Of a stretch of DNA of 64,000 bases, positions 1 to 64,000 are shown in pieces; within the stretch, counting starts at the first letter, position 1, and each line of letters starts with the position of its first letter. Position numbers and translations under genes: made by a program. Location of the stretch: assembly GCA_020848545.1 (NCBI GenBank), contig JADLHZ010000091.1:62001-126000 (forward strand). Direction: 5' to 3'. Source of the DNA: Deltaproteobacteria bacterium. GTDB lineage: Bacteria; Myxococcota; JADLHZ01. A model generated the notes under the pieces. The model did no database searches and was not told the origin of the DNA. It was given only the letters and a program-made list of their open reading frames with translations.

Positions 1-690
1 CTTCGTGCAGACTTCGCGCACCGCCTCGAAGTATCCCTTCGGCGGCGTGGCGGCGCCGGCCGAGGATCCGATCACCGGCTCGAAGATGAACGCGCACACC
101 GTCTCCGGGCCCGCGGCCTTGATCCTCGCGTCGAGCTCGGCCGCGTAGTGATCGGCGCCGTAGTCGCCGCGGTAAGCGTAGGGCGCGCTGATCGTCAGCA
201 CTTCGCTCAAGAACGGCCCGAACCACTTCTTGTAGTGCGGCCGCCCCGACGCCGACAGCGCGAACAGGGTGTTTCCATGATAGCCCGGCGTGCGCGCGAC
301 GATCTTGCCGCGATCGCCCTCTGCGCGCTCGACGCAGAGCTGGCGCGCGAACTTCAGCGCGGCTTCGACCGCCTCCGAGCCGGAGCCCAAGAACGCCGCG
401 CGCGCGAGCCCCTTCGGCGCCAAAGCGCAGAGCTTCTTCGCGGCGTCTTCGGCGGCTTGCGACGTGAACTGCATGCCGTTGACGTACGCGACGCGCGCCA
501 GCTGCGCGCCGACGGCCTCGGCGACGACCTTGTTGCCGTGCCCGAGGCTCGCGACCAACGCACCCGAGCTGCCGTCGAAGTAACGCTTGCCGTCGGTGTC
601 ATAGAGATAGACACCTTCGCCGTGCGAGACGACGGGAAAGGATCGATCCAAGTTGCGCAGGAGGACGTTGCCGTCTGGGTAGCGAATCAT
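1..690 (-). CDS. class III (PLP-dependent) aminotransferase, 3' end outside window
   Basis: Reading leftwards from an ATG at 688-690, the frame is open to the window edge (230 residues). The N-terminus begins MIRYPDGNVLL and carries family landmarks in order: a DG-rich Y-L-Y-D-T-D-G-K-R-Y-F-D segment, the G-S-G-S-E-A-V-E-A-A-L-K-F-A-R motif around residues 95-110 that binds the PLP phosphate, then the S-x-x-G-x-x-x-H substrate loop and an F-I-F-E-P-V-I-G segment. These are typical of aspartate/ornithine/omega-aminotransferases of fold type I. The catalytic Lys lies beyond the window, so substrate (amino acid, diamine or diaminopelargonic acid) cannot be assigned. It is followed leftwards by unseen sequence; the upstream gene is a hydrolase on the same strand. 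Confidence 0.85.
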   Translation of the reverse strand, partial: MIRYPDGNVLLRNLDRSFPVVSHGEGVYLYDTDGKRYFDGSSGALVASLGHGNKVVAEAVGAQLARVAYVNGMQFTSQAAEDAAKKLCALAPKGLARAAFLGSGSEAVEAALKFARQLCVERAEGDRGKIVARTPGYHGNTLFALSASGRPHYKKWFGPFLSEVLTISAPYAYRGDYGADHYAAELDARIKAAGPETVCAFIFEPVIGSSAGAATPPKGYFEAVREVCTK

Positions 691-713
691 GCGCGCGAGC
701 GTACCTCGCAAAA

Positions 714-1661
714 TCACTTTGCGTCGAGGAAGCGCTCGAGCTCGCGGGCGACTTCGAGCGGTCGTTCGAGCTGCGGCGCGTGCCCGGTGTCCTTGAGCAC
801 GACGAGCTTACTGCCGTTGATCCCGGCGGCGTAGGCTTCGCCCACCGACGGATCGATCACCCGATCGTGATCGCCCCACAAGATCAACGTACGCGCCGCG
901 ATCTCCGGCAGCCGATCCGAGAGCTCGACCGGGTTCCTGCGCAGATCGGCAAAGACCTTCTGCGTGAACGCGTGGTGCTCAGCGGCGCGGGCGATGAAGT
1001 AGCGCTTGATCGAGCTTGGGATGCTCGGCGGGGTGACGAAGTTCACTGCGATCAGCCGATCGAACTCGGCCTCGGTGGCGATGACCAGTGGGTTGTCGCC
1101 CTCGGTAATGACGAGCGTCTCTTTCGCGCGGCGCGGCGCCTTCAGGCCGGCGGCGTCGATCAAGCAGAGCGAGGCGACCTCACCAGGGAAGGTGAGGGCG
1201 TAGAGCGCAGCGATGGCGCCGCCCATCGAGCTGCCGACGAAGTGCGCGCGGGAGATCGACAGCGACTGCAGGATCGCCCGCACGCGCTGCACCTGCGCGG
1301 CCACGTCATAGGGCTTGCTCATGTCGCGCGAGCTGTCGCCGAAGCCCGGCAGGTCGAGCGAGATGATGTGGTGCTCGCCTTCGAAGGCTTGAAAGAGCCG
1401 CAGCCATGAGTCCTTGTCGGCGCCGAAGCCATGCAGGAACACGAGGGTCTCTGGCGGGTGGCCCGGCGTTGCCGCTGGCCGTGCCTCCAAGTAGTGCACA
1501 TCATGATCAGCGGCATGCACGACCTTCGCCTTGAGCGCGGCGCGGTAGCGCTCCCAGCCGATCGCGACGCGGTACATCTGCTCGCCGCTGCACGCCGCGC
1601 TGGTGCCGAAGGCGAGCAAGAAGACGAAAGAAAGACGCAACGTTTTACACGCAAGCCGCAT
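714..1661 (-). CDS. exported alpha/beta-hydrolase (lipase/esterase-like)
   Basis: A 315-residue protein with an N-terminal hydrophobic segment (residues 8-22) ending in SAAC. That is either a signal peptide or a weak lipobox, so it is likely exported. The hydrolase fold is complete: the oxyanion H-G-F-G at 77-80, nucleophile elbow G-S-S-M-G with Ser145, an acidic residue in W-G-D-H-D (Asp266 most likely) and His294 in D-T-G-H. The sequence resembles lipase/PHB-depolymerase-like hydrolases, but the cap region is not diagnostic and the substrate is unknown. It starts about 110 bases from the divergent protease gene, so the two share a promoter region. It ends 23 bases before the aminotransferase start and could be co-transcribed with it. 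Confidence 0.83.
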   Translation of the reverse strand: MRLACKTLRLSFVFLLAFGTSAACSGEQMYRVAIGWERYRAALKAKVVHAADHDVHYLEARPAATPGHPPETLVFLHGFGADKDSWLRLFQAFEGEHHIISLDLPGFGDSSRDMSKPYDVAAQVQRVRAILQSLSISRAHFVGSSMGGAIAALYALTFPGEVASLCLIDAAGLKAPRRAKETLVITEGDNPLVIATEAEFDRLIAVNFVTPPSIPSSIKRYFIARAAEHHAFTQKVFADLRRNPVELSDRLPEIAARTLILWGDHDRVIDPSVGEAYAAGINGSKLVVLKDTGHAPQLERPLEVARELERFLDAK

Positions 1662-1769
1662 GCGCGAGCCCTACGCCGTTTGGCGCAGCGGTGTCGATTT
1701 CGGGGTCGATTTTTTCCTTTGACACTCGCCACGCGGATCGGCGACAAGCCCCGGCCGCGAGGTCGCTTC

Positions 1770-3260
1770 ATGAAGTTTACTCTGCGCCTGTCGATCGTCT
1801 GCTCCCTCCTCGTCGGCACCGCGTGCGTGAACCCTTCTTTCGACGACTCCGAGATCAATTTCAGCGGAGTCGAAGCGAGCACGCAGTCGATCTACGGCGG
1901 CACCGCGACGAGCGGCGATCCGCAAGTCTACGGTCTGCGCATGGTCTACTCGAACGCCGAGGGCGCCTGCACCGCGACGCTGATCGGCGCGCGCACGCTG
2001 CTCACCGCTGCCCACTGCGCCGAGGGTGTCATTGGCCAGAGCGTGCAGATCTACGCGATCAATGGCCCCAAGCTCTACTCGAACGACGACACCGACTACA
2101 TCGAGATCACCGAGAAGCGCGTCCACACTGGTTGGGGCGGCAACCCCGGTGAGAACGCCGATGATCTCGCGCTCCTCCTGCTCGAGCACACGGTCACCGT
2201 GCCGCCGAAGCCGTGGAACCTGTCGGCGTCGAACGTGGGCAGCGGCAAGCCCGTGCGCATGGTCGGCTACGGCAACACCGAGACCGGTGGCTCGGGCTCG
2301 AAGAAAGAGACGGCGCAAGAGATCGATCAAGTGACGACGCACCTCCTGCACTTCGATCAAAGGAACGGCCACGGCGTGTGCCAAGGCGACTCCGGCGGCC
2401 CGGTGTTCGCGACCGGCACCGACGGCGTCGAGCGCATCATCGGCGTCGCGTCGTTCGTCTCCGGCAGCTGCGACTACGCCGGCGCGCACACCCGCGTCGA
2501 CGCCTACGCGGCGTGGATCACCACCTGGCTGCAAGAGAAAGAAACGCCGACATGCGCGCGCGACGGCCTGTGCAAGCAAGGCTGCCAGACGCCGGACATC
2601 GACTGCACCTGCGGCGCCGACGGTCAATGCACGACCGCCTGTTCGGACCCGACGCTCGATCCCGACTGCGGTAAGAATTGTGCGAAAGACAGCGTGTGCA
2701 GCGAGACCGGGACGAAGTGCGCAGTGGCGGACCCTGACTGCGCCGGGCTCGGCGAATATTGCAGCAAGCCGATCCAATGCCCGGATCGCATGTGCACGAA
2801 CGACTCGCAGCATGAAGACTACTATTGCTCGACGGCGTGCAGCACGACCGTGAAGTGCCCGGCCGGCTTCGAGTGCTCGAACAAGGTGTGCAAGAAGGAG
2901 AAGCAGCCGGAAGCAGAGCCGGGCGAAGCCTGCACGAAGGGCGACACCTGGTGCACGCAGTACACGGAGTGCCTCGGCAAGCCCACGACGTGCGTCGAGA
3001 CCTGCGAGAGCGACGGCGACTGCACCGAGCAGAACTACGCGTGCACCGGCAAAGACGGCGACAAGAAGTTCTGCGTCGCGAAGAAAGAAGCCGAGCAGCC
3101 GAAAGAACCGCCGAAGCAGAACCCGACGACGCCGACGACCGGCCTCACGCCCGCGGGCACGCCGGCGCCGGTGATGGGCTGCGCGAGCGCGCCGGTCTCG
3201 AACGTGTGGCTCGTGCTCGCGGCGATGGCGTTCGTCGTCTCGCGCCGCCGCCGGGGCTGA
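1770..3260 (+). CDS. trypsin-like serine protease (S1) with lipobox, Cys-rich region and MYXO-CTERM-like tail
   Basis: 496 residues, starting at the ATG that gives a clean lipoprotein signal (hydrophobic run, then V-G-T-A-C with Cys19). An I-Y-G-G activation-type sequence follows at 41-44. The S1 triad is intact: His82 in T-A-A-H-C, Asp131/132 in A-D-D-L-A-L-L, and Ser208 in G-D-S-G-G. After the protease domain (to about residue 265) comes a Cys-rich stretch of roughly 170 residues with repeated C-x-x-x-C and D-C patterns, then a Pro/Thr linker. The C-terminus is M-G-C-A-S, a hydrophobic helix and a terminal R-R-R-R-G, the organisation of MYXO-CTERM sorting tails. It is therefore predicted to be a surface-anchored protease. 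Having both an N-terminal lipobox and the C-terminal tail is unusual. Confidence 0.87.
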   Translation: MKFTLRLSIVCSLLVGTACVNPSFDDSEINFSGVEASTQSIYGGTATSGDPQVYGLRMVYSNAEGACTATLIGARTLLTAAHCAEGVIGQSVQIYAINGPKLYSNDDTDYIEITEKRVHTGWGGNPGENADDLALLLLEHTVTVPPKPWNLSASNVGSGKPVRMVGYGNTETGGSGSKKETAQEIDQVTTHLLHFDQRNGHGVCQGDSGGPVFATGTDGVERIIGVASFVSGSCDYAGAHTRVDAYAAWITTWLQEKETPTCARDGLCKQGCQTPDIDCTCGADGQCTTACSDPTLDPDCGKNCAKDSVCSETGTKCAVADPDCAGLGEYCSKPIQCPDRMCTNDSQHEDYYCSTACSTTVKCPAGFECSNKVCKKEKQPEAEPGEACTKGDTWCTQYTECLGKPTTCVETCESDGDCTEQNYACTGKDGDKKFCVAKKEAEQPKEPPKQNPTTPTTGLTPAGTPAPVMGCASAPVSNVWLVLAAMAFVVSRRRRG

Positions 3261-3290
3261 GTGGCAAAGCGAGCGTCGCTCGGGAGCTGA

Positions 3291-3443
3291 ACGCAGAGAT
3301 TCCCGCCTGAGCTCGCCGTCCTCGACGCCGAGCTCGAGGCGACCCACGTGGAAGTGCACGACGCCTTGATCGGAACGTGGGTGCAGACCGGCAAGGCGCT
3401 CAACGTGACGCACGAGATCAACGTCCCGGGTCTCGCGCGCTGA
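3291..3443 (+). pseudogene. possible gene remnant (C-terminal fragment, no start)
   Basis: Between the protease stop and the FecR gene there is a short open stretch of about 50 codons after an in-frame TGA at 3288-3290. It has good GC-third-position usage and ends at the TGA at 3441-3443. It reads like the tail of a protein (…L-A-V-L-D-A-E-L-E…, …I-G-T-W-V-Q-T-G-K-A-L-N-V-T-H-E-I…), but no usable start codon or ribosome binding site precedes it. I do not recognise the family. It may be the relic of a decayed gene or chance coding-like sequence. Confidence 0.25.
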
Positions 3444-3513
3444 AATCTAGACACGAACCCATCCGCTCTCTAGAGACGCACGTAGTAGGTGCATGATCGC
3501 TAGAGGAGAATCC

Positions 3514-4176
3514 ATGCGGATGATGTCGGTGTTTGTGGTCCCGCTTTTCGTGACGCTGGTTGCCCTCGTCGCCGAGGCTGCTCCGGCGCGACCGAAGCCG
3601 CTTCCGAAAGTGCGCCCGGGCGCCGGCGTCGGCGTCGTCTCCGTCGTCAACGGCGGCGCCACGAGCACCTTTGCGAACAAGGTCTACAAGCTCGAGATCG
3701 GCTCGCAGATCTTCATGGGCGACGTGCTGACGACGGCGGCCGACGGGCGGCTGAAGGTGGTCTTGAACGATGACACCGTGATCAACTTGGGCAGCGACAC
3801 GACCTTCGTCGTCGAGAGCTTTTCGCTGAAGGCTGGCGAGCGCAAGGTGAGCCTCGCCGTGAAGGCCGGCCGCTTCTTGGCGTCCGTGTCGAAGTGGTTC
3901 GGCAGCTCGAGCGATTGGCAGGTCGAGACGCCGGCCGCGGTCGCCGGCGTGCGCGGCACGACGCTCTGGGGCGACACCGAGGTCGACGCGATCTGCGCGC
4001 TTTACGGATCGATCGAGGTGAAGTCGAAGACCGGCGGCGACGCGACGAACGTCAAGCTCGACGCCGGCAAGTGCGCCGCGGGCATGAAGGGCGGCAAGAC
4101 CGATCCGCTCGCGCCGACGGCGGAGCAGGTCGGTAAGTACCTCGGCGAAGTGCTGCCAAAGACGAAGCACGAATAG
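3514..4176 (+). CDS. FecR-domain periplasmic protein
   Basis: The start is the ATG at 3514, preceded by GAGGAG at 3503-3508; an ATG at 3493 lies upstream of that site and is less likely. The 220-residue product has a signal peptide (M-R-M-M-S-V-F-V-V-P-L-F-V…A-E-A-A) and then a FecR fold. The hallmarks are G-V-V-S-V-V-N-G, a G-D-V-L-T-T-A-A-D-G-R segment, a V-x-L-N-D-D-T…L-G-S-D-T strand pair, and the highly typical V-E-T-P-A-A-V-A-G-V-R-G-T-T near residue 145. FecR domains in delta-proteobacterial lineages often occur without a TonB/sigma partner, and none is seen here, so the role is unknown. A hexamer-repeat hairpin immediately after the stop probably terminates the transcript. Confidence 0.87.
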   Translation: MRMMSVFVVPLFVTLVALVAEAAPARPKPLPKVRPGAGVGVVSVVNGGATSTFANKVYKLEIGSQIFMGDVLTTAADGRLKVVLNDDTVINLGSDTTFVVESFSLKAGERKVSLAVKAGRFLASVSKWFGSSSDWQVETPAAVAGVRGTTLWGDTEVDAICALYGSIEVKSKTGGDATNVKLDAGKCAAGMKGGKTDPLAPTAEQVGKYLGEVLPKTKHE

Positions 4177-4180
4177 CATC

Positions 4181-4244
4181 GTGGCCGTGAACGTGGCCGT
4201 GGCCGTGGCCGAAGTCTTCCGGCCACGTTCACGGCCACGGCTAC
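4181..4244. repeat. hexamer-repeat palindrome between convergent genes (likely bidirectional terminator)
   Basis: Repeated GTGGCC/GGCCGT units at 4181-4212 are followed, after a short spacer, by the complementary arm at about 4220-4244, giving a long GC-rich hairpin. It fills the gap between two convergent genes, and its right arm runs into the helicase stop codon at 4241-4243. Bases 4184-4212 are identical over 29 positions to 37339-37367 elsewhere in the window. Confidence 0.7.
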
Positions 4245-6739
4245 GTCGCGATCTCTCGGAGGCGGATCAACGGCGTGTCCGACGGCAGCGGCTCTTCGAG
4301 CACGACCTCGCAGCGGATCGCCCAGTCGTTCTGATCGGCCGGATCGACGATCGTCTGCACCACGCTCCACTCGCGCGCGGATCGTTCGTCGATGCGCGTG
4401 AGGCTGGGCGCGCGGCTCTGCGGCGTCGTGATGATGCGTGAATGTTCGGCGAAGTAGGGCGCCATCGCTTTTTCGGCGCGCTCGGCCGGCCACGGATCGT
4501 TGCTGTCGAAGTACACGCTCGACTGCACGTCGTCCCATGATCGGCTGGCGAGCGTTTGCACGAGGCGGTGCAGCTCGCTGCGAACGCGCAGGCGGAGGAG
4601 CCGCGGGTCCGGCAGCGTCGACCCCGGCGTCTTCGGGCCGGCGGGCGTCACGCTCGCGATGCCCTTCTTCAGGCGCTCCCACTCGTCGACGAGCGAGGTG
4701 TCGACTTGGCGCAAGAGCGTGCCGAAGAACACGATGAGCTCTTCGAGCGCTTCGTTTCTGTACGCCTGCGGCACGGTCTGATCGAGCGTGCGGTAGACGT
4801 CGCTCAGGTAGCGCAAGAGCACGCCTTCGCTGCGCTGCAGGCCGTACTCGCGCACGTAGTCGTTGAAGGACATGTAGCGCTCGTACATGTCGCGCGCGAT
4901 CGATTTTGGGCGGATGTTGTCGCCGGCGAGCCACGGGTGCGTTTTTCGAAAGGTGTTGAAGGTGTCGTAGATGAGATCCGCGCGCGGCTTCGGGTACTCC
5001 ATCTTGTCGAGCTCGGCGATGCGCTCTTCGAAGGGCACGCCTTGCATCTTCAGCTCGTCGAGCTTTTGCCGCTTCAAGACGTCGAGCTGCTTCTCGAGCA
5101 CCGCGCGCGGATTCTCGACGATCGCCTCAGAGAACGTGAGCACGTCCAAGTGATAGTCGGCGCTCTCCTTCGGCAGCGTGTCCAACGCCGCGAGCAGCCA
5201 CAGCGCGAGCGCGTGGGTGATCGAGAAGTCACCCTGCAGGTCGTCGTGCACGATGACCCGCGGAGCCTGTCCGCGCGGCTTCAGCTCGAGCACCTTCGCT
5301 TCGACCAAGCTGCGGAAGTACTGCGCGGCTGTGCGCTTCAGCTCCTTCTTCTTGCGATCGTTCGTGTGCGAGCGCTGGATCAACGCGAGCACGCGCTCGT
5401 AGCCGCCGCCGCTCTCGAGCACTTGCAGCAACATGCCGTGGGTGATCTGAAACTGCGGCGTCAGCGCTTCGGGCTCCGACGCGATGAGCTTCTCGAAGGT
5501 CTTCTGATCCCACGGCACGTAGCCCCGGTCCGGCGGCTTCTTCTTCTGCAGCTTCTTGCCGGGGTTGTCTTTGAGCTTGGCGTCGATGCGCTTGTTCTCG
5601 ATGACGTGCTCGGGCGCGAGCGCGACGACGTAGCCGCGATCGTCGAAGCCTTTGCGTCCGGCGCGGCCGCTGATCTGATGAAAGTCGCGCACGCTCAGGA
5701 TCGCGGTCTTCTCGCCGTCGTACTTGCAGAGCTTGGTAAAGAGCACCGTGCGGATCGGCACGTTGACGCCCACGCCCAGAGTATCGGTGCCGCTGACGAC
5801 GGCAAGCAGCCCCTTCTGCGCGAGCTTCTCGGTGAGCAAGCGGTACTTCGGCAAGAGGCCCGCGTGGTGCAGGCCGAGGCCGTGCTTCAAGAAGCGCGAG
5901 AGCTCCTTGCCGAAGGGCGTGTCGAAGCGAAACGCGCCGATCTCTTCGGTGATGCGCGCCTTTTGCTCCTTCGTCAGAAAGTTCGTGCTCATCAGGTTCT
6001 GCGCTTCCTCGACGGCTTCTCGCTGCGAGAAGTTGACGAGGTAGATGGGGTAGAGCCCGCGGCCGACGAGCTTCGGGATGTGCTCGAAGAGCGGCGTCTC
6101 TTCATACTCGAAGTCGAGCGGCACCGGGCGGTCCTTCGACTTCACCACGGCGACCTCGCGGCCGCTTCTCTTGCCGATGTCGTCGGCGAAGAAGTCGACG
6201 TCGCCGAGCGTGGCGGACATCAAGAGAAACGTCGTCTTCGGCAACTCGAGCAGCGGAATTTGCCACGCAGCGCCGCGATCCTTGTCCGAGTAGTAGTGGA
6301 ACTCGTCGACGATCGCGTAGTCGACGTCGGTGCGAAGATCCCCGAGCGCGATGCTCGCCAAGATCTCCTGCGTGCAGCAGATGATCTTCGCGCCGTGGTT
6401 CACGCTCGCGTCGCCGGTGAGCATGCCCACGTTCTCGGCGCCGAGCTCCTTGCACAGCGCGAAGAACTTCTCGCTGACGAGCGCTTTGACCGGCGCCGTG
6501 TAGTACGAGCGCTTGCCCTCAGCCATCGCCTTGAAGTGCATCGCCAGCGCGACGAGCGACTTGCCGGAGCCGGTCGGCGTATTCAGGATCACGTGCTTGC
6601 CCGAGAAGATCTCGAGCATCGCTTCTTCTTGCGCCGGATAGAGCGTGACGCCGATCGCCGTCGCGTGGGCGAGAAAGGCGTTCAGCAGCGCGTCCGCATC
6701 GCGCGCCGTCAACGTGGCGAGCGTCTCCTTCAAGCTCAC
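4241..6739 (-). CDS. Ski2-like DEAD/DEAH-box RNA helicase, DUF3516-type
   Basis: 832 residues beginning with GTG. Helicase motifs appear in order: Q/motif I T-P-T-G-S-G-K-S (54-61), motif Ia P-V-K-A-L, motif II D-E-F-H (145-148), motif III S-A-T (175-177), then H-H-A-G-L-L-P-K-Y-R and V-S-G-T-D-T-L-G-V-G-V-N-V-P-I-R, and motif VI Q-I-S-G-R-A-G-R-K-G-F-D. The last is characteristic of Ski2/Mtr4-like enzymes. The C-terminal 350 residues match the extension seen in DUF3516-domain helicases of actinobacteria and delta-proteobacteria. The likely role is ATP-dependent RNA (or RNA/DNA) unwinding in the cytoplasm, though the pathway is not established. The start overlaps the stop of the upstream prenyl-synthase gene as GTGA, implying translational coupling. 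Confidence 0.9.
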   Translation of the reverse strand: MSLKETLATLTARDADALLNAFLAHATAIGVTLYPAQEEAMLEIFSGKHVILNTPTGSGKSLVALAMHFKAMAEGKRSYYTAPVKALVSEKFFALCKELGAENVGMLTGDASVNHGAKIICCTQEILASIALGDLRTDVDYAIVDEFHYYSDKDRGAAWQIPLLELPKTTFLLMSATLGDVDFFADDIGKRSGREVAVVKSKDRPVPLDFEYEETPLFEHIPKLVGRGLYPIYLVNFSQREAVEEAQNLMSTNFLTKEQKARITEEIGAFRFDTPFGKELSRFLKHGLGLHHAGLLPKYRLLTEKLAQKGLLAVVSGTDTLGVGVNVPIRTVLFTKLCKYDGEKTAILSVRDFHQISGRAGRKGFDDRGYVVALAPEHVIENKRIDAKLKDNPGKKLQKKKPPDRGYVPWDQKTFEKLIASEPEALTPQFQITHGMLLQVLESGGGYERVLALIQRSHTNDRKKKELKRTAAQYFRSLVEAKVLELKPRGQAPRVIVHDDLQGDFSITHALALWLLAALDTLPKESADYHLDVLTFSEAIVENPRAVLEKQLDVLKRQKLDELKMQGVPFEERIAELDKMEYPKPRADLIYDTFNTFRKTHPWLAGDNIRPKSIARDMYERYMSFNDYVREYGLQRSEGVLLRYLSDVYRTLDQTVPQAYRNEALEELIVFFGTLLRQVDTSLVDEWERLKKGIASVTPAGPKTPGSTLPDPRLLRLRVRSELHRLVQTLASRSWDDVQSSVYFDSNDPWPAERAEKAMAPYFAEHSRIITTPQSRAPSLTRIDERSAREWSVVQTIVDPADQNDWAIRCEVVLEEPLPSDTPLIRLREIAT

Positions 6740-7827
6740 GCGCGGAAGACCTCGCGGCGAAGGCGCTGCAACTCGTGCAGCACCGGCTCGGCGATGAGCC
6801 CGAGCGAGGCTTCGACCATCAAGCGATACACGCGCTCGCGCGGGATCTTCACCGGCGCCGCGGGATCGAAGGGATCATCGGCGGCGCGCAGCGCACGCAA
6901 AGTCTCGAGGCCGATCCACAACGGGAGGATCACCGGCAAGCGCAGGCGCCGCTCATGCGACGGAATCGCTTCAATATATTCGAAGCCGGCGTCGAAGTGA
7001 CAGAGGGCGACGTCGCTCAAGTAGCGCGCGGCGTCTTTTCCGCGCCGGCGCCGCGCGGGATCCTTCAGATCTTCGGGCGTGAGGTCGTAGGCGGAGAGCA
7101 GCTCCTGCGGCATGTAGCAGCGGCCGTCGAGCAGATCGCGCGGCGTGTCGCGCAGCACGTTGACGTACTGCAGGCCCTTGCCCAAGCGAACGCCGCGCGC
7201 GGTCTGCTCGCCGATGTCGACGGGCATCAGGCGCTCATGGTGATGGTGGGTGATCTGAGTCCAGTATTCGCCGACGCAGCCGGCCGCGAAGTAACAGTGC
7301 TCGTCGAGATCAGCGAGCGTCGGCAGCACGTAGAGGCGCCCGTCGAAGCGCTCGAGATCGCGCTGCATGCCGGTGAGCAGGGTGTCGAGCACGCGCTCGG
7401 TCGCCAGGAGATCGAAGGGCTCGAAGCGGTGCAACGCGGCGAGGCAGGTGTCGAGCGCCTGCATCAGTGCCGTTTCTTGGGCGTTCCCTGGCGCCACCGC
7501 GCTGGTGCCCGCGAGCGCGCCCTTGATCTTGGCGCTCGTCGCCTGCGCGAGCTCCGGCGCCACGATCGCTTGCTTCAGGGCGCCGAGCAGCGCCGCGCGC
7601 TCGCCGCGCGGGATCACCTCGGTGTCGGCGACCGTGTCGGCGGCGCGTGCGACCAGGTAGGCGACCGAGAGCTGCGCTCGCACGGCGCGCGGCAGCACGG
7701 CGAGTGACAAGTAGAACGAGCGCGAGACGCCCTTCAGGATCGCGTCGAGGCGCTCGTCGTCCAACGCGCGCATCGTGCCGAGGCGGCCGAGGAGCGCGCT
7801 CGGGCCGGCGAAGAGCTTTTGCAACAT
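6736..7827 (-). CDS. squalene/phytoene synthase family (head-to-head prenyl condensing enzyme)
   Basis: A 363-residue trans-isoprenyl diphosphate synthase with both Asp-rich motifs intact: D64-T-V-A-D68 and D227-T-P-R-D231. Around them are S-R-S-F-Y-L-S, A-Y-L-V-A-R-A-A-D and G-K-G-L-Q-Y-V-N-V-L-R-D, all typical of squalene/phytoene synthases. These enzymes join two prenyl diphosphates through a cyclopropyl intermediate to make squalene (sterol/hopanoid) or phytoene (carotenoid). The sequence alone does not separate the two, and no desaturase, cyclase or other pathway gene lies nearby. The start could alternatively be the Met at residue 19, which fits the usual family N-terminus better. It is coupled by a 4-base overlap to the helicase gene downstream. 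Confidence 0.87.
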   Translation of the reverse strand: MLQKLFAGPSALLGRLGTMRALDDERLDAILKGVSRSFYLSLAVLPRAVRAQLSVAYLVARAADTVADTEVIPRGERAALLGALKQAIVAPELAQATSAKIKGALAGTSAVAPGNAQETALMQALDTCLAALHRFEPFDLLATERVLDTLLTGMQRDLERFDGRLYVLPTLADLDEHCYFAAGCVGEYWTQITHHHHERLMPVDIGEQTARGVRLGKGLQYVNVLRDTPRDLLDGRCYMPQELLSAYDLTPEDLKDPARRRRGKDAARYLSDVALCHFDAGFEYIEAIPSHERRLRLPVILPLWIGLETLRALRAADDPFDPAAPVKIPRERVYRLMVEASLGLIAEPVLHELQRLRREVFRA

Positions 7828-7943
7828 CGTGCGCGGTCGCTACACGAGAACCTACCTTCGAGGCTACGGATCCCGGCGGTGTCGCCTGTCGTCAACGTGT
7901 CGCCGTCGGGGTCGATCGCGGCGTTGCCAGCGCCAAACTTTAG

Positions 7944-7957
7944 GCTTCCGCGGAAGC
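7944..7957. promoter_or_regulatory. 14-bp perfect palindrome upstream of cyclase gene
   Basis: GCTTCCGCGGAAGC is a perfect inverted repeat ending 16 bases before the GTG start of the nucleotide cyclase, in the 146-base gap between divergent genes. It could be an operator, or a small hairpin controlling initiation. No purine-rich ribosome binding site is seen before the GTG. Confidence 0.3.
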
Positions 7958-7973
7958 GCGCTATCCTCCCTTT

Positions 7974-9029
7974 GTGGAAGACGCGACCGCGCTCGTCTTG
8001 ACCGGCGATCCCAGCCTGCGCACGAAGGCGGTCGCTCGGCTGGTCGGCGCGCTCACCTGTCACTTCGCCGCAGACAAGCAAGGCGCGCTGCAGTGGCTCG
8101 AGAGCTGGAGCGCGCGGCGTGATCATGCGGCGCCGCCGATCCTCGTCGTGGCCGAACGCCGAAAGCATGCGGCCACCTGGATCGAGATCCTGCGTGAATC
8201 GCAGCTGGCGGCGAGCTGCCCGTCGCTTTGGCTCTACGTCGACGACGAGCCGCCCGAGCCGACCGACGCCGGCTTCGATCTCTTGCTGCCGATGGCGTGC
8301 CCCGAGGTCGCGCTGCAGGCGGCGGTGCGGACGCTCGCGCACCAGAGCCGGCGCGAGCGGCAGCTCCTCGAGATGGCGCGCCACGTGCCGCGGGCGTTGC
8401 TGTGGGCGATCGATCGCGGCGAGTCCTTACAGCCGACGCAGAAGCGGCTGACGATCTTGTTCGCCGATCTGCGCGGCTTCACCGACGCGAGCGGCTTCTC
8501 ATCGCCCGCCGAGATCGTCTCGTTGCTCAACGACTACATCGAGGCGGCGAGCAACGTGATCGGCGGCGCCGGCGGCGTCCTCGACAAGTTCACCGGCGAC
8601 GGCATCTGCGCGTACTTCGGCTACGAAGGGCGCGACGATGCGGCGGCGTCGGCCGTGCGCGCGGCGTTGCAGCTGCAAGAGGTGCTCGAGCGCTTCAAGG
8701 TCGACTGGTTCGATCGCGGCGTGTTGCCGATGGGCGCCGGCGTCGGCGTGACGACGGGCCTGGTCGCCGTCGGGCCGATCGGGGCGAAGGATCGCGCCGA
8801 TTACACGATCATCGGCAGCACCGTGAACCTCGCCGCGCGCTTGCAAGCGTTCGCCAAGGGCGGCGAGGTCGTCGTCGATGCGCCGACGGCGGATCTCGTG
8901 CGGCACTTGTTCGCGCTGTCGCCGCCGCGCGCCGTGACGGTGAAAGGGTTCAGCCAGCCGGTGACGGTGCATACCGTAGCGGTGGGACCGGCGGGCGGAC
9001 GGAAGATGATCTCGCTCGCGGATCTGTGA
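7974..9029 (+). CDS. class III adenylate/guanylate cyclase with N-terminal receiver-like region
   Basis: 351 residues starting at GTG. Residues 1-125 resemble a receiver-like alpha/beta domain without an obvious phospho-acceptor. The catalytic domain (about 155-335) has the class III landmarks: first metal-binding Asp165 in F-A-D-L-R-G-F-T, second Asp209 in K-F-T-G-D-G, the D-Y-T-I-I-G-S substrate segment, and V-N-L-A-A-R-L carrying the transition-state Asn and Arg. It should make cAMP (less likely cGMP) from ATP/GTP as a single-domain homodimer. No cyclic-nucleotide-binding protein is encoded nearby, but the next gene is a PilZ-type signalling protein. Initiation lacks a good Shine-Dalgarno sequence, so a leaderless transcript is possible. 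Confidence 0.87.
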   Translation: MEDATALVLTGDPSLRTKAVARLVGALTCHFAADKQGALQWLESWSARRDHAAPPILVVAERRKHAATWIEILRESQLAASCPSLWLYVDDEPPEPTDAGFDLLLPMACPEVALQAAVRTLAHQSRRERQLLEMARHVPRALLWAIDRGESLQPTQKRLTILFADLRGFTDASGFSSPAEIVSLLNDYIEAASNVIGGAGGVLDKFTGDGICAYFGYEGRDDAAASAVRAALQLQEVLERFKVDWFDRGVLPMGAGVGVTTGLVAVGPIGAKDRADYTIIGSTVNLAARLQAFAKGGEVVVDAPTADLVRHLFALSPPRAVTVKGFSQPVTVHTVAVGPAGGRKMISLADL

Positions 9030-9157
9030 GTGGCGATGGCGATGGCGCTTTAGACACATCGCGTCGAGGCCTCAGCGCAATTTTGCGCAAATTTGCGATG
9101 ACATCCTGAATCGCGAGCGTTAGGTTCTTCGCAGGGGTGGGATTTCCCGGAGGTGCC

Positions 9158-9736
9158 ATGCGGCCTGTCGACGTACACTTCTCGTGCGGCTGGGATTTCT
9201 TGGACGACTACAAGCTGCTGCTCGGCGCGCTCGTCGTGCCGTTGCCTCCTGCGCGCGACATGACGAAGGGCGACCGGGTTCTCCTGTGCTGCCGCTTCGC
9301 CGGCGATCAACATGTCTACAAATGGCCGGCGACCATTGAACGCCTCGGCTTGCGCACGACCCAAGGCGAGCATGGCGTGCTCGTCCGTTTCCCAGAGGAG
9401 CTACGCGGCGAGGTCGAAGACACGGCGTGGGCGTACGCGAAGGGCGAGAGGAAGCGCAGCGAAGCCCGCATCGAACCGCCGGGCGCGCTCGAGCTCATCG
9501 TGAAGCACCCGGGCAAAGACGACGCACAGCGGGTCGTGGCCAAGGACATCTCGCAGAGCGGCTGCAAGCTCGAGTGCGAAGACGGCGCGTTCGGCAAGGA
9601 CGAAGAGGTCGTCCTCACGTGGACCAAGGGCCGGACCACCGGCAAGGTCAAGTGGTCCGACGGCGCCCAGTTCGGCGTGGCTTTCGACGCGCCTTTGCAC
9701 GCGCTGCACGTGATCCTTTCGGGCGACGTTTCGTAG
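9158..9736 (+). CDS. PilZ-domain protein
   Basis: The ATG at 9158 is preceded by GGAGGT (9149-9154) and preferred over a GTG at 9137; the product has 192 residues. The N-terminal half is an unfamiliar beta-rich region. From about residue 107 it carries a PilZ pattern: an R-S-E-A-R (RxxxR-like) motif, D-I-S-Q-S-G-C-K-L, G-K-D-E-E-V-V-L-T-W, then G-K-V-K-W-S-D-G-A-Q-F-G-V-A-F. PilZ domains bind c-di-GMP through RxxxR plus a D/N-x-S-x-x-G motif, and both are recognisable here. A role in c-di-GMP-controlled motility or envelope functions is inference. The 3' end overlaps the convergent NUDIX gene by 89 bases. Confidence 0.78.
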   Translation: MRPVDVHFSCGWDFLDDYKLLLGALVVPLPPARDMTKGDRVLLCCRFAGDQHVYKWPATIERLGLRTTQGEHGVLVRFPEELRGEVEDTAWAYAKGERKRSEARIEPPGALELIVKHPGKDDAQRVVAKDISQSGCKLECEDGAFGKDEEVVLTWTKGRTTGKVKWSDGAQFGVAFDAPLHALHVILSGDVS

Positions 9737-10307
9737 CGCGCGTCTTCGAGCGCGCCGGCCAGGCGATCTTCTTCTCGCGATCCATCCACCAGAGCAGCGC
9801 GACGAGCATCATGCCGCTGCGCAGTGACCCGTCGCGCACCCGCCTCGGGATGTCGGCGATGGACATGAGCTCGAGGGCGATCTGCTCACCCGCGTCGAAG
9901 CTCGTTTCGCCGGCCGGCACGCAGCCTTCGCAGAGCACGGTGTAGCAGCGGTTCGCTTGGATCGCGCAGTTCGGCCGCGCCTGGCCGAGCAGCGTCGCCC
10001 TCCTTGGCGCGAGCCCGGTCTCTTCGCGCAGCTCTCGTACCGCGGCCTCTACCGGATCCTCGCCGGGTTCGAGGCCGCCAGCCGGGATCTCGAGCTCGAC
10101 CGCCTCCGTTCCGTGCCGCCACTGCCGCACCATGACGATCTCTCCTCGGGGTGTCAGCGCGATGATGTTCACCCAGTCGGGAAAATCGAGCACGTAGTAG
10201 CGGCCGTCCTCGCCGGTCTGCGGATGCGCCGAGGTGTCTTCGTGCAGGCGAAAGATAGGCGTCGACAAGAGCTGCTTGCGCGACTTCTTGGTGAATTCGA
10301 GCTTCAT
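9648..10307 (-). CDS. NUDIX hydrolase (ADP-ribose pyrophosphatase-like) with basic tail
   Basis: 219 residues with a full NUDIX box, G-G-L-E-P-G-E-D…R-E-L-R-E-E-T-G-L, around residues 77-98, embedded in the I-P-A-G-G context typical of ADP-ribose pyrophosphatases (NudF/NudE-like). Such enzymes hydrolyse ADP-ribose or related nucleoside diphosphates. The catalytic domain ends near residue 180. The remaining 35-40 residues are almost entirely Arg/Lys/Ala/Thr and are encoded antisense to the end of the PilZ gene. The tail may be a genuine basic extension or simply read-through after loss of an earlier stop. Confidence 0.85.
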   Translation of the reverse strand: MKLEFTKKSRKQLLSTPIFRLHEDTSAHPQTGEDGRYYVLDFPDWVNIIALTPRGEIVMVRQWRHGTEAVELEIPAGGLEPGEDPVEAAVRELREETGLAPRRATLLGQARPNCAIQANRCYTVLCEGCVPAGETSFDAGEQIALELMSIADIPRRVRDGSLRSGMMLVALLWWMDREKKIAWPARSKTRATKRRPKGSRAARAKARRKPRRTGRRRTT

Positions 10308-10384
10308 GGCCCGCGAGCGTAGCGCACGCGCCGGTTTCAGCCACTTTTGACAACGCGCGCTTCGCCGCCCATATTCATCGGCCT

Positions 10385-11833
10385 ATGTCCGACAACCTCT
10401 CGACCGTTGCCAAAGCCGGCTTCGCCTACTTCGCGAGCTTCGGCGTCGACGCGCCGCTCGTGCTACAAACGCTCGAAGCCGCGCTCTCGAAGGGCGGCGA
10501 CTACGCGGATCTTTTCTTTCAGCATCGCATCGTCCATCGCTTGACGCTCGAAGACGGCGAGGTGAACCGCGCCTACGCCGGCGTCGAAGTCGGCGTCGGG
10601 GTGCGCGTCTTGAAGGGCGATCAGACGGGCTACGCTTACACCGAAGACCTGACGCCAGACGCGATGCGCCGCGCTGCACAGACCGCTGCCGCTGTCGCCG
10701 ATGGACCATCGCGCGCGCGGCCGCAGAGCTTCTCGATCGGCAAGCACCACGCGCTCTATCCGCTGAAGACGCCCTGGGAGAGTGTTCGCACCGAGCAGAA
10801 GCTGCCCTTGCTCCAGCGCTTGAACAAAGACGCCTTCGCCAAGGACCCGCGCATCAAGAAGGTGAACGTCAGCTTCGTCGATGAGGCGGGCGCCGTGTTC
10901 TTCGTCGACAGCGACGGCAAGGTGGCCTTCGACGAGCAGCCGATGACGCTCCTCTCGCTCTCGTGCGTCGCCGAGCAAGACGGCCAGCGGGAGCAGAACG
11001 GCTACAACACCGCTGCGCGCGACGGCATCGAGTTCTTCACCGGCGATCGCATGGACCGCATGGTGAAAGAAGCCGTCGAGCGCACGACGATCCTCTTCGA
11101 AGCGACGCAGCCGCCGGCAGGAGAGATGCCCGTCGTGCTCGCGGCGGGATCGTCCGGCATCTTGTTGCACGAGGCGATCGGCCACGGCATGGAGGCCGAC
11201 TTCAATCGCAAGGGCACGAGCATCTACGCCGACAAGATCAACAAGGCGATCGCGCAGCCCTTCGTCAGCATCGTCGACGACGGCACGCAGAAGCACGCGC
11301 GCGGCGCCGTCAACGTCGACGACGAAGGCAACGAAGTGCAAAAGACCGTGCTCGTCGACAAGGGTGTGCTCGCGACCTACCTGCACGATCGCATCTCGGC
11401 GAAGCACTATAAAGTGGCGCCGACGGGCAGCGGGCGCCGAGAGAGCTTCCGGCATTCGCCGCTGCCGCGCATGCGCTCGACGTACATGGAGAACGGGCCG
11501 CATCACAAAGACGAGATCGTCAAGAGCGTGAAGAAGGGCATCTACTGCCACAACTTCTCGAACGGTCAGGTGCAGATCGGCGCCGGTGATTTCACCTTCT
11601 ACGTGAAGAACGGCTACATGATCGAAGACGGGAAGCTGACGCGGCCGGTCAAAGACGTGAACATCATCGGTAACGGCCCCAAAGTGCTCGAGCAGATCGA
11701 CATGGTGGCCGACGATCTCACGATCGACGAAGGCGGATGGACGTGCGGCAAGGACGGCCAAAGCGTGCCGGTGTCGCAGGGCATGCCGACGGTGCGGGTG
11801 AAGGCGCTGACGGTCGGGGGGCGCGGCCAATGA
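10385..11833 (+). CDS. tldD: TldD family metalloprotease subunit
   Basis: 482 residues, full length for TldD. It has the U62-family zinc site H262-E-A-I-G-H267 inside a G-I-L-L-H-E-A-I-G-H-G-M-E-A-D context, followed by D-D-G-T, L-V-D-K-G-V-L-A-T-Y-L-H-D-R and C-terminal G-N-G-P. TldD is the catalytic half of the TldD/TldE heterodimer, which degrades unfolded peptides and in enterobacteria matures microcin B17 and degrades CcdA. The partner gene overlaps its stop codon (ATGA at 11830-11833), as expected for an obligate complex. No RiPP precursor or biosynthesis gene is visible nearby, so a general proteolytic role is likelier here. Confidence 0.94.
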   Translation: MSDNLSTVAKAGFAYFASFGVDAPLVLQTLEAALSKGGDYADLFFQHRIVHRLTLEDGEVNRAYAGVEVGVGVRVLKGDQTGYAYTEDLTPDAMRRAAQTAAAVADGPSRARPQSFSIGKHHALYPLKTPWESVRTEQKLPLLQRLNKDAFAKDPRIKKVNVSFVDEAGAVFFVDSDGKVAFDEQPMTLLSLSCVAEQDGQREQNGYNTAARDGIEFFTGDRMDRMVKEAVERTTILFEATQPPAGEMPVVLAAGSSGILLHEAIGHGMEADFNRKGTSIYADKINKAIAQPFVSIVDDGTQKHARGAVNVDDEGNEVQKTVLVDKGVLATYLHDRISAKHYKVAPTGSGRRESFRHSPLPRMRSTYMENGPHHKDEIVKSVKKGIYCHNFSNGQVQIGAGDFTFYVKNGYMIEDGKLTRPVKDVNIIGNGPKVLEQIDMVADDLTIDEGGWTCGKDGQSVPVSQGMPTVRVKALTVGGRGQ

Positions 11834-13173
11834 GCAACGAAGAAAAAGAGCTGCTCGACGCGGCGAGGAACGTCGTGCGCATCGCCAAGCAGAAGGGCGC
11901 GCAGGAAGTCGCTACGTCGGCCGGCAAGTCGCGCGAGGTCGAGGTGCAGTGGCGAGACGGCGCGCTCGAAAAGATCAGCGAGGCGACGAGCCGATCGATC
12001 GGCCTGCAGCTCTACGTCGACGGCCGCTACGCGTCGTTGTCGACGAGCGATCTGCGGCCGCACGCGCTCGAGCGCTTCATCGAAGATGCCGTCGCGTTGA
12101 CGCGCACCTTGGCGCCGGATCCCTTCCGCACGATCACCGACGCAAAGCTCTACGAAGGTCGCCAGGCGAAGGATCTCGGCGCCGAAGACCCGAGCTACGA
12201 TTCCCTGAGCGCCGCCGAGCGCTTGCAGCAAGCGAAGACGCTCGAAGCACTGTGTCGCGCCGAGCGTCCCTTCGGCAAGGCGCCCGAGATCTTGAGCGTG
12301 ACGAGCGGTGTCTCGGACAGCCAGAGCGTCGGCGCGCGCGTGCACTCGAACGGCTTCGAAGGCAGCCGGCGGCAGACGTCGTTCTGGCTCTCGGCGAGCG
12401 TGACCTTGAAAGATCCCGATGGCCGCCGCCCGGAAGAGTACGGCTACGGCGGCGCGCGCATGCAGAAAGATCTGCCGCCGCTGAAAGACATCGCGGAGCA
12501 GGCGATGGAGCGGGCAGCCGGGCGCATTGGATCCAAGAAGCCCGAGAGCGGCGTGATGACGATGATCATCGAGAACCGCTCGGCGGGCCGCATGCTCGGC
12601 TCGTTCCTAGGACCCGCGAATGCATCGAGCTTCCAGCAGAAGCGCTCGATGTTCGAAGGCAAGCTGAAGACGAAGGTGGCGAGCGCGCTGCTCGACCTCA
12701 CCGACGATCCCTTCGTTCACAAAGGCTTCGGCTCGCGACTGTGGGACGGCGAAGGTATCGCCTCGAAGACGATGCCGGTCATCAAAGCCGGCGTGCTCGA
12801 GAACGTCTATATCGACACCTACTACGGCAAGAAGCTCGGGTGGGCGCCGACGACCCGCAGCACGTCGAACCTGGCGTGGAAGTACGGCACGAAGGATCTC
12901 TCAGGGCTCATGCGCGACGCCAAGGACGCGTTCCTCGTCACGCGCTTTCTCGGCGGCAATTCAAATGGCACGACCGGCGACTTCTCTTTCGGCGTGCAGG
13001 GCTTTCGGGTGCGCGGGGGCGAGAAGGCCGAGAGCGTGGGCGAGCTCAACGTTTCGGGCAACCACATCGACCTCTGGCATCGGCTGAGCGCGATCGGCAA
13101 CGATCCGTATCCTTACTCGTCCATGCGCACGCCGAGCCTCGTGTTCGAGAAGGTGCAATTCGCCGGCGCCTAG
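11830..13173 (+). CDS. pmbA: TldE/PmbA family protein, partner of TldD
   Basis: 447 residues from the ATG overlapping the tldD stop. It has the TldD/PmbA fold (V-Q-W-R-D-G-A-L-E-K-I-S-E-A near the N-terminus, G-L-Q-L-Y-V-D-G-R, and C-terminal G-F-R-V-R-G-G-E, G-N-H-I-D-L) but no HExxxH motif. That is the distinction between inactive TldE and catalytic TldD. Translation coupling by a 4-base overlap supports stoichiometric assembly of the heterodimer in the cytoplasm. Confidence 0.92.
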   Translation: MSNEEKELLDAARNVVRIAKQKGAQEVATSAGKSREVEVQWRDGALEKISEATSRSIGLQLYVDGRYASLSTSDLRPHALERFIEDAVALTRTLAPDPFRTITDAKLYEGRQAKDLGAEDPSYDSLSAAERLQQAKTLEALCRAERPFGKAPEILSVTSGVSDSQSVGARVHSNGFEGSRRQTSFWLSASVTLKDPDGRRPEEYGYGGARMQKDLPPLKDIAEQAMERAAGRIGSKKPESGVMTMIIENRSAGRMLGSFLGPANASSFQQKRSMFEGKLKTKVASALLDLTDDPFVHKGFGSRLWDGEGIASKTMPVIKAGVLENVYIDTYYGKKLGWAPTTRSTSNLAWKYGTKDLSGLMRDAKDAFLVTRFLGGNSNGTTGDFSFGVQGFRVRGGEKAESVGELNVSGNHIDLWHRLSAIGNDPYPYSSMRTPSLVFEKVQFAGA

Positions 13174-13231
13174 CGATGCGCGTGTGACACGTGGCTCACG
13201 CCGATCATGCGGCGCGGCACGATAACGACGC

Positions 13232-14557
13232 ATGGCACCTGTCGTCCCGACCCCCAAAGTCGCCGCCGAAACTTACGCCACGAAGCACCCGGACCCGACA
13301 CCGCCGCCGAGCCGTTCGCGCAGCCTGAAGTCCGATCATGCGTGGGCCAAGGCGATCGCCGGCGAGATGGCGATCATGGTCGCGGGCGATCTCACCTATT
13401 ACAAGATCTTCGGCCCCTACAGCCGCTGGCTCGACAAGTGGGACGAGGACGCCTGGAAGAAGCGCTTCGATCCGAAGACCTTCAAGTTCGACGCGAACGA
13501 GCACGAGATCAACGCTGGGGGCCACGTCATCGGCGGCTGGGCGTACTTTCTGGTGCAAGAGCTCGCCTTCCGTTCGCGCGACAAGGCGAAGAAGAGAGAG
13601 CTGCTCGACGAGGTCATCCACGAGCTGCGCGGCTTCGGCTTCACCTTCGCGACCTCGGCGTTCTGGGAGCTCTTCGTCGAAGAGGGCGCGCCGTCGCTCA
13701 ACGATCAGATCGTCACGCCGATCGCCGGCTACTCGGGCGGCAAGGCGATCGCGCGCTTCATCGGCTACCTCTTGGACGGCGAAGATCTGCCGCACACCTT
13801 CGAGGCCGGCGTGAGCGTCTTCGACGACGGCTCGGCGAGCGTGCACGGCCACGCCGAGATCATCGACGGCCGCCGCTCGTCGGAGCTGCGCATCGACGCG
13901 GCGTTCGATCGCGGCGGCTTGAAGAGCGGCAACGTCTTCACGAAGACGCACATCGCCGGCGCCGGTTTCATGACCGGCGGCCTGCGGCTCTGGGGCGGCG
14001 TCAGCTCGGCGTACGATTACACCCGCGTCGAAGCGCGCGGCGTCGAGCCCGTCGACAAGTTCGCGGTCGTCGAGATCATCAACGCCACCGGCGACGCCGA
14101 ATACACGCGCGGTCGTTTCAGGGCCCACGCGCAGCTCGACCTCGGTCTGCTCGACTTCGGCATGGCGCAGGGCCTCGCTTGGGACGAAGAGAAGGGCGTG
14201 CGGGACTCGTCGCTGAAGACGAAGCCCACCTTGGAGAAGTTCGGCTACGCCTTTTACGGCGGCAACACGATCCGTCCGGCGCTGACGCTCGGCTTCGGCG
14301 GCCTCGAAATCAGCGGCCGCGCGACCTACCACACGCTCGATTCGATCGAGGGCCAATCGCGCTCGCAAGCCGGCATCGTCGACGACACCGACTTGAAGGA
14401 CACGGCGCTCACGCTCGAGCTCGGCGCGTCGTATCGCTACGATCACTTCAAGTTCTCGGCTGGCTACAAAGGCCGTTGGCGCAGCGGCACAGCCGGCACG
14501 TCGAGCGACACGCACAGCACCTCGGCGTTCGGCCTCGGCTTCGACTACGTGTTCTAG
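13232..14557 (+). CDS. DUF3943-like outer-membrane beta-barrel protein
   Basis: 441 residues. The N-terminal third contains the pattern I-N-A-G-G-H-V-I-G-G-W-A-Y-F…F-W-E-L-F-V-E-E-G-A-P-S-L-N-D, like DUF3943 proteins (a conserved G-H, then W-E…E…P-S-x-N-D). The rest alternates polar and hydrophobic residues in amphipathic strands and ends in …F-D-Y-V-F, an aromatic C-terminus typical of outer-membrane barrels. No classical signal peptide is present: the first 30 residues are Pro/Thr-rich and non-hydrophobic. The annotated start may therefore be wrong, or export may use another route. Its stop overlaps the convergent FAD dehydrogenase stop by 4 bases. The family has no known biochemical function. 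Confidence 0.65.
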   Translation: MAPVVPTPKVAAETYATKHPDPTPPPSRSRSLKSDHAWAKAIAGEMAIMVAGDLTYYKIFGPYSRWLDKWDEDAWKKRFDPKTFKFDANEHEINAGGHVIGGWAYFLVQELAFRSRDKAKKRELLDEVIHELRGFGFTFATSAFWELFVEEGAPSLNDQIVTPIAGYSGGKAIARFIGYLLDGEDLPHTFEAGVSVFDDGSASVHGHAEIIDGRRSSELRIDAAFDRGGLKSGNVFTKTHIAGAGFMTGGLRLWGGVSSAYDYTRVEARGVEPVDKFAVVEIINATGDAEYTRGRFRAHAQLDLGLLDFGMAQGLAWDEEKGVRDSSLKTKPTLEKFGYAFYGGNTIRPALTLGFGGLEISGRATYHTLDSIEGQSRSQAGIVDDTDLKDTALTLELGASYRYDHFKFSAGYKGRWRSGTAGTSSDTHSTSAFGLGFDYVF

Positions 14558-16146
14558 AGCCCCGCCAAGATCGCGTCGGCGGCGCGGATGCCGTCGACCG
14601 CCGCGCTCATGATGCCGCCGGCGTAGCCCGCGCCTTCGCCAACCGGAAATAGCCCACGCAAGCTCGGCGACTGCATCGAGTCGTCGCGGACGATGCGTAC
14701 GGGCGATGATGTCCGCGTCTCGACGCCGAGCATGTACGCTTCGTCGGTCACGTAGCCGCGCATTCTCTTGGCCCAGTGCTGAAGCGCGATGGTCAGCGCA
14801 TCGGTGACGAACGCAGGATACAGACCGTCGAGGCTCGTCGGAACGACGCCGGGGCGAAAGCTGGTCTGCGCGAGCGTTTGCGTGGGCTTCTTCGCGAGAA
14901 AATCCGTCACCCGCTGCGCCGGCGCGCGAAAGTCACCGCCGCCGCGCTCGAAGGCGAGGCGCTCCGCGCGACGTTGAAAGTCGATGCCCGAGAGGACGCC
15001 GTCTTTGCCGCCCCAGCCGAAGTCCTCGGGCTCGACGCTCACGACGACCGCGCTGTTGGCCCAGGGGGATGAGCGCGACGCGTGGCTCATGCCGTTGATG
15101 CAGATGCCGCCGGGCTCGGTGGCGGTCGGCACGATGACGCCGCCCGGACACATGCAGAACGAGTAGACGCCGCGCTTGTGGCCGTCGAGCTCCAGGTTGT
15201 CGGTGAGGCGATAATCGGCGGCGGGCAAGATGTCGTGCGGAACGCCGCGGCCGTACTGCATCTCGTTGATGAGGACTTGCGGATGCTCGACGCGAAAGCC
15301 GACGCTGAACGCCTTCGCCGCGAGCGCCACGCCCTCGTCGAGCATCCACGAGAACACGTCGCGCGCGGAGTGGCCGTTGGCGAGGATCAGCGCTTCGCAC
15401 GCAAGCTCGTCGCCTGAGTGTGTGCGCACGGCCTTCAATGCGCCGCCGGCTTTGACGAAGCGCTCGGCCTTTTGCTCGAAGCGGATCTCGGCGCCGCTCG
15501 CGGTGAGCTCGGTGCGGATCGCGCGCAGCAGCTTCACCAAGCGGTTGGTGCCGAGGTGGGGCTTGCCGTCGATCAAGATCTCGGGCGGGCCGCCGAGGCG
15601 CACGATCTCCTTCAACACGTGCTCGACGCGGGCGTCGCCGATGCGCGTCGTCAGCTTGCCGTCGGACCAGGTGCCGGCGCCGCCTTCGCCGAAGCAGTAG
15701 TTCGACTCTTCGTCGAGCACGCGTTGGCGCTTGAAGCGTTGGACGTCTTGGGCGCGTGGCTCGACGGCCTTTCCGCGCTCGAGGATCACCGGGCGAAGGC
15801 CGGCGTCCTTCAAGCGCAGCGCCGCGAACAGACCTGCCGGGCCGGCGCCGATGATCACGATCTTCGCGTCGCGCTTCGCTTTCGGCAGCGGCGCCGGCGT
15901 TGGTGGCGCGATGAAGGGCTTCGCCGCGCGATCGGCGCGCACCTTCGTGTTGTCGTCGAGGCCGGCGATCACCGTGTGCTTGAACAGCGGCTGGCCTTTC
16001 TTTCGCGCGTCGAGCGAGCGCCGCAGGATCTCGAAGCGCACGAGCGCGGCGACATCGACCGAGAGGGCTCTCGCCGCCTTGCTGCGCAGGGCATCCTCGG
16101 ATTCGCCGGGGATCGTCGAGAGCCCTTCGATCTGCCAAAGCTGCAT
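14554..16146 (-). CDS. FAD-dependent dehydrogenase (COG2509-like)
   Basis: 530 residues from the ATG at 16146 (a GTG at 16161 is an alternative; the frame also runs farther upstream but there it overlaps the divergent gene). The N-terminal 60 residues hold the family's lead domain with R-R-S-L-D-A-R-K-K. The FAD-binding Rossmann motif I-I-G-A-G-P-A-G-L-F-A-A-L follows at 98-110. Later come Y-C-F-G-E-G-G-A-G-T-W-S-D-G-K-L, the conserved signature of uncharacterised FAD dehydrogenases of this group, and a C-terminal G-E-G-A-G-Y-A-G-G-I-M-S-A-A-V-D-G. The substrate is unknown; a flavin oxidoreductase in the cytoplasm is as far as the sequence goes. Confidence 0.88.
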   Translation of the reverse strand: MQLWQIEGLSTIPGESEDALRSKAARALSVDVAALVRFEILRRSLDARKKGQPLFKHTVIAGLDDNTKVRADRAAKPFIAPPTPAPLPKAKRDAKIVIIGAGPAGLFAALRLKDAGLRPVILERGKAVEPRAQDVQRFKRQRVLDEESNYCFGEGGAGTWSDGKLTTRIGDARVEHVLKEIVRLGGPPEILIDGKPHLGTNRLVKLLRAIRTELTASGAEIRFEQKAERFVKAGGALKAVRTHSGDELACEALILANGHSARDVFSWMLDEGVALAAKAFSVGFRVEHPQVLINEMQYGRGVPHDILPAADYRLTDNLELDGHKRGVYSFCMCPGGVIVPTATEPGGICINGMSHASRSSPWANSAVVVSVEPEDFGWGGKDGVLSGIDFQRRAERLAFERGGGDFRAPAQRVTDFLAKKPTQTLAQTSFRPGVVPTSLDGLYPAFVTDALTIALQHWAKRMRGYVTDEAYMLGVETRTSSPVRIVRDDSMQSPSLRGLFPVGEGAGYAGGIMSAAVDGIRAADAILAGL

Positions 16147-16253
16147 GTGCGCTTTGACCACGAAGAATTTTTTCGATCCAGTGGACAGATCGCGCGCGAG
16201 TGGGCACGCTTCAGATCGACGGCTGTGCATCCGAGGGCTCAAGGAGGATGAAC

Positions 16254-16781
16254 ATGCAAAAGCAAACACATTCGAAGGCGGCGAAGTCCAAGGCGAAGAC
16301 GACGGTGCGCGGTGCGGCGAAGAAGAAGCCGGCGCGCAAGCGACGTCCAAGCGAATCCACGCAAACGACGTCGAAGGATCCGGGCGAGCCGGCGACGCGG
16401 CGCTCGCCGTGGCACTGGCACACGCCGGATGAGCTGATTCGGCTCGAAGAGCAAGCGCAGCAGCACGCCGCGCACGACCGCCGCGACGCCAACGACATCG
16501 GTTTCGCGCGGGCGCGCGGCGACGGCAGCTTCGAGGTGCGCGACGACGTCGCCGAGCTGTTGACCGAGGAGTTCTTGGTCTCGGCCGTGCGCGGTGAAGA
16601 GACGCACAGGATCCTCGACGACGAAGGCGACGAGGAAGCGCTGGGCCCGGTCATCGAGACCACCGCTGCGAAGATCTTCGCTGGCGGGACCGACGACATG
16701 AACTCCGAAGATGCCGAGCGCGAAGCGCTGCCCACCGTCGGCAAGTGGGAAATCCCGCAAGAGCCCCGCAAGCCGAGCTGA
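16254..16781 (+). CDS. uncharacterised protein with Lys/Ala-rich N-terminal tail
   Basis: 175 residues starting at ATG 16254, 6 bases after AGGAGG (16242-16247). The first 45 residues are Lys/Ala/Arg/Ser-rich ([11 protein letters not shown]), like histone-H1-type tails and probably nucleic-acid or polyanion binding. The remainder is acidic, with an [13 protein letters not shown] helix, a [19 protein letters not shown] segment, and a Pro-rich end. I recognise no family. The glgB start follows the stop by only 10 bases, so the two genes are probably co-transcribed, although any functional link to glycogen is unproven. Confidence 0.75.
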
Positions 16782-16791
16782 CCCACTCATT

Positions 16792-18669
16792 GTGCTTTCC
16801 GACGAAGACCTCCACTGGTTCCACGAAGGAACGCACTACAAGCTCTACGAGAAGCTCGGGGCGCAGATCACCGACAAGGGCGTCGAGCTCAGCGTGTGGG
16901 CGCCCAACGCTGAGCAGGTGTCGGTGGTCGGCGACTTCAATGGCTGGGATCGCAAGAGCCACCCGATGCAGCCGAAGAGCGGCATGGGCCTATGGCACAC
17001 GTTTGTCCCGGGCCTCGGCAAGGGCACGAAGTACAAGTTCTTCATCCGTTCACGCTTCAACGGCTACGAAGTGGAGAAGGCCGATCCCTTCGCGCATCAC
17101 GCGGAGACGGCGCCGAGGACCGCGTCAGTCGTGTGGCCGCTCGACTACGCTTGGCGCGATCAAGCGTGGATGAAGGCGCGCCCCGGCAAGCAAGGGTTGC
17201 AAGCGCCGGTGTCGATCTACGAAGTGCACATCGGGTCGTGGAGGCGCCACGGCTCTCGCGGTGAACACTTGCTGACCTATCGCGCGCTGGCGGCGCCTTT
17301 GATCGAGCACATGCAGAAGACCGGCTTCACGCACGTCGAGTTTCTGCCGGTGATGGAGCATCCGTTCTACGGATCGTGGGGCTATCAGACGCTCGGATAC
17401 TTCGCGCCGACCAGCCGCTACGGCACACCGCAAGACTTCATGTTCCTCGTCGACGAGCTGCACGCGGCTGGCATCGGCGTGATCTTGGACTGGGTGCCGT
17501 CGCACTTTCCGACCGACGAGCACGGCCTCGCGTACTTCGACGGCTCGCACCTCTTCGAGCATCAGGATCCGAAGGAAGGCTTCCACCCCGATTGGAACAG
17601 CGCGATCTTCAACTACGGGCGCAACGAAGTGAAGAGCTTCCTCATCTCGAGCGCGCTCTTCTGGCTCGACAGGTACCACATCGACGGGCTGCGCGTGGAC
17701 GCGGTCGCCTCGATGCTCTACCGCGACTACTCGCGCAAGCACGGCGAGTGGGTGCCGAACAAGTACGGCGGCCGCGAGAACCTGGAAGCGATCGACTTCA
17801 TGCGCACGCTGAACCACGAGGTCTACACGCGCTTCCCCGGCGTGCAGACCTACGCCGAGGAATCGACCGCGTGGCCGATGGTGTCGCGGCCGACGTACGT
17901 CGGCGGGCTCGGCTTCGGCTACAAGTGGGACATGGGTTGGATGCACGACATCCTGCGCTACTTTCAGCGCGATCCGATCCATCGCTCGCACCACCACAAC
18001 GAGCTCACCTTTCGCCAGCTCTACGCGTACGGCGAGAACTTCGTGTGCTCGCTGTCGCACGATGAAGTGGTGCACGGAAAAGGATCGCTGCTCGCGAAGA
18101 TGGCGGGCGACGAGTGGCAAAAGTTCGCGAACTTGCGCCTGCTCTACGGCGCGATGTTCGCCGAGCCGGGCAAGAAGCTCTTGTTCATGGGCCAAGAGAT
18201 CGGCCAGTGGCGCGAGTGGACGCACGAGCAGAGTCTCGATTGGCACCTGCTCGACGAGCCGCGCCACGCGCAGCTCATGCAGTGGGTGAGCGACTTGAAC
18301 GCGTTCTATCGCGCGGCGCCGGCGATGCACGAAGGCGACTGCGACCCGCGCGGCTTCTCGTGGATCGACGGCGGCGACGATCGGCAGAGCGTCTTGAGCT
18401 TCATGCGCCATGCGGTGGGCAGCGGCGGTCCCTCGATCGCGGTGGTGCTGAACTTCACGCCGATGCCGCGCGCGAACTGCCGCGTCGGCGTGCCGGTGGG
18501 CGGCGTATGGAAAGAACGGCTCAACAGCGACGCGTCGATCTATGGCGGCTCAGGGCAGGGGAACTTGGGATCGGTCGAGGCCGCGCCCGTGACGTCGCAC
18601 GGTCAGCCGTATTCGCTGAACCTGACGTTGCCACCCCTCGGCGCGCTCTTCCTCGAAGCGCCGGTGTAG
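16792..18669 (+). CDS. glgB: 1,4-alpha-glucan branching enzyme
   Basis: 625 residues starting at GTG. A CBM48-like N-terminal domain ([18 protein letters not shown]) is followed by a GH13 barrel with all branching-enzyme signatures: Y-E-V-H-I-G-S-W, the [15 protein letters not shown] loop, [11 protein letters not shown] with the Asp nucleophile, Y-A-E-E-S-T with the Glu acid/base, and [12 protein letters not shown]. It cuts alpha-1,4 chains of glycogen and re-attaches them by alpha-1,6 links. No other glycogen gene is present in the window. A strong palindromic terminator element lies just downstream. Confidence 0.95.
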
Positions 18670-18680
18670 CCCCGAAGGCC

Positions 18681-18740
18681 TCCCCGGTCCCTTTTCGAAA
18701 GTCTCCCCGGTCCCTTTTCGGGCGAAAAGGGACCGGGGAG
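18681..18740. terminator. bidirectional hairpin with perfect 18-bp stem (GGTCCC family)
   Basis: The arm at 18703-18720 (CTCCCCGGTCCCTTTTCG) is perfectly complementary to 18723-18740. A direct copy of the left arm sits just upstream at about 18682-18698. The element lies between two convergent gene ends (18669 and 18758), and its A/T-rich arm tips give a T-run on both strands, so it probably stops transcription from both sides. Related copies occur at 31588-31636 and 58935-58997. Confidence 0.75.
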
Positions 18741-18757
18741 CGTCTTTGGGGAGCGTC

Positions 18758-20041
18758 TTAGCGCCCGGGCAGCGTGACGCCGACGGAGAGCGCGGCGCGG
18801 AAGCCGTTCGGCTGGTGCTCGATGCCCTGCAAGATCGCGTCGTTCGCGCCATACTCGAAGGTCGCCGAGAGGAAGCTGCCGCGGGCGAACCCCGGGAGCC
18901 CGGCGTTCGCGAGCGGCGCCAGCGTCATCCCCACGCCGCCAACGCCGCCGACGGTCGCGCTGCGATCCGCCGAGCCACCGATCGGCGCCGAGCCGACCAG
19001 CGTGACGGCGCCGTAGGGCGACACCGTGAGCCACGGCAGCACCTGCACGTCGACGCGGGCCGCTTCACGGACCATCCCGCTGTCGAGCCCGACGTGGGTC
19101 GACGCTTCGATCGCCACCCGGCTGCCGATCTCCAGCTGCTGATAGCCGCCGACCAAGCGATCGCGCGGGGCGAGCAGCACCTCGAAGTGCGGCATCCCGA
19201 ACGACACGGGACCGGCGCTCAGCCGCCACGGCGCGGCGTCGCGCTCGCCCCAGCCGAGGAAACGAACCTGCTGGTACACCGCCTGCCACATGGACGGGCT
19301 GAGCCCCGCGGCGAGCAGCGACGGCACGCCCACGCTCCAGCGCGACATCGGCCGGCCGGTGAGCTGCTCATCGGTGTAATTGGCGACGTCGTCACCGCCT
19401 TGGCGCGCCCCGGCCGCGTCGGTCAACGCCGAGCCGAGCACGTAGAAGCTCTGATTGAAGTGGTGGAGGAAGTACGAGAGGCTCTCTTGATACGTCCACG
19501 AGCGTTGGCGCTGCACTTGGCTCCACATGCGCCAGCTGTCGCGTTCGCCTTGGTTCATGCCCGCGGCGGTCGCTTCCAGCGCCTGCTCGTTCGTCAGCGC
19601 GCCTTCCCAGTGCGTGACGCCCCAGTGAAAGTGCATGTCGATCGACGTCGCCGTCGCGCCATGGAAGCGAGCGACGCGCGCGTGGCCGGCCTCGTGACCG
19701 TAGATGCGCAGCTCGGTGACGCCGAGGTACGTGCCGAGCCACTCGGGCACGCGAAAGTACCAGTGATCGTTGAACGCCGGCACCGCCGCGGCGAAGCCGT
19801 TCACCCCGAGCGTGCCGAGCGCGACGATGGCCCCTTGCGCATCGCTGTTGGCCCGCACGCTCGTGAACGGGTCTTGCAGCGTCAGCTGAAATGGCCGCGC
19901 CAAGTCAAAACGCAGCCCGCCTGGACGCAACGGCGGTTCAGTCAATGGCGTCGCCGTCGCCGTCGCCGTGGCAGGATCCGGCTCTGTCGGTCGCGCGGGC
20001 GCCGCTGGAGTAGACCCCGCTCTCGGAACTGGTGGCACCAT
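18758..20041 (-). CDS. predicted outer-membrane protein with HEAGH metalloprotease-like motif
   Basis: 427 residues. The start at 20041 follows an in-frame stop by four codons, so no longer N-terminus is possible. After a Pro/Ala/Thr-rich leader (with an A-T repeat encoded by CGTCGC hexamers) comes a conserved-looking region containing Y-G-H-E-A-G-H-A-R (around residues 112-121), an HExxH zinc-protease signature, and several His/Trp residues (F-H-W-G-V-T-H-W). The C-terminal 250 residues look like amphipathic strands with short turns and end in V-T-L-P-G-R. I do not recognise the family. A barrel with an embedded hydrolase site is a reasonable reading, but no signal peptide is visible. Confidence 0.6.
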   Translation of the reverse strand: MVPPVPRAGSTPAAPARPTEPDPATATATATPLTEPPLRPGGLRFDLARPFQLTLQDPFTSVRANSDAQGAIVALGTLGVNGFAAAVPAFNDHWYFRVPEWLGTYLGVTELRIYGHEAGHARVARFHGATATSIDMHFHWGVTHWEGALTNEQALEATAAGMNQGERDSWRMWSQVQRQRSWTYQESLSYFLHHFNQSFYVLGSALTDAAGARQGGDDVANYTDEQLTGRPMSRWSVGVPSLLAAGLSPSMWQAVYQQVRFLGWGERDAAPWRLSAGPVSFGMPHFEVLLAPRDRLVGGYQQLEIGSRVAIEASTHVGLDSGMVREAARVDVQVLPWLTVSPYGAVTLVGSAPIGGSADRSATVGGVGGVGMTLAPLANAGLPGFARGSFLSATFEYGANDAILQGIEHQPNGFRAALSVGVTLPGR

Positions 20042-20091
20042 CCGGCGGCGTTATCGCGGGCCCGTTGTTTACTGTTGTCTAAGCAGTCGCC

Positions 20092-21000
20092 CTAAAGCGC
20101 AAACGCGAGCTTCACTTCGCCCATGCCCGGTCCGGCGCCGCCCACGTTCCACAAGAGGTCGAAGCCGACAGTGACTGGGCCGACGCCGAGCCCGGCCGAC
20201 AACACCGGCGTGAAGTGCGCACCCGAGACGTACCCGCCGGGGATCGCGAGCCGCGGGTCGACGACGTCGTACCAAACGCCGCGCGCCGTGGCGCCGATCT
20301 CCGGCCTCACCACCCAGGTCTCCGGAGCATGCACGCGCGCGCCGGCCTGAGCGCCGACCGTGTGCAGCGCGCCGTACGCCGCTTTGCCGTCGACCTCGGC
20401 CTCGAGCGTCAGCCACGAAAACGGCCGGTACTCGAGGCCGGCGCTGAGACCGACGAGCGGCGCCACGTTGAGCCCGCCTTCGTAGGTGTCCTGCAGGCCA
20501 TTGCCGAGCGTCCGCGCGTGAATGAACGGTAGGGTGTGCCACGCCTGCTGGATCTCGACGCCCCCCACGTGCCCGACGACGAGGGCGCCGGCGGTTGCGG
20601 TGACGTCGAGCGAGAGCCTGTCGACCAAAGTGAAGCGCTTCTTGGCGTTCGCGGTGACCTCGAAGGCGTCGACGCGCAGGTTCTCGTCGAGCCAATACTT
20701 CGCACGCTCGGTGACGATGTCGTGGTTCGCGGCCAGCCAAAGCGACACGCTCGGCGTCATCTTCGCGCCGAGCTTGAAGCGCATGCGCTGCGTGAAGCCG
20801 CTGTCGTCGCCCGGGAACGAGCCGTCGGTCGAGGGCTCGGCGACGAAGAAGTTGTCGTTGCCCCACGCGCCCTCGACGAAGGGCCGAAGGCGCAGGTCTT
20901 CATCGAGGAGCCGAAGGGCCATGCCCACGGTATCGGCAAGGGCCCCGGCAGCGGACGCCAAACGTGACTGGTTCGGCGCCTTGTCCTCGTCGCTAGGCAA
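20092..21000 (-). CDS. predicted outer-membrane beta-barrel protein
   Basis: 302 residues from a TTG start; the Met at residue 27 (20922) is an alternative. The body alternates short amphipathic strands (F-V-E-G-A-W-G-N-D-N-F-F, V-S-L-W-L-A-A-N-H-D, L-T-L-E-A-E-V-D-G-K-A) and ends …G-E-V-K-L-A-F-A-L, which suggests an outer-membrane barrel. The N-D-N-F-F…D-D-S-G-F-T-Q-R-M pattern is loosely reminiscent of LpxR/DUF2219 lipid A deacylases, but I cannot confirm the catalytic residues. Residues 13-26 could be the end of a poorly annotated signal peptide. It lies 50 bases upstream of the HEAGH protein on the same strand, and the two are probably an operon. Confidence 0.55.
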   Translation of the reverse strand: MPSDEDKAPNQSRLASAAGALADTVGMALRLLDEDLRLRPFVEGAWGNDNFFVAEPSTDGSFPGDDSGFTQRMRFKLGAKMTPSVSLWLAANHDIVTERAKYWLDENLRVDAFEVTANAKKRFTLVDRLSLDVTATAGALVVGHVGGVEIQQAWHTLPFIHARTLGNGLQDTYEGGLNVAPLVGLSAGLEYRPFSWLTLEAEVDGKAAYGALHTVGAQAGARVHAPETWVVRPEIGATARGVWYDVVDPRLAIPGGYVSGAHFTPVLSAGLGVGPVTVGFDLLWNVGGAGPGMGEVKLAFAL

Positions 21001-21017
21001 TGCAAGAAGGCCCGCCC

Positions 21018-22550
21018 ATGTCCCATTCCGTCAACGCCGCCGAAGCGATCGCCCAGCTCCCGACGGACGTGCACCAAAGCCCGCTGCTGAACGCCGATCT
21101 CGCCCCCACGCCAGCGTCGGCCCGAACCTGGTCGACCTACAACTTCGCGGCGCTGTGGATCTCGATGGCCCACTGCATCCCGACCTACATGCTCGCGGGC
21201 GGCCTCATCGCGGTCGGCATGAGCTGGACGCAGGCGCTGTTCACGATCACCCTCGGCAATATCGTCGTGCTCGTGCCGATCCTGCTGAACGCGCACCCGG
21301 GCACGCAGTACGGCATTCCGTTTCCGGTGCTCGCGCGCGCGTCGTTTGGCACGAAGGGCGCGAACGTGCCGGCGGTCTTGCGCGCGATCGTCGCGTGCGG
21401 ATGGTTCGGCATTCAGACCTTCATCGGCGGCGAAGCGGTGAAGACCTTCCTGGAAGCGCTGTGGCCGGCATACGGGCAGATCGGCGGAGGCGCGTCGCTG
21501 CTCGGCCTGTCGGTGCCGTCGGCGATCACCTTCATGCTCTTTTGGTCGCTGAATATCCTGATCATCTACAAGGGCATGAACGCCGTGCGCGTGTTCGAGA
21601 ATTGGGCGGCGCCGCTCGTCCTCGTGATGGCCGTCGTGCTGCTCTGGTGGGCGGTCGGCCGCGCGGGCGGGCTCGGGCCGATGTTCGATCAGCCTTCGAA
21701 GCTGCAAGACTTCGGCGCGTTCTGGAAAGTGTTCGTGCCCTCGCTCACCGGCATGGTCGGCTTCTGGGCCACGCTGTCGTTGAACATTCCGGACTTCACG
21801 CGCTTCGGCAAAGGCCAGCGCGAGCAGATGCTCGGGCAAACGCTCGGGCTGCCGACGACCATGCTCGCGTTCAGTGCGATGGGCGTCATCGTCACCAGCG
21901 CGTCGCAGGCGATCCTCTCCGGCGTCGACGCGTCGAAGCTCTGGGATCCCGTGTTCCTCCTGGCGCAGCTCACGTCGAGCACGCCGCCGCCGGGTCACGA
22001 GGTGCCGCTCATCGCCAGCGGAGCGACGCGGGCTGTCGTGGCGATCGTCGCGCTCCTCGGCGTCGGCATCGCGACGATCAGCGTCAACATCGCGGCCAAC
22101 GTGGTGAGCCCGGCGAACGACTTCGCGAACCTGGCGCCCCGCCACATCTCGTTCAAGACCGGCGGTCTCATCACCGGGCTCTTTGGGATCTTCATGATGC
22201 CGTGGAAGCTCTTGGCGAGCGCCGACACGTACATCTTCAACTGGCTCGTCGGTTACTCGGCGCTGCTCGGGCCGATCGCCGGCATCATGGTCGTCGACTA
22301 TTGGATCCTGCGAAAGCGCGTGCTCGATGTGCCGGATCTCTACCGCGAGAACGGCCGCTACGGGCGGGTCAACGCCGTCGCCATGGTGGCGCTCGTGCTC
22401 GGGATCCTGCCGAATGTGCCCGGCTTTCTGAAGTCCGCCCACATCACCAGCGGGCCGCCGAGCTTCTTCGACGGCATTTACGTCTATGCGTGGTTCATCG
22501 GCTTCTTCCTGTCCGGCGCCATCTATTATCTGGGGCGGCGCCGTGAGTGA
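21018..22550 (+). CDS. NCS1-family nucleobase/hydantoin:cation symporter
   Basis: 510 residues, start at ATG 21018 with AGAAGG about 8 bases upstream. The N-terminus R-T-W-S-T-Y-N-F-A-A-L-W-I-S-M-A-H is a strong NCS1 (Mhp1/PucI/FurE) signature, followed by about 12 hydrophobic helices. Family residues include G-T-Q-Y-G-I-P-F-P-V-L-A-R-A-S-F-G (loop 2-3), a C-G-W-F-G-I-Q-T segment, N-I-P-D-F-T-R-F and N-I-A-A-N-V-V-S-P-A-N-D. NCS1 proteins import purines, pyrimidines, allantoin or hydantoins with Na+ or H+; the precise substrate cannot be read from sequence. No nucleobase catabolism genes flank it. Confidence 0.9.
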   Translation: MSHSVNAAEAIAQLPTDVHQSPLLNADLAPTPASARTWSTYNFAALWISMAHCIPTYMLAGGLIAVGMSWTQALFTITLGNIVVLVPILLNAHPGTQYGIPFPVLARASFGTKGANVPAVLRAIVACGWFGIQTFIGGEAVKTFLEALWPAYGQIGGGASLLGLSVPSAITFMLFWSLNILIIYKGMNAVRVFENWAAPLVLVMAVVLLWWAVGRAGGLGPMFDQPSKLQDFGAFWKVFVPSLTGMVGFWATLSLNIPDFTRFGKGQREQMLGQTLGLPTTMLAFSAMGVIVTSASQAILSGVDASKLWDPVFLLAQLTSSTPPPGHEVPLIASGATRAVVAIVALLGVGIATISVNIAANVVSPANDFANLAPRHISFKTGGLITGLFGIFMMPWKLLASADTYIFNWLVGYSALLGPIAGIMVVDYWILRKRVLDVPDLYRENGRYGRVNAVAMVALVLGILPNVPGFLKSAHITSGPPSFFDGIYVYAWFIGFFLSGAIYYLGRRRE

Positions 22551-22567
22551 TCCGAGCGCCGACGCCT

Positions 22568-23827
22568 TCAGCGTCGCTTCTTGCGCCGGCGCTTGGTCTT
22601 GTCGAGCACCGAGATGCCGCCGAAGAACTTGGCGATCTCCCTGAGGTACTCGCCGCGGTCTAGGTGCAAGAGATGGCTCCCGCAGTACCAGTGGATGCGA
22701 CAGCGATCCCAATGCTCCCAGAGCTCGCGAGAGTGCTTGGGCGGCGCCAGGCGATCAGCGACGCCGCCGATGATCATCAGGCGCTCCTTCGGGAGCAGCG
22801 GCGTGTACGAGAGCGGCGAGGTGAGCGCCAGCCATCGCCGGAGCGTCTGTACCGGCAGTCCCTTGATGCGCATGACCGCGCGGATGAGCTCGCTCACCGG
22901 GTGCCATTCGAGCGCGAGATCAGCCACGCTGACGAGCGGCACGTTCGGCACGCTGAAGGCGAGGCGCGGCTCGACGGCGGCGAGGAGCGCGCTCGTGTAA
23001 CCGCCGAGGCTGACGCCGGTGACCCCCACCGTCTCGACCCCGCGCACGATCATCAAGTGATCCATGAACACGCGAAAGTCGTGCACGGCCTGCAGGAACG
23101 CTTCGTTGATGCCGGCGATCCCGCCCGAGAAGAAGCCGTGGCCGGAGAACGGCGCGAGCGTGCTGCTCCGTTGGCCGTGAAAGGGCATCGTGAAGAGCAG
23201 CACGTCGCAACCGAGCTCGTAGAGCCACGGCAGCGCGAAGAACCATTCGTTCAGCGCGTAGAGATCGGCGGTGAAGCCGTGGATCGCGATGACGGTTGGG
23301 CGCGGGCCACCGCCGTGAAACCAATGCCGCGCGTGGGCCACCCGGTTCTTCGCGTTCGCGAGGTAGCCCTTGGCGTAAGCTGCGACGAGCGGCGTGTAGG
23401 CGCTGTCGAAGCGCAGATCTTCGCAGCTGCCGCCGGACGGAGCGAAGTGCGGCCAGCGCGCCTTCGTGCGGGTCACGCGGACCCCGTGCTCTGGCGCGCG
23501 GAAGGTCCGCGCGGGGTCTTCGTCGAGGAAGCGCGCGTAAGCTTCGCCCTCCGCCTCGAGATCGCGGATGCGCGCCGGCGAAAAGCCGAAGGGCAGGGCG
23601 GTGGCGCCGAGGAGCGTCGCCGCGGCGGTGCGCGTGACGAGGTCGCCAGCCGCCGTGAGCGCGACCTGCATGCGCTGCGAGAGCGGCAGCTCGAAGGAGA
23701 GCTCGCTCCGCCAGAAGCTCGGGTCGAGCTCATTCCACCATCGGCGCAGCTTGCGCGGCGCCTTCGTCGAGCCCGCGTGGCCGATGCGCGAGACAATCGA
23801 TTCGTGTGACCGCGTTCCTGCTGACAT
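22568..23827 (-). CDS. alpha/beta-hydrolase, ABHD18-like
   Basis: 419 residues from the Met at 23827 (a start 12 codons upstream is possible). Hydrolase landmarks are V-I-A-I-H-G-F-T-A-D, T-M-P-F-H-G-Q-R, the nucleophile elbow G-V-S-L-G-G, and a late D-R-L-A-P-P plus C-G-S-H-L-L-H segment providing acid and His. The long N-terminal region and the W-F-F-A-L-P-W-L-Y-E-L-G-C-D pattern fit the abhydrolase-18 group, whose substrates are unknown. The C-terminus is a run of Lys/Arg (T-K-R-R-R-K-K-R-R). No signal peptide. It is divergent from the histone-fold gene. Confidence 0.78.
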   Translation of the reverse strand: MSAGTRSHESIVSRIGHAGSTKAPRKLRRWWNELDPSFWRSELSFELPLSQRMQVALTAAGDLVTRTAAATLLGATALPFGFSPARIRDLEAEGEAYARFLDEDPARTFRAPEHGVRVTRTKARWPHFAPSGGSCEDLRFDSAYTPLVAAYAKGYLANAKNRVAHARHWFHGGGPRPTVIAIHGFTADLYALNEWFFALPWLYELGCDVLLFTMPFHGQRSSTLAPFSGHGFFSGGIAGINEAFLQAVHDFRVFMDHLMIVRGVETVGVTGVSLGGYTSALLAAVEPRLAFSVPNVPLVSVADLALEWHPVSELIRAVMRIKGLPVQTLRRWLALTSPLSYTPLLPKERLMIIGGVADRLAPPKHSRELWEHWDRCRIHWYCGSHLLHLDRGEYLREIAKFFGGISVLDKTKRRRKKRR

Positions 23828-23892
23828 CGTTTCGCATGATAGCGCACCGCGCGCGCCTGGCAAACCGCGCTCATTGATCGGCCGCGGCAGGC

Positions 23893-24399
23893 ATGGCAGG
23901 GACGCGGCGAGTGAGCAGCATCTTCCGCACCTGCAGCACGTGCAAAAAGCCGATCGCTTACGCGACGCGCTACTACGTCTGCAGCGTCTCGACCTGCCAG
24001 CGGACGGCGACGAACTTCGCGTTCTGCACCGTCGACTGTTGGGATGCGCATGTGCCTACGTTTCGTCACAAGGACGCGTGGGCCGAGGAAATGAAGAGTC
24101 CGAGCAGCCAAGCCGAAGCTGCGGCCCTCCCGATACAGGGCGCAGCAAACCGAAACATCGCCACGAAGAAGGAGCCCGTGATGAACGAAGAAGCAGCGAA
24201 GCCGAGCGAAGCGACGAGCGAAGACGTGTTGATTGTGGCCTCGAAGCTCAAGTCCTACATTCGCGCGAAGAGCGGCATGAACACCTCGGCATCGGTGATC
24301 GACGCGCTGAGCGGCAAGGTGCGCAAGCTCGCCGACGCCGCGATCGCCAAGGCGCAGAGCGAAGGGCGCAAGACTGTCATGGATAGAGACTTCGAGTAG
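23893..24399 (+). CDS. MYND-like zinc-finger fused to bacterial histone-fold domain
   Basis: 168 residues with two parts. Residues 10-60 hold six Cys and two His in a cross-brace-like spacing (C14-x2-C17, C30-x4-C35, C45-x3-C49, H53, H59), resembling MYND/HIT-type zinc fingers. Residues 109-167 read E-D-V-L-I-V-A-S-K-L-K-S-Y-I-R-A-K-S-G-M-N-T-S-A, a long middle helix, then S-E-G-R-K-T-V-M-D-R-D-F. This is the pattern of single histone-fold proteins described in Bdellovibrio (HBb type), with the R-K-T-V…D motif also seen in archaeal histones. The role should be DNA binding, possibly nucleoid organisation. A strong internal ribosome binding site and in-frame ATG at 24181 suggest a second, histone-only product. 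The histone assignment is by motif memory and needs a profile search. Confidence 0.72.
   Translation: MAGTRRVSSIFRTCSTCKKPIAYATRYYVCSVSTCQRTATNFAFCTVDCWDAHVPTFRHKDAWAEEMKSPSSQAEAAALPIQGAANRNIATKKEPVMNEEAAKPSEATSEDVLIVASKLKSYIRAKSGMNTSASVIDALSGKVRKLADAAIAKAQSEGRKTVMDRDFE
24166..24174 (+). promoter_or_regulatory. internal ribosome binding site for a histone-only product
   Basis: AAGAAGGAG at 24166-24174 lies 6 bases before an in-frame ATG at 24181. It is a better Shine-Dalgarno match than anything before the annotated start of the long gene at 23893. This is the expected layout for internal translation initiation. Confidence 0.55.
24181..24399 (+). CDS. probable stand-alone histone-fold protein (internal start, same frame)
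   Basis: Initiation at the ATG at 24181 gives a 72-residue protein, M-N-E-E-A-A-K-P… followed by the complete histone fold. This length matches the small single-domain bacterial histones, which are about 60-70 residues. It shares frame and stop with the 168-residue zinc-finger fusion, so both forms could be made from one mRNA. Alternatively the long frame is the only product, or the upstream zinc-finger stretch is a separate gene whose stop was lost. Confidence 0.5.
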   Translation: MNEEAAKPSEATSEDVLIVASKLKSYIRAKSGMNTSASVIDALSGKVRKLADAAIAKAQSEGRKTVMDRDFE

Positions 24400-24435
24400 C
24401 CCAAACGGGAGAGCGCAGGCGCGCAACGTCCATGG

Positions 24436-25152
24436 CTACGGAGCGGACTTGAACGCGCGCGTGCGTCGCTGCAGGCACTCGATCTTGCCGCCCTTGCCGA
24501 AGTTGCTGTCGAGCGTGCCCTTCTTGACGCGCTCGAGCTCGAGCGTCACATCGCAGGTCTTGTTCTGCTCGTCGGTCTGCGCGGTGATGAGGCTCTTCTG
24601 GATCTTGAAGCTGCCGAGGTCGCCGGTGTCGATCGTCCGCTCGACCGTGTTGATGCACGAGCCGGTGAGCTTGAAGCGCATCTGATCGCCGCTACCTGAC
24701 GGCGAATACGTGACGTCGATGTCTTGGGTCGCGCGCGAGAACTGCGTGGCCGCGTTCGGCGTCGAGAAGTCGAACGCCGCCGGCATGGTGCAGGCCGAGC
24801 GCGGCGCGCCGCGATCGATCGTGCGTTGAAAGCGCACGGCGAACTCGGTGGCGGCGGCGGTGATGCCTGAGTAGCGGGTGTCGTAGCTGATCGTGATGAA
24901 CGCCGAGCGCGAGAGCTCTTTTTCGGTCATGCCGGCGGCCGTCGCGAAGAGCTTGTCGTTGCCCTTCAAGTCCAAATACGTGAGCGAGTCGATGTCGCCT
25001 CGCTGCAAGTACACGGTGACGTCGGTTTGATCGGACTGCTCGGCGACGACGCGGATGTCGGCGCTGATGCCGCTCATGTGCACCTCGGTCGAATCGACCT
25101 TGCAGGCGGCGAACGTACATAGGCTTACGAGCAAAAAGAGGAATCGTTTCAT
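24436..25152 (-). CDS. uncharacterised lipoprotein
   Basis: 238 residues starting at the Met that gives M-K-R-F-L-F-L-L-V-S-L-C-T-F-A-A-C, a clean lipobox with Cys17. The mature part is Thr/Ser/Asp-rich and beta-prone, with about five further Cys (for example S-A-C-T-M-P, G-S-C-I-N-T, N-K-T-C-D-V-T). A disulfide-bonded periplasmic or outer-membrane-anchored domain is plausible. No family recognised. It converges with the histone gene. Confidence 0.75.
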   Translation of the reverse strand: MKRFLFLLVSLCTFAACKVDSTEVHMSGISADIRVVAEQSDQTDVTVYLQRGDIDSLTYLDLKGNDKLFATAAGMTEKELSRSAFITISYDTRYSGITAAATEFAVRFQRTIDRGAPRSACTMPAAFDFSTPNAATQFSRATQDIDVTYSPSGSGDQMRFKLTGSCINTVERTIDTGDLGSFKIQKSLITAQTDEQNKTCDVTLELERVKKGTLDSNFGKGGKIECLQRRTRAFKSAP

Positions 25153-25291
25153 GCGCTGATCGTGCCGCAAACACGCAGGCGCGCATGTCTTTTGACTTGG
25201 CCTACATCGGCGCCAGCCCATTTGGGTGAGTCGACTTCGTGCGGCGGCGCACGATGAGAGGGGTCATCCTGATCGAAGCCGGAGGTTCTGC

Positions 25292-25468
25292 ATGAACAAG
25301 ATGAGCCAAGACAAGATGTTTCTGATCATCCTCGTCAGCGTGTTCGCGGCGGCGGGGACGTTCCTTGGCGCATTGACCATGAGCGGCATCGCCGGCAAGC
25401 ACGAGAAGCCCGGCGCGACCGCGCACGCTGGTGAGACGCCGCCGCCATCGGCCGGCGAACATCACTGA
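25292..25468 (+). CDS. small single-span membrane protein
   Basis: 58 residues; ATG 25292 follows GGAGGT (25281-25286) by 5 bases, a strong initiation site. One hydrophobic helix (F-L-I-I-L-V-S-V-F-A-A-A-G-T-F-L-G-A-L) is followed by a Gly/Pro/His-rich periplasmic tail ending E-H-H. It lies alone between two convergent or divergent neighbours and matches no family I know; possible roles are regulatory or metal binding. Confidence 0.55.
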   Translation: MNKMSQDKMFLIILVSVFAAAGTFLGALTMSGIAGKHEKPGATAHAGETPPPSAGEHH

Positions 25469-25486
25469 GAAACCCGATCGGGTGAA

Positions 25487-26695
25487 TCAGCCGCGGAGCG
25501 CCTCGACCGGCGTCAGCAAGCTCGCCTTGTACGAAGGATAGAGCGCCGCGACGAGCGTCGTCAGCCAGGCGCCGATGACGACGAAGAGCAAGTGCTGTGG
25601 CGTCGTCAACGGAAACACGACGAGCGCCTTCGAGTCCGGCGACGCGAACGCGATGCCGGTCTCGGCGATCCAGGCGCAGACGGCGCCGCCGAGCAACGCA
25701 CCGACCGCCGCGAATGCGATCGCGACGAGCGCCGCCTCGACAACGAGCAGCGCGACGATCTGCCGCCGCTTGAGCCCGAGCGCGAGCATGGTGCCGATCT
25801 CGCGCAGCCGTTCGTGGATGCTCATCATCATCGTGTTGACGATCGCTGTCGCGGCGAGCCCGGCGACGATGAGCACGATGATCACGAGCACGATCGACGT
25901 CTGTGCGAGGGCGTCGCTCGCCACCCGATCGCGCTCGCGCCAAGTGTGCACTTCGTACTCGGCGCCGAGCGCTTGCCTCATGCGTGCGGCCACAGCGTCG
26001 AGCGCGTCGAGATCGTCGAGCGCGATCGCGTACTCCGTCACGTGCCCCTCGAGGCGCAACAGCTTCTGCGCGAGCGCGAGCGACACCAGGCAGAACGTCT
26101 TGTCTTGCAGCGGTAAGCCGGCTTCGATCTCGCCGCGCATCGTGACAGGGTAGGCGTTCTGCTGGCCCGCGGCCGTCGTGGCGAGCAGCGTGGCCTGCGC
26201 GCCGCTCGTCAGGCCGAGGTTCTTCGCGAGCTCGGTGCCGATGAGCGCCGCGTCGGTGTCGTCGCCGAGCCGGGCGCCCTCAGTCTCGGCGCGCTTTTGG
26301 CACACAGCGTATTCATCCTTCGGCGTGAACGCGGTGCTCAGCGCGATCGAGCCCGAGACGCCGTTGTTCAACAGGCTCTCGAAGACGAGCCGTCCGCTCA
26401 ACGCGCGCACGCCGGGCACGGCGAGGATCTTCTGTCGCAGCGCTTCGGTGTCGGCGATCGTGAAGAGCAGCGGCTCCTCGGCCGTGAGGTGCCCGCGCTT
26501 ATGCACTTGCAGGCCGCCGAGCTTGGTGTCCACCGTGCGCTCGATCAAGAGCTGCAGGAAGCCGACGTTGATCGCCGCCAGGAAGACGACGAAGCCGCTG
26601 CCGACGCTCAGCGCCAGGCCGGTGAGCAGCGTGCGCCTGCGCTGCCGCCACAAGTTGCGCGAGGCGATGCGGAGGATGACGAGCGCGGACCTCAT
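25487..26695 (-). CDS. ABC transporter permease, FtsX/LolE-type (second of paralogous pair)
   Basis: 402 residues starting at ATG 26695, which overlaps the stop of the preceding permease (ATGA). Topology is that of MacB/LolCE permeases: one N-terminal helix (R-N-L-W-R-Q-R-R-R-T-L-L-T-G-L-A-L-S-V), a large periplasmic domain of about 220 residues, then three C-terminal helices with the FtsX motif M-M-M-S-I-H-E-R-L-R-E-I-G-T-M-L-A-L-G. It ends L-T-P-V-E-A-L-R-G. It shares E-Y-A-V-C and E-V-H-T-W-R-E-R with its neighbour, showing recent paralogy. No ATPase gene is adjacent. Type VII ABC systems of this kind transmit mechanical force to lipoprotein release or export. Confidence 0.87.
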   Translation of the reverse strand: MRSALVILRIASRNLWRQRRRTLLTGLALSVGSGFVVFLAAINVGFLQLLIERTVDTKLGGLQVHKRGHLTAEEPLLFTIADTEALRQKILAVPGVRALSGRLVFESLLNNGVSGSIALSTAFTPKDEYAVCQKRAETEGARLGDDTDAALIGTELAKNLGLTSGAQATLLATTAAGQQNAYPVTMRGEIEAGLPLQDKTFCLVSLALAQKLLRLEGHVTEYAIALDDLDALDAVAARMRQALGAEYEVHTWRERDRVASDALAQTSIVLVIIVLIVAGLAATAIVNTMMMSIHERLREIGTMLALGLKRRQIVALLVVEAALVAIAFAAVGALLGGAVCAWIAETGIAFASPDSKALVVFPLTTPQHLLFVVIGAWLTTLVAALYPSYKASLLTPVEALRG

Positions 26696-27924
26696 AGGCT
26701 GGCCAACGCTTCGACCGGCTTCAACTTCGCCGCCCGGTGCGCCGGCAACGCGGCGGCGAGCAGGGCGCCGACGAGCACGAAGAGCAAGGTCTCGGTGACG
26801 AACGCCGGCGAGGCGTACGGGTGCAGGATCATCGGCGCCTTTCCGGGCATCGGCATCGTCAGCCCGGCCCGCCCGAGCCACGCGATGAGAGAGAGCGCGA
26901 TGCCAGCGCCGAGCCCGGTGCCGGCGACCGCGATGACCAGCGCCTCGGCGACGAAGAGCCGCCGGATCATCGCGCGGCGTACGCCCACGGCGAGCATCGT
27001 GCCGATCTCGCGGGTGCGCGAGAGCACGCTCATCAGCATCGTATTGGCGACGCCGATCAACGCCAGCAGCAGAAAGGTGCGCGTGATCAAGCCGAAGATG
27101 CGCTTCCTCTGCTCGATGAAGTCGCTCTGCGCTTTACTGCGCTCGCGCCAGGTGTGCACCTCGAAGCCGGCGCCGAGGACTTCGGCGATCGCTCTCTTGG
27201 CCGCGTCGGGATCGCGGTAGTCCTTCAAGCTGATCGCGAGCTCGAGCGCTTGGCCGTCCATGCGCAAGAGGCCCTGCGCGACGTCGAGCGCCACGTGCAT
27301 CATCTTCGGCTGCATCGTGAGGAGCGCAACGTCCTTCATCACGCCTGCGACCTTCGCTTCGGCTGCGTTCAACACGCCCTCGCTGTCCGAGCCGAGCAAC
27401 ACGGCGGTGGCGCCCGGAGTCAGATGCAAACGATCGGCGAGCGCCGGCGAGAGGATCGCTTCACCAGCGTGCAGCCGGGCGCCCCGCGTCAGGTTCTCGA
27501 GGCGCAGCGGGCACACGGCGTACTCGCCCACAGGATCGAAGGCGAGGATGGGCGTGGCGAGGCTCTTGTCTCCGGCGCTGAGCATCGCCGCGAACGGGAT
27601 GCGCGCAGAGACGGCGGTGACGTCCTTGACCGCGGCGATCTTGGCGAGCAGCGCGGCGTCAGCGGCGAAGCGAAAGCTCAGCGGATCTTTGCTGACGTTC
27701 GCGGTGAAGCCCTGCTTGTGCACCTGCACCGCGCCCATGTTGCCGAACACGGCTTCGTCGATGAGCAGCTTCTCGAGCCCGTTCACCAGGCCGTGGGCGA
27801 AGAGCATCATGATGACGCTGAGCGCGATCGCGAGCAGCGTGAGGATCGATCGCCGCCGGTGGCGCAGCACGTTGCGCGCGGCGATCGCGAAGACCACGGC
27901 GAAGATGATCGCGAGCCTACGCAC
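26692..27924 (-). CDS. ABC transporter permease, FtsX/LolC-type (first of paralogous pair)
   Basis: 410 residues starting at GTG 27924, which directly abuts the stop of the M13 peptidase gene. Helix 1 is preceded by A-A-R-N-V-L-R-H-R-R-R-S. A periplasmic domain and three C-terminal helices follow, with the cytoplasmic coupling motif V-L-S-R-T-R-E-I-G-T-M-L-A-V-G and the end K-L-K-P-V-E-A-L-A-S-L. Together with the next gene it should form a heterodimeric membrane unit. The energising ATPase must be encoded elsewhere. Confidence 0.87.
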   Translation of the reverse strand: MRRLAIIFAVVFAIAARNVLRHRRRSILTLLAIALSVIMMLFAHGLVNGLEKLLIDEAVFGNMGAVQVHKQGFTANVSKDPLSFRFAADAALLAKIAAVKDVTAVSARIPFAAMLSAGDKSLATPILAFDPVGEYAVCPLRLENLTRGARLHAGEAILSPALADRLHLTPGATAVLLGSDSEGVLNAAEAKVAGVMKDVALLTMQPKMMHVALDVAQGLLRMDGQALELAISLKDYRDPDAAKRAIAEVLGAGFEVHTWRERSKAQSDFIEQRKRIFGLITRTFLLLALIGVANTMLMSVLSRTREIGTMLAVGVRRAMIRRLFVAEALVIAVAGTGLGAGIALSLIAWLGRAGLTMPMPGKAPMILHPYASPAFVTETLLFVLVGALLAAALPAHRAAKLKPVEALASL

Positions 27925-30048
27925 TCACCAGACCGTGCACCGGTTCGGCCGCACCATCTTGTTGCCGGCCTTGCACTGAAAGGCCTCGGCGAACTCCGGC
28001 AAGTTCGAGAGCGGGCCGTTGACGCGAAACTCGGGCGGCGAGTGCGGATCGACGTTGGCGAGCACGCGCTTGATCTCGTCGCGCTGATTCATGCACCAGG
28101 ACTGCGCGTAGCCCATGAAGAACGCTTGCGCGTCGGTCAGCGAGCCGGCCTTCTGATCCCCACGGTGCGCCATGTAGGCCGCGTAGGCGACCTTGAGCCC
28201 GCCGAGGTCGGCGATGTTCTCGCCGAGCGTGAGCTGGCCGTTCACCTTGACCGCGTCGACGGCGGTGTAGCCGTTATATTGCTCGACAACGCACTGCGCG
28301 CGCTCTTCGAACTTCTTGCCGACCTCGGGCGACCACCAGTCGCGCAGGTTGCCCTTCTCGTCGAACTGGCGGCCTTCGTCGTCGAAGCCGTGCGTGATCT
28401 CGTGGCCCATGACCATGCCGATGGCGCCGTAGTTCACCGGCTTCACCGCGGCCTTGTTGTAGAACGGGGGCTGCAGGATGCCGGCGGGGAAGACCATCTG
28501 GTTCAAGGACGCGTCGTAGTAGGCGTTCACCGTCGGTGGCGTCATGCCCCATTCGTTCTTGTCGACTGGCTTGCCGATCTTCTGCAGATCGTGATCGGTC
28601 GCGGCCTTGCCCGCCGAGAGCGCGTTCGCGAGGAAGGTCTTCGGCCCGACCTTCACCTTCGAGTAGTCGCGCCACTTGTCTGGGTAGCCCACCTTGTTGG
28701 CGATCGCGGCGAGCTTCACCTTCGCGGCCGCCTTCGTCGCTTGGTCCATCCAGTCGATGGTGTCGATGTCTTTGTCCATCGCCGCCTCGACCTCGGTGAT
28801 GAGCTTTTGCGTCTCGGACTTGCCGTCGGCGCCGAAGGTCTTCTGCACGAACTCGCGGCCGAGCGCTTCGCCGAGCGCTTGATCGGTGTACGCCACGCAG
28901 CGCTTCCATCGCGGCTTCAGCTCGGCGGTGCCGGTGAGCGTCTTTCCGTAAAACGCGAAGTGCTCGTCGACCGCGCTCTTGCCTAGGAAGTTCGCGACGC
29001 CGTTCAGCGTGTGCCACTTCAAGTAGGTCTTGAGCTCCGGCATCGGCATCTTCAGGACGGCTTCGAAGCCGGCGAAGAACTCCGGCACGGCGACGTTGAT
29101 CTGCGTGACCTTCGCGACGCCGATGCCCTTCAAGTACGCTTTCCAGTCGAAGCTCGGCGCCGCTTTCTCGAGGCCGGCGAGCTCGAGTCGGTGATAGATC
29201 TTCTTCGGATCGCGCCGGTCGACGCGGCTCATCGAGGCTTTGGCGAGCTCGGTCTCGATCTTCATGACGACGTCGGCGTTGCTCTTAGCGACCTCGGGCT
29301 TGTCGCCGGCGATTGTGAACATCTTGGCCACGTGATCGCCGTAGGCTGCGCGCAGCATCTTCGACTTCTCGTCGTCCTTCAAATAGTAGTCCTTGTCGGG
29401 CAGCCCGAGCCCGGCTTGATCGGCGACCCCGATGACCAAGGTCGAGTCCTGGAAGTCCTGCTGCGAGCCGAAGCCGAAGAACGCGTTCGCGACCGAGAGG
29501 TGCATGAACGCGAGCACGCCCGGCAGATCCTTCGGCTTCTTCATGCCGTCGATCTTCTTGAGCAACGCCTTCAGCGCCGGCCCCGACGTCTTCTCGACCG
29601 TCGCTTCGTCCATGCAGGCGCCGTAGTAGTCGCCGATCTTTTGTTTATCGAGCGCCTCGCCCTTGGCCTTCTTCACCGGCTTCGCTTTGGCGAGCTCCTC
29701 GAGGATCTGCTTTTGCACCTCTTCGTTGCGCTTCTGGATCTCGGAGAAGCCGCGGCCCCAGCGCGATTGGTCGGCCGGGATGGGCGTGGCCTTCATCCAG
29801 TTGCCGCAGGCGTAGCGGTAGAAGTCGTCGCACGGGCTCACGCTGGGATCGACCGCGGCGGCGTCGAGGCCGGCCGGCGCGTCCATCGGACCACTCGCGC
29901 GCGGCGCCGGGGCGGACGCAGGTTCTGACGCAGGTTCTGACGCAGGCGCCGAGGCCGGCGGCGTCTTTTGCGCGTCGGCGACCTTACTTTGCTTGTTCGA
30001 GGAGGCGCAGGCCGCGAAGAGGAGGCATAGGGCGACGCGATGCTTCAT
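27925..30048 (-). CDS. M13 family metallopeptidase (neprilysin/PepO-like), lipoprotein
   Basis: 707 residues from the Met at 30048, giving a lipoprotein signal (C-L-L-F-A-A-C). A Pro/Ala/Ser/Glu linker with short tandem repeats (A-S-E-P…) precedes the catalytic domain. M13 landmarks are complete: C-D-D-F-Y-R-Y-A-C-G-N-W near the start, N-A-Y-Y-D-A-S-L-N-Q-M-V-F-P-A-G-I-L-Q-P-P for substrate binding, the zinc site H549-E-I-T-H553 with G-F-D-D-E-G-R, the third ligand in G-E-N-I-A-D-L-G-G-L, and the C-terminal C-x-x-W (R-C-T-V-W). It should cleave oligopeptides in the periplasm or at the cell surface. It heads a probable three-gene operon with the two permeases. Confidence 0.94.
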   Translation of the reverse strand: MKHRVALCLLFAACASSNKQSKVADAQKTPPASAPASEPASEPASAPAPRASGPMDAPAGLDAAAVDPSVSPCDDFYRYACGNWMKATPIPADQSRWGRGFSEIQKRNEEVQKQILEELAKAKPVKKAKGEALDKQKIGDYYGACMDEATVEKTSGPALKALLKKIDGMKKPKDLPGVLAFMHLSVANAFFGFGSQQDFQDSTLVIGVADQAGLGLPDKDYYLKDDEKSKMLRAAYGDHVAKMFTIAGDKPEVAKSNADVVMKIETELAKASMSRVDRRDPKKIYHRLELAGLEKAAPSFDWKAYLKGIGVAKVTQINVAVPEFFAGFEAVLKMPMPELKTYLKWHTLNGVANFLGKSAVDEHFAFYGKTLTGTAELKPRWKRCVAYTDQALGEALGREFVQKTFGADGKSETQKLITEVEAAMDKDIDTIDWMDQATKAAAKVKLAAIANKVGYPDKWRDYSKVKVGPKTFLANALSAGKAATDHDLQKIGKPVDKNEWGMTPPTVNAYYDASLNQMVFPAGILQPPFYNKAAVKPVNYGAIGMVMGHEITHGFDDEGRQFDEKGNLRDWWSPEVGKKFEERAQCVVEQYNGYTAVDAVKVNGQLTLGENIADLGGLKVAYAAYMAHRGDQKAGSLTDAQAFFMGYAQSWCMNQRDEIKRVLANVDPHSPPEFRVNGPLSNLPEFAEAFQCKAGNKMVRPNRCTVW

Positions 30049-30191
30049 GGGGGCGCCGTCTAGCAGCCGACCTTTCGCCAAGCAACCTTCGGCCGGCCCT
30101 GCCGATACTTCGCGCCCTCACTATTTGATTGACAGCACGGGCGACGAAACCCTAAGCCCAGCGCGCTTTAGTGATGCTTGCGGAGGTCGTG

Positions 30192-31160
30192 ATGTTGCGC
30201 CGCGTGTCTTTGGTCGTGCTGGTCTTCGCCGCCGCTTGCGGGCGGGATCCCGAGAGCATCACCCACACGCAGATGCCGATCGTCACCCAGGGCAACACGC
30301 CGCTGCCGGACGCCGCGCTGAACGATCCGAATAGGCCGAGCAGCGTCCTGCCGCCGACCAACACCTTCGAAGGCACCGTCGCCGAGCTGCACGCGTTTCA
30401 GAACCGAAAGAGCGGCCTGCCCGTCACGCTACCTTTCGTCGTCGTCAGCGCGAACGCCGGCAATGGCGAGAAGATGTACGTGAACGATCCCGAGGTCGCG
30501 GACTTTTCGGGCATCTTGGTCGAGCGCTGCGCCAAGACCGACAAGGTGTGCAAAGATTCGCCGCCAGCCCTCGGCAGCAACGTCAAGGTCGTCGGCACGC
30601 TCTTCGTGAACAAGGACGGCGGCGCGACCATCGGCAAAGTGACCGTCAGCGCGGCCTCCGGCGATCCCATCTTCCTGCGCCAGCGCGGCGTGCCGTCGAG
30701 CGACGTCGTGCCGACGAAGATCACCGGCAACGAGGCGATCCGCGGCTTGCCGGTGTTCGTGGCGGACCAAGACGGCGAGCCGAGCTTGTTCGTCGTCGAC
30801 AACCTCGAGCCGGAGGACGACAAGAACGGAAACTTCCCGGGCGATCTCGAGGCGAAGTGCGGCGTGGCGAACCTGCAGAAGCCGGCGAACGCGACGGTGT
30901 CGTGCTGCCCGGCCGGCGTCGGCCCGAAGTACTTCAGCTTCATCGTGCGCGAAGTGTCGACGGGAAACAAAGTCGCCATTCAAACCGGCAACTACCGCGA
31001 CATCACCTTCAACGCGTGGCCGTGCAGCGCGCGCGACCTCGCCGAGACCTTGAAGGTCGGCGACGAATTCAAGGTCCTCGGCGGCATCTTCGACGTGTCG
31101 TTCGGCAAGGCGTCGATCTCGCCCGGCTCGCCCACGCACTATCAGCTCGTCAGGAAGTAA
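30192..31160 (+). CDS. uncharacterised lipoprotein
   Basis: 322 residues starting at ATG 30192, 5 bases after GGAGG. The signal M-L-R-R-V-S-L-V-V-L-V-F-A-A-A-C gives lipobox Cys16. The mature part has G-x-V-A-E-L…S-G-L-P-V-T and later K-V-V-G-T-L-F-V-N-K-D-G-G, consistent with OB-fold/beta-barrel-type domains. It also has paired Cys (C-A-K-T-D-K-V-C; V-S-C-C-P-A-G). No family recognised. The gene is followed by the receiver-domain gene 38 bases away and may be co-transcribed with it. Confidence 0.75.
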   Translation: MLRRVSLVVLVFAAACGRDPESITHTQMPIVTQGNTPLPDAALNDPNRPSSVLPPTNTFEGTVAELHAFQNRKSGLPVTLPFVVVSANAGNGEKMYVNDPEVADFSGILVERCAKTDKVCKDSPPALGSNVKVVGTLFVNKDGGATIGKVTVSAASGDPIFLRQRGVPSSDVVPTKITGNEAIRGLPVFVADQDGEPSLFVVDNLEPEDDKNGNFPGDLEAKCGVANLQKPANATVSCCPAGVGPKYFSFIVREVSTGNKVAIQTGNYRDITFNAWPCSARDLAETLKVGDEFKVLGGIFDVSFGKASISPGSPTHYQLVRK

Positions 31161-31198
31161 GACCGGCGTCGTCCGCCGCGCGTGGGTAACATTGGCTC

Positions 31199-31576
31199 AT
31201 GCGCTATGTCGTCCTCATCGCCCACAAGAATCGCGAGCTCGTCGAATCCTATTTGGATGCGCTCGACGACGCCGGCTTCTCGTGCGTGACGACCGACACC
31301 GGCAGCGGCGCGCTCGAGACGGCGTTGAGCTATAAGCCGCAGGTCGCCATCATCGAAGCGGAGCTGCCGGAAGTGCAGGGGACCGACGTGTGCTTGCGCT
31401 TGAAGCAGGAGGACGCCACGCAAAAGATCTCGGTCGTCTTGCTCGGGGCCGATAGCCCGCAGGAGCGCTTCGTCAGCACCGAGGTCGGCGCCAACGTCTT
31501 CATGGTCGAGCCCGTCGCCGCGCCGCAGATCGTCGCCACCGTGCGCGAGCTGTGTAGCGCGCTCGAGCCGTCGTAG
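31199..31576 (+). CDS. stand-alone degenerate receiver domain
   Basis: 125 residues with the CheY fold (V-V-L-I-A-H…, A-I-I-E-A-E-L-P-E-V-Q-G-T-D-V, V-V-L-L-G-A-D-S, F-M-V-E-P-V) but lacking key residues. The phospho-acceptor Asp is Glu (E53), the conserved Lys is Glu (E104 in V-E-P), and the N-terminal acidic pair is missing. Phosphorylation in the usual way is therefore unlikely. E53 may mimic the phosphorylated state, making it a constitutive adaptor. It is convergent with a Ser/Thr kinase gene. Confidence 0.8.
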   Translation: MRYVVLIAHKNRELVESYLDALDDAGFSCVTTDTGSGALETALSYKPQVAIIEAELPEVQGTDVCLRLKQEDATQKISVVLLGADSPQERFVSTEVGANVFMVEPVAAPQIVATVRELCSALEPS

Positions 31577-31587
31577 TCGAAAACGCT

Positions 31588-31636
31588 CCCCGGTCCCTTT
31601 TCGCGAAGCGCTCCCGGTCCGTTTTGGGGGACGCCG
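31588..31636. terminator. GGTCCC-family hairpin between convergent genes
   Basis: CTCCCCGGTCCCTTTTCG is followed by a second diverged copy ending GGTCCGTTTTGGGGGA. It lies in the 75-base gap between two convergent gene ends and matches the element at 18681-18740, so it is probably a bidirectional terminator. Confidence 0.55.
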
Positions 31637-31651
31637 GGACAGCTTCGTGCC

Positions 31652-33376
31652 TCACTCCTTCTCGAGGTCCACGCTCACGACGTTGTCTTTGCCCGCCTGG
31701 ACGGTGATCCGCTTCGTCACCGACTTTCCGATCTCCGGGTTCGTGATCACGATCTCATGCGCCCCACCCGTGACTTCGAGCGGCGCAAACGGCGTCTCGC
31801 CGAGCGTACGCCCATCCAGCCGAACGACGCCCCACGGCTTGACGAGCAGCTTCAGCCGCCCGGTGGCGCCAGCCGCCGGCGCCGGCGTCACGTTCGTCAC
31901 ACTCGGCTCATGGCCACGTGCTTTGCCCTTCTTTGCCGCCTTCGTCTTCTCGACGACGGGCGGCGCAGCGATCACGATCGGCGCCGGTTTCTCGATCGGC
32001 GCGGCGACTGGTTTCTCCACCGGCGCAACGACAGGCGCGACGACCGGCGCAGGCGTCAGCACCACCTGCGGCGGAGGCGGCTTCGAACGAAACACCGTGA
32101 GCCCGAGCCCCACGCCGAGCGCGACGATCACCGCCGCAAGAACGACGACGAGATTGCGCGGCTTGCGGCGCGGTGCCGCCTGATCCGTCGGACGCACCTC
32201 GAGCGACGACGCCGGCTCCGGCGCCGATTCGTCCAACGATTCTTCCAACGCCGCGTCGAGCGAGGTGGAGTCGAGGGGAACGAGCTCGATGTCGTCGGCC
32301 GCCTCGAGGTCGGTGCGCTTCGTCACGGGGATCTTCGCGCGCACGGAGTCCGTCCGCGTCACATCGACCTCGCCGGGTCCGCGCTCGCTCATCCCGGTCG
32401 GTTCGCTGCCGGTCGCGTCGAAGATGACGCCTTTCATGTCGGACGCTTCTTCGTTGGCGCGGCGCATGTCCGCGGACGCGGTCTCCAAGAACGTCGAGAC
32501 CGCCGCGTGGCTCGGCGCGATGCCGCCCTTGAACGCCGCCTCCTTAACGGCAGCGAGCAGCTCGCGCGCGGATTGGAAGCGCTCGTTCGGCTCGCGTGCC
32601 AGCGCCTTCGCCACGACGGCGTCGAAGCACGCCGCCTCGGGCCGCAGCAGGCTCGGCGCCGGCGGTGCATCGTTCATGATCGTGAGCAGCGTTTGGTACT
32701 CCGTCTCGCGGCGGAACGGGTTCTTGTTGGTCAATAGCTCGTGCAGCACGATGCCCGCGGCGAAGACGTCGACGCGCCGATCGATCGGCTGCCCCGAGAT
32801 CTGCTCCGGCGCGAGGTAGGCGAACTTACCCTTGATCATGCCGGTCTTCGTCTTGCCGTCGCCGCGCGCGGTCGCCTTGGCGATGCCGAAGTCGACGAGC
32901 TTCGCCGGCCCGTCGCTCGACACGAGCACGTTCGACGGCGTGACGTCGCGGTGGACGACGCCGAGCGCCTTGCCGTCGATGTCGGTCGCGTTGTGCGCGT
33001 AGTCGAGGCCGGCGCAGACGTCGCAGAAGATCCGCAGCGCGACGGGCAGCGGGATCGGTTCCTGGCGTTTTCGCGCGCGGACGAGCAGCGCCACGAGGTC
33101 GACGCCGCGCACGTACTCCATGGCGATGAAGTACGCCGAGCCGACTTTGCCGAGATCATAGATCTGCGCGACGTTCGGGTGGCTCAACAGGCCGGCGAGG
33201 CGCGCTTCATCGAGGAATGACTCGATGAAGGTCGGGTTGTCCGAGAACTCGGGCAGGATGCGCTTGATGACGACTTGGCGCTTGAAGCCTTCGGTCGAGA
33301 CATGGCGCGCGAGGAAGATCTCTGCCATGCCGCCCTGCGCCAGCTTGCGCACAATATGGTACGAGCCGAACTGCAT
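31652..33376 (-). CDS. eukaryotic-type Ser/Thr protein kinase with PEGA domain
   Basis: 574 residues. The kinase domain (1-280) has a Gly-rich loop A-Q-G-G-M-A-E, the V-V-I-K-R Lys, H-R-D-V-T-P-S-N catalytic loop, D-F-G-I-A and a Y-L-A-P-E-Q activation segment end. A Ser/Thr/Glu-rich juxtamembrane stretch follows, then one helix (V-V-V-L-A-A-V-I-V-A-L-G-V-G-L-G, about 410-428), a Pro/Val/Ala linker of repeated A-P-V/V-A-P units, and a C-terminal PEGA domain (G-R-T-L-G-E-T-P-F-A-P-L-E-V). Cytoplasmic kinase with periplasmic PEGA sensor is a common Myxococcota layout. The target is unknown. Confidence 0.93.
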   Translation of the reverse strand: MQFGSYHIVRKLAQGGMAEIFLARHVSTEGFKRQVVIKRILPEFSDNPTFIESFLDEARLAGLLSHPNVAQIYDLGKVGSAYFIAMEYVRGVDLVALLVRARKRQEPIPLPVALRIFCDVCAGLDYAHNATDIDGKALGVVHRDVTPSNVLVSSDGPAKLVDFGIAKATARGDGKTKTGMIKGKFAYLAPEQISGQPIDRRVDVFAAGIVLHELLTNKNPFRRETEYQTLLTIMNDAPPAPSLLRPEAACFDAVVAKALAREPNERFQSARELLAAVKEAAFKGGIAPSHAAVSTFLETASADMRRANEEASDMKGVIFDATGSEPTGMSERGPGEVDVTRTDSVRAKIPVTKRTDLEAADDIELVPLDSTSLDAALEESLDESAPEPASSLEVRPTDQAAPRRKPRNLVVVLAAVIVALGVGLGLTVFRSKPPPPQVVLTPAPVVAPVVAPVEKPVAAPIEKPAPIVIAAPPVVEKTKAAKKGKARGHEPSVTNVTPAPAAGATGRLKLLVKPWGVVRLDGRTLGETPFAPLEVTGGAHEIVITNPEIGKSVTKRITVQAGKDNVVSVDLEKE

Positions 33377-33439
33377 TCCTCACCTGAGTGTAGCAGTCTT
33401 TGAGGCACATCGGGCCGCTCCGCGCGACACGTCTCTCGT

Positions 33440-34186
33440 CTAGAGCGGGGGCTTCCTCAGTTGATGCGCGATGGCGTGTTCGACGAGCTGGCGAAACAAA
33501 CGCCGCGTCAGCTGACTCGTGCGCAGCCGCTCCGGGTGCCACTGCACGGCGAGGATCTGCGGCAGGTCCGGATTCTCGATCGCCTCGATGACGCCGTCGT
33601 CGGCGACCGCGCTCGGGATGAAGCCCGGCGCCAAGTCGCGCACGCCCTGATGATGCTCGGTCGCGATTGTCGCGTGCGTCATCTGGGTGAGCGCCGCGAG
33701 CCGCGTCGAAGGGATGACCTTGATCTTGTGCACGCCGCGCTTGGTGCCTTGGTGATCCACCCTCGGCATGTCTTTGCGCGGGTGCAGGTGCTGGTGCAGC
33801 GTGCCGCCTTCGAGCACGTTGATGAGCTGCATGCCGTAGCAGATGCCGAGGATCGGCAGGTGCCGCGTTTTTCCGGCGCGGTAGAGCCACGTCTCGAAGA
33901 TGGTGCGCATGCTGAAGCCGATGCGCGTGCGCTTCCCGATCTCTTCGCCGTAGAGCCGCGGATCGACGTCGTCGCCGCCGACGATGACGAGGCCATCGAT
34001 GCCCTCGAGGTAACGGCGCAAGATCGCCTTCCGATTTGCGATCGGCAAGAGCACGGGATGGCCGCCGGCGTCGGTGACGGCCTGCGCGTAGCGGTTGTCG
34101 CAGACGAGGTCGTAGCTCTTGAAGGCTTTGCCCTTGTGGGTGTCGGCTTCACAGGTGATGCCGATGAGCGGTCGCGGACGTCGCAC
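33440..34186 (-). CDS. gamma-glutamyl-gamma-aminobutyrate hydrolase-like class I amidotransferase (peptidase C26)
   Basis: 248 residues, GTG start. The C26 landmarks are P-L-I-G-I-T-C-E near the N-terminus, V-G-G-D-D-V-D-P-R-L-Y, the nucleophile in G-I-C-Y-G-M-Q-L, and Q-W-H-P-E for His and Glu. The family includes PuuD and gamma-glutamyl hydrolases that split gamma-glutamyl amide bonds. It lies 44 bases downstream of a glutamate-cysteine-ligase-like gene, so the pair may make and break a gamma-glutamyl compound. Confidence 0.88.
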   Translation of the reverse strand: MRRPRPLIGITCEADTHKGKAFKSYDLVCDNRYAQAVTDAGGHPVLLPIANRKAILRRYLEGIDGLVIVGGDDVDPRLYGEEIGKRTRIGFSMRTIFETWLYRAGKTRHLPILGICYGMQLINVLEGGTLHQHLHPRKDMPRVDHQGTKRGVHKIKVIPSTRLAALTQMTHATIATEHHQGVRDLAPGFIPSAVADDGVIEAIENPDLPQILAVQWHPERLRTSQLTRRLFRQLVEHAIAHQLRKPPL

Positions 34187-34230
34187 GCATCCATTGTATG
34201 ACGCGCGCGACCGAGACGAAAATTTTCACA

Positions 34231-35409
34231 TCACTCGTAGAAGGTCGCGCCGGCGCGGCCGAGCCACACGTTGTCGATCGCTGGGAGCGGCACGTGCACC
34301 GCTTCGGCGAAGTCGAAGATCGTGTTGCCGTTGAGCAGGAGCTCGAGGCCCTCGCTGTAGCGCTTGGCAAAGCGGCGTTGCCACGTTTGAGCGTGCTCGC
34401 GCTTCGCCGCGTGGATCGCTTCGGTCACCATGCGCGAGCCGTTGTAGCCGCGCTTCAAGAGCTTGAACGTGTCCCAGACTTCTTTCGGCACGTCCATCGC
34501 CAGGAGCTCGTCACGGTGCTCCCACAAGAAGCGATCGAGCACGGTGCGCGCCGGCTTCCACTCGCCCTTCCATGGCAGCTTCGTGCGCATGCCCTTCGTC
34601 GCCGCTTGTTCGCGCGCGCGGAGGTACTCTTCGCCGTCGAGCACGTTCACCGGGCCTTTGTTCGACAACCAGCGCAAGACGATCGCCTTGACGATCACCA
34701 TGCTCGCGACGACGAACTCCGGCAGGTTCGAGTCCAAGAAGCGCAGCTCGAGCGTCGGCGGCTTCAGCTTGCGACCCGGCGAGAAGCGCAGCTCCTGCAG
34801 GTCGCGCGTCGAGACGTCGCCGCGCTCCAAGGGGGCGAAGTAGGAGTCGCCGCCCTTCAGCACCCGGTTCGATTGAAAGCGGGTCATCCGGCGATCCCAC
34901 ACCGGCGAGTTCGCGCTGATCGCCAGCAGGAGCGGGATCTGATCGTGGATGTGCTCGGCGAGCGCCCGCACGTCGTCGTCGTTCAACGCTTGCTCGGCGA
35001 GCGAGATGTGCAGGTGCGTGCCGGCCGAGCGGTTGGTCCAACCGCCGACGAGCAAAGGCACCAAGCGCTCGTCGTCGTCGGTCTCGCCGCGGTAGAGATC
35101 GCGCAGGTACTTGCGCAAGCCGGACTTCAACAGGAACAACGCCTCGCGCGTCGTGGTGAACGGCTTGCTGTTGTACTCGCTGCCGATCGACGTGTCGCGG
35201 GTGAAGCGCTCGCCGCGCTCGGAGACCCCGGGGCGCGGCCGCGAGGTGCGGCGGCCGATCGTGTAGTCCGAGAGCGCGATGCTGTACGCTTCGATCTCGG
35301 CGCCGATGATCACCTGCTTCTGATCGAGCGCGGTCTTTTCGCCGCCCCCGTCGAGCAAGAAGAGGCGCGGCGAAGGTTGTCTCTCGCGATTGACGGCCGT
35401 TCTGTCCAT
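34231..35409 (-). CDS. glutamate-cysteine ligase-like carboxylate-amine ligase (GCS2-like)
   Basis: 392 residues. An I-G-A-E-I-E-A-Y-S segment near residue 35, T-S-I-G-S-E-Y-N-S-K-P, A-G-T-H-L-H-I-S-L and L-E-L-R-F-L-D-S-N are shared with the glutamine-synthetase-fold carboxylate-amine ligases (GCS2, YbdK/EgtA-like). It should join the gamma- or alpha-carboxylate of glutamate to an amine using ATP. Whether cysteine is the amine is not evident, and no glutathione synthetase is present. The gene sits beside a C26 hydrolase in an operon, and a 20-base palindrome lies about 100 bases upstream. Confidence 0.78.
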   Translation of the reverse strand: MDRTAVNRERQPSPRLFLLDGGGEKTALDQKQVIIGAEIEAYSIALSDYTIGRRTSRPRPGVSERGERFTRDTSIGSEYNSKPFTTTREALFLLKSGLRKYLRDLYRGETDDDERLVPLLVGGWTNRSAGTHLHISLAEQALNDDDVRALAEHIHDQIPLLLAISANSPVWDRRMTRFQSNRVLKGGDSYFAPLERGDVSTRDLQELRFSPGRKLKPPTLELRFLDSNLPEFVVASMVIVKAIVLRWLSNKGPVNVLDGEEYLRAREQAATKGMRTKLPWKGEWKPARTVLDRFLWEHRDELLAMDVPKEVWDTFKLLKRGYNGSRMVTEAIHAAKREHAQTWQRRFAKRYSEGLELLLNGNTIFDFAEAVHVPLPAIDNVWLGRAGATFYE

Positions 35410-35508
35410 GGGAGTTTTCCGTTCCTCTGTCTGTCGTCGCTCGTGCGGCGACGCTCGCTAACTTGGCCCGTCCGAAGGCCGGTTGCAACGATGATCCTGG
35501 GACTTTTT

Positions 35509-35528
35509 TGTATGACGTACGTTGTACA
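35509..35528. promoter_or_regulatory. 20-bp palindrome, candidate operator between divergent genes
   Basis: TGTATGACGTACGTTGTACA is an inverted repeat of the form TGTAyrACGTACGTyrTACA (16 of 20 positions symmetric) in an AT-rich island inside GC-rich DNA. It sits roughly midway (about 100-115 bases) between the divergent starts at 35409 and 35632, the position expected of an operator for both. Confidence 0.5.
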
Positions 35529-35631
35529 TTTCCCTACAAAATACGGGGTTTTATCAATATTTTCGCTGACGCCGTGCGTCGTGGAACGGTGGCTTGAGCG
35601 CCACTCATGACTGAGATACCCGAGCTTGCAC

Positions 35632-36426
35632 ATGTCCTTACAGCTCTCCCGTCCGCTCGTTGTGTTCGATTTGGAAGCCACTGGTCGGGACCCCTTCAAC
35701 GATCGGATTGTCGAGCTCGGCGTGGTCATCGTGAAACCCGACGGTCAGCAGTTTGTCAGGGACTGGCGCATCCATCCGACGATCCCGATCCCGCCGGAAG
35801 TGACGCTGATTCACGGCATCACCGATCAAGACGTCGTCGGTTGTCCGACGTTTGCCGAGCTGGTGCCGACGTTGATCTCGATCTTCACCGACGTCGACGT
35901 CAGCGGCTTCAACGCGCGCGGCTTCGACGTGCCGATGCTCGACTGCGAGTTCATGCGCGCGGGCGTGTCGCCGTCGCCGCTCGAGCAAGCGCGCATCGTC
36001 GATAGCAAAGAGATCTTCCACAGCAAAGAGCCGCGTGATCTCTCGGCGGCCGTGCGGTTCTACTGCAAGGAGGAGCTCGTCGGCGCGCACGGCGCGAAGG
36101 CCGATGCGCTCGCCGCGACGAAAGTGCTCTTGGCTCAGCTCGATCGCTATCCGGATCTTCCGCGCTCGGTCGACGCGCTCGTGCCGCTCTTTCAGCCGAA
36201 GGAGCGCTACGTCGATCCGACGCGCAAGCTGAAGCTCGACGACAAAGGCGAAGCGATGATCAACTTCGGCCAACACCGCGGCACGAAGCTCACCGAGCTC
36301 GTGGAAAAAAAACGGGATTACCTCGAGTGGATCATGCAAGGTGAGTGGCACCCGAAGGTCAAAGAGGCTGTCAAAGCCGTGCTCGATCGCTTCCCGGCGA
36401 GCGCGGCGCAGAGGAAATCATGGTGA
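35632..36426 (+). CDS. DEDDh 3'-5' exonuclease (DNA polymerase III epsilon/ExoX-like)
   Basis: 264 residues from ATG 35632 (a TTG two codons upstream is possible). Exonuclease motifs are complete: ExoI F-D-L-E-A-T-G with Asp/Glu, ExoII V-S-G-F-N-A-R-G-F-D, and ExoIII H-G-A-K-A-D-A-L-A-A with His and Asp. The C-terminal F-G-Q-H-R-G-T-K-L…D-Y-L-E-W-I-M segment resembles the tail of exonuclease X. It degrades single-stranded or mismatched 3' ends; polymerase proofreading cannot be excluded. Its last seven bases overlap the start of the DUF2135 gene, which is probably accidental rather than a functional link. Confidence 0.9.
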   Translation: MSLQLSRPLVVFDLEATGRDPFNDRIVELGVVIVKPDGQQFVRDWRIHPTIPIPPEVTLIHGITDQDVVGCPTFAELVPTLISIFTDVDVSGFNARGFDVPMLDCEFMRAGVSPSPLEQARIVDSKEIFHSKEPRDLSAAVRFYCKEELVGAHGAKADALAATKVLLAQLDRYPDLPRSVDALVPLFQPKERYVDPTRKLKLDDKGEAMINFGQHRGTKLTELVEKKRDYLEWIMQGEWHPKVKEAVKAVLDRFPASAAQRKSW

Positions 36427-37322
36427 TCGCCGTCCTGCTCTCGCTGGTGTTGTCATCCGCGCCTCCGAACGAGCGACAGGAAGGCGTGCCGATCGGCAAG
36501 GGCACGACGCTCGCCACGGTGAAGCTCGATGAGCCGCGCGGCGGCTGGAGCGTCGATCGCATGATCATGGTCAAAGGCTCGGTCAGCGACACCACGGTCG
36601 ATCCGATCGTCATCAGCATCAACGGCGATCGTTATCTGATGCGCACTTTTCACGGCCGCTTCGAGCGCAAGTTCCCGGCGAGCACCGGCAAGAACATCGT
36701 GACCGCGATGGCGACGAACAAGGCGGGCACCGCGACCGCGCAAGCGACGGCCTACGCGCAGGTGCCGGTCGTGCCGATGAAGGTGGTGCTGACGTCGGAT
36801 ACCGACGGCGTCTACACCGACTTGCACTTGTACGAGCCGACGAACGTGTCGGAAAAGGATCGCGCGCTCGACTACGAAAAGATGGCGCACGTGTACTGGG
36901 CGAACACCGCCAGCCCGTCGGGCGGCACCTTCTTCTTGAACGACCAAGGCGGCAGCTTCGATCAGCCGGGCTACGGGCCGTATCTTTATATCCACCGCGC
37001 GCCGCCGAAGGGCGTCTTCTTAATCACCACGAACTATTGGCCGAGTGGCGACAAGGCGCACACCATCGGCACGCTGAACCTCACCTTGTTCGAGGGCACG
37101 GCGCAGGAGCTGAAGCGCCGCGTGAACGTGCCGTTGGCGACGCCCGGGACGACGCAGGTGCTCGCCTGGGTGAACTTCGTCGATGGGCAAAAGGCGCTCG
37201 TGTATGTGCCGGGGCAGGACCCCGTGCCGAGCGGCGCCTTGTGGCCGAAGAACCTCGAGGAAGTCGCGCTGAAGGCGACCAAATCCGGCGGCGGCGGAGG
37301 CGACTACGGTGGCGAGTTCTAG
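36420..37322 (+). CDS. yfaP: DUF2135 (YfaP-like) secreted protein, first gene of alpha-2-macroglobulin cluster
   Basis: 300 residues from ATG 36420, preceded by AGAGGA; the frame is open earlier but the signal peptide (M-V-I-A-V-L-L-S-L-V-L-S-S-A) fixes the start. The mid-region has a carbohydrate-binding-like beta-sandwich, then D-T-D-G-V-Y-T-D-L-H-L-Y-E-P, S-P-S-G-G-T-F-F-L-N-D-Q-G-G and G-P-Y-L-Y-I-H-R-A…N-Y-W. These are the DUF2135 signature, with D-L-H and G-P-E/Y-x-Y motifs. The protein is periplasmic and of unknown biochemistry. The gene overlaps the next one by 14 bases, and its C-terminus is Gly-rich. Confidence 0.82.
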   Translation: MVIAVLLSLVLSSAPPNERQEGVPIGKGTTLATVKLDEPRGGWSVDRMIMVKGSVSDTTVDPIVISINGDRYLMRTFHGRFERKFPASTGKNIVTAMATNKAGTATAQATAYAQVPVVPMKVVLTSDTDGVYTDLHLYEPTNVSEKDRALDYEKMAHVYWANTASPSGGTFFLNDQGGSFDQPGYGPYLYIHRAPPKGVFLITTNYWPSGDKAHTIGTLNLTLFEGTAQELKRRVNVPLATPGTTQVLAWVNFVDGQKALVYVPGQDPVPSGALWPKNLEEVALKATKSGGGGGDYGGEF

Positions 37323-37917
37323 CGCTGCCCTCGTCGTCGCCGTGAACGTGGCCGTGGCCGTGGCCGAGATCGCCGCGTTTCCGGCCACGGCCACGGCCAC
37401 GACCACGGCCACCTTGAGAAAAGAGATCGCCACGGTCGCATTGGCCCAGGCCAAGAAGCCGGATCCTTCGTGGCACCCCGAGCAGCGTGACTGCGCCGGG
37501 CTCGTGCGCTTCGCCTACCGCGCCGCGTACGCGAAGTGGGATCGCGCGCGCTTGGCGACGCCGCTCTGGCGCGACGCACGTGGCGCGGCCATCCCGTTCG
37601 CCGACGCCGAGACGCTGCTCGCCGAAAACTTCGTGGCGCTCGGGCGCGATGCGGAGACGCGCGCACAGTCCGGCGACGTGCTCGCTTTCACGACCGGCGA
37701 TCACGGCTACCACTTGATGCTCTACGTGCGCGGCGAAGATCGCGCGCGCACGCCGGCGCTCGTCGTGTACTCGCCGGGCGACGGCTCGAGCGAGGTGCGC
37801 GTCGGCGAGCTCCGCGCGCTGCAGCACGAGGCGCCCGCGGAATGGCGACCTGTCGCGGACAATCCGCGCTTCTTAGGGTTCTATCGGTTCAAGGAGTGGG
37901 GCGATGGCGAACACTGA
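37309..37917 (+). CDS. yfaT: DUF1175 (YfaT-like) protein with repeat-derived signal sequence
   Basis: 202 residues, GTG start after GGCGGAGG. From residue 45 it has the DUF1175 pattern: W-H-P-E-Q-R-D-C-A-G-L-V-R-F-A-Y-R, S-G-D-V-L-A-F, a D-H-G-Y-H-L-M-L-Y segment, V-V-Y-S-P-G-D-G, and D-N-P-R-F-L-G-F-Y-R-F. Cys in D-C-A-G and His in H-L-M suggest an NlpC/P60-like Cys/His hydrolase arrangement, which I have not confirmed. The first 35 residues (A-A-L-V-V-A-V-N-V-A-V-A-V-A-E-I-A-A-F…) coincide exactly with a hexamer-repeat palindrome. A TTG at 37414 is a repeat-free alternative start. It overlaps both neighbours. Confidence 0.8.
   Translation: MASSSAALVVAVNVAVAVAEIAAFPATATATTTATLRKEIATVALAQAKKPDPSWHPEQRDCAGLVRFAYRAAYAKWDRARLATPLWRDARGAAIPFADAETLLAENFVALGRDAETRAQSGDVLAFTTGDHGYHLMLYVRGEDRARTPALVVYSPGDGSSEVRVGELRALQHEAPAEWRPVADNPRFLGFYRFKEWGDGEH
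37339..37412 (+). repeat. hexamer-repeat palindrome inside coding sequence
   Basis: This is the GGCCGT-type palindrome also found at 4181-4244; 29 bases are identical. It lies in the start region of the DUF1175 gene, with left arm at 37339-37367 and right arm at about 37381-37412. Read in frame, it encodes a hydrophobic Ala/Val stretch. Confidence 0.7.
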
Positions 37918-39460
37918 TCCTCCGAAGTCGAATCTGAAACAGCGGAACCCGGGCGTGATCATCGCGGTGGTCGTGACGGTCGTTCTCGCGTTCGGCTTGT
38001 TCTTGCTGCGCGATCACTTCACGAGCTCGCGCGACAAGATCACGCCGAAGGATCCGCAGACGGCGTTGCCGAAGCGCGATCTTGCGGCGAAGCCGATGAC
38101 GGTACCGACCGATCCCGCGCTCGTCACGGTGATCGTCGACGTCAACGATCCGGCGGCGCTGAAGCAGGTCGCCGACACGAACGCCTGGCTCAAGCAAGCG
38201 GTCGAGTCGCCGCTCGGGCGCGGCTTCGCGGCCAGCTGGAGCGCGTTCTTCCAGTCGAAGGGCGAGGATCTGCAGGCGAGCTTTCGCGGCACGGTGCTCC
38301 AGTTCTTCTTCGATCGCTTCTTCACCGAGCCGTTCAGCCTCGTGTGGTTCGGCGGTGACGCTGCCACCGGCACCCCAGCGGTGATCCTCGACAAGCTCTC
38401 GAGCGGCGCGGTGTCTGCGCTCGACGCGATGAGCGGCATCGCGGCGCGCGGGTCGTTCACCGCCACGCACTGCCCCGGCCAGGATCCGCCGCTCGTGCAG
38501 AAGGACAAGGAGGGAAAAGACATTCCGGCGCCGGTCAAGCACACGATCACGCGCTGGCTCGTCGCCGAGCACGCGATCTTCGTGGGCAAGAGCGATGATC
38601 GCATCGTGCTCTCGGCGAAGCCGACGGCGGTGCTGCAAGGCCTCTGCGCGAAGGTCGCCGATCACAAGCGCGGCAAAGCGGCGCTCGAGCTCACGCTCGT
38701 GGCGGAGCGCTTCGGCCGCGAAGCGCAGGCGCTGGCGGCGTTGCTCGGACTCGAGGGCGAGGTGCGCTTCTCGGTCGCCGCCGCGCAGAGCACGCTGACT
38801 CCGCTCGGCGTGAGCGCGTCGCTCGCGGCGCCGGATCGCTTGGCGACGCAGGCGCCGACCGACGAGTTGCTCAAGGTGATCCCCGAGGACACGCCGGTCG
38901 CGGCGCTCCTGCAAGTGGCGCTGCCGCCGAAGCTCGACGAAGCATCGATCGCGGCGCACTTGAAGGGCGGCAGCAAAGACAAGCTCGTCCCACGCCAGGT
39001 CGCGCTCGTGTGGAATCCGCGCGGCATGAGCGGGCCCACGGAGATCGCGCTCGTATGGAGCCGCGCTGAGGACGAGGCCGCCCTGAAGACGATCTTCAAC
39101 GGGCGCAACCAGCTGGTGACGAAGAAGGCATGCGGTCAGCTGGTGCTCGCGTCCGCGCAGGCGCTCGCCGAGCGGATGGAGCGGAGCTGCAAGGGCAACA
39201 CGCCGTCGCGCTTGAACGCCGCCGCCACGGTCGTCGCGCAGGCGAAGGCGGCGCAAAGCGTGGCCCTGCAGGTGCACGTCGGTCAGCTGCTCTCGGGGCT
39301 GATGATCGACGCGTATCGTGCGGAGCAGACGCAGAAGAAGATCGGGCCGCTGCCGAAAGAGATCGAGCAGGCGAAGCAGCAGCTCGACGCGCTTCCGTTC
39401 TTCGGCTTCAGAGGTCGCGTCGAAGGCAAAGTCCTCGTCGCGGAGGGGTTCAGATCATGA
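37904..39460 (+). CDS. DUF2138-like (YfaA-like) inner-membrane-anchored periplasmic protein
   Basis: 518 residues; ATG 37904 follows AAGGAG by 7 bases and lies inside the end of the DUF1175 gene. One N-terminal helix (P-G-V-I-I-A-V-V-V-T-V-V-L-A-F-G-L-F-L-L, residues 16-35) anchors a large periplasmic domain. Distant similarity to YfaA/DUF2138 rests on the domain layout, the V-I-P-E-D-T-P-V-A-A-L-L-Q segment and the genomic position in the cluster. No catalytic motif is apparent. The next gene starts within its stop codon (ATGA). Confidence 0.68.
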   Translation: MANTDPPKSNLKQRNPGVIIAVVVTVVLAFGLFLLRDHFTSSRDKITPKDPQTALPKRDLAAKPMTVPTDPALVTVIVDVNDPAALKQVADTNAWLKQAVESPLGRGFAASWSAFFQSKGEDLQASFRGTVLQFFFDRFFTEPFSLVWFGGDAATGTPAVILDKLSSGAVSALDAMSGIAARGSFTATHCPGQDPPLVQKDKEGKDIPAPVKHTITRWLVAEHAIFVGKSDDRIVLSAKPTAVLQGLCAKVADHKRGKAALELTLVAERFGREAQALAALLGLEGEVRFSVAAAQSTLTPLGVSASLAAPDRLATQAPTDELLKVIPEDTPVAALLQVALPPKLDEASIAAHLKGGSKDKLVPRQVALVWNPRGMSGPTEIALVWSRAEDEAALKTIFNGRNQLVTKKACGQLVLASAQALAERMERSCKGNTPSRLNAAATVVAQAKAAQSVALQVHVGQLLSGLMIDAYRAEQTQKKIGPLPKEIEQAKQQLDALPFFGFRGRVEGKVLVAEGFRS

Positions 39461-42400
39461 ACGGCGCAAAGTCTTTGTTCCTCTTGCTGCTGCTCGTGCC
39501 AGCATCCGCCGGAGCGAAGCCGCTCTACATCACCGTGCCGCGCACGTTCTCGACCACCGAGCGCGCGCAGGTGAACGTGGCGTTTGCGGGCAAAGAGCCG
39601 GTCGAGCTGCGCATCTTGAAGCCGGACGCGCTCGACAAGTTCGTCACTGATCAAGCGAACCTACGCCGCGCGTACGTGGCGCCGACGACGCAGCTGAACC
39701 CCGGCCGATATTTGTCGATCGGCACGAACGCCGTGCAGAGCCCGGGCAGCTTCCTCTACTACGCGATGAGCGACACGTTTCGAAAAGCCGTCGCGCCGTC
39801 GTTGCCTGAGCGCCCGGAGCGCCCGCGCGATCTGCAGCGCATGAAAGAAGGCCCCGAGAAGCTCGTCTCGAATCCGCCTGGCATGACGCTGGTGAAGAGC
39901 CAGTGGTTGAACCTCGATCTCGGCGGCGACACCATCGACTTCAACGTTCCCGGCTTCGACGCGTGGGGCGGCAGCAGCGGCTATCAAGAGCGCACCGTGC
40001 AGCTCGCGCCGATGAGCGCGGGGCTCTACGTGCTGCAGCTCGTGCAAGGGACGATCGAGGGTCAGGTGACGCTGGTCGTCACCGATCAGACCGTGCAAGT
40101 GAAGCAGACCGACGGGCGCTTGCTCGTGCGCGTGGCGGGCCGCGATCAGAAGCCGGTCGCGAATGCGGCGATCACGGTGTTCGCGCCCGGTAAGCAACTG
40201 GCGAGCGGGACGAGCGACAAGAACGGCGAAGCGATCCTCGAGGTGACGGCGCCGAAGGTGCTCGTGCTCAGCAAGCGCGACGCCGACGTCGCGATCATCG
40301 ACACCGACTTCTACTCGACGCTCGCGATCGCGCCGGACGTGTTCATCTATAGTGATCGGCCGATCTACAAGCCGGGCGACGACGTGCAGTTCCGCGGCGT
40401 CGTCCGAAAGCCCGCGTCGTTCCTCGCTGAGCTGCTCTTGCCGAAGAAGCGCAGCGTCGAAGTGCAGATGCTCCTGCAAAGCGGCGGGCCGTTGAAGACG
40501 ACGGCGACGATCGACGAGTTCGGATCGTTCTTCGGCAAGCTCAGTGTGCCGGCCGGAACGCCGACCGGCGTCGTGCGCTTGGTCGCGACGGTGGAAGCGG
40601 CGCCGAAGGACAGCGCCGAGCACCAAGCCGAAGCGCGCGTGCAAGATTACGTCAAGCCCACGTTCTTCCTCGAGGTGACGAGCCAGCAGGAGGGCGTCAA
40701 GCCGGGCGAGAAGATCACCGTGAAGGTGCGCGCTCGCCGCTACGCTGGCGGCGTGCCGAAGAACACGAAGTACGAATACTTCCTCTACCGCACGCAGCTC
40801 GAGACGGCGGCCTGGGTGGACGACGCAGGCAAAGGCGGGCAGGGCAGCGCCGTCACCTACGGCAGCGCGTCGACCACCGAGGGCAAGCTCAGCCTGCCGA
40901 AGCGCCTCTATTCATCGCTGCAGACGCGCATGGAGAACGCGCAGCCCGATGCCGATCCGTGGGCCACGGCGCCGGCGTTCGACAAGAACGGCGAAGCGAC
41001 GATCAGCGTCGACGTGCCGGCGCTCGAAGAGGGCGAAGCGCGGATGGCGTTCAAGTACACGCTGAGCGTCAAGGCCAAAGACGAGCAGAACAGCGAGGCC
41101 GTCGCCTCGAAGCCGTTCTTCCTCAGCGATTCAGACGTCGTCGCGCAGGTGGGCCTCGGCAAGAAGCTTTTGAAGAAGGACGAGCCCGCGATGGTGGCCG
41201 TGCGCGCGCAGACCCTGTCCGGCAAGTCGTTCGGCGCCTGCGAGGGGACGCTCACGTTCTTCTTGCGCGACAGCAAGGGCGAAGAACGGAAGCTCGACGA
41301 GAAGCCAGTGAAGCTCGGCGACGACGGCGTCGTGCGCGTCGCGTTGCCCACCGGATTCGTCGGCACGGTGATCGCGCGGGCGAGCTTGAAGGACAAGAAA
41401 GGCCGGAGCAACGAGAACGAAGCCGAGGCGCTCATCATCGGCAGCGGCGGTGAAGCGGTGGCGAACGTGCCTGCGCTTACGACCGAAGCGCTCGGCGACG
41501 TGCTCGAGCCCGGTGCGATCGCGGAGCTCGCGGCGCTCTTTCCCGAAGGCTGGGGACCGGGCGGCAAGGACGCGGGCAGTGTTTGGATCACGTTGAGCGG
41601 CAGCACGATCTTCTCGACCTCGCGCGCCGACGTTTCGGGCCGTACCTTCGTCCACCGCTTCACGATCGAGAAGCGCTTCGGCAGCGTGATCTACGCGTCG
41701 ATCGCATACCCGACAGCGAGCGGACGTTGGGACGAGCGCAGCGCGGCGTTTCGCATCGTGCCGAAGACCCGCGTCCTGAACGTGCGCGTCGAGCCGGGCA
41801 AGGCCGAAGCGACGCCGCTCGGTGAGCAGACGATCGCGCTCAACGTGACGAACAGCGACGGCGAAGGCGTGCAAGCGTCGGTGTCGCTCGGCGTCGTCGA
41901 CAAGGCGGTCTACGCGCTGCAAGCCGAGTTTCGTCCGAGCGTCATCGACTTCTTTTATCCCGTGGCCCGCAACAATGTCAGCTCGTTCTATTCAATGGAA
42001 TTTCAAGGTTACGGCTATGGCGAGCAGCTCGCGCGGATGAAGCTCGGCCTCCGCCCGTACGAGTTCGCCGCGGTGAAGCCGCCGTCGCGCCGGCCGAAGG
42101 ATCTCGATCGCGACACCGCGTTTTGGTCGCCGAGCATCGTCACGGCGAAAGACGGGCACGCGACCGTCGCGTTCAAGATGCCGTCGAACCAAACGCTGTG
42201 GGTCGTCACCGCCGTCGCCGCCGACGCATCGGGCCGCTTCGGCGAAGGGCGCGCCGAGTTCGCGAGCCGGGGCAACCTGAGCCTCGCGCTCATGCTGCCG
42301 CAATTTCTGCGCGCAGGGGACGAAGCGCAAGGCAGCGTGCGTGTCGCGCTCGGCGCCGAGGGGAAGGCCGGTCAACGTGTCGCGCTCGATCTCGGCGGTG

Positions 42401-44157
42401 CCGGTGTCACGCCGATGCAGAAGGACGTGACGCTCGCCAAAGGCGACGAGCAGATCGTGCCGGTGAGCGTGAAAGCGTCAGCGACGGGCGCCATCGTGGC
42501 GGACTTGAAGGCCACGATCGGCAGCGAGGCGCTCGCCGATCACAAGCGCGTCGACGTGCATCCGGCGGCGATCGAAGAACGGATCGCCGTGAGCGCTTAC
42601 GGCGGCGGAGAGCTGCAGCTCGCCGCCGCGGGCGATCGCTTGCTGGCGCCGGCCGAGCTCGTTCTCGTCCCCGGCTCGGTCGACGCGGCGCTGTCGAGCG
42701 TCGAAGACCTGCTGACGTATCCCTTCGGGTGCTTGGAGCAGCTCGTCGCGACGACCATCCCGAACATCGCGCTCTATCACTTGCTGCAAAAGAGTCAGAC
42801 GCTTTCGCGCCTCGATCCGCAGAGCCAGGCGCTCATGCAGCTCGCCCGCTCGCGCGCGATGCAAGGCACCGATCGCATCTTGGCGCTGGCGCAAAAGGGC
42901 GGCGGCTTCACGTGGTTCTCGGGCTATACGACGCCGAGCGTGGCGCTGACGCTGATCGCGCTCGACGGCCTCTCGTACGCGATCGACGCCGGCGTGGTGC
43001 CGAAGGAAGCGTCAGAGGTCACCGAGAGCGCCAAGTGGCTCGAAGGCGCCGACGATCTGCCGTTCGCGCTCGACGCCACGCGCGCGTACGTGCTCGCGCG
43101 CCTCGACGGTCCGAAGGCCGCGGCGCGCGTGCGATCGCTCGTCGACAAAGTGGAGCCGAGCGGCGACTTGTACTCGTTGGCGATCGTCTCGCTGGCGGCG
43201 AACGAGGCCGGCATCGCGAACGAAGCGGGCTTGAAGGATCGGCTCGCGGGCATCGTCGCCAAGAGCAAGACGCTGCTGACGCAGAACGCTGCGCTCACCG
43301 ACGCGGCGTACTACACGTACCCGCTGCGGCACGTGGGCCTCGCGGCGATCGTCGCGCACGCCACGAGCGGCAACATCACCGACGCCGATTTGAAAGACGC
43401 GAGGAAGCGCTTCATCCAAGCGGTGGCGTCGCCGGAGCTCTCGACCTTCGATCGCAGCACGATGCTGCTCCACCACCTGTGGCTCATCGAGAAGGACGCG
43501 AAGACGATGCAGGCGATGACGGCGCCGGGCATCGACGTGAAGGGCGGGGCGACGCTCGCGCCGCGCGGCTTCGGGATGGCAGCCACGCTCCCGCAGGGCG
43601 TCACGAGCGTGAAGGTGCAAGCGTTCGACGGCGTCGCCACCTTGCAAGCGCGTGCGTCAACGCCGTTTGCCTCCGTGCAAGCGAAGAGCGAAGGCATGAG
43701 CATCCAGCGCACGTACTATCTCTTGCGCGATCAAGGACGGAAGAAGCTGAGCGAGGGCGAGGTCGTGAAGGTGGGCGACGAAGTCTACGTCGAGCTCGAG
43801 TTCAACGCGCAGAACGGCGAGCAGTGGAAGAAGCTGCGCTCGGCGTACTACGTGATCGAAGACGGCGTGCCGGCGGGCTTCGTCGTCCTCAGCGAAGACA
43901 AGACCTACCGCGTCGCACCGTACGGCTTGCCGCTCGCGCACGAAGCGTTGAAGCAGCGCGCCTTCACGCCGGAGAAGGCGACGTTCTTCTTCGAGGAGCC
44001 GGCGTTCTGGAGCGACTCGCCGCGGACCATCGGCTACGTGATGCGCGCGCAGTTCGCCGGCAAGTTCCAAGCGCCGCCGGCGACGATCACCGACATGTAC
44101 GCGGCGAAGGTGAACGGGCGCACGAAGGCGGGGGCGATCACGGTGCAAGGGCGCTAG
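39457..44157 (+). CDS. yfaS: bacterial alpha-2-macroglobulin (YfaS-like), thioester intact
   Basis: 1566 residues, a full-length type with signal peptide (M-N-G-A-K-S-L-F-L-L-L-L-L-V-P-A-S-A-G-A). MG-type beta domains follow, with the typical Y-S-D-R-P-I-Y-K-P-G-D-D-V-Q-F-R-G. The body contains W-S-P-S-I-V-T-A-K-D-G-H-A-T-V-A-F-K-M-P and N-Q-T-L-W-V-V-T-A-V-A. The thioester motif G-C-L-E-Q is present with Cys1092 and Gln1095. The protein should trap proteases by thioester chemistry in the periplasm, protecting the envelope. In enterobacteria the yhfM/yfaS paralogues are linked to cell-wall enzymes. It is the centre of a five-gene cluster. Confidence 0.93.
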   Translation: MNGAKSLFLLLLLVPASAGAKPLYITVPRTFSTTERAQVNVAFAGKEPVELRILKPDALDKFVTDQANLRRAYVAPTTQLNPGRYLSIGTNAVQSPGSFLYYAMSDTFRKAVAPSLPERPERPRDLQRMKEGPEKLVSNPPGMTLVKSQWLNLDLGGDTIDFNVPGFDAWGGSSGYQERTVQLAPMSAGLYVLQLVQGTIEGQVTLVVTDQTVQVKQTDGRLLVRVAGRDQKPVANAAITVFAPGKQLASGTSDKNGEAILEVTAPKVLVLSKRDADVAIIDTDFYSTLAIAPDVFIYSDRPIYKPGDDVQFRGVVRKPASFLAELLLPKKRSVEVQMLLQSGGPLKTTATIDEFGSFFGKLSVPAGTPTGVVRLVATVEAAPKDSAEHQAEARVQDYVKPTFFLEVTSQQEGVKPGEKITVKVRARRYAGGVPKNTKYEYFLYRTQLETAAWVDDAGKGGQGSAVTYGSASTTEGKLSLPKRLYSSLQTRMENAQPDADPWATAPAFDKNGEATISVDVPALEEGEARMAFKYTLSVKAKDEQNSEAVASKPFFLSDSDVVAQVGLGKKLLKKDEPAMVAVRAQTLSGKSFGACEGTLTFFLRDSKGEERKLDEKPVKLGDDGVVRVALPTGFVGTVIARASLKDKKGRSNENEAEALIIGSGGEAVANVPALTTEALGDVLEPGAIAELAALFPEGWGPGGKDAGSVWITLSGSTIFSTSRADVSGRTFVHRFTIEKRFGSVIYASIAYPTASGRWDERSAAFRIVPKTRVLNVRVEPGKAEATPLGEQTIALNVTNSDGEGVQASVSLGVVDKAVYALQAEFRPSVIDFFYPVARNNVSSFYSMEFQGYGYGEQLARMKLGLRPYEFAAVKPPSRRPKDLDRDTAFWSPSIVTAKDGHATVAFKMPSNQTLWVVTAVAADASGRFGEGRAEFASRGNLSLALMLPQFLRAGDEAQGSVRVALGAEGKAGQRVALDLGGAGVTPMQKDVTLAKGDEQIVPVSVKASATGAIVADLKATIGSEALADHKRVDVHPAAIEERIAVSAYGGGELQLAAAGDRLLAPAELVLVPGSVDAALSSVEDLLTYPFGCLEQLVATTIPNIALYHLLQKSQTLSRLDPQSQALMQLARSRAMQGTDRILALAQKGGGFTWFSGYTTPSVALTLIALDGLSYAIDAGVVPKEASEVTESAKWLEGADDLPFALDATRAYVLARLDGPKAAARVRSLVDKVEPSGDLYSLAIVSLAANEAGIANEAGLKDRLAGIVAKSKTLLTQNAALTDAAYYTYPLRHVGLAAIVAHATSGNITDADLKDARKRFIQAVASPELSTFDRSTMLLHHLWLIEKDAKTMQAMTAPGIDVKGGATLAPRGFGMAATLPQGVTSVKVQAFDGVATLQARASTPFASVQAKSEGMSIQRTYYLLRDQGRKKLSEGEVVKVGDEVYVELEFNAQNGEQWKKLRSAYYVIEDGVPAGFVVLSEDKTYRVAPYGLPLAHEALKQRAFTPEKATFFFEEPAFWSDSPRTIGYVMRAQFAGKFQAPPATITDMYAAKVNGRTKAGAITVQGR

Positions 44158-44201
44158 GAGCGACGGCCGGTGGGAACTGTGTTTGCTCCTGGGCGGACCT
44201 C

Positions 44202-46388
44202 GTGATCGGCGTGCTCTTCTTCGTGGCCTCCTTCGACTGGCGCGGTCCCGTCGAGCACCGCGCCGAGGTCGAAGCCACCGCCAAGAAGACCTACGCCGAG
44301 CTGCAAACGACGTACGCGCGCGCGACCGGGGCCAGCGCGCCGGAGCCAGGGGCGATCGTCATCGAGCCCGGCGAGGCCTTGAACGCACGGCACGCCGGCA
44401 CCGCGTCGCTCGGGAGGATCCGCGTCCGTGCCGGGAACGTAAGCGCGCTCCGGCACGAGATCGCGCATCAGTTCCTGTTCGGCGTTTGTGCGCATGCGAG
44501 CGAGGACAAGCTCTTTCACGAAGCGTTTGCGATCGCGGTGAGCGGCGAGCTCGAGGCGTGGATCGACGAGGGCTACTTCTCGTCGACGAAGGCGGTCGCG
44601 ATCCTCACGGGCGGCGCGCGGCTCGACGGCGCCTTCGACGGGACGGAGGCGCGGCGGGCCCTCGCGCGGCTCGTCGCGGACGGCGCTCAGGCAGGCGCGT
44701 TGCCGCTCGCGATCGAGCGCCGCTTGAAGATGTGCGCCAGCGGGGAGCGCTGGCGGCCGATGCGCGTCGAGGAGCTCTCGGCGCCGAGCGAGCCGCTGAC
44801 CGGCGACGCCTTCGTCGTGCTGTCGCGGCACTCGGGCGAGATCCTCGTGAAGGAGGGTGAGGTAGAGACCGCCATGCCCTTCGGCTCGACCCTGAAGCCG
44901 TTCGTGGCGGCGGGCGCGCGTGAGGCCCTGCCTGCCCTGGCAGTCGATGCGAAGGATCCACTCTGGCGCTGCGGCGAAGCGCTGCCAAAAACGATGACGC
45001 TGGCCGAAGCGCTCGCCCGATCTTGCAACGGCTACTTCTTGGCGTGGGCGAAGCGCGCCGCGGGTCTCGAAGCGTTCGGCGCGTACGGGCCGCTCTTGAT
45101 CGCGCTCGGCCTCGCGCGCGCGCCGGCCGCGATCGACGAAGCGCTCGGCTTGCGGCCCACGCTCGCGCTCTCGCCCTGGGCGCTCGCGCAGGCGTACCGG
45201 GCGCTCGCGGCGGCGCGGCCCGAGCTCATGGCGATGCTCGAAGCGACGCCGACCCACGGCACGCTGCTCGGCCTCGGCGTCGAGGGCGCGCTCAGCGGCG
45301 TGGCGATGAAGAGCGGCACCGTGCGCGATCCCGAGAACCGCGTGCAGCTCGGCTGGCTCGTCGGCGTGAGCGCGGATCATGTGATCGTGATGGCGCGCCA
45401 AGGGAAGATGCCGCGGGCGTTTGCCGAGGACTTCGCGGGGCGGGTGACGGCGGTGAAGAAGCGCGAGCTCGAAGCTGCCGCGCGTGTGCAGAGCTTCGCG
45501 CTCCTCGACGGCGATGACGTGGAGCTCGCGTGCGACGGCGTGCCAGTGGCGATCAGCGCGGGGGCGCCTTTGCTCTTGCCGCGCACCTTTCGGGCGATCG
45601 CGCGGCTCGTTTCGCAGGAGAACGATCGGGCGCTGTGTCTCGGTCGGCCCTTCGTCGCACGGCGCGTGGCGACCGACACGTCGGGCATGAACGGCCGCCT
45701 TTATGCCGGCGTGCTCGCGCGCGATTCGGCGCCGCGTTTGGCGGGCTCCGACGCCGCGACCCCGCGCGCGCGCCGAGGATCCGACTACATCTTTACGACG
45801 ACCGAAGCGCGCTACGTCGCCGGCGTGCTGCAATCGGAGGACGCGGCGATCAGCGGCGAAGCACGGCGCGCGCTCGCGAAGGTGATCTTGCACAACGTGC
45901 GGAGCGCGGCAGAGCGCCACGGCGGCCGGCCGGTGTGCGACACGACCCACTGCCAGGCGTTCCTCGGCACGCCGAAGGAAGCGCTCGCAGCGAAGGGTGT
46001 GGCCGGCTTGGCTCCGTGGATCGACGCGCGCGGGTGGCTGCCGTTTTCGCGCGGTGGCGCTGAGCCCTGGCAGATCGCCAAGCCGCGCGCAGAGGTGGCC
46101 CGGCTGCTCGGGGTGGACGCCGTGAGCCTCGCGTTCGGCAAGGGCCAGGCGAGAGTGCGCGTCGTCGATCCCGTCACGCTCGTCGAGCACGATGAGCTCA
46201 TCGCATGCGAACGCTTGCGTGGACCGTTGAAGCTGCCCGCGTGTCCGAGCAGCGCGACGATCGACGGCGGCGTCTTCGTGTTTCGCGGCGTCGGCGCCGG
46301 GCACGGCGAGGGGCTCGCGGTCGAAGCGGCGAAGCAGAGCAGCGGCGACGCCGAGGCGATACTGCGCCAAGCGTACCGCGTTCAGTAG
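44202..46388 (+). CDS. DUF2300-like (YfaQ-like) three-domain protein: HExxH + PBP-like + SpoIID-like
   Basis: 728 residues from GTG 44202, beginning with a membrane or signal helix (V-I-G-V-L-F-F-V-A-S-F). Three regions carry recognisable active-site patterns. (1) H85-E-I-A-H89 with a second acidic H-E at 106-107, like a gluzincin peptidase. (2) S229-T-L-K232, S274-C-N276 and K370-S-G-T373 in the spacing and order of the SxxK/SxN/KTG triad of penicillin-binding proteins and beta-lactamases. (3) An E-A-R-Y-V-A-G-V-L-Q-S-E546-D segment with D-T-T-H-C-Q-A-F-L-G, like SpoIID lytic enzymes. E. coli YfaQ, the tandem DUF2300 relative, is about 550 residues, so this version has an extra N-terminal domain. 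A role in peptidoglycan remodelling beside macroglobulin is inference. Confidence 0.72.
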   Translation: MIGVLFFVASFDWRGPVEHRAEVEATAKKTYAELQTTYARATGASAPEPGAIVIEPGEALNARHAGTASLGRIRVRAGNVSALRHEIAHQFLFGVCAHASEDKLFHEAFAIAVSGELEAWIDEGYFSSTKAVAILTGGARLDGAFDGTEARRALARLVADGAQAGALPLAIERRLKMCASGERWRPMRVEELSAPSEPLTGDAFVVLSRHSGEILVKEGEVETAMPFGSTLKPFVAAGAREALPALAVDAKDPLWRCGEALPKTMTLAEALARSCNGYFLAWAKRAAGLEAFGAYGPLLIALGLARAPAAIDEALGLRPTLALSPWALAQAYRALAAARPELMAMLEATPTHGTLLGLGVEGALSGVAMKSGTVRDPENRVQLGWLVGVSADHVIVMARQGKMPRAFAEDFAGRVTAVKKRELEAAARVQSFALLDGDDVELACDGVPVAISAGAPLLLPRTFRAIARLVSQENDRALCLGRPFVARRVATDTSGMNGRLYAGVLARDSAPRLAGSDAATPRARRGSDYIFTTTEARYVAGVLQSEDAAISGEARRALAKVILHNVRSAAERHGGRPVCDTTHCQAFLGTPKEALAAKGVAGLAPWIDARGWLPFSRGGAEPWQIAKPRAEVARLLGVDAVSLAFGKGQARVRVVDPVTLVEHDELIACERLRGPLKLPACPSSATIDGGVFVFRGVGAGHGEGLAVEAAKQSSGDAEAILRQAYRVQ

Positions 46389-46474
46389 TGCAGCAGGGCG
46401 CCGCCGGCGATCGAGAGAGGGTTGCTCGCGACCCTGCTTCCGATTTACCGAGCGCTCACACTTCGGAGGCTCGC

Positions 46475-46765
46475 ATGCTTCGCTACGTTTCGCTCCTCGT
46501 CCTCTCGTTCTTCATGCTCACTGCGCTGCCGGTCTTCGCAGAGAGCGAAGCACCGCCGGCCGCCGAAGCCAAGAAGGAGCTGCTCGATCTGAACAGCGCC
46601 ACGGAGGATGAATTGAAGGCGCTCCCGGGCATCGGCGACGCATATTCGAAGAAGATCATCGCCGGCCGGCCGTACGCGAAGAAGGATCAGCTCGTCTCCA
46701 AGAAAATCGTGCCGAAGGCGACCTACGAGAAGATCAAAGACCTCGTGATCGCCAAGCAGAAGTGA
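46475..46765 (+). CDS. ComEA-like secreted helix-hairpin-helix protein
   Basis: 96 residues, start after GGAGG (46465-46469). A signal peptide (M-L-R-Y-V-S-L-L-V-L-S-F-F-M-L-T-A-L-P-V-F-A) precedes one HhH domain: L-D-L-N-S-A-T-E-D-E-L-K-A-L-P-G-I-G-D-A-Y-S-K-K-I-I, then G-R-P-Y-A-K-K-D-Q-L. This matches the small ComEA-type DNA-binding proteins that retain incoming DNA in the periplasm during natural transformation. No other competence gene is present here. Confidence 0.88.
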   Translation: MLRYVSLLVLSFFMLTALPVFAESEAPPAAEAKKELLDLNSATEDELKALPGIGDAYSKKIIAGRPYAKKDQLVSKKIVPKATYEKIKDLVIAKQK

Positions 46766-46769
46766 ACGA

Positions 46770-47210
46770 TTGAAGGTCCTCGTGCAGCGCGTGAGCCGCG
46801 CCAGCGTGACGGTCGATGATCAGATCGTCGGCAAGATCGATCGCGGCCTGCTCGTCTTCGTCGGCGTCGAGAAGGACGACACGGAGGCGACGAGCGCGTG
46901 GTTCGCCGACCGGGTGCACGGCTTGCGGGTGTTTCAAGACGAGAAAGGCCACATGAACCTCGCGTTGCCGGACGTCCACGGCGCCGCGCTCGTCGTCTCG
47001 CAGTTCACGCTCGCCGGCAGCACGCGCCGTGGCCGGCGACCCTCGTTCGACGGCGCAGCGCCGCCCGAAGTCGCCGAGCGCCTGTACGAGCACTTCGCCG
47101 CCGAGCTGCGCAAGATGGGCACGCCCACCGAGACCGGCCGCTTCCGCGCCGACATGAAGGTGGAGCTGTTGAACGACGGTCCGGTGACCTTCCTGATAGA
47201 CCCTCCGTAA
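46770..47210 (+). CDS. dtd: D-aminoacyl-tRNA deacylase
   Basis: 146 residues from a TTG start 5 bases after the previous stop. The N-terminus M-K-V-L-V-Q-R-V-S-R-A-S-V and the active-site motifs S-Q-F-T-L and N-D-G-P-V-T (the NxxPVT/Gly-cisPro loop region) identify DTD. The enzyme removes D-amino acids (and Gly from tRNA-Ala) from charged tRNAs as a proofreading step. Length is full. Confidence 0.94.
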   Translation: MKVLVQRVSRASVTVDDQIVGKIDRGLLVFVGVEKDDTEATSAWFADRVHGLRVFQDEKGHMNLALPDVHGAALVVSQFTLAGSTRRGRRPSFDGAAPPEVAERLYEHFAAELRKMGTPTETGRFRADMKVELLNDGPVTFLIDPP

Positions 47211-47254
47211 CCGGCTCATGCGATGAGGAAACGACATTGTATCGCTTGAGCCGG
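47211..47254. terminator. hairpin after dtd
   Basis: CCGGCTCATGCGAT (47211-47224) pairs with ATCGCTTGAGCCGG (47241-47254) with a single mismatch, giving a 14-position stem and a 16-base loop directly after the dtd stop. There is no T-run, so a terminator, attenuator or mRNA-stability element are all possible. Confidence 0.5.
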
Positions 47255-47298
47255 TAACTTCAGTTTGGGCGACCGAGTCGCCGGGGAGAACAGCACTG

Positions 47299-48234
47299 AT
47301 GCGCGCGATCGTCGCCAAAGGCGTGGGCGGGCCGTCGGTGCTCGAGCTGCGCCAACTGCCCGAGCCGATCGCCGGCGAAGGACAGACGATCGTCGACATA
47401 AAAGCGGCGGCGTTGAACCGCGCCGATCTTTTGCAAGCGGCCGGAAAATATCCGCCGCCGCCGGGCGAGAGCGAGATCTTCGGCCTCGAAGCCGCCGGGA
47501 TCGATCGCGAGACGAAGCGGCGCGTCTGCTGCTTGCTCGGGTCCGGCGGCCTCGCCGAGCGCGTCGCCGTCGATCGGCGCTTGTTGCTCCCGCTTCCGGA
47601 CGCGCTCGACTTCACGGCGGGGGCGGCGATCCCGGAGGTGTGGCTCACGGCATACTTGAACCTCTTCGTCGAGGGCGGGCTGCGAAGCGGAGAGACCGTG
47701 CTCGTGCATGCCGCGGCGTCTGGAGTCGGAACCGCCGCCGTCCAGCTCGCGCGGCGGGTCGGCGCCAAGGTGATCGGCACGGTGCGATCTGCTGCGAAAG
47801 TCGAGCCGGTGCTTGCGCTCGGCGCCGCGCGCTGCATCGACACGAGCACGACCCACGCGAACGCCGCGACTATCGGCCGCGTCGACCTCGTGCTCGACGT
47901 GCTCGGCGCTGGCGGGCTCGGCGAGAACCTCGACGTGCTCGCGCCCGGCGGCCGGCTGGTCGTGATCGGGCTGCTCCAGGGCGCCAAGGGCGAGATCGAT
48001 CTGCGCGAAGTGCTCGCGCGGCGCCTGCGCATCATCGGCTCGACGCTGCGCTCGCGAAGCCTCGCCGACAAGGTCGCTCTCACCGCGCGTTTTGCCGATG
48101 ATGTTTGGCCGGCGTTTGCGAGCAGAGAGCTGAAGCCGGTGGTCGATAGCGTGCTCCCGATGAAGGAAGCCGCGAAGGGACTGGAAAAGCTCGCGCGCAA
48201 TGCCACCGTCGGCAAGGTCGTGCTGACTTGGTGA
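47299..48234 (+). CDS. NAD(P)H:quinone oxidoreductase, medium-chain dehydrogenase (PIG3/Qor-like)
   Basis: 311 residues, full length. The N-terminal GroES-like domain has A-A-A-L-N-R-A-D-L-L-Q-A-A-G-K-Y-P-P-P. The Rossmann half carries V-L-V-H-A-A-A-S-G-V-G-T-A-A-V-Q-L-A (cofactor binding) and G-G-R-L-V-V-I-G. Zinc-ligand Cys are absent, as in the quinone-reductase branch. The closest resemblance is to PIG3-type one-electron quinone reductases. The next gene starts within its stop (GTGA). Confidence 0.88.
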   Translation: MRAIVAKGVGGPSVLELRQLPEPIAGEGQTIVDIKAAALNRADLLQAAGKYPPPPGESEIFGLEAAGIDRETKRRVCCLLGSGGLAERVAVDRRLLLPLPDALDFTAGAAIPEVWLTAYLNLFVEGGLRSGETVLVHAAASGVGTAAVQLARRVGAKVIGTVRSAAKVEPVLALGAARCIDTSTTHANAATIGRVDLVLDVLGAGGLGENLDVLAPGGRLVVIGLLQGAKGEIDLREVLARRLRIIGSTLRSRSLADKVALTARFADDVWPAFASRELKPVVDSVLPMKEAAKGLEKLARNATVGKVVLTW

Positions 48235-48860
48235 AGGCGGTCGTCTTCGATCTCGACGGCACGCTCATCGACGCGTTCGACGGGATCCACGACGCCTTGA
48301 CGCATACGATGCGCGCGCTCGGATTTTCGCCGCATCCCTTCGCGACGACGAAGCGCATGGTCGGGCATGGGCTCGAAGAGCTCCTCGCGCGAGCGATGCG
48401 ACCCGAGGTGGTCAACGAGGCCGTGCCGATCTACCGCGCGCGCTACAAGGAGATCGCGGTGGCGACGGCCAAGCCGCTGCCTGGCGCTGACCGCCTGCTG
48501 CGGGCGCTCGTCGGTCGCGGTGTCGGCCTCGCGCTCGCGTCGAACAAACCCTCGTATTTTTCGCAGCAGATCCTCGACGGGCTCGGCTGGGGCGCGTGCT
48601 TTCGCGCCGTGCTCGGGCCGGACGTCGTCGGTAAGCCGAAGCCGGCGCCGATCATGTTGGAGACGGCGCTCGAGCAGCTCGCCGTGTGCGCGGCCGACGC
48701 GCTGTACGTCGGTGACATGACGGTCGATCTGGAGACGGCGCGCGCGGCGAAGGTTCGCGCCGTGCTCGTGACGACGGGGAGCATGAGCGCCGAGGAGCTG
48801 CGCGCCGCCGGGGCCGAGATCGTCGTCGCGAGCTTGGACGAAGCGCTCCCGTACACTTAG
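48231..48860 (+). CDS. HAD-family phosphatase, phosphoglycolate phosphatase-like
   Basis: 209 residues from GTG 48231 (a TTG one codon upstream also possible). HAD motif I F-D-L-D-G-T-L-I, motif II A-S-N-K-P-S, motif III K-P-K-P-A-P, motif IV V-G-D-M-T-V-D. The cap is a small alpha-helical C1 insert. It is a Gph-like enzyme acting on 2-phosphoglycolate or a related small phosphate ester. Its stop overlaps the convergent kinase stop by 4 bases. Confidence 0.85.
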   Translation: MKAVVFDLDGTLIDAFDGIHDALTHTMRALGFSPHPFATTKRMVGHGLEELLARAMRPEVVNEAVPIYRARYKEIAVATAKPLPGADRLLRALVGRGVGLALASNKPSYFSQQILDGLGWGACFRAVLGPDVVGKPKPAPIMLETALEQLAVCAADALYVGDMTVDLETARAAKVRAVLVTTGSMSAEELRAAGAEIVVASLDEALPYT

Positions 48861-50535
48861 GCGCGCGGGAGCGTGACGACGAAGCGGGCGCCCCGGTCAC
48901 CTTGTGGCGCCAGGATCAGATCGCCGCCGCGGCGCCGGCAGATTTCGCGCGAAACCCAGAGCCCGAGGCCGGTGCCGCTCTGCGCCGGCTTCGTCGTGAA
49001 GAAGGCATCGAAGATCCGCGCGCGCGCGTCGGCCGGTACGCCGTTGCCGCCGTCTTCAACGGTGATCGTGAGGCCGCTCTGCGAGGCCACGTTGCTGACG
49101 GTGATGGTGCTGTCCTTCGGCGTCGCGTGGAGCGCGTTCACGAGCAGATTGTGCAAGACCTGCTCGAGCTCGCCGGGCGCACAGAGCGCCGTGCCATCCC
49201 CATGCCGTTCGACGCGCACGTTCTTGGCGGCGAGCTCCGGCGCGATCAACGCGATCGTCTCTTCGAGCGCCGAGGCCGCCGAGATCGCGCGCGACGGCAC
49301 GCCGCCGCCCTGCAGCCCGGCGCGCAACGCGTCGACGATGGCGTGGATGCGTGCGAGGCCGCGCCCCAAGATCGCAAGCCCGGCGCGCACCGGTGGCGGC
49401 GCTTCGAGCAGGCGGCGATCGATCTCGGCGTGAGCGCCGAGCGCGGCGTTCAAGGGATTGCCGATCTCGTGGGCGACGCCGGCGACGAGCGTGCGTGTCG
49501 TGTCGACGCGACCGCGCTCGTGCATCTCCTTCTGGCGACGAACCTGGGCGATGCGCACCCCGAGCGCCGCGGTGAGGAGGAGCGCCTCGATGACCGAGCC
49601 GACCTTCGTCGTCGCGTCGTAGGGGAGCAACGAGGGGACGGCGCCGACGTCGGTGAGGACGGTCGCGCCGATCGCGATGAGGAAGACGCCGAAGCCGGCG
49701 ACGAAGAGCCGCACGCTCGCGTCGCCGCGAAGAAGGCCGGGGATCGCGAGCGCGATGATCGCCGCCGGGATGACGAAAGAGCCGATGGCCACGATCAAGA
49801 ACGCCGCTTCTAGCCACAGGACCAGCGCGGCGCCGAGCACGAGCCACGTGCCAACGAGCAAAGGCCGCGACGCGCGCGGTGAGAGCGCGAGGAAGCGGCG
49901 GCTGAACGCGAGCGCGGACAGCAAGACGAGCGCGAGCAAGAGCAGCTCGAAGCGTTGTTCGATGCGCTTGTGCAGCGGCAGCACCGCGAGCCACACGCCG
50001 TCGAAGCCGAGCTGCACCGCGAGGTACGTCGCTTGATAAACGATGTACGAGAGCCGCGACCCATCGCGCAGCGCGAAGAAGGCGATCACATTGAAGAGGA
50101 GGATGGCGGCGATCGTCCCGTAGTAGATACCGTCCGAATACGTCTTCGCAGTCACGTGTGCGACGAAGGCGTCGAAGGACAGCGCGAACGGTTCGACGTT
50201 GATCGCGTTGTCGCTCGCGATGCGAAAGCACGCCGCCGATCCCGGCGCAGCGCGGACCGCGTGCACGCGCGCGAGCCATGGCGCCGGAGGCACGACGACT
50301 TCGCCGCGGGTAAAGGCGAGCGAGTCGAAGTTCCCGGGCACGACGACGATCGGCGTCTCGGCAGAGACTTCGGCGCAGAAGTGCAAGGCGTCGGTGGTGT
50401 AGCCGGCGTTGTAGCGGGCTCCTTCGACGGGCGTCATTTCCAGCCCCTCGACGGAATCGAGCGCGCCGCTCCGATCACGGTAGACACTGAGGGCGAGCGA
50501 GGGGGCAGCGACGAGCAGCGCCGCGGCGAGCGCGA

Positions 50536-50539
<4 letters not shown>
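48857..50539 (-). CDS. 7TMR-DISM sensor histidine kinase
   Basis: 560 residues, GTG start overlapping the stop of the regulator gene (GTGA). A signal or first helix is followed by an extracytoplasmic DISMED2-like domain (about 25-135). Then seven helices start near residue 138 with the 7TMR-DISM pattern Y-S-D-G-I-Y-Y-G-T-I-A-A-I-L-L-F-N. The catalytic part has the HisKA His357 in A-G-V-A-H-E-I-G-N-P-L-N, then HATPase motifs N-L-L-V-N-A-L-H-A, D-G-G-N-G-V-P and G-T-G-L-G-L. It presumably phosphorylates Asp52 of the linked regulator. Such kinases sense carbohydrates or other small ligands; the ligand is unknown. Confidence 0.92.
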
Positions 50540-51876
<1,337 letters not shown>

Positions 51877-51911
51877 GGTCTCGATCGCTAGCACACGAAA
51901 GTGGGGCAAAG

Positions 51912-51944
51912 AAAAAGCCCGCGACACCTCTCGGCATCGCGGGC
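51912..51944 (-). terminator. rho-independent terminator for HU gene
   Basis: On the minus strand, a perfect 8-base stem (GCCCGCGA with TCGCGGGC, 51917-51944) is followed by a T-run (51912-51916), about 85 bases after the HU stop and before the regulator gene. This separates hup from the downstream signalling operon. Confidence 0.75.
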
Positions 51945-51951
51945 CTTGGCG

Positions 51952-52024
51952 CGTCGCCGTAGACGTTTCCGTCGCCGTCGCCGACTTGGGTCCGGCGACG
52001 GCGACGTCAACGGCGACGTCTACG
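51952..52024. repeat. hexamer-repeat palindrome (CGTCGC type)
   Basis: Repeated CGTCGC/GTCGCC units on the left are complemented by GGCGAC units on the right around a short spacer, giving a long imperfect hairpin just after the HU gene. It has the same architecture as the elements at 4181-4244 and 37339-37412 but with a different hexamer. Confidence 0.65.
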
Positions 52025-52030
52025 CTTTGA

Positions 52031-52306
52031 TTACAGCGTTTCCTTCAACGTGCGCGCCGGCTTGAAGCCGACCGTCTTCGACGCCTTGATCTTCAAGGTC
52101 TCGCCCGTGCGCGGGTTGCGGCCGAGGCGCGGCTTGCGGTTACGGATCACGAACGTGCCGAAGCCCGGGTAGCTGAAGCGCTTGTGCTTCTTGATCGCGC
52201 CCGCGACGGTGTCGAACACGTTCTCGACGAGCTCGGTGACCGCGCGCTTGGTCATGCCTTCGCCCGCCTTCTTCGCCACTGCTTCGATCAGTTCTTGCTT
52301 CGTCAT
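52031..52306 (-). CDS. hup: HU-family DNA-binding protein
   Basis: 91 residues, normal HU length. M-T-K-Q-E-L-I-E-A-V-A, the core G-F-G-T-F, then R-N-R-K-P-R-L-G-R-N-P-R-T-G-E-T in the DNA-binding arms, and K-P-A-R-T-L-K-E at the end. It compacts and bends DNA non-specifically. The window thus contains both an HU gene and a histone-fold gene. A 270-base AT-containing promoter region separates it from the acyl-CoA synthetase gene. Confidence 0.95.
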   Translation of the reverse strand: MTKQELIEAVAKKAGEGMTKRAVTELVENVFDTVAGAIKKHKRFSYPGFGTFVIRNRKPRLGRNPRTGETLKIKASKTVGFKPARTLKETL

Positions 52307-52450
52307 TTCACTAGCCCTTTCGTTATGGGGAATCATTTTCCTGGTCGCCGTTTCACTCAGTTCCCAGGCCGTTTTCCCGAGCGACCGCTCGAAAAACCGC
52401 GTTCCCACGTTGTGCGACGGACCGTATGGGTGAAAAAGGGCGGTGTCAAG

Positions 52451-52474
52451 CCATATATTGCCATATACATATGG
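52451..52474. promoter_or_regulatory. AT-rich repeat/palindrome between hup and acyl-CoA synthetase genes
   Basis: CCATATATTG is followed directly by CCATATACATATGG, a near-perfect palindrome (12 of 14 positions symmetric). Such an AT-rich island is exceptional here and lies in the gap between two divergent genes (52306 and 52579), so it is a candidate operator or promoter element. Apart from this the 270-base gap shows nothing I can name. Confidence 0.35.
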
Positions 52475-52578
52475 TCATCATCAGGGAGGTCACTGTCTAT
52501 AATTATGTCCCGCGCGTGTCTTGCACCGGGCTCCGCGGGACGAGTACAACGATCGCCCTCACTTCTGGAGAGCGAACC

Positions 52579-54420
52579 ATGAGCGCAAGCGCGATGCAGA
52601 TCAACCCCGCCGCCCCGCAAGAGCCACACAAGAAGAAGACGATGCTCAAAGTCTTCTTGGAGCAAGTCGCTGCGCAACCAAACGGCACCGCCGCGCGCAT
52701 CAAGCAAAACGGCGTGTACCAAGGCCTCACGTGGGACTATCTCGCGCGCCGCGCCAAAGACGTCTCGCTCGGCCTCATCAGCCTCGGCGTGCAGCCCGGC
52801 GAGCGCGTGTGCATCCTCGGCAGCACGCGCATCGAGTGGATCATCGCCGACCTCGGCGTGCTCGGCAGCGCGGCGATCACCGTGCCGATCTATCAGTCGA
52901 ACCCGGCGCCCGATTGCGAATACATCGTCAACAACTGCGGCGCGGTCGCGATCTTCGTCGAAGACAAGAAGCAACTGCAGAAGATCAAAGACAGCAAAGC
53001 GCCCGGCCTGAAGCACATCATCGTGTGGGACGCGGAGGGCGTGACGGGCGGCAACATCGTCTCGCTGCAAGATCTCGAGCAGAAGGGCAAAGACTACGGC
53101 GCGCAAAACGCCGGCGCGTACGAGAAGCGCACTGAAGCGCTGACGCCCGAGACGCCGCTGACGATCATCTACACGAGCGGCACCACCGGCAATCCTAAGG
53201 GCGCCGTCCTCTCGCACGCGAACATGGTCTACGAAGCGCAGGCACTGCACGACACCGGCATCATCGGCAAAGACGACGATCAGCTCTTGTTCCTGCCGAT
53301 GGCGCACGTCTTCGCGAAGATCTTGGAGTGCGGCTGGTTCCGCGTCGGCCACGTGATGAGCTTCGCCGAGCACATCGACAAGCTCGTCGCCAACATGGCG
53401 GAGGTGCGCCCGACGACGATGGCCGCCGTGCCCCGTGTTTACGAAAAGATGTACGCGCGCGTCGTCGCCAAAGGCACTGAAGCCGGCGGCGTGAAGGCGA
53501 AGCTGTTCAAGTGGGCGCTCGGCTTGAGCGAGCAAGTCGCAGACCTCGAGCGCGCCGGGAAGAGCCCGGGCGGCGGCCTCGCGCTCCAGTGGGGCCTAGC
53601 GCAGAAGCTCGTGTTCAAGAAAATCCGCGGCAATCTCGCGGCCCTCTTCGGCGGCCGCATGAAGGTGTTCGTCAGCGGCGGCGCCCCGTTGAGCCCGAAG
53701 ATCGCCATGTTCTTCAAGCACGCGAACATGACGATCCTCGAGGGCTTCGGCATGACCGAGACCTCGGCCGGCAGCACCATCAATCGGCCGCACCTGAACA
53801 AGATCGGCACGGTCGGCTCGCCGCTCCCGGGCACCGAGGTGAAGATCGCGCAGGACGGCGAGATCCTGATCAAAGGCCCCGGTGTGATGCAGGGTTACTA
53901 CGGCAATCCGGAAGCGACGAAGGAGGCGATCATCGACGGCTGGATGCACACGGGCGACATCGGCGTGCTCGACGCCGACGGCTATTTGAAGATCACCGAT
54001 CGCAAGAAGGACCTCATCATCACCGCCGGCGGCAAGAACGTGGCGCCGCAGAACATCGAGAACACGCTGAAGACCTTCCCGCTGATCAGCCAGATCGTCG
54101 TGCTCGGGGACAAGCAGAAGTACTTGGCCGCGTTGATCACGCTGAACCCGGACAACGTGAAGAAGTTCGCCGAAGACAACGGCGTCGGCACCACCGATCT
54201 CAAAGCGCTCGCGAGCGACGCGAAGGTGAACGCCGAGCTGCAAAAGGCGATCGACGAGTTCAACGCGACGCAGGCGAGCTACCAGACGATCAAGAAGTTC
54301 AAGGTGCTCGAGAACGACTTCTCGCAAGAGACGGGTGAGCTGACGCCGACGCTGAAGGTGAAGCGCAAGGCGGTCGCCGAGAAGTACAAGAGCCACGTCG
54401 ACGCGCTGTTCAAGGATTGA
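52579..54420 (+). CDS. long-chain fatty acid-CoA ligase (AMP-forming)
   Basis: 613 residues; ATG 52579 with a GGAG about 10 bases upstream. An ANL-superfamily enzyme: P-loop-like T-I-I-Y-T-S-G-T-T-G-N-P-K-G-A, the L-P-M-A-H-V-F segment, A5 motif G-F-G-M-T-E-T-S-A, G-W-M-H-T-G-D-I-G, and D-R-K-K-D-L-I-I-T-A-G-G-K-N-V-A-P-Q-N-I-E. The last two residue patterns are typical of membrane-associated FadD/FadD15-type long-chain acyl-CoA synthetases. It activates fatty acids for beta-oxidation or lipid synthesis. Confidence 0.92.
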   Translation: MSASAMQINPAAPQEPHKKKTMLKVFLEQVAAQPNGTAARIKQNGVYQGLTWDYLARRAKDVSLGLISLGVQPGERVCILGSTRIEWIIADLGVLGSAAITVPIYQSNPAPDCEYIVNNCGAVAIFVEDKKQLQKIKDSKAPGLKHIIVWDAEGVTGGNIVSLQDLEQKGKDYGAQNAGAYEKRTEALTPETPLTIIYTSGTTGNPKGAVLSHANMVYEAQALHDTGIIGKDDDQLLFLPMAHVFAKILECGWFRVGHVMSFAEHIDKLVANMAEVRPTTMAAVPRVYEKMYARVVAKGTEAGGVKAKLFKWALGLSEQVADLERAGKSPGGGLALQWGLAQKLVFKKIRGNLAALFGGRMKVFVSGGAPLSPKIAMFFKHANMTILEGFGMTETSAGSTINRPHLNKIGTVGSPLPGTEVKIAQDGEILIKGPGVMQGYYGNPEATKEAIIDGWMHTGDIGVLDADGYLKITDRKKDLIITAGGKNVAPQNIENTLKTFPLISQIVVLGDKQKYLAALITLNPDNVKKFAEDNGVGTTDLKALASDAKVNAELQKAIDEFNATQASYQTIKKFKVLENDFSQETGELTPTLKVKRKAVAEKYKSHVDALFKD

Positions 54421-55487
54421 TGCTCCTCGCGCTCCTGCTGCTCGCCGCGCCGTCGAGCCAGCCTGACGACTCTTTGATCACGAAGACGCTGCGCACGTGC
54501 GGCCACAGCGAAGGGCCGCTGGCGCTACGCGTGACCCAGGGCAAAGAGAGCCGCGAGGCGCTCGCCTTTACCTGCAGCTCGAAGGGCAAGACGACGCTCT
54601 ACGTGCATCAGCTCCTGCCTTCGGGGCTCTATGCGCCGTTCTGCGATGTGAAGGGGGTCGTGGGCATCGCCACCCAGCTCACGCTCGCCTCGCCTCGGCC
54701 GATCCTCTACGTCGTCACGCGCGCGCACACACCGGAGGAGGAGCGGGTCATCGAGTCGGCGATTCAGCCGCAGTGGGGAGCGTGCAAGACCTTGGCAGCG
54801 AGCGACGTGCGCCATCCAGCCGACGAAGACGCCGTGCTGCGCGAGCCGCGCGCCGGGGTTCGCATCGACGAACGCGGCGTGTTCGTGTGGAGCGAGATCG
54901 TTCGTTTTCAGTTCACGCTTTCGGTGAGCGAGCGGCGCAAGGTGGCGATGGCGATGCGCGGCAAGCTCGTCGCGTTCGACCCGGCCGCGCCCCCGAGCGA
55001 AGAAGAGGAGCGCGACGCCTTCGATCCGATCCCGCTCGCAGGCGCGACGATGGCCGGCGCGAAAGGCGCGCAGGCGCTGGCGGTCCTCGAAGGCCAGCTC
55101 CAGTCTCAGCCGGTCGTCGCCGGCGGGCAAGTGCTCGAGCTCGGCTTTGCGCGCGCGCCAGTCCGCGGGGTGCGCCTGCGCATGCACGATACGTCGGGGC
55201 CGATGCGCGTCGAAGTCGCAGGTGTTTCGGTGGCGTTCTCGCCGCTCATGGCGTGGAGCAAAGCGCCGGGCGTGTTCGGGGCCGGGCTGTTGAAGCGCGG
55301 CGACGTGCGGCACGCTGAAGATGCCGTCGTGTTCTTTCAGCCGCCGCTCGACGCCGAGAAGATCACGCTGAAGGCGAGCGGCGAGACGAGCGTGGCGCTG
55401 CTCGAGATCATTCCTTTCGTGGACGTGCAGGAGTGGGATCTCTTCGAGCCGAGTGAGGATTTTGGTGAAGCGCCAAGCGGCCGTTGA
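54420..55487 (+). CDS. uncharacterised secreted protein
   Basis: 355 residues from the ATG overlapping the preceding stop. A short signal peptide (M-L-L-A-L-L-L-L-A-A-P-S-S-Q-P) leads a mature protein with about four Cys in the first 100 residues and beta-rich sequence after. No family recognised. It is translationally coupled to the acyl-CoA synthetase gene, but nothing in the sequence shows a shared role. Confidence 0.7.
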   Translation: MLLALLLLAAPSSQPDDSLITKTLRTCGHSEGPLALRVTQGKESREALAFTCSSKGKTTLYVHQLLPSGLYAPFCDVKGVVGIATQLTLASPRPILYVVTRAHTPEEERVIESAIQPQWGACKTLAASDVRHPADEDAVLREPRAGVRIDERGVFVWSEIVRFQFTLSVSERRKVAMAMRGKLVAFDPAAPPSEEEERDAFDPIPLAGATMAGAKGAQALAVLEGQLQSQPVVAGGQVLELGFARAPVRGVRLRMHDTSGPMRVEVAGVSVAFSPLMAWSKAPGVFGAGLLKRGDVRHAEDAVVFFQPPLDAEKITLKASGETSVALLEIIPFVDVQEWDLFEPSEDFGEAPSGR

Positions 55488-55539
55488 GCGAGGTCGGCGA
55501 CCAAAGCCCGCCTCGCGCAAGTGTGAGCTTCTACTATCT

Positions 55540-56424
55540 TCAAGGCGACGACTTGGCGACGCTGCCGTGGAGCTCGATCCTGGCGCCGCCCCAGGGCGAA
55601 CATCCATTGGTCGTCAGCGAGAAGGTCGCGGCATCGGCGTCGAACACACCGCTGGCCTCTGCCGCGTTGACGACGTCGTCGGCGCGCAGGCCCGGACGTT
55701 CAGACGTGTCCTTCGCTTCGTAGAGGGCGGATGCGTAGAGTCGGATCGCGCCAGGATTGAAGACGACGCGTCCATCGACGAGAGATCCCGCGATCCGTGT
55801 CGAGGCGAGCAGTGACGGAAAGCGAAGTTTGCCTGACGCGATCGCGGTCGCGTCCACGCTCAGGAACACGGCCGTCAACTCCAAGGTCTCGCCGCTGGCG
55901 TTCGCAAAAATCTGACCTCGGACCGCGCCGCGCGCGACGGGATAGAAGCCGCCGCTGCCGTCGACCTCGCCGATCTCGATGAAGGAGGACTGATCGTCGA
56001 GCGTGACCGTGTAGGCCGCCCGCGTCGTCACGCGCTCGCTCGGCGATGGCATCGCGCACGAGCCGATGATCGAGTCGCCGGCGCGCAGCGGCAGCGCGGC
56101 CTGGCAGGTGGTGCCCGCGCAGGGTGCTCCGCTCGCGCAGGGCGTGCCGCCGCAGACGAGCTCGCAAATCGGCGCTTCGTCTTCGCTGCGATCGGCCGCA
56201 AGGTCAGTCGGTCCGCACGCGTACATCCGCGCCAAAAAGGTCTGCGCCGCGTCCGCACATTCGCAGTCGCAGTGAAAGAGCATGCCTCGGGGCTCTCCGT
56301 CGCCGCGGGCGAGTGCTTTCGCCTGAGCGACCGTGCAGGCGAGCTGCGTCGCTGGCTTGCGGCAACTCGCCAACGCGAGCAGCGCCGCACCTGCGCGGAC
56401 CCAGAGAGAGACGCGCCCGAGCAC
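55540..56424 (-). CDS. uncharacterised Cys-rich lipoprotein
   Basis: 294 residues. Signal L-L-A-L-A-S-C gives lipobox Cys21. Residues 25-130 contain many Cys (F-H-C-D-C-E-C, C-E-L-V-C-G-G-T-P-C-A-S-G-A-P-C), suggesting disulfide-rich repeats; the second half is beta-rich. No family recognised. The gene starts 8 bases from the end of the OmpA-like lipoprotein gene on the same strand, so the two are probably co-transcribed. Confidence 0.72.
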   Translation of the reverse strand: MLGRVSLWVRAGAALLALASCRKPATQLACTVAQAKALARGDGEPRGMLFHCDCECADAAQTFLARMYACGPTDLAADRSEDEAPICELVCGGTPCASGAPCAGTTCQAALPLRAGDSIIGSCAMPSPSERVTTRAAYTVTLDDQSSFIEIGEVDGSGGFYPVARGAVRGQIFANASGETLELTAVFLSVDATAIASGKLRFPSLLASTRIAGSLVDGRVVFNPGAIRLYASALYEAKDTSERPGLRADDVVNAAEASGVFDADAATFSLTTNGCSPWGGARIELHGSVAKSSP

Positions 56425-56431
56425 CGCCGTG

Positions 56432-57349
56432 TCAGCTCGGCGACTTCAGCAGATTCTCGAGCGACGGCAGCTCGCTCAAGTTCGGCTGCAGCTCGATCTC
56501 GATGCGACGGTTCAGCGCCTTGTTCGCCGGCGTGTCGTTCGGCGCCACCGGATCGAACTCGCCATAGCCGCTCGCCGCGAGCATCTCTGGCGGCACGCCG
56601 TTTTGGATCAACAAGCGCGTGACCTCCACGGCCCGCGCGGTCGAGAGCTCCCAGTTCGAGCTGCCCTTCATCGGCACATTGTCGGTGTGCCCGGCGACGA
56701 CGAAGTGCCGGCCTTTGATCGACGCGAGCGCTTGCGCGACCGACGCGATCGCCGTCTTGCCCGCGGGCTTCAGCTGCACGGCGCCGGAGTCGAAGAGCAC
56801 GTCGCTGCCGAGCACGATCAACATCTTGCCGGCGCGCACGGTGACCTTCAGCTGGCCGCCTTCGATCATCGACTTCAGCTTGTCGACGAGGCCGCGGAAC
56901 ATCGCTGCGCGTTCTTCGGCCGCCGCTTTTTGGCGTCGCAATTCTTCGAGGCGCTCCTTGGCGTCGTCGAGGGCTGCTGACATCGCGCCCTTTTCGCCCG
57001 CGAGCTGGCTGACGTTCTGGCCGAGCTTCTCGAGGCGCTTCTTCATCTCGCCGACGAGCGCGTTGGCGTCGTCGAGCTGCTTCTGAGTGTTGTCGAACTC
57101 GCTCGTCTTCGACGCGAGCGAGGCCTCGCGCGCGGCGAGCGTGCTGTTGACGGACGCGAGATCTTCGGCGGCCTTCTTGTCGGCGGCGGCGCGCTTGTCT
57201 TGCTCGGCCTTCAACGCGTCGGCGGCGCTTTGCCGTTCTTGGGCGCGCTGCTTGTCGATCGCGGCGAGCTGCTCTTCGTGAGCGGCGGTGGTCATGCAAG
57301 CGGGAGCGAGGATAGAAAGACAAAGAATGAGGAGGGGTGTCGTTTTCAC
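56432..57349 (-). CDS. OmpA-family lipoprotein with long coiled coil
   Basis: 305 residues from GTG 57349, chosen because it yields a lipobox (I-L-A-P-A-C, Cys18). Residues 20-150 are Ala/Glu/Lys/Gln-rich heptads, a long coiled coil. Residues about 175-295 form an OmpA C-terminal peptidoglycan-binding domain with V-L-F-D-S-G, A-G-H-T-D-N-V, the L-S-T-A-R-A motif and N-R-R-I-E-I. It should tether the outer membrane to peptidoglycan. It is divergent from the ribosomal operon. Confidence 0.9.
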
Positions 57350-57415
57350 GGCGGGCACCCTATCAGGGCGCAAAGGCGACGCAAGGTGTCGGAGCGAACA
57401 ATCTCGGGCGGCGCC

Positions 57416-57445
57416 TTGACTCTCAAAATGTTCTATGCCGATAAG
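57416..57445 (+). promoter_or_regulatory. candidate sigma-70-type promoter of the rplA-rpoB operon
   Basis: TTGACT (57416-57421), an 18-base spacer and GATAAG (57440-57445), 76 bases before the rplA start. The -35 box matches five of six consensus bases and the -10 four of six. It is the only good match in the 170-base gap, and it lies on the correct strand for the operon. Confidence 0.5.
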
Positions 57446-57520
57446 CCGCGCCCCGGTCGAGGGAGGGTGGTTTCCGCCCGCTTGCACTTCACGCCGGGAG
57501 AACATCGAAAGGGAAACAAC

Positions 57521-58231
57521 ATGCGCACGCACGGTAAACGTTACAACGCGAATAAGAAGGTGGTCGATCGCACGAAGAAGTTCGTGGTCGCCGAAGCCGT
57601 CACGATCTTGAAGGGCCTGAAGCCCGCCAAGTTCGACGAGACGGTGGACGTGGCGCTCGTGCTCGGCGTCGATCCGAAGCACGCCGATCAACAGGTCCGC
57701 GGCGCCGTCGTCTTGCCGCACGGCATCGGTAAGCAAGTCCGCGTCGTCGTCTTCGCGAAGGGCGACAAAGAGCGCGAGGCCAAGGCGGCCGGCGCCGATG
57801 AAGTGGGCGCCGAGGAGCTGGTCAAGAAGATCGAAGGCGGCTGGCTCGACTTCGATAAGGTGATCGCGACGCCCGACATGATGGGTCAGGTCGGTAAGCT
57901 CGGTAAGGTGCTCGGCCCCCGCGGCCTCATGCCGAACCCGAAGGTCGGCACCGTGACGACGGACGTGACGAAGGCCGTCACCGAGTCGAAGGCCGGTAAG
58001 GTCGAGTTCCGCGTCGACAAAGCGGGCATCGTGCATGCGCCGGTCGGCAAGGTGTCGTTCGCCGCGAACAAGCTCACCGAGAACGTGACGGCGCTGCTCG
58101 AGACCGTGGCGAAGCTGAAGCCGCCGGCGGCCAAGGGCACCTACATGCAAACGGCCACGCTCTCCTCTTCGATGAGCCCAGGCATCCGCCTCGACATCTC
58201 GAAGATCGGCGTGTCGTCCGACGAGGAATAG
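57521..58231 (+). CDS. rplA: 50S ribosomal protein L1
   Basis: 236 residues, start at ATG 57521 after AAAGGGA. Universal L1 features are present: [12 protein letters not shown], the [11 protein letters not shown] segment, [17 protein letters not shown], and [12 protein letters not shown]1 binds the mobile L1 stalk of 23S rRNA and in other bacteria represses its own operon. In most bacteria rplK precedes rplA; here the upstream gene is a divergent OmpA lipoprotein and rplK is absent from the window. Confidence 0.97.
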
Positions 58232-58338
58232 TGGTCAATCGGCGACTCGATCGCCGTTACGTCAAAGACACTCAGGGCGTTTGCTTAATCCTGGATTCGT
58301 CCAGACCTGAGCGAGGCGGGTGACCGGCAGAAGCGCTG

Positions 58339-58402
58339 TGCTCTCTCCGTTCCCGTTTTGTCTTTTTGAGAAAGGCCGCAACGCGGCAGAAAGGAGAGAG
58401 CA
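58339..58402 (+). promoter_or_regulatory. rplJ leader: long-range stem masking the ribosome binding site
   Basis: TGCTCTCTCC (58339-58348) is perfectly complementary over ten bases to GGAGAGAGCA (58393-58402), which contains most of the rplJ Shine-Dalgarno region and ends next to the ATG at 58404. A smaller hairpin (GCCGC-AAC-GCGGC, about 58375-58387) sits inside the loop. L10 leaders in other bacteria carry L10-L12 binding sites for autogenous control, so this may be such a switch. Confidence 0.6.
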
Positions 58403-58403
58403 G

Positions 58404-58931
58404 ATGGAACGAGCAGAAAAAGCGAAAGTCGTAGAAGACATCAAGGCGCGCGTGGCCAAGGCTGCCGGCGTTTTCGTGGCCGACTACCGTGGCCTCACCG
58501 TCGAGCAAGTGAACAACTTGCGTAAAGCGTTCCGCGCAGCGGGCGTCGAGTACCACGTGGTGAAGAACACCTTGGTGCGGCGCGCGATCGCCGGGACCGG
58601 TCTCGAAGCGATCAAGGATCACCTGAAGGGGATGACCGCGATCGCGATCGCCAAGAAGGACGCCGTCACGGCGGCCAAGGCAGCGGTCGACTTCGCCAAA
58701 GCGAACGAAGCGTTCAAGCTGCGGGGGGCCTTCGTCGAAGGACAGCTCCTCGCGGCGGACGGCATCAAGACGTTGTCGACGATGCCGACGCAAGCGGAGT
58801 TTCGCGCCACGCTCCTCGGCACGTTGAACGCGCCGGCGGCGAAGCTCATGGCGCAGATCAACGCGGCGGGACAACAGCTCGCGGGCGTGCTGCAAGCGAA
58901 GGTGGATGAGGACAAGAAGAAGGCGGCGTAG
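58404..58931 (+). CDS. rplJ: 50S ribosomal protein L10
   Basis: 175 residues, ATG 58404 after AAGGAG (58391-58396). L10 hallmarks: E-K-A-K-V-V-E-D-I-K, V-A-D-Y-R-G-L-T-V-E-Q-V-N-N-L-R, Y-H-V-V-K-N-T-L-V-R-R-A and a helical C-terminal tail that binds L7/L12 dimers. It anchors the ribosomal stalk. Initiation is predicted to be controlled by pairing in the leader. Confidence 0.97.
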   Translation: MERAEKAKVVEDIKARVAKAAGVFVADYRGLTVEQVNNLRKAFRAAGVEYHVVKNTLVRRAIAGTGLEAIKDHLKGMTAIAIAKKDAVTAAKAAVDFAKANEAFKLRGAFVEGQLLAADGIKTLSTMPTQAEFRATLLGTLNAPAAKLMAQINAAGQQLAGVLQAKVDEDKKKAA

Positions 58932-58934
58932 TCC

Positions 58935-58997
58935 CTGGGACCTTTTTCTCGGCAATGACGTCGAGAAGGTCTGAAAAAGGTCCCTGGGACCATTTTT
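58935..58997. repeat. GGTCCC-family palindromic element in rplJ-rplL gap
   Basis: TGGGACCTTTTTCTC is matched by GAAAAAGGTCCCTGGGACC in the opposite sense within about 60 bases, with a 13-base palindrome GGTCCCTGGGACC. It resembles the hairpins at 18681-18740 and 31588-31636 but lies within an operon, where it could attenuate transcription or be an inserted repeat. Confidence 0.55.
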
Positions 58998-59041
58998 CGC
59001 TGGGGACTTGATTCAAAGTGGAACTTTAGATAGGCGCCACC

Positions 59042-59072
59042 GACTTTCGAATTGCCTAGCGACTCGAAAGTC
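59042..59072 (+). promoter_or_regulatory. stem-loop upstream of rplL
   Basis: GACTTTCGA (59042-59050) pairs perfectly with TCGAAAGTC (59064-59072) around a 13-base loop, ending 30 bases before the rplL start. It could be an mRNA processing or translation-control site between rplJ and rplL, where L7/L12 must be made in several-fold excess. Confidence 0.45.
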
Positions 59073-59102
59073 AAGCGTGCGCGTCTCAGTATGGAGAAGA
59101 AA

Positions 59103-59483
59103 ATGGCAGACTTGAATTCGCTCGTGGATCAACTTTCGCAACTGACCGTCATCGACGCGGCCAACCTCGTCAAGCTCCTCGAAGAGAAGTGGGGCGTGAA
59201 GGCGGCTTCGGGCGGCGGCATGATGATGGCGATGCCGGCCGGTGGCGCGGGCGCCGCGGCGGCCGAAGAGAAGACCGAGTTCACGGTCGTCCTGAAGGAC
59301 GCCGGCGCGAACAAGATCAACGTGATCAAGGAAGTTCGCGCGATCACCGGCCTCGGCTTGAAGGAAGCCAAAGACCTCGTCGACGGCGCGCCGAAGACGG
59401 TCAAAGAAGGCGTGAACAAGAAGGACTCGGAAGAGATGGCGAAGAAGCTCGAAGCCGCTGGCGCCAAAGTCGAAATCAAGTAG
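59103..59483 (+). CDS. rplL: 50S ribosomal protein L7/L12
   Basis: 126 residues from ATG 59103 (GGAGAAG upstream); the open frame begins farther upstream but the family N-terminus is [11 protein letters not shown]. Dimerisation region, Ala/Gly-rich hinge ([12 protein letters not shown]), then C-terminal T-E-F-T-V-V-L-K…[25 protein letters not shown]. It recruits translation factors. Confidence 0.97.
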
Positions 59484-59856
59484 CCAAACGCGTGATAACG
59501 GCCCGTCTGCTTCGTTGCTCGGTCGCTGCGGTGCTCGCCGTACAGGAAGTACGCCTGTGCTCCTCGCTCGGTCGCGCCTCGCATACGAACCGTTCTCCCG
59601 CGTTTTGCTGAAGGAACGAGTCTGAAAGTTAGTTTGTAAGAATGGGAAAAGCGGGCGGCGGCTTTCGTTGAACGAAGGCCGCCGCTCGTGTTTTCGCCTG
59701 TCGACACAGTGCGGCAGGAACTTGAAATAGTTTTCGTGAGTGCCTGGTGATGGGCACCTGGCGGCCGTCTTGAAGCCGCCGCGAAGCGGCAGATGAGATG
59801 CCAGTGTTTCTCTGACCGGTCACGTTCCGCGCGCGTGACCAAGGGAGCTTTCTCGG
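59484..59856 (+). other. 373-base rplL-rpoB intergenic region
   Basis: No gene seen. It holds, in order: a repeat-like stretch at about 59505-59590 with an ACAGG…CCTGT hairpin (GCCGTACAGGAAGTACGCCT); a terminator hairpin at 59653-59694; and a short GGTCACG…CGTGACC stem (59818-59840) directly before the rpoB ribosome binding site AAGGGA (59841-59846). A TTGAAA near 59723 might be a promoter -35 box. Regulation of rpoB relative to the ribosomal genes is the likely purpose. Confidence 0.6.
59653..59694 (+). terminator. rho-independent terminator/attenuator between rplL and rpoB
   Basis: A 13-pair stem (59655-59667 with 59673-59685, one G-T pair, loop TTGAA) followed by GTGTTTT. In many bacteria a partial terminator here lowers rpoBC relative to rplJL expression. 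Confidence 0.75.

Positions 59857-64000
<4,144 letters not shown>

What the first reader, a model, noticed from the sequence alone, without database searches (positions are those of the whole stretch)
23893..24399. Zinc-finger/histone-fold fusion with an internal in-frame start for a stand-alone histone
The 168-residue frame couples six Cys and two His (MYND-like spacing C14-C17, C30-C35, C45-C49, H53, H59) to a C-terminal single histone fold with M-N-T-S-A and G-R-K-T-V-M-D-R-D. A strong ribosome binding site (24166-24174) precedes an in-frame ATG at 24181 that would give a 72-residue histone, the usual size of known bacterial histones. One locus could therefore supply two nucleoid proteins: a free histone, and a zinc-finger version able to recruit or modulate it. 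A bacterial histone carrying a zinc-binding domain would be new to me.
Basis: partly seen in the sequence, partly recalled or inferred. Interest (0 to 1): 0.78.

Follow-up and report, generated by a model that had tools for sequence, protein, structure and literature searches.

The report
Zinc-finger histone with nested histone start
The gene encodes a bacterial histone joined to a zinc-binding domain, a protein type already described as the 'ZZ histone', but it also carries a well-formed second start inside the gene that probably lets this one gene make a small free histone too, a job done by a separate, probably essential gene in related bacteria.

Summary
In detail: window 23893-24399 (+) encodes 168 aa with six Cys and two His, followed by one histone fold. 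AAGAAGGAG lies 6 nt before an in-frame ATG at 24181, which opens a 72-aa histone. The fusion is real: 132 genes keep both halves in one frame. As a protein it is not new: it matches the published 'ZZ histone' family (Schwab 2024), and its zinc domain resembles ZZ more than MYND. The two-product idea gains unexpected support. (1) In the window, codon choice leaves the mRNA unusually open exactly at 24181 (p=0.005; GC-rich controls show no consistent effect). (2) Thirteen other ZZ-histone genes have an ATG behind a ribosome-binding site near the same place. (3) In one Bdellovibrionota clade, relatives that lost the zinc half at the same locus, apparently twice, start their histone at the formerly internal ATG. 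(4) 13 of 14 genomes with this architecture, the window's included, have no other detected histone, against 36 of 118 without it. I read this as a ZZ histone gene doubling as the HBb-type histone gene, a new variant of a known kind. No translation data exist. In the window the ribosome-binding site alone is not significant (p=0.5), and no close relative was available.

The parts
23893..24399 (+). ZZ-histone gene, 168 aa (ATG 23893; GTG 23911 is an alternative start with a better ribosome-binding site)
23920..24126 (+). ZZ-type zinc domain, residues 10-78; ligands C14, C17, C45, C49 and C30, C35, H53, H59 (pairing into two sites taken from the published family)
   Evidence: alignments; model; fold search; paper
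24130..24219 (+). Low-confidence linker, residues 80-109; lacks the RRI[IV]-like motif of standard ZZ histones
24166..24174 (+). Internal ribosome-binding site AAGAAGGAG, 6 nt before ATG 24181
24181..24399 (+). Nested frame for a free 72-aa HBb-like histone, in the same frame as the fusion
   Evidence: homologous internal starts
24223..24396 (+). Histone fold with a shortened last helix (residues 111-168), including MNTSA and GRKTVMDRD
24146..24215 (+). mRNA stretch around ATG 24181 kept unstructured by synonymous codon choice (-7.9 kcal/mol; p=0.005)
   Evidence: controls

Best explanation
This is a ZZ histone gene that makes two proteins from one mRNA by two in-frame starts. Ribosomes starting at 23893 (or GTG 23911) make the zinc-finger histone. 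Ribosomes starting at 24181, behind AAGAAGGAG in an open stretch of mRNA, make a free 72-aa HBb-type histone. The free form would dimerise and bend DNA like HBb. The long form can form the same dimer, with itself or with the free form, and would display a zinc domain on it to bind a partner. In this genome the single gene stands in for the separate HBb-type gene of related bacteria. Shown: both domains, the start signal, its codon-level signature, its counterparts in relatives, the single detected histone gene, and absence of the zinc half with survival of the nested start in a related clade. Inferred: use of the start in the window organism, HBb-like DNA bending, mixed dimers, and partner binding.
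For: Codon-preserving shuffles of the window give p=0.005 for the open mRNA at 24181 and p=0.002 jointly with the ribosome-binding site; along the gene the lowest p is at 24184-24199. Seventeen GC-rich standard ZZ histones show no consistent dip there. An ATG behind a ribosome-binding site sits 7-20 codons before the histone core in 13 further fusions; most of the histones from these starts begin like free ones (Met, short acidic tail). Syntenic relatives L102 and L085/L091/L092 lack the zinc half and start at the homologous ATG; L041 and L102 share the AAGGAGCTARATATGACAGACGG start region. The tree nests these free genes inside the fused ones twice (100/88 and 99/86). No other histone was found in 13 of 14 such genomes against 36 of 118 without the start (Fisher p=8e-6), nor in the window genome. 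In Bdellovibrio the free HBb (Bd0055) is probably essential and the longer histone Bd3044 cannot readily replace it (PMC10627809).
Against: In the window the ribosome-binding site follows from Lys-Lys-Glu codons (p=0.5). No close relative of the window genome was found, so conservation of 24181 itself is untested. Twenty-eight fused ZZ histones from a Polyangiaceae-containing phylum have no internal ATG with a ribosome-binding site. Eight of the 14 cases are one clade, so the association has fewer independent events than its p value suggests, and the 14 were grouped with the start signal and the linker in view. Many single-histone genomes manage without an internal start, and L216 has the start plus other histones. 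The open-mRNA signal is not significant in every relative (for example L035, L170, L216). No expression data.
Confidence: 0.68

Rival explanations
1. An ordinary ZZ histone with one product. The ATG at 24181 and the purine-rich stretch before it are by-products of a Lys/Glu/Ala-rich linker.
For: The ribosome-binding site is expected from the amino acids (p=0.5). Most ZZ histones have no internal start. Disordered linkers favour such codons.
Against: The open mRNA at 24181 is not explained by the amino acids (p=0.005) nor seen consistently in comparable ZZ histones. In a Bdellovibrionota clade the equivalent start is the only one left where the zinc half is absent.
Confidence: 0.2
2. The nested start is a relic. 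A free histone gene with its own start signals was fused behind a ZZ gene, and the signals are no longer used.
For: Genomes with a stand-alone ZZ gene and a separate free histone exist, so the parts can be separate; the fused histone halves resemble free ones.
Against: In the Bdellovibrionota clade the fused state is the more parsimonious ancestor, the start region is kept over the clade while the linker before it varies, and it survives where the zinc half is missing. An unused start should not keep an open mRNA.
Confidence: 0.07
3. The free histone is made from a separate short transcript from a promoter inside the zinc-domain coding sequence, rather than by internal initiation on the long mRNA.
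For: Not excluded; one locus would still give two products from the same start codon.
Against: No + strand sigma-70-type site was found in 23780-24480, but other promoter types are not covered.
Confidence: 0.05

Closest known systems
ZZ histones (Schwab et al. 2024, PMC11390915; example D0LYE7 of Haliangium ochraceum)
   Same: N-terminal zinc domain with a C4 and a C2H2 site, C-terminal bacterial-dimer-like histone with a shortened last helix
   Different: An internal start for a free histone is not described there (no mention of alternative or internal start in the main text). The window protein lacks the RRI[IV]-like linker motif of most ZZ histones.
HBb / Bd0055, 'bacterial dimer' histone of Bdellovibrio bacteriovorus (PDB 8cmp, 8fvx, 9ezz)
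   Same: The 72-aa nested product has the same predicted fold and the MNTSA and GRKTVM.RD motifs
   Different: HBb has its own gene; here the frame is nested in a ZZ histone gene
Internal in-frame translation of Cas11 from a large Cas subunit gene (archaeal example PMC11899642)
   Same: Works alike: an internal start in a larger gene yields a small partner protein
   Different: CRISPR effector, unrelated in sequence; an analogy of mechanism only

Membership tests
ZZ histone | N-terminal zinc domain with C4 and C2H2 sites | tested here: met
   All eight ligands present and conserved at the published spacing, except C45-x3-C49 where the paper prints C51 and C53
ZZ histone | Zinc domain has the ZZ fold | tested here: inconclusive
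   Best fold matches are p62 ZZ domains, but E is only 0.04; no Pfam model reaches its cut-off for the window protein
ZZ histone | C-terminal bacterial-dimer-like histone with shortened last helix | tested here: met
   Helices 116-127 and 133-156 plus a three-residue last helix; HBb is the best fold and sequence match
Bacterial dimer histone (HBb type), for the nested 72 aa | RKTxxxD motif and absence of the face-to-face tetramer residues | tested here: met
   RKTVMDRD present; Lys and Glu align with HLp R49 and N53
Bacterial dimer histone (HBb type), for the nested 72 aa | Is made as a free small protein | tested here: inconclusive
   Start signals and comparative evidence only; no expression data
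MYND or HIT zinc finger | Profile or fold match to MYND/HIT | tested here: not met
   MYND in only 6 of 77 members at best E 0.05; fold search ranks ZZ domains first
ZZ histone / HBb | Binds zinc, binds and bends DNA | not testable with these tools
   Needs protein

The most novel reading that the evidence does not exclude
In this lineage and in parts of Bdellovibrionota, the HBb-type histone and the zinc-finger histone are two translation products of one gene, so their ratio is set at translation initiation. Genomes move between one nested gene and a free histone gene by losing or gaining the zinc half around a constant internal start.
Probability: 0.6. Interest if true: 0.7.

Novelty: new variant of a known kind. 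Interest (0 to 1): 0.6.

Why it matters
ZZ histones have no known function, and about half of the proteomes that have one lack a second histone (PMC11390915). A nested free histone would show how some of those single-histone genomes still make HBb-type protein. It would tie the two forms together (same gene, hence likely partners in mixed dimers), and would mean genome annotations miss histones hidden inside ZZ histone genes. It is directly testable with one mutated start codon.

Tried and rejected
The ribosome-binding site of the window as stand-alone evidence was rejected: codon-preserving shuffles reach it half the time. MYND/HIT assignment was rejected after Pfam and fold searches. The histone tree could not place the window sequence (58 columns, mostly unresolved), so whether its nested start is an independent origin is open. 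Candidate internal ATGs in L039, L046, L058 and L273 were set aside because they fall within or before a standard RRI-like linker motif. Viral contigs gave only two histone relatives matching the C-terminal part. Neighbouring genes (alpha/beta hydrolase, permease, FtsX/MacB-type proteins, M13 peptidase) give no functional hint.

Full report
WHAT IS THERE. Window 23893-24399 (+) is one open frame of 168 codons. The gene lies between genes on the other strand: an alpha/beta hydrolase upstream and a protein without a Pfam match downstream. It is present once in a genome of about 8.0 Mb. The upstream start is uncertain: ATG 23893 has almost no ribosome-binding site (-1.7 kcal/mol), GTG 23911 a moderate one (-6.0).

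THE FUSION IS REAL. One scan of genome contigs returned 44 loci covering nearly the whole protein at about 40-50% identity. After further genome searches, 132 genes with both domains in one open frame were collected, the window's included. Across the alignments seven of the eight ligands are invariant and the eighth (C45) is over 90% conserved. AlphaFold gives a confident zinc domain (about residues 10-78), a low-confidence linker (about 80-110) and a confident histone fold with a very short last helix (mean pLDDT 84.7). The histone half matches Bdellovibrio HBb by sequence (E 1.5e-10) and fold (TM 0.91).

IT IS A KNOWN PROTEIN TYPE. Schwab et al. 2024 (PMC11390915) describe 'ZZ histones': an N-terminal zinc domain with a C4 and a C2H2 site and a C-terminal bacterial-dimer-like histone, with Haliangium D0LYE7 as example. 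The window protein meets this by ligand pattern, order of domains and histone type. Their ligand list fits ours with an offset of 6 residues, except that they print C53 where our alignment expects C55. The zinc domain reaches no Pfam cut-off in the window protein. Its best fold matches are ZZ domains of p62 (E 0.04), ahead of MYND-containing proteins.

THE INTERNAL START, EVIDENCE IN THE WINDOW. The ribosome-binding site alone says little: codon-preserving shuffles reach it about half the time, although only 2% of 248 internal ATGs in the window's larger genes have one as strong. The mRNA structure says more. The 70 nt around 24181 fold with only -7.9 kcal/mol in a 66% GC window, where internal ATGs average -23.2 (sd 5.1) and none of 248 is as open. 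With the protein held constant, shuffled codons are as open in 0.5% of cases, and as open with as good a ribosome-binding site in 0.2%. Sliding along the gene, the lowest p falls at 24184-24199, just at and after the ATG. The codons after the ATG are unusual in the way typical of gene starts (GAA at the Glu codons up to 24210, against 32% in the window's genes). Seventeen GC-rich standard ZZ histones tested at the same place show no consistent effect. The tested position was fixed in advance by the finding.

THE INTERNAL START, EVIDENCE FROM RELATIVES. Thirteen other fused genes have an ATG 7-20 codons before the histone core behind a ribosome-binding site and lack the usual RRI[IV]-like linker motif and the Pro before the core found in many standard ZZ histones (one of the 14 matches a strict form of the motif). 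Most of their histone halves begin like free histones: Met, a short acidic tail, then the core. Eight of them form one Bdellovibrionota clade. Four relatives of that clade (L102, L085, L091, L092) have no detected ZZ domain anywhere and carry a free histone at the same locus, between the same neighbours. These free genes start at the ATG homologous to the internal one. L041 (fused) and L102 (free) share the leader before the gene and the AAGGAGCTARATATGACAGACGGAAATACAG start region, with the zinc half missing in L102. In the histone tree L102 is sister to L041 (100/88) and L085/L091/L092 to L033 (99/86), inside the fused group. The simplest reading is two losses of the zinc half, each leaving a histone gene that starts at what used to be the internal ATG. 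That start must then have been usable.

HISTONE GENE COUNTS. A histone profile found no other histone in 13 of the 14 genomes with the internal-start architecture, including the window genome, against 36 of 118 with standard ZZ histones (Fisher p=8e-6; within Bdellovibrionota 12 of 13 against 22 of 98). Clade structure and incomplete genomes weaken the p value. In B. bacteriovorus the free histone Bd0055 is probably essential, and the longer, less abundant Bd3044 cannot readily compensate (PMC10627809). That Bd3044 is the ZZ histone is my inference. A genome with only the fused gene therefore plausibly needs the nested product. The window genome does have five HU/IHF-type genes, so the histone is not its only DNA-bending protein.

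HOW IT PROBABLY WORKS. One gene, two starts: the long zinc-finger histone, probably at a lower level (poor upstream start), and the short histone from an open, well-spaced start. Both share the dimerisation surface, so mixed dimers that carry one zinc domain are likely. The domain's partner is unknown; Schwab et al. consider binding to histone tails unlikely. Levels, mixed dimers and partner are inference. The closest mechanistic analogue is Cas11 made by internal in-frame translation (PMC11899642).

LIMITS. The window genome is isolated in the searched set (relatives only at phylum level), so the start at 24181 could not be tested for conservation. Fused ZZ histones of the Polyangiaceae-containing phylum lack the start, so in this lineage it is either a separate origin or a transfer; the tree cannot tell. 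No expression evidence exists for any of these genes here.

Noticed in passing
L002 1372-2181; L004 1459-2193: Two genomes carry a ZZ domain followed by two histone folds in one frame (269 and 244 codons), a ZZ-histone doublet not mentioned in the passages read of the ZZ histone paper.
   Followed up: partly
L149-L162 (genomes of the window's phylum): Stand-alone ZZ proteins of about 70-90 aa occur in genomes where the histone profile finds no histone or only a distant one, so the ZZ domain probably has a role without this histone.
   Followed up: partly
L165, L166, L168, L169, L172-L177, L179, L192, L195, L197, L198: Stand-alone ZZ proteins, most with a tail ending in an ILRR-like motif, in genomes whose single detected histone is free and encoded elsewhere.
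   Followed up: partly
linkers of standard ZZ histones, e.g. L054, L060, L213: A short RRI[IV]-like motif recurs in the linker of about 80% of standard ZZ histones (95 of 118) and is absent in nearly all internal-start ones; possibly a binding motif.
   Followed up: partly
L031 2153-2155: An in-frame TAA interrupts the histone fold of the fusion that is the top contig hit to the window protein; sequencing error or decay not resolved.
   Followed up: no
L041 and L102 upstream of the histone locus; similar in L085, L091, L092: A conserved GGGCCTGA...TCAGGCCC-like hairpin followed by a T run precedes the histone gene, either the terminator of the upstream gene or a leader element.
   Followed up: no
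window 52034-52306 (-): An HU/IHF-type DNA-binding protein gene lies in the same window; the genome has five such genes.
   Followed up: partly
L335, L336: Two viral contigs (IMG/VR) encode histone-fold relatives of the C-terminal half (49% and 36% identity).
   Followed up: no
PMC11390915, Fig. 4 legend: The paper lists the C4 ligands of D0LYE7 as C20, C23, C51, C53; the alignment here has C-x3-C, which would make the last one C55. Not checked against D0LYE7 itself.
   Followed up: no

Follow-up and report, generated by a model that had tools for sequence, protein, structure and literature searches.

The operon and its last gene

The window, that is, the whole stretch of 64,000 nucleotides that was analysed, carries a compact operon whose last gene encodes a three-domain protein and lies next to a gene for an alpha-2-macroglobulin (A2M). 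The operon consists of the following genes, listed together with the thioester motif of the A2M.

36345..37322, forward strand: operon's first gene, encoding a YfaP-like DUF2135 protein (Pfam E 6e-4, just under the cut-off)
37309..37917, forward strand: DUF1175 protein (YfaT-like), NlpC/P60-like (DUF1175 E 1.3e-31, NLPC_P60 E 3.3e-5)
37904..39460, forward strand: 518-aa protein whose N-terminus holds a hydrophobic stretch (recognised by eye, conserved in the loci)
39457..44157, forward strand: A2M of the YfaS lineage (Pfam A2M domains)
42730..42741, forward strand: C-L-E-Q thioester motif of the A2M (from an alignment of A2Ms)
44202..46388, forward strand: three-domain protein of 728 aa, coding sequence starting with GTG (homologues equally long)

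The genes for the DUF2135 protein, the DUF1175 protein, the 518-aa membrane protein and the A2M overlap head to tail, with ATG 39457 being a likelier A2M start than 39130, and the gene for the three-domain protein follows 44 bases after that for the A2M. Its frame is open throughout from the GTG at 44202, and relatives in Myxococcota and Bdellovibrionota keep invariant or near-invariant catalytic residues down to 27% identity. The ORF at 44202-46388 is thus a genuine gene. An antisense ORF (44154-46370) was rejected as a gene because long antisense frames are frequent in high-G+C DNA and relatives conserve the sense frame.

The order DUF2135, DUF1175, membrane protein, A2M and three-domain gene was found in nearly all loci of sufficient length, and a Bdellovibrionales locus (L057) contained all operon members detectably except the membrane protein. 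The DUF1175 protein carries the signature DCAGL[VI]R ... HLM, whose Cys and His are kept in homologues. By position, the 518-aa membrane protein is the counterpart of YfaA (DUF2138). Its comparison with DUF2138/YfaA gave an E of 0.24, too weak to support homology.

The A2M is closer to a Citrobacter YfaS homologue (125 bits) than to YfhM (46 bits). A CxEQ thioester motif defines type I bacterial A2Ms. GC[LVI]EQ was present in every aligned myxobacterial and Bdellovibrionales A2M, and the Citrobacter copy reads GGVIN at this place. The host genome encodes two further A2Ms with CxEQ, one adjoining a PBP1c-like protein (contig C122) and one on contig C161.

Predicted modules of the three-domain protein

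Fold prediction, profile comparison and motif alignment support a single chain of a gluzincin-like, a penicillin-binding transpeptidase and a SpoIID-like module. The modules and their motifs are as follows.

44202..44786, forward strand: gluzincin-like domain, residues ~1-195 (AlphaFold, Foldseek, VIA)
44454..44468, forward strand: HEIAH 85-89, zinc-peptidase motif (H85, E86 and H89 invariant in 46 sequences)
44517..44522, forward strand: H106-E107, with E107 as the likely third zinc ligand (E107 invariant in 46 sequences)
44796..45476, forward strand: predicted penicillin-binding transpeptidase domain, residues 199-425 (VIA, Foldseek)
44886..44897, forward strand: S229-T-L-K232, SxxK motif (S and K invariant; aligned to PBP1b S510/K513)
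45021..45029, forward strand: S274-C-N276, SxN motif (invariant; aligned to PBP1b S572-M-N574)
45309..45320, forward strand: K370-S-G-T373, K[ST]G[ST] motif (K and G invariant; aligned to PBP1b KTGT 698-701)
45489..46385, forward strand: SpoIID-like lytic-transglycosylase domain, residues ~430-728 (PDB profile search, Pfam)
45837..45839, forward strand: E546, counterpart of the catalytic E101 of Clostridioides difficile SpoIID (invariant; alignment)
45918..45956, forward strand: H573, C579, H583 and C584, zinc-site counterparts, and Q585 (invariant; aligned to C. difficile SpoIID)
46287..46316, forward strand: GVGAGHGEGL 696-705, SpoIID GHG motif (aligned to GYGHGVGM of solved SpoIID)

An earlier note, made from the sequence alone, had pointed to HEIAH, H106-E107, STLK, SCN, KSGT, E546 and HCQ (583-585), and every one of these motifs lies at the residues it gave. 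Its proposal of transpeptidase-like, lytic-like and peptidase-like modules beside an A2M is supported by predicted folds, profiles and motifs. Taken alone, the window protein scored under the Pfam cut-offs for Transpeptidase (E 0.02) and SpoIID (E 0.051), and querying PDB sequences with this protein by itself gave nothing useful, so that profiles were required. A search of PHROGs returned zero matches. The whole-protein AlphaFold model, built from a 27-sequence alignment, had a mean pLDDT of 81.6, with values >85 across nearly all of residues 200-425 and <50 in parts of residues 580-620. The N-terminus is short, hydrophobic and weakly signal-peptide-like, suggesting that the protein is probably exported.

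In the model, residues 200-425 superposed on Enterococcus faecium PBP5 with a VIA-align Z of 21.4 (rmsd 2.5 over 215 residues), in a fold search that does not separate the classes of penicillin-binding proteins (PBPs), and Foldseek returned PBPs at all ranks (E 3e-8 to Escherichia coli PBP1b). Among E. coli PBPs, the profile of this region matched PBP1b (E 7.9e-7) and PBP1c (E 1.4e-4), and all three motifs were in register with PBP1b in the profile alignment. Class B PBPs, low-molecular-weight PBPs and PBP1a of E. coli were rejected as nearest relatives, with worse values (E 0.003 to 0.1). Glycosyltransferase family 51 was absent from the Pfam families listed for 27 members. Since both fold and profile match PBP1b with the motifs aligned, the predicted module is a class A-like transpeptidase domain lacking a glycosyltransferase.

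When a profile built from residues 420-728 was run against the PDB sequences as a whole, three structures matched, 5i1t, 5txu and 4rwr, all of them SpoIID (E 1.5e-4 to 3.4e-4). The next match had an E of 0.19, and no other fell below 0.1. Pfam SpoIID (PF08486) had a match at E<=1 in each of the 20 members scanned, 4.1e-6 being the best value, with the window protein itself scoring 14.7-16 bits against a curated cut-off of 23. E546 sits in the Y..GV...E context of SpoIID, and the G and H positions of the GHG motif are invariant wherever the region is present. In the C. difficile enzyme, E101 is catalytic and H134, C140, H145 and C146 are the proposed zinc ligands; in vitro, the E101A, C140A and H145A variants were inactive, and H134A and C146A were partly active (PMC6221140). 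H573, C579, H583 and C584 pair with these four ligands in order. By sequence homology, the third module is a SpoIID-like lytic-transglycosylase homologue with a complete putative zinc site. H573 and C579, which complete this site, and GxGxGHGxG (696-704) are SpoIID signatures beyond those in the earlier note.

Residues 1-202 folded alone gave a mean pLDDT of 86.8 in AlphaFold. With the same residues, Foldseek placed M1/M61 zinc peptidases on top (best probability 0.99, E 0.014), and VIA gave a moderate Z of 9.7 to M1 peptidases over 172 residues, nearly the whole domain, and 9.6 to a Vibrio-type collagenase; the matches listed were M1 peptidases, collagenases and leukotriene A4 hydrolase. HExxH and a downstream Glu, which together mark gluzincins, are both present and conserved, with 17 residues between H89 and E107. 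The N-terminal module is therefore predicted to have a gluzincin-like fold, with moderate support by fold score and strong support by motif.

Conservation and the relation to YfaQ and MagE

Among 46 aligned sequences, H85, E86, H89, E107, S229, K232, S274, C275, N276, K370, G372, H583, C584 and Q585 showed no variation; the Ser and Lys, whose loss in most homologues would have counted against the reading in the earlier note, are both invariant. Residue 371 is T or S, and T373 and H106 are each kept in 45 of the 46. E546, H573 and C579 were invariant in the 27-member alignment. When the three-domain protein was shuffled 20,000 times, the ordered PBP triad arose in 2 shuffles, HExxH alone in 309 and both together in none, while the H-C-HCQ string arose in none and GxGxGHGxG in 1. 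The motif set exceeds chance.

Relatives were found in 83 of 195 Myxococcota genomes, usually at full length and with 43-47% identity, and the named carriers include Archangium, Corallococcus and Myxococcus xanthus (operon at locus L041). Two Bdellovibrionota relatives, from Bacteriovoracaceae and Bdellovibrionales, showed 27-29% identity. Relatives were sought by exact peptide patterns, and the distribution is poorly sampled because such a search favours near relatives. Relatives of the three-domain protein were absent from the plasmid collection, and YfaQ relatives were absent from the viral contigs.

In E. coli, the order is yfaA (DUF2138), yfaT (DUF1175), yfaS (A2M), yfaQ and yfaP (DUF2135); yfaS is a pseudogene in K-12, and a Citrobacter plasmid has the E. 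coli yfa order intact. The operon in the window holds the same set apart from the membrane protein, with DUF2135 first here and last there. Like yfaQ, the three-domain gene lies directly 3' of an A2M gene of the YfaS/MagD lineage and has DUF1175 and DUF2135 partners, and both proteins have a transpeptidase-like region followed by a SpoIID-like region. Our transpeptidase profile aligned with YfaQ residues 42-199 (hhalign pair, E 2.5e-5), and our SpoIID profile aligned more weakly with residues 321-397 (hhalign pair, E 0.0082); YfaQ itself has a Pfam SpoIID match. However, DUF2300 (PF10062) had no match in the three-domain protein or in the 195 Myxococcota genomes, with a positive E. coli control, so the label 'DUF2300-like' given in the earlier note comes down to gene order and weak domain homology to YfaQ.

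The two proteins also differ. YfaQ has 549 aa against 728 aa here, and YfaQ of both E. coli and Citrobacter reads SCG for SxN and KTW for KTG and has lost the H-C-HC zinc residues. The HExxH-like motif of YfaQ (HEYLH...E) is C-terminal, whereas HExxH is N-terminal here. The N-terminal peptidase part had been taken as an addition to a shorter YfaQ; YfaQ is indeed shorter, but the part is perhaps no plain addition because YfaQ ends in its own HEYLH...E. A circular permutation between the two proteins is attractive, but we do not put it forward, since the hhalign score of the peptidase ends (13.7) was equalled in 30 of 150 column shuffles.

A study from 2025 described YfaQ as combining a transpeptidase-like with a SpoIID-like part and predicted a signal peptide for it; deletion of yfaQ gives wide cells and a phenotype profile resembling those of mepS, mepK and nlpI deletions (PMC12282094). 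The pairing of these two folds was thus already known. New, as far as the examined literature shows, are the full sets of catalytic residues, the gluzincin-like domain at the N-terminus and the fusion of three parts that relatives conserve. The mag operon of Pseudomonas aeruginosa protects against some peptidoglycan-targeting T6SS effectors (PMC12663445), and its proteins form a complex in which MagE loss affects MagD processing, although MagD and MagE gave no stable binary complex in vitro (PMC5764988). MagE would be the YfaQ counterpart by gene order only. The operon in the window corresponds to yfa of E. coli and mag of P. aeruginosa, and its three-domain protein is a variant of YfaQ/MagE whose catalytic residues look complete.

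Proposed function and comparison with known systems

The gene, the operon and the conservation of the catalytic residues are established; for the modules, the analysis gives predicted folds for the gluzincin-like and transpeptidase parts and sequence homology for the SpoIID-like part. We consider it fairly probable that the protein is a periplasmic enzyme of peptidoglycan remodelling or repair, with three catalytic modules and working with an A2M trap. Export, the activity of each module, action on peptidoglycan, association with an A2M complex and a role in repair are our inferences. The protein would be made with, and probably docked on, the thioester A2M and its three partners, one of them NlpC/P60-like. 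The A2M would capture an invading protease or hydrolase in envelope defence. The SpoIID module and the NlpC/P60-like DUF1175 partner could then cut out damaged strands, the gluzincin module might process peptide or the A2M itself, and the PBP module, of the DD-transpeptidase/DD-peptidase type, could re-crosslink the stems.

A more ambitious version, which we put forward only tentatively, is a 'trap, cut, re-seal' machine, in which a covalently binding thioester A2M would be docked to a peptidase/lytic-transglycosylase/transpeptidase enzyme. The myxobacterial and Bdellovibrionota form would then be a catalytically complete relative of mag/yfa, and the thioester, PBP and SpoIID sites would have been lost together in enterobacteria.

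The protein might instead be a maturation factor, whose gluzincin domain processes the A2M while the other two modules serve chiefly to hold the complex on peptidoglycan. Deletion of magE in P. aeruginosa lowers MagD and appears to block its processing, an effect that the authors read as chaperone action or signal-peptide processing (PMC5764988). The position of magE directly 3' of magD, matching that of the three-domain gene behind its A2M gene, and the invariance of HExxH and E107 fit such a role. However, mere binding would need no invariant nucleophile, SxN Asn, KTG Lys or SpoIID Glu, and we regard this account as unlikely.

It also seems quite unlikely that the operon serves predation, either by attacking prey peptidoglycan or by protecting the predator against the lytic enzymes that it makes. 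The holders found belong mostly to predatory groups (Myxococcaceae, Bacteriovoracaceae and Bdellovibrionales), but this is a distribution sampled with the bias toward near relatives described above, and the equivalents in the non-predators E. coli and Pseudomonas show envelope phenotypes (PMC12663445, PMC12282094).

SpoIID is a sporulation enzyme of Firmicutes, and sporulating myxobacteria remodel their peptidoglycan. An ordinary enzyme of wall growth or of sporulation (myxospores), linked to the A2M by shared regulation alone, would fit this background, but the operon with A2M is constant, and the protein is also present in Bdellovibrionota and has YfaQ as its E. coli form, which makes such a role very improbable. 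Hardly credible is a non-catalytic scaffold of three relic folds: the loss of the SxN Asn, KTG Gly and SpoIID zinc motif from E. coli and Citrobacter YfaQ indicates that these proteins can do without complete active sites, but across the 46 myxobacterial and Bdellovibrionota sequences the catalytic residues vary little or not at all.

Partner proteins in type II bacterial A2M operons carry no annotation beyond DUF labels. The myxobacterial operon offers readable active sites for them, with intact transpeptidase, SpoIID and gluzincin residue sets in the downstream partner, a second, NlpC/P60-like partner and a thioester A2M. The idea that A2M trapping is coupled to peptidoglycan repair, which we favour, thereby becomes directly testable in the genetically tractable Myxococcus xanthus.

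Among known proteins, the predicted gluzincin-like module resembles M1/M61 peptidases and bacterial collagenases in predicted fold and in its HExxH ... E layout. Compared with M1/M61 peptidases, it is a small domain that opens a wall-enzyme-like protein and lacks the other M1 domains. The second module shares the transpeptidase fold and three motifs in register with the class A PBPs PBP1b and PBP1c, and with PBP1c also the GSxLKPF around the nucleophile. In contrast to class A PBPs, it has no glycosyltransferase domain, is short (~227 residues) and is fused to two enzyme-like folds. The third module shares the catalytic Glu and the GHG motif with SpoIID of C. difficile and Bacillus anthracis and has counterparts of all four proposed C. 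difficile zinc ligands, but here it is fused to a transpeptidase domain, and a SpoIIP-like amidase partner was not seen in the operon, where DUF1175 is NlpC/P60-like.

At the level of the operon, the type I pair (yfhM-pbpC) likewise places a CxEQ A2M beside a transpeptidase-fold protein, but the operon and the A2M lineage are different here. The earlier note had suggested an all-in-one equivalent of the PBP1c/A2M pair; the combination of a transpeptidase-fold and a lytic-transglycosylase-like module is supported, but the protein is not a simple replacement, because the genome has a separate pair of A2M and PBP1c-like protein and the three-domain protein lacks a glycosyltransferase. With type II operons (yfaS/mag), the operon shares a YfaS-closer A2M and a multigene arrangement without PBP1c, whereas its A2M retains the CxEQ thioester. 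The operon thus blurs the division of bacterial A2Ms into type I and type II.

Other proteins of the operon and its surroundings

The features considered here, in window coordinates, are as follows:
37309-37917, DUF1175 protein, second match NlpC/P60 (E 3.3e-5)
37904-39460, conserved protein with a hydrophobic segment at the N-terminus
39457-44157, alpha-2-macroglobulin (A2M) with a CxEQ thioester
48857-51927 (-), 7TMR-DISM histidine kinase adjoining an NtrC-type sigma-54 response regulator

Since the DUF1175 protein matches NlpC/P60 and has conserved DCAGL and HLM motifs, DUF1175 may be a family of peptidoglycan peptidases. The protein downstream of it had no Pfam match and occupies an operon position like that of DUF2138/YfaA/MagB; its profile comparison with YfaA was below significance. 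The kinase and regulator are convergent with the operon, and no such pair was seen beside the operon in the relatives except for a partial NtrC-like match in locus L040.

The C-terminus of E. coli YfaQ

E. coli YfaQ (2649-4298 of the yfa locus, L063) ends in HEYLHLAF...LDENYIE, an HExxH...E pattern within its C-terminal 35 residues that is also kept in Citrobacter and goes unmentioned in the passages on YfaQ that were consulted. This segment might be the counterpart of the peptidase-like domain at the N-terminus of the window protein.

A2Ms of the operon and of the source genome

The operon's A2M likely starts at ATG 39457 rather than at 39130, and the former start gives a 4-base overlap with the preceding gene. 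The source genome has two further A2Ms:
contig C122, 89107-95579 (locus L077), A2M overlapping a PBP1c-like gene in the type I arrangement
contig C161, 72667-73962, third A2M, with CxEQ

One relative's record, L031, is titled 'Comamonas sp. KCTC 72670' and is probably mislabelled or contaminated because its myxobacterial operon has the same identity as in Myxococcus.

Type II A2Ms, the kind found in yfaS/mag operons, lack the CxEQ thioester, whereas the A2Ms of this yfa/mag-type operon, in the window and in loci L031-L057, retain it.
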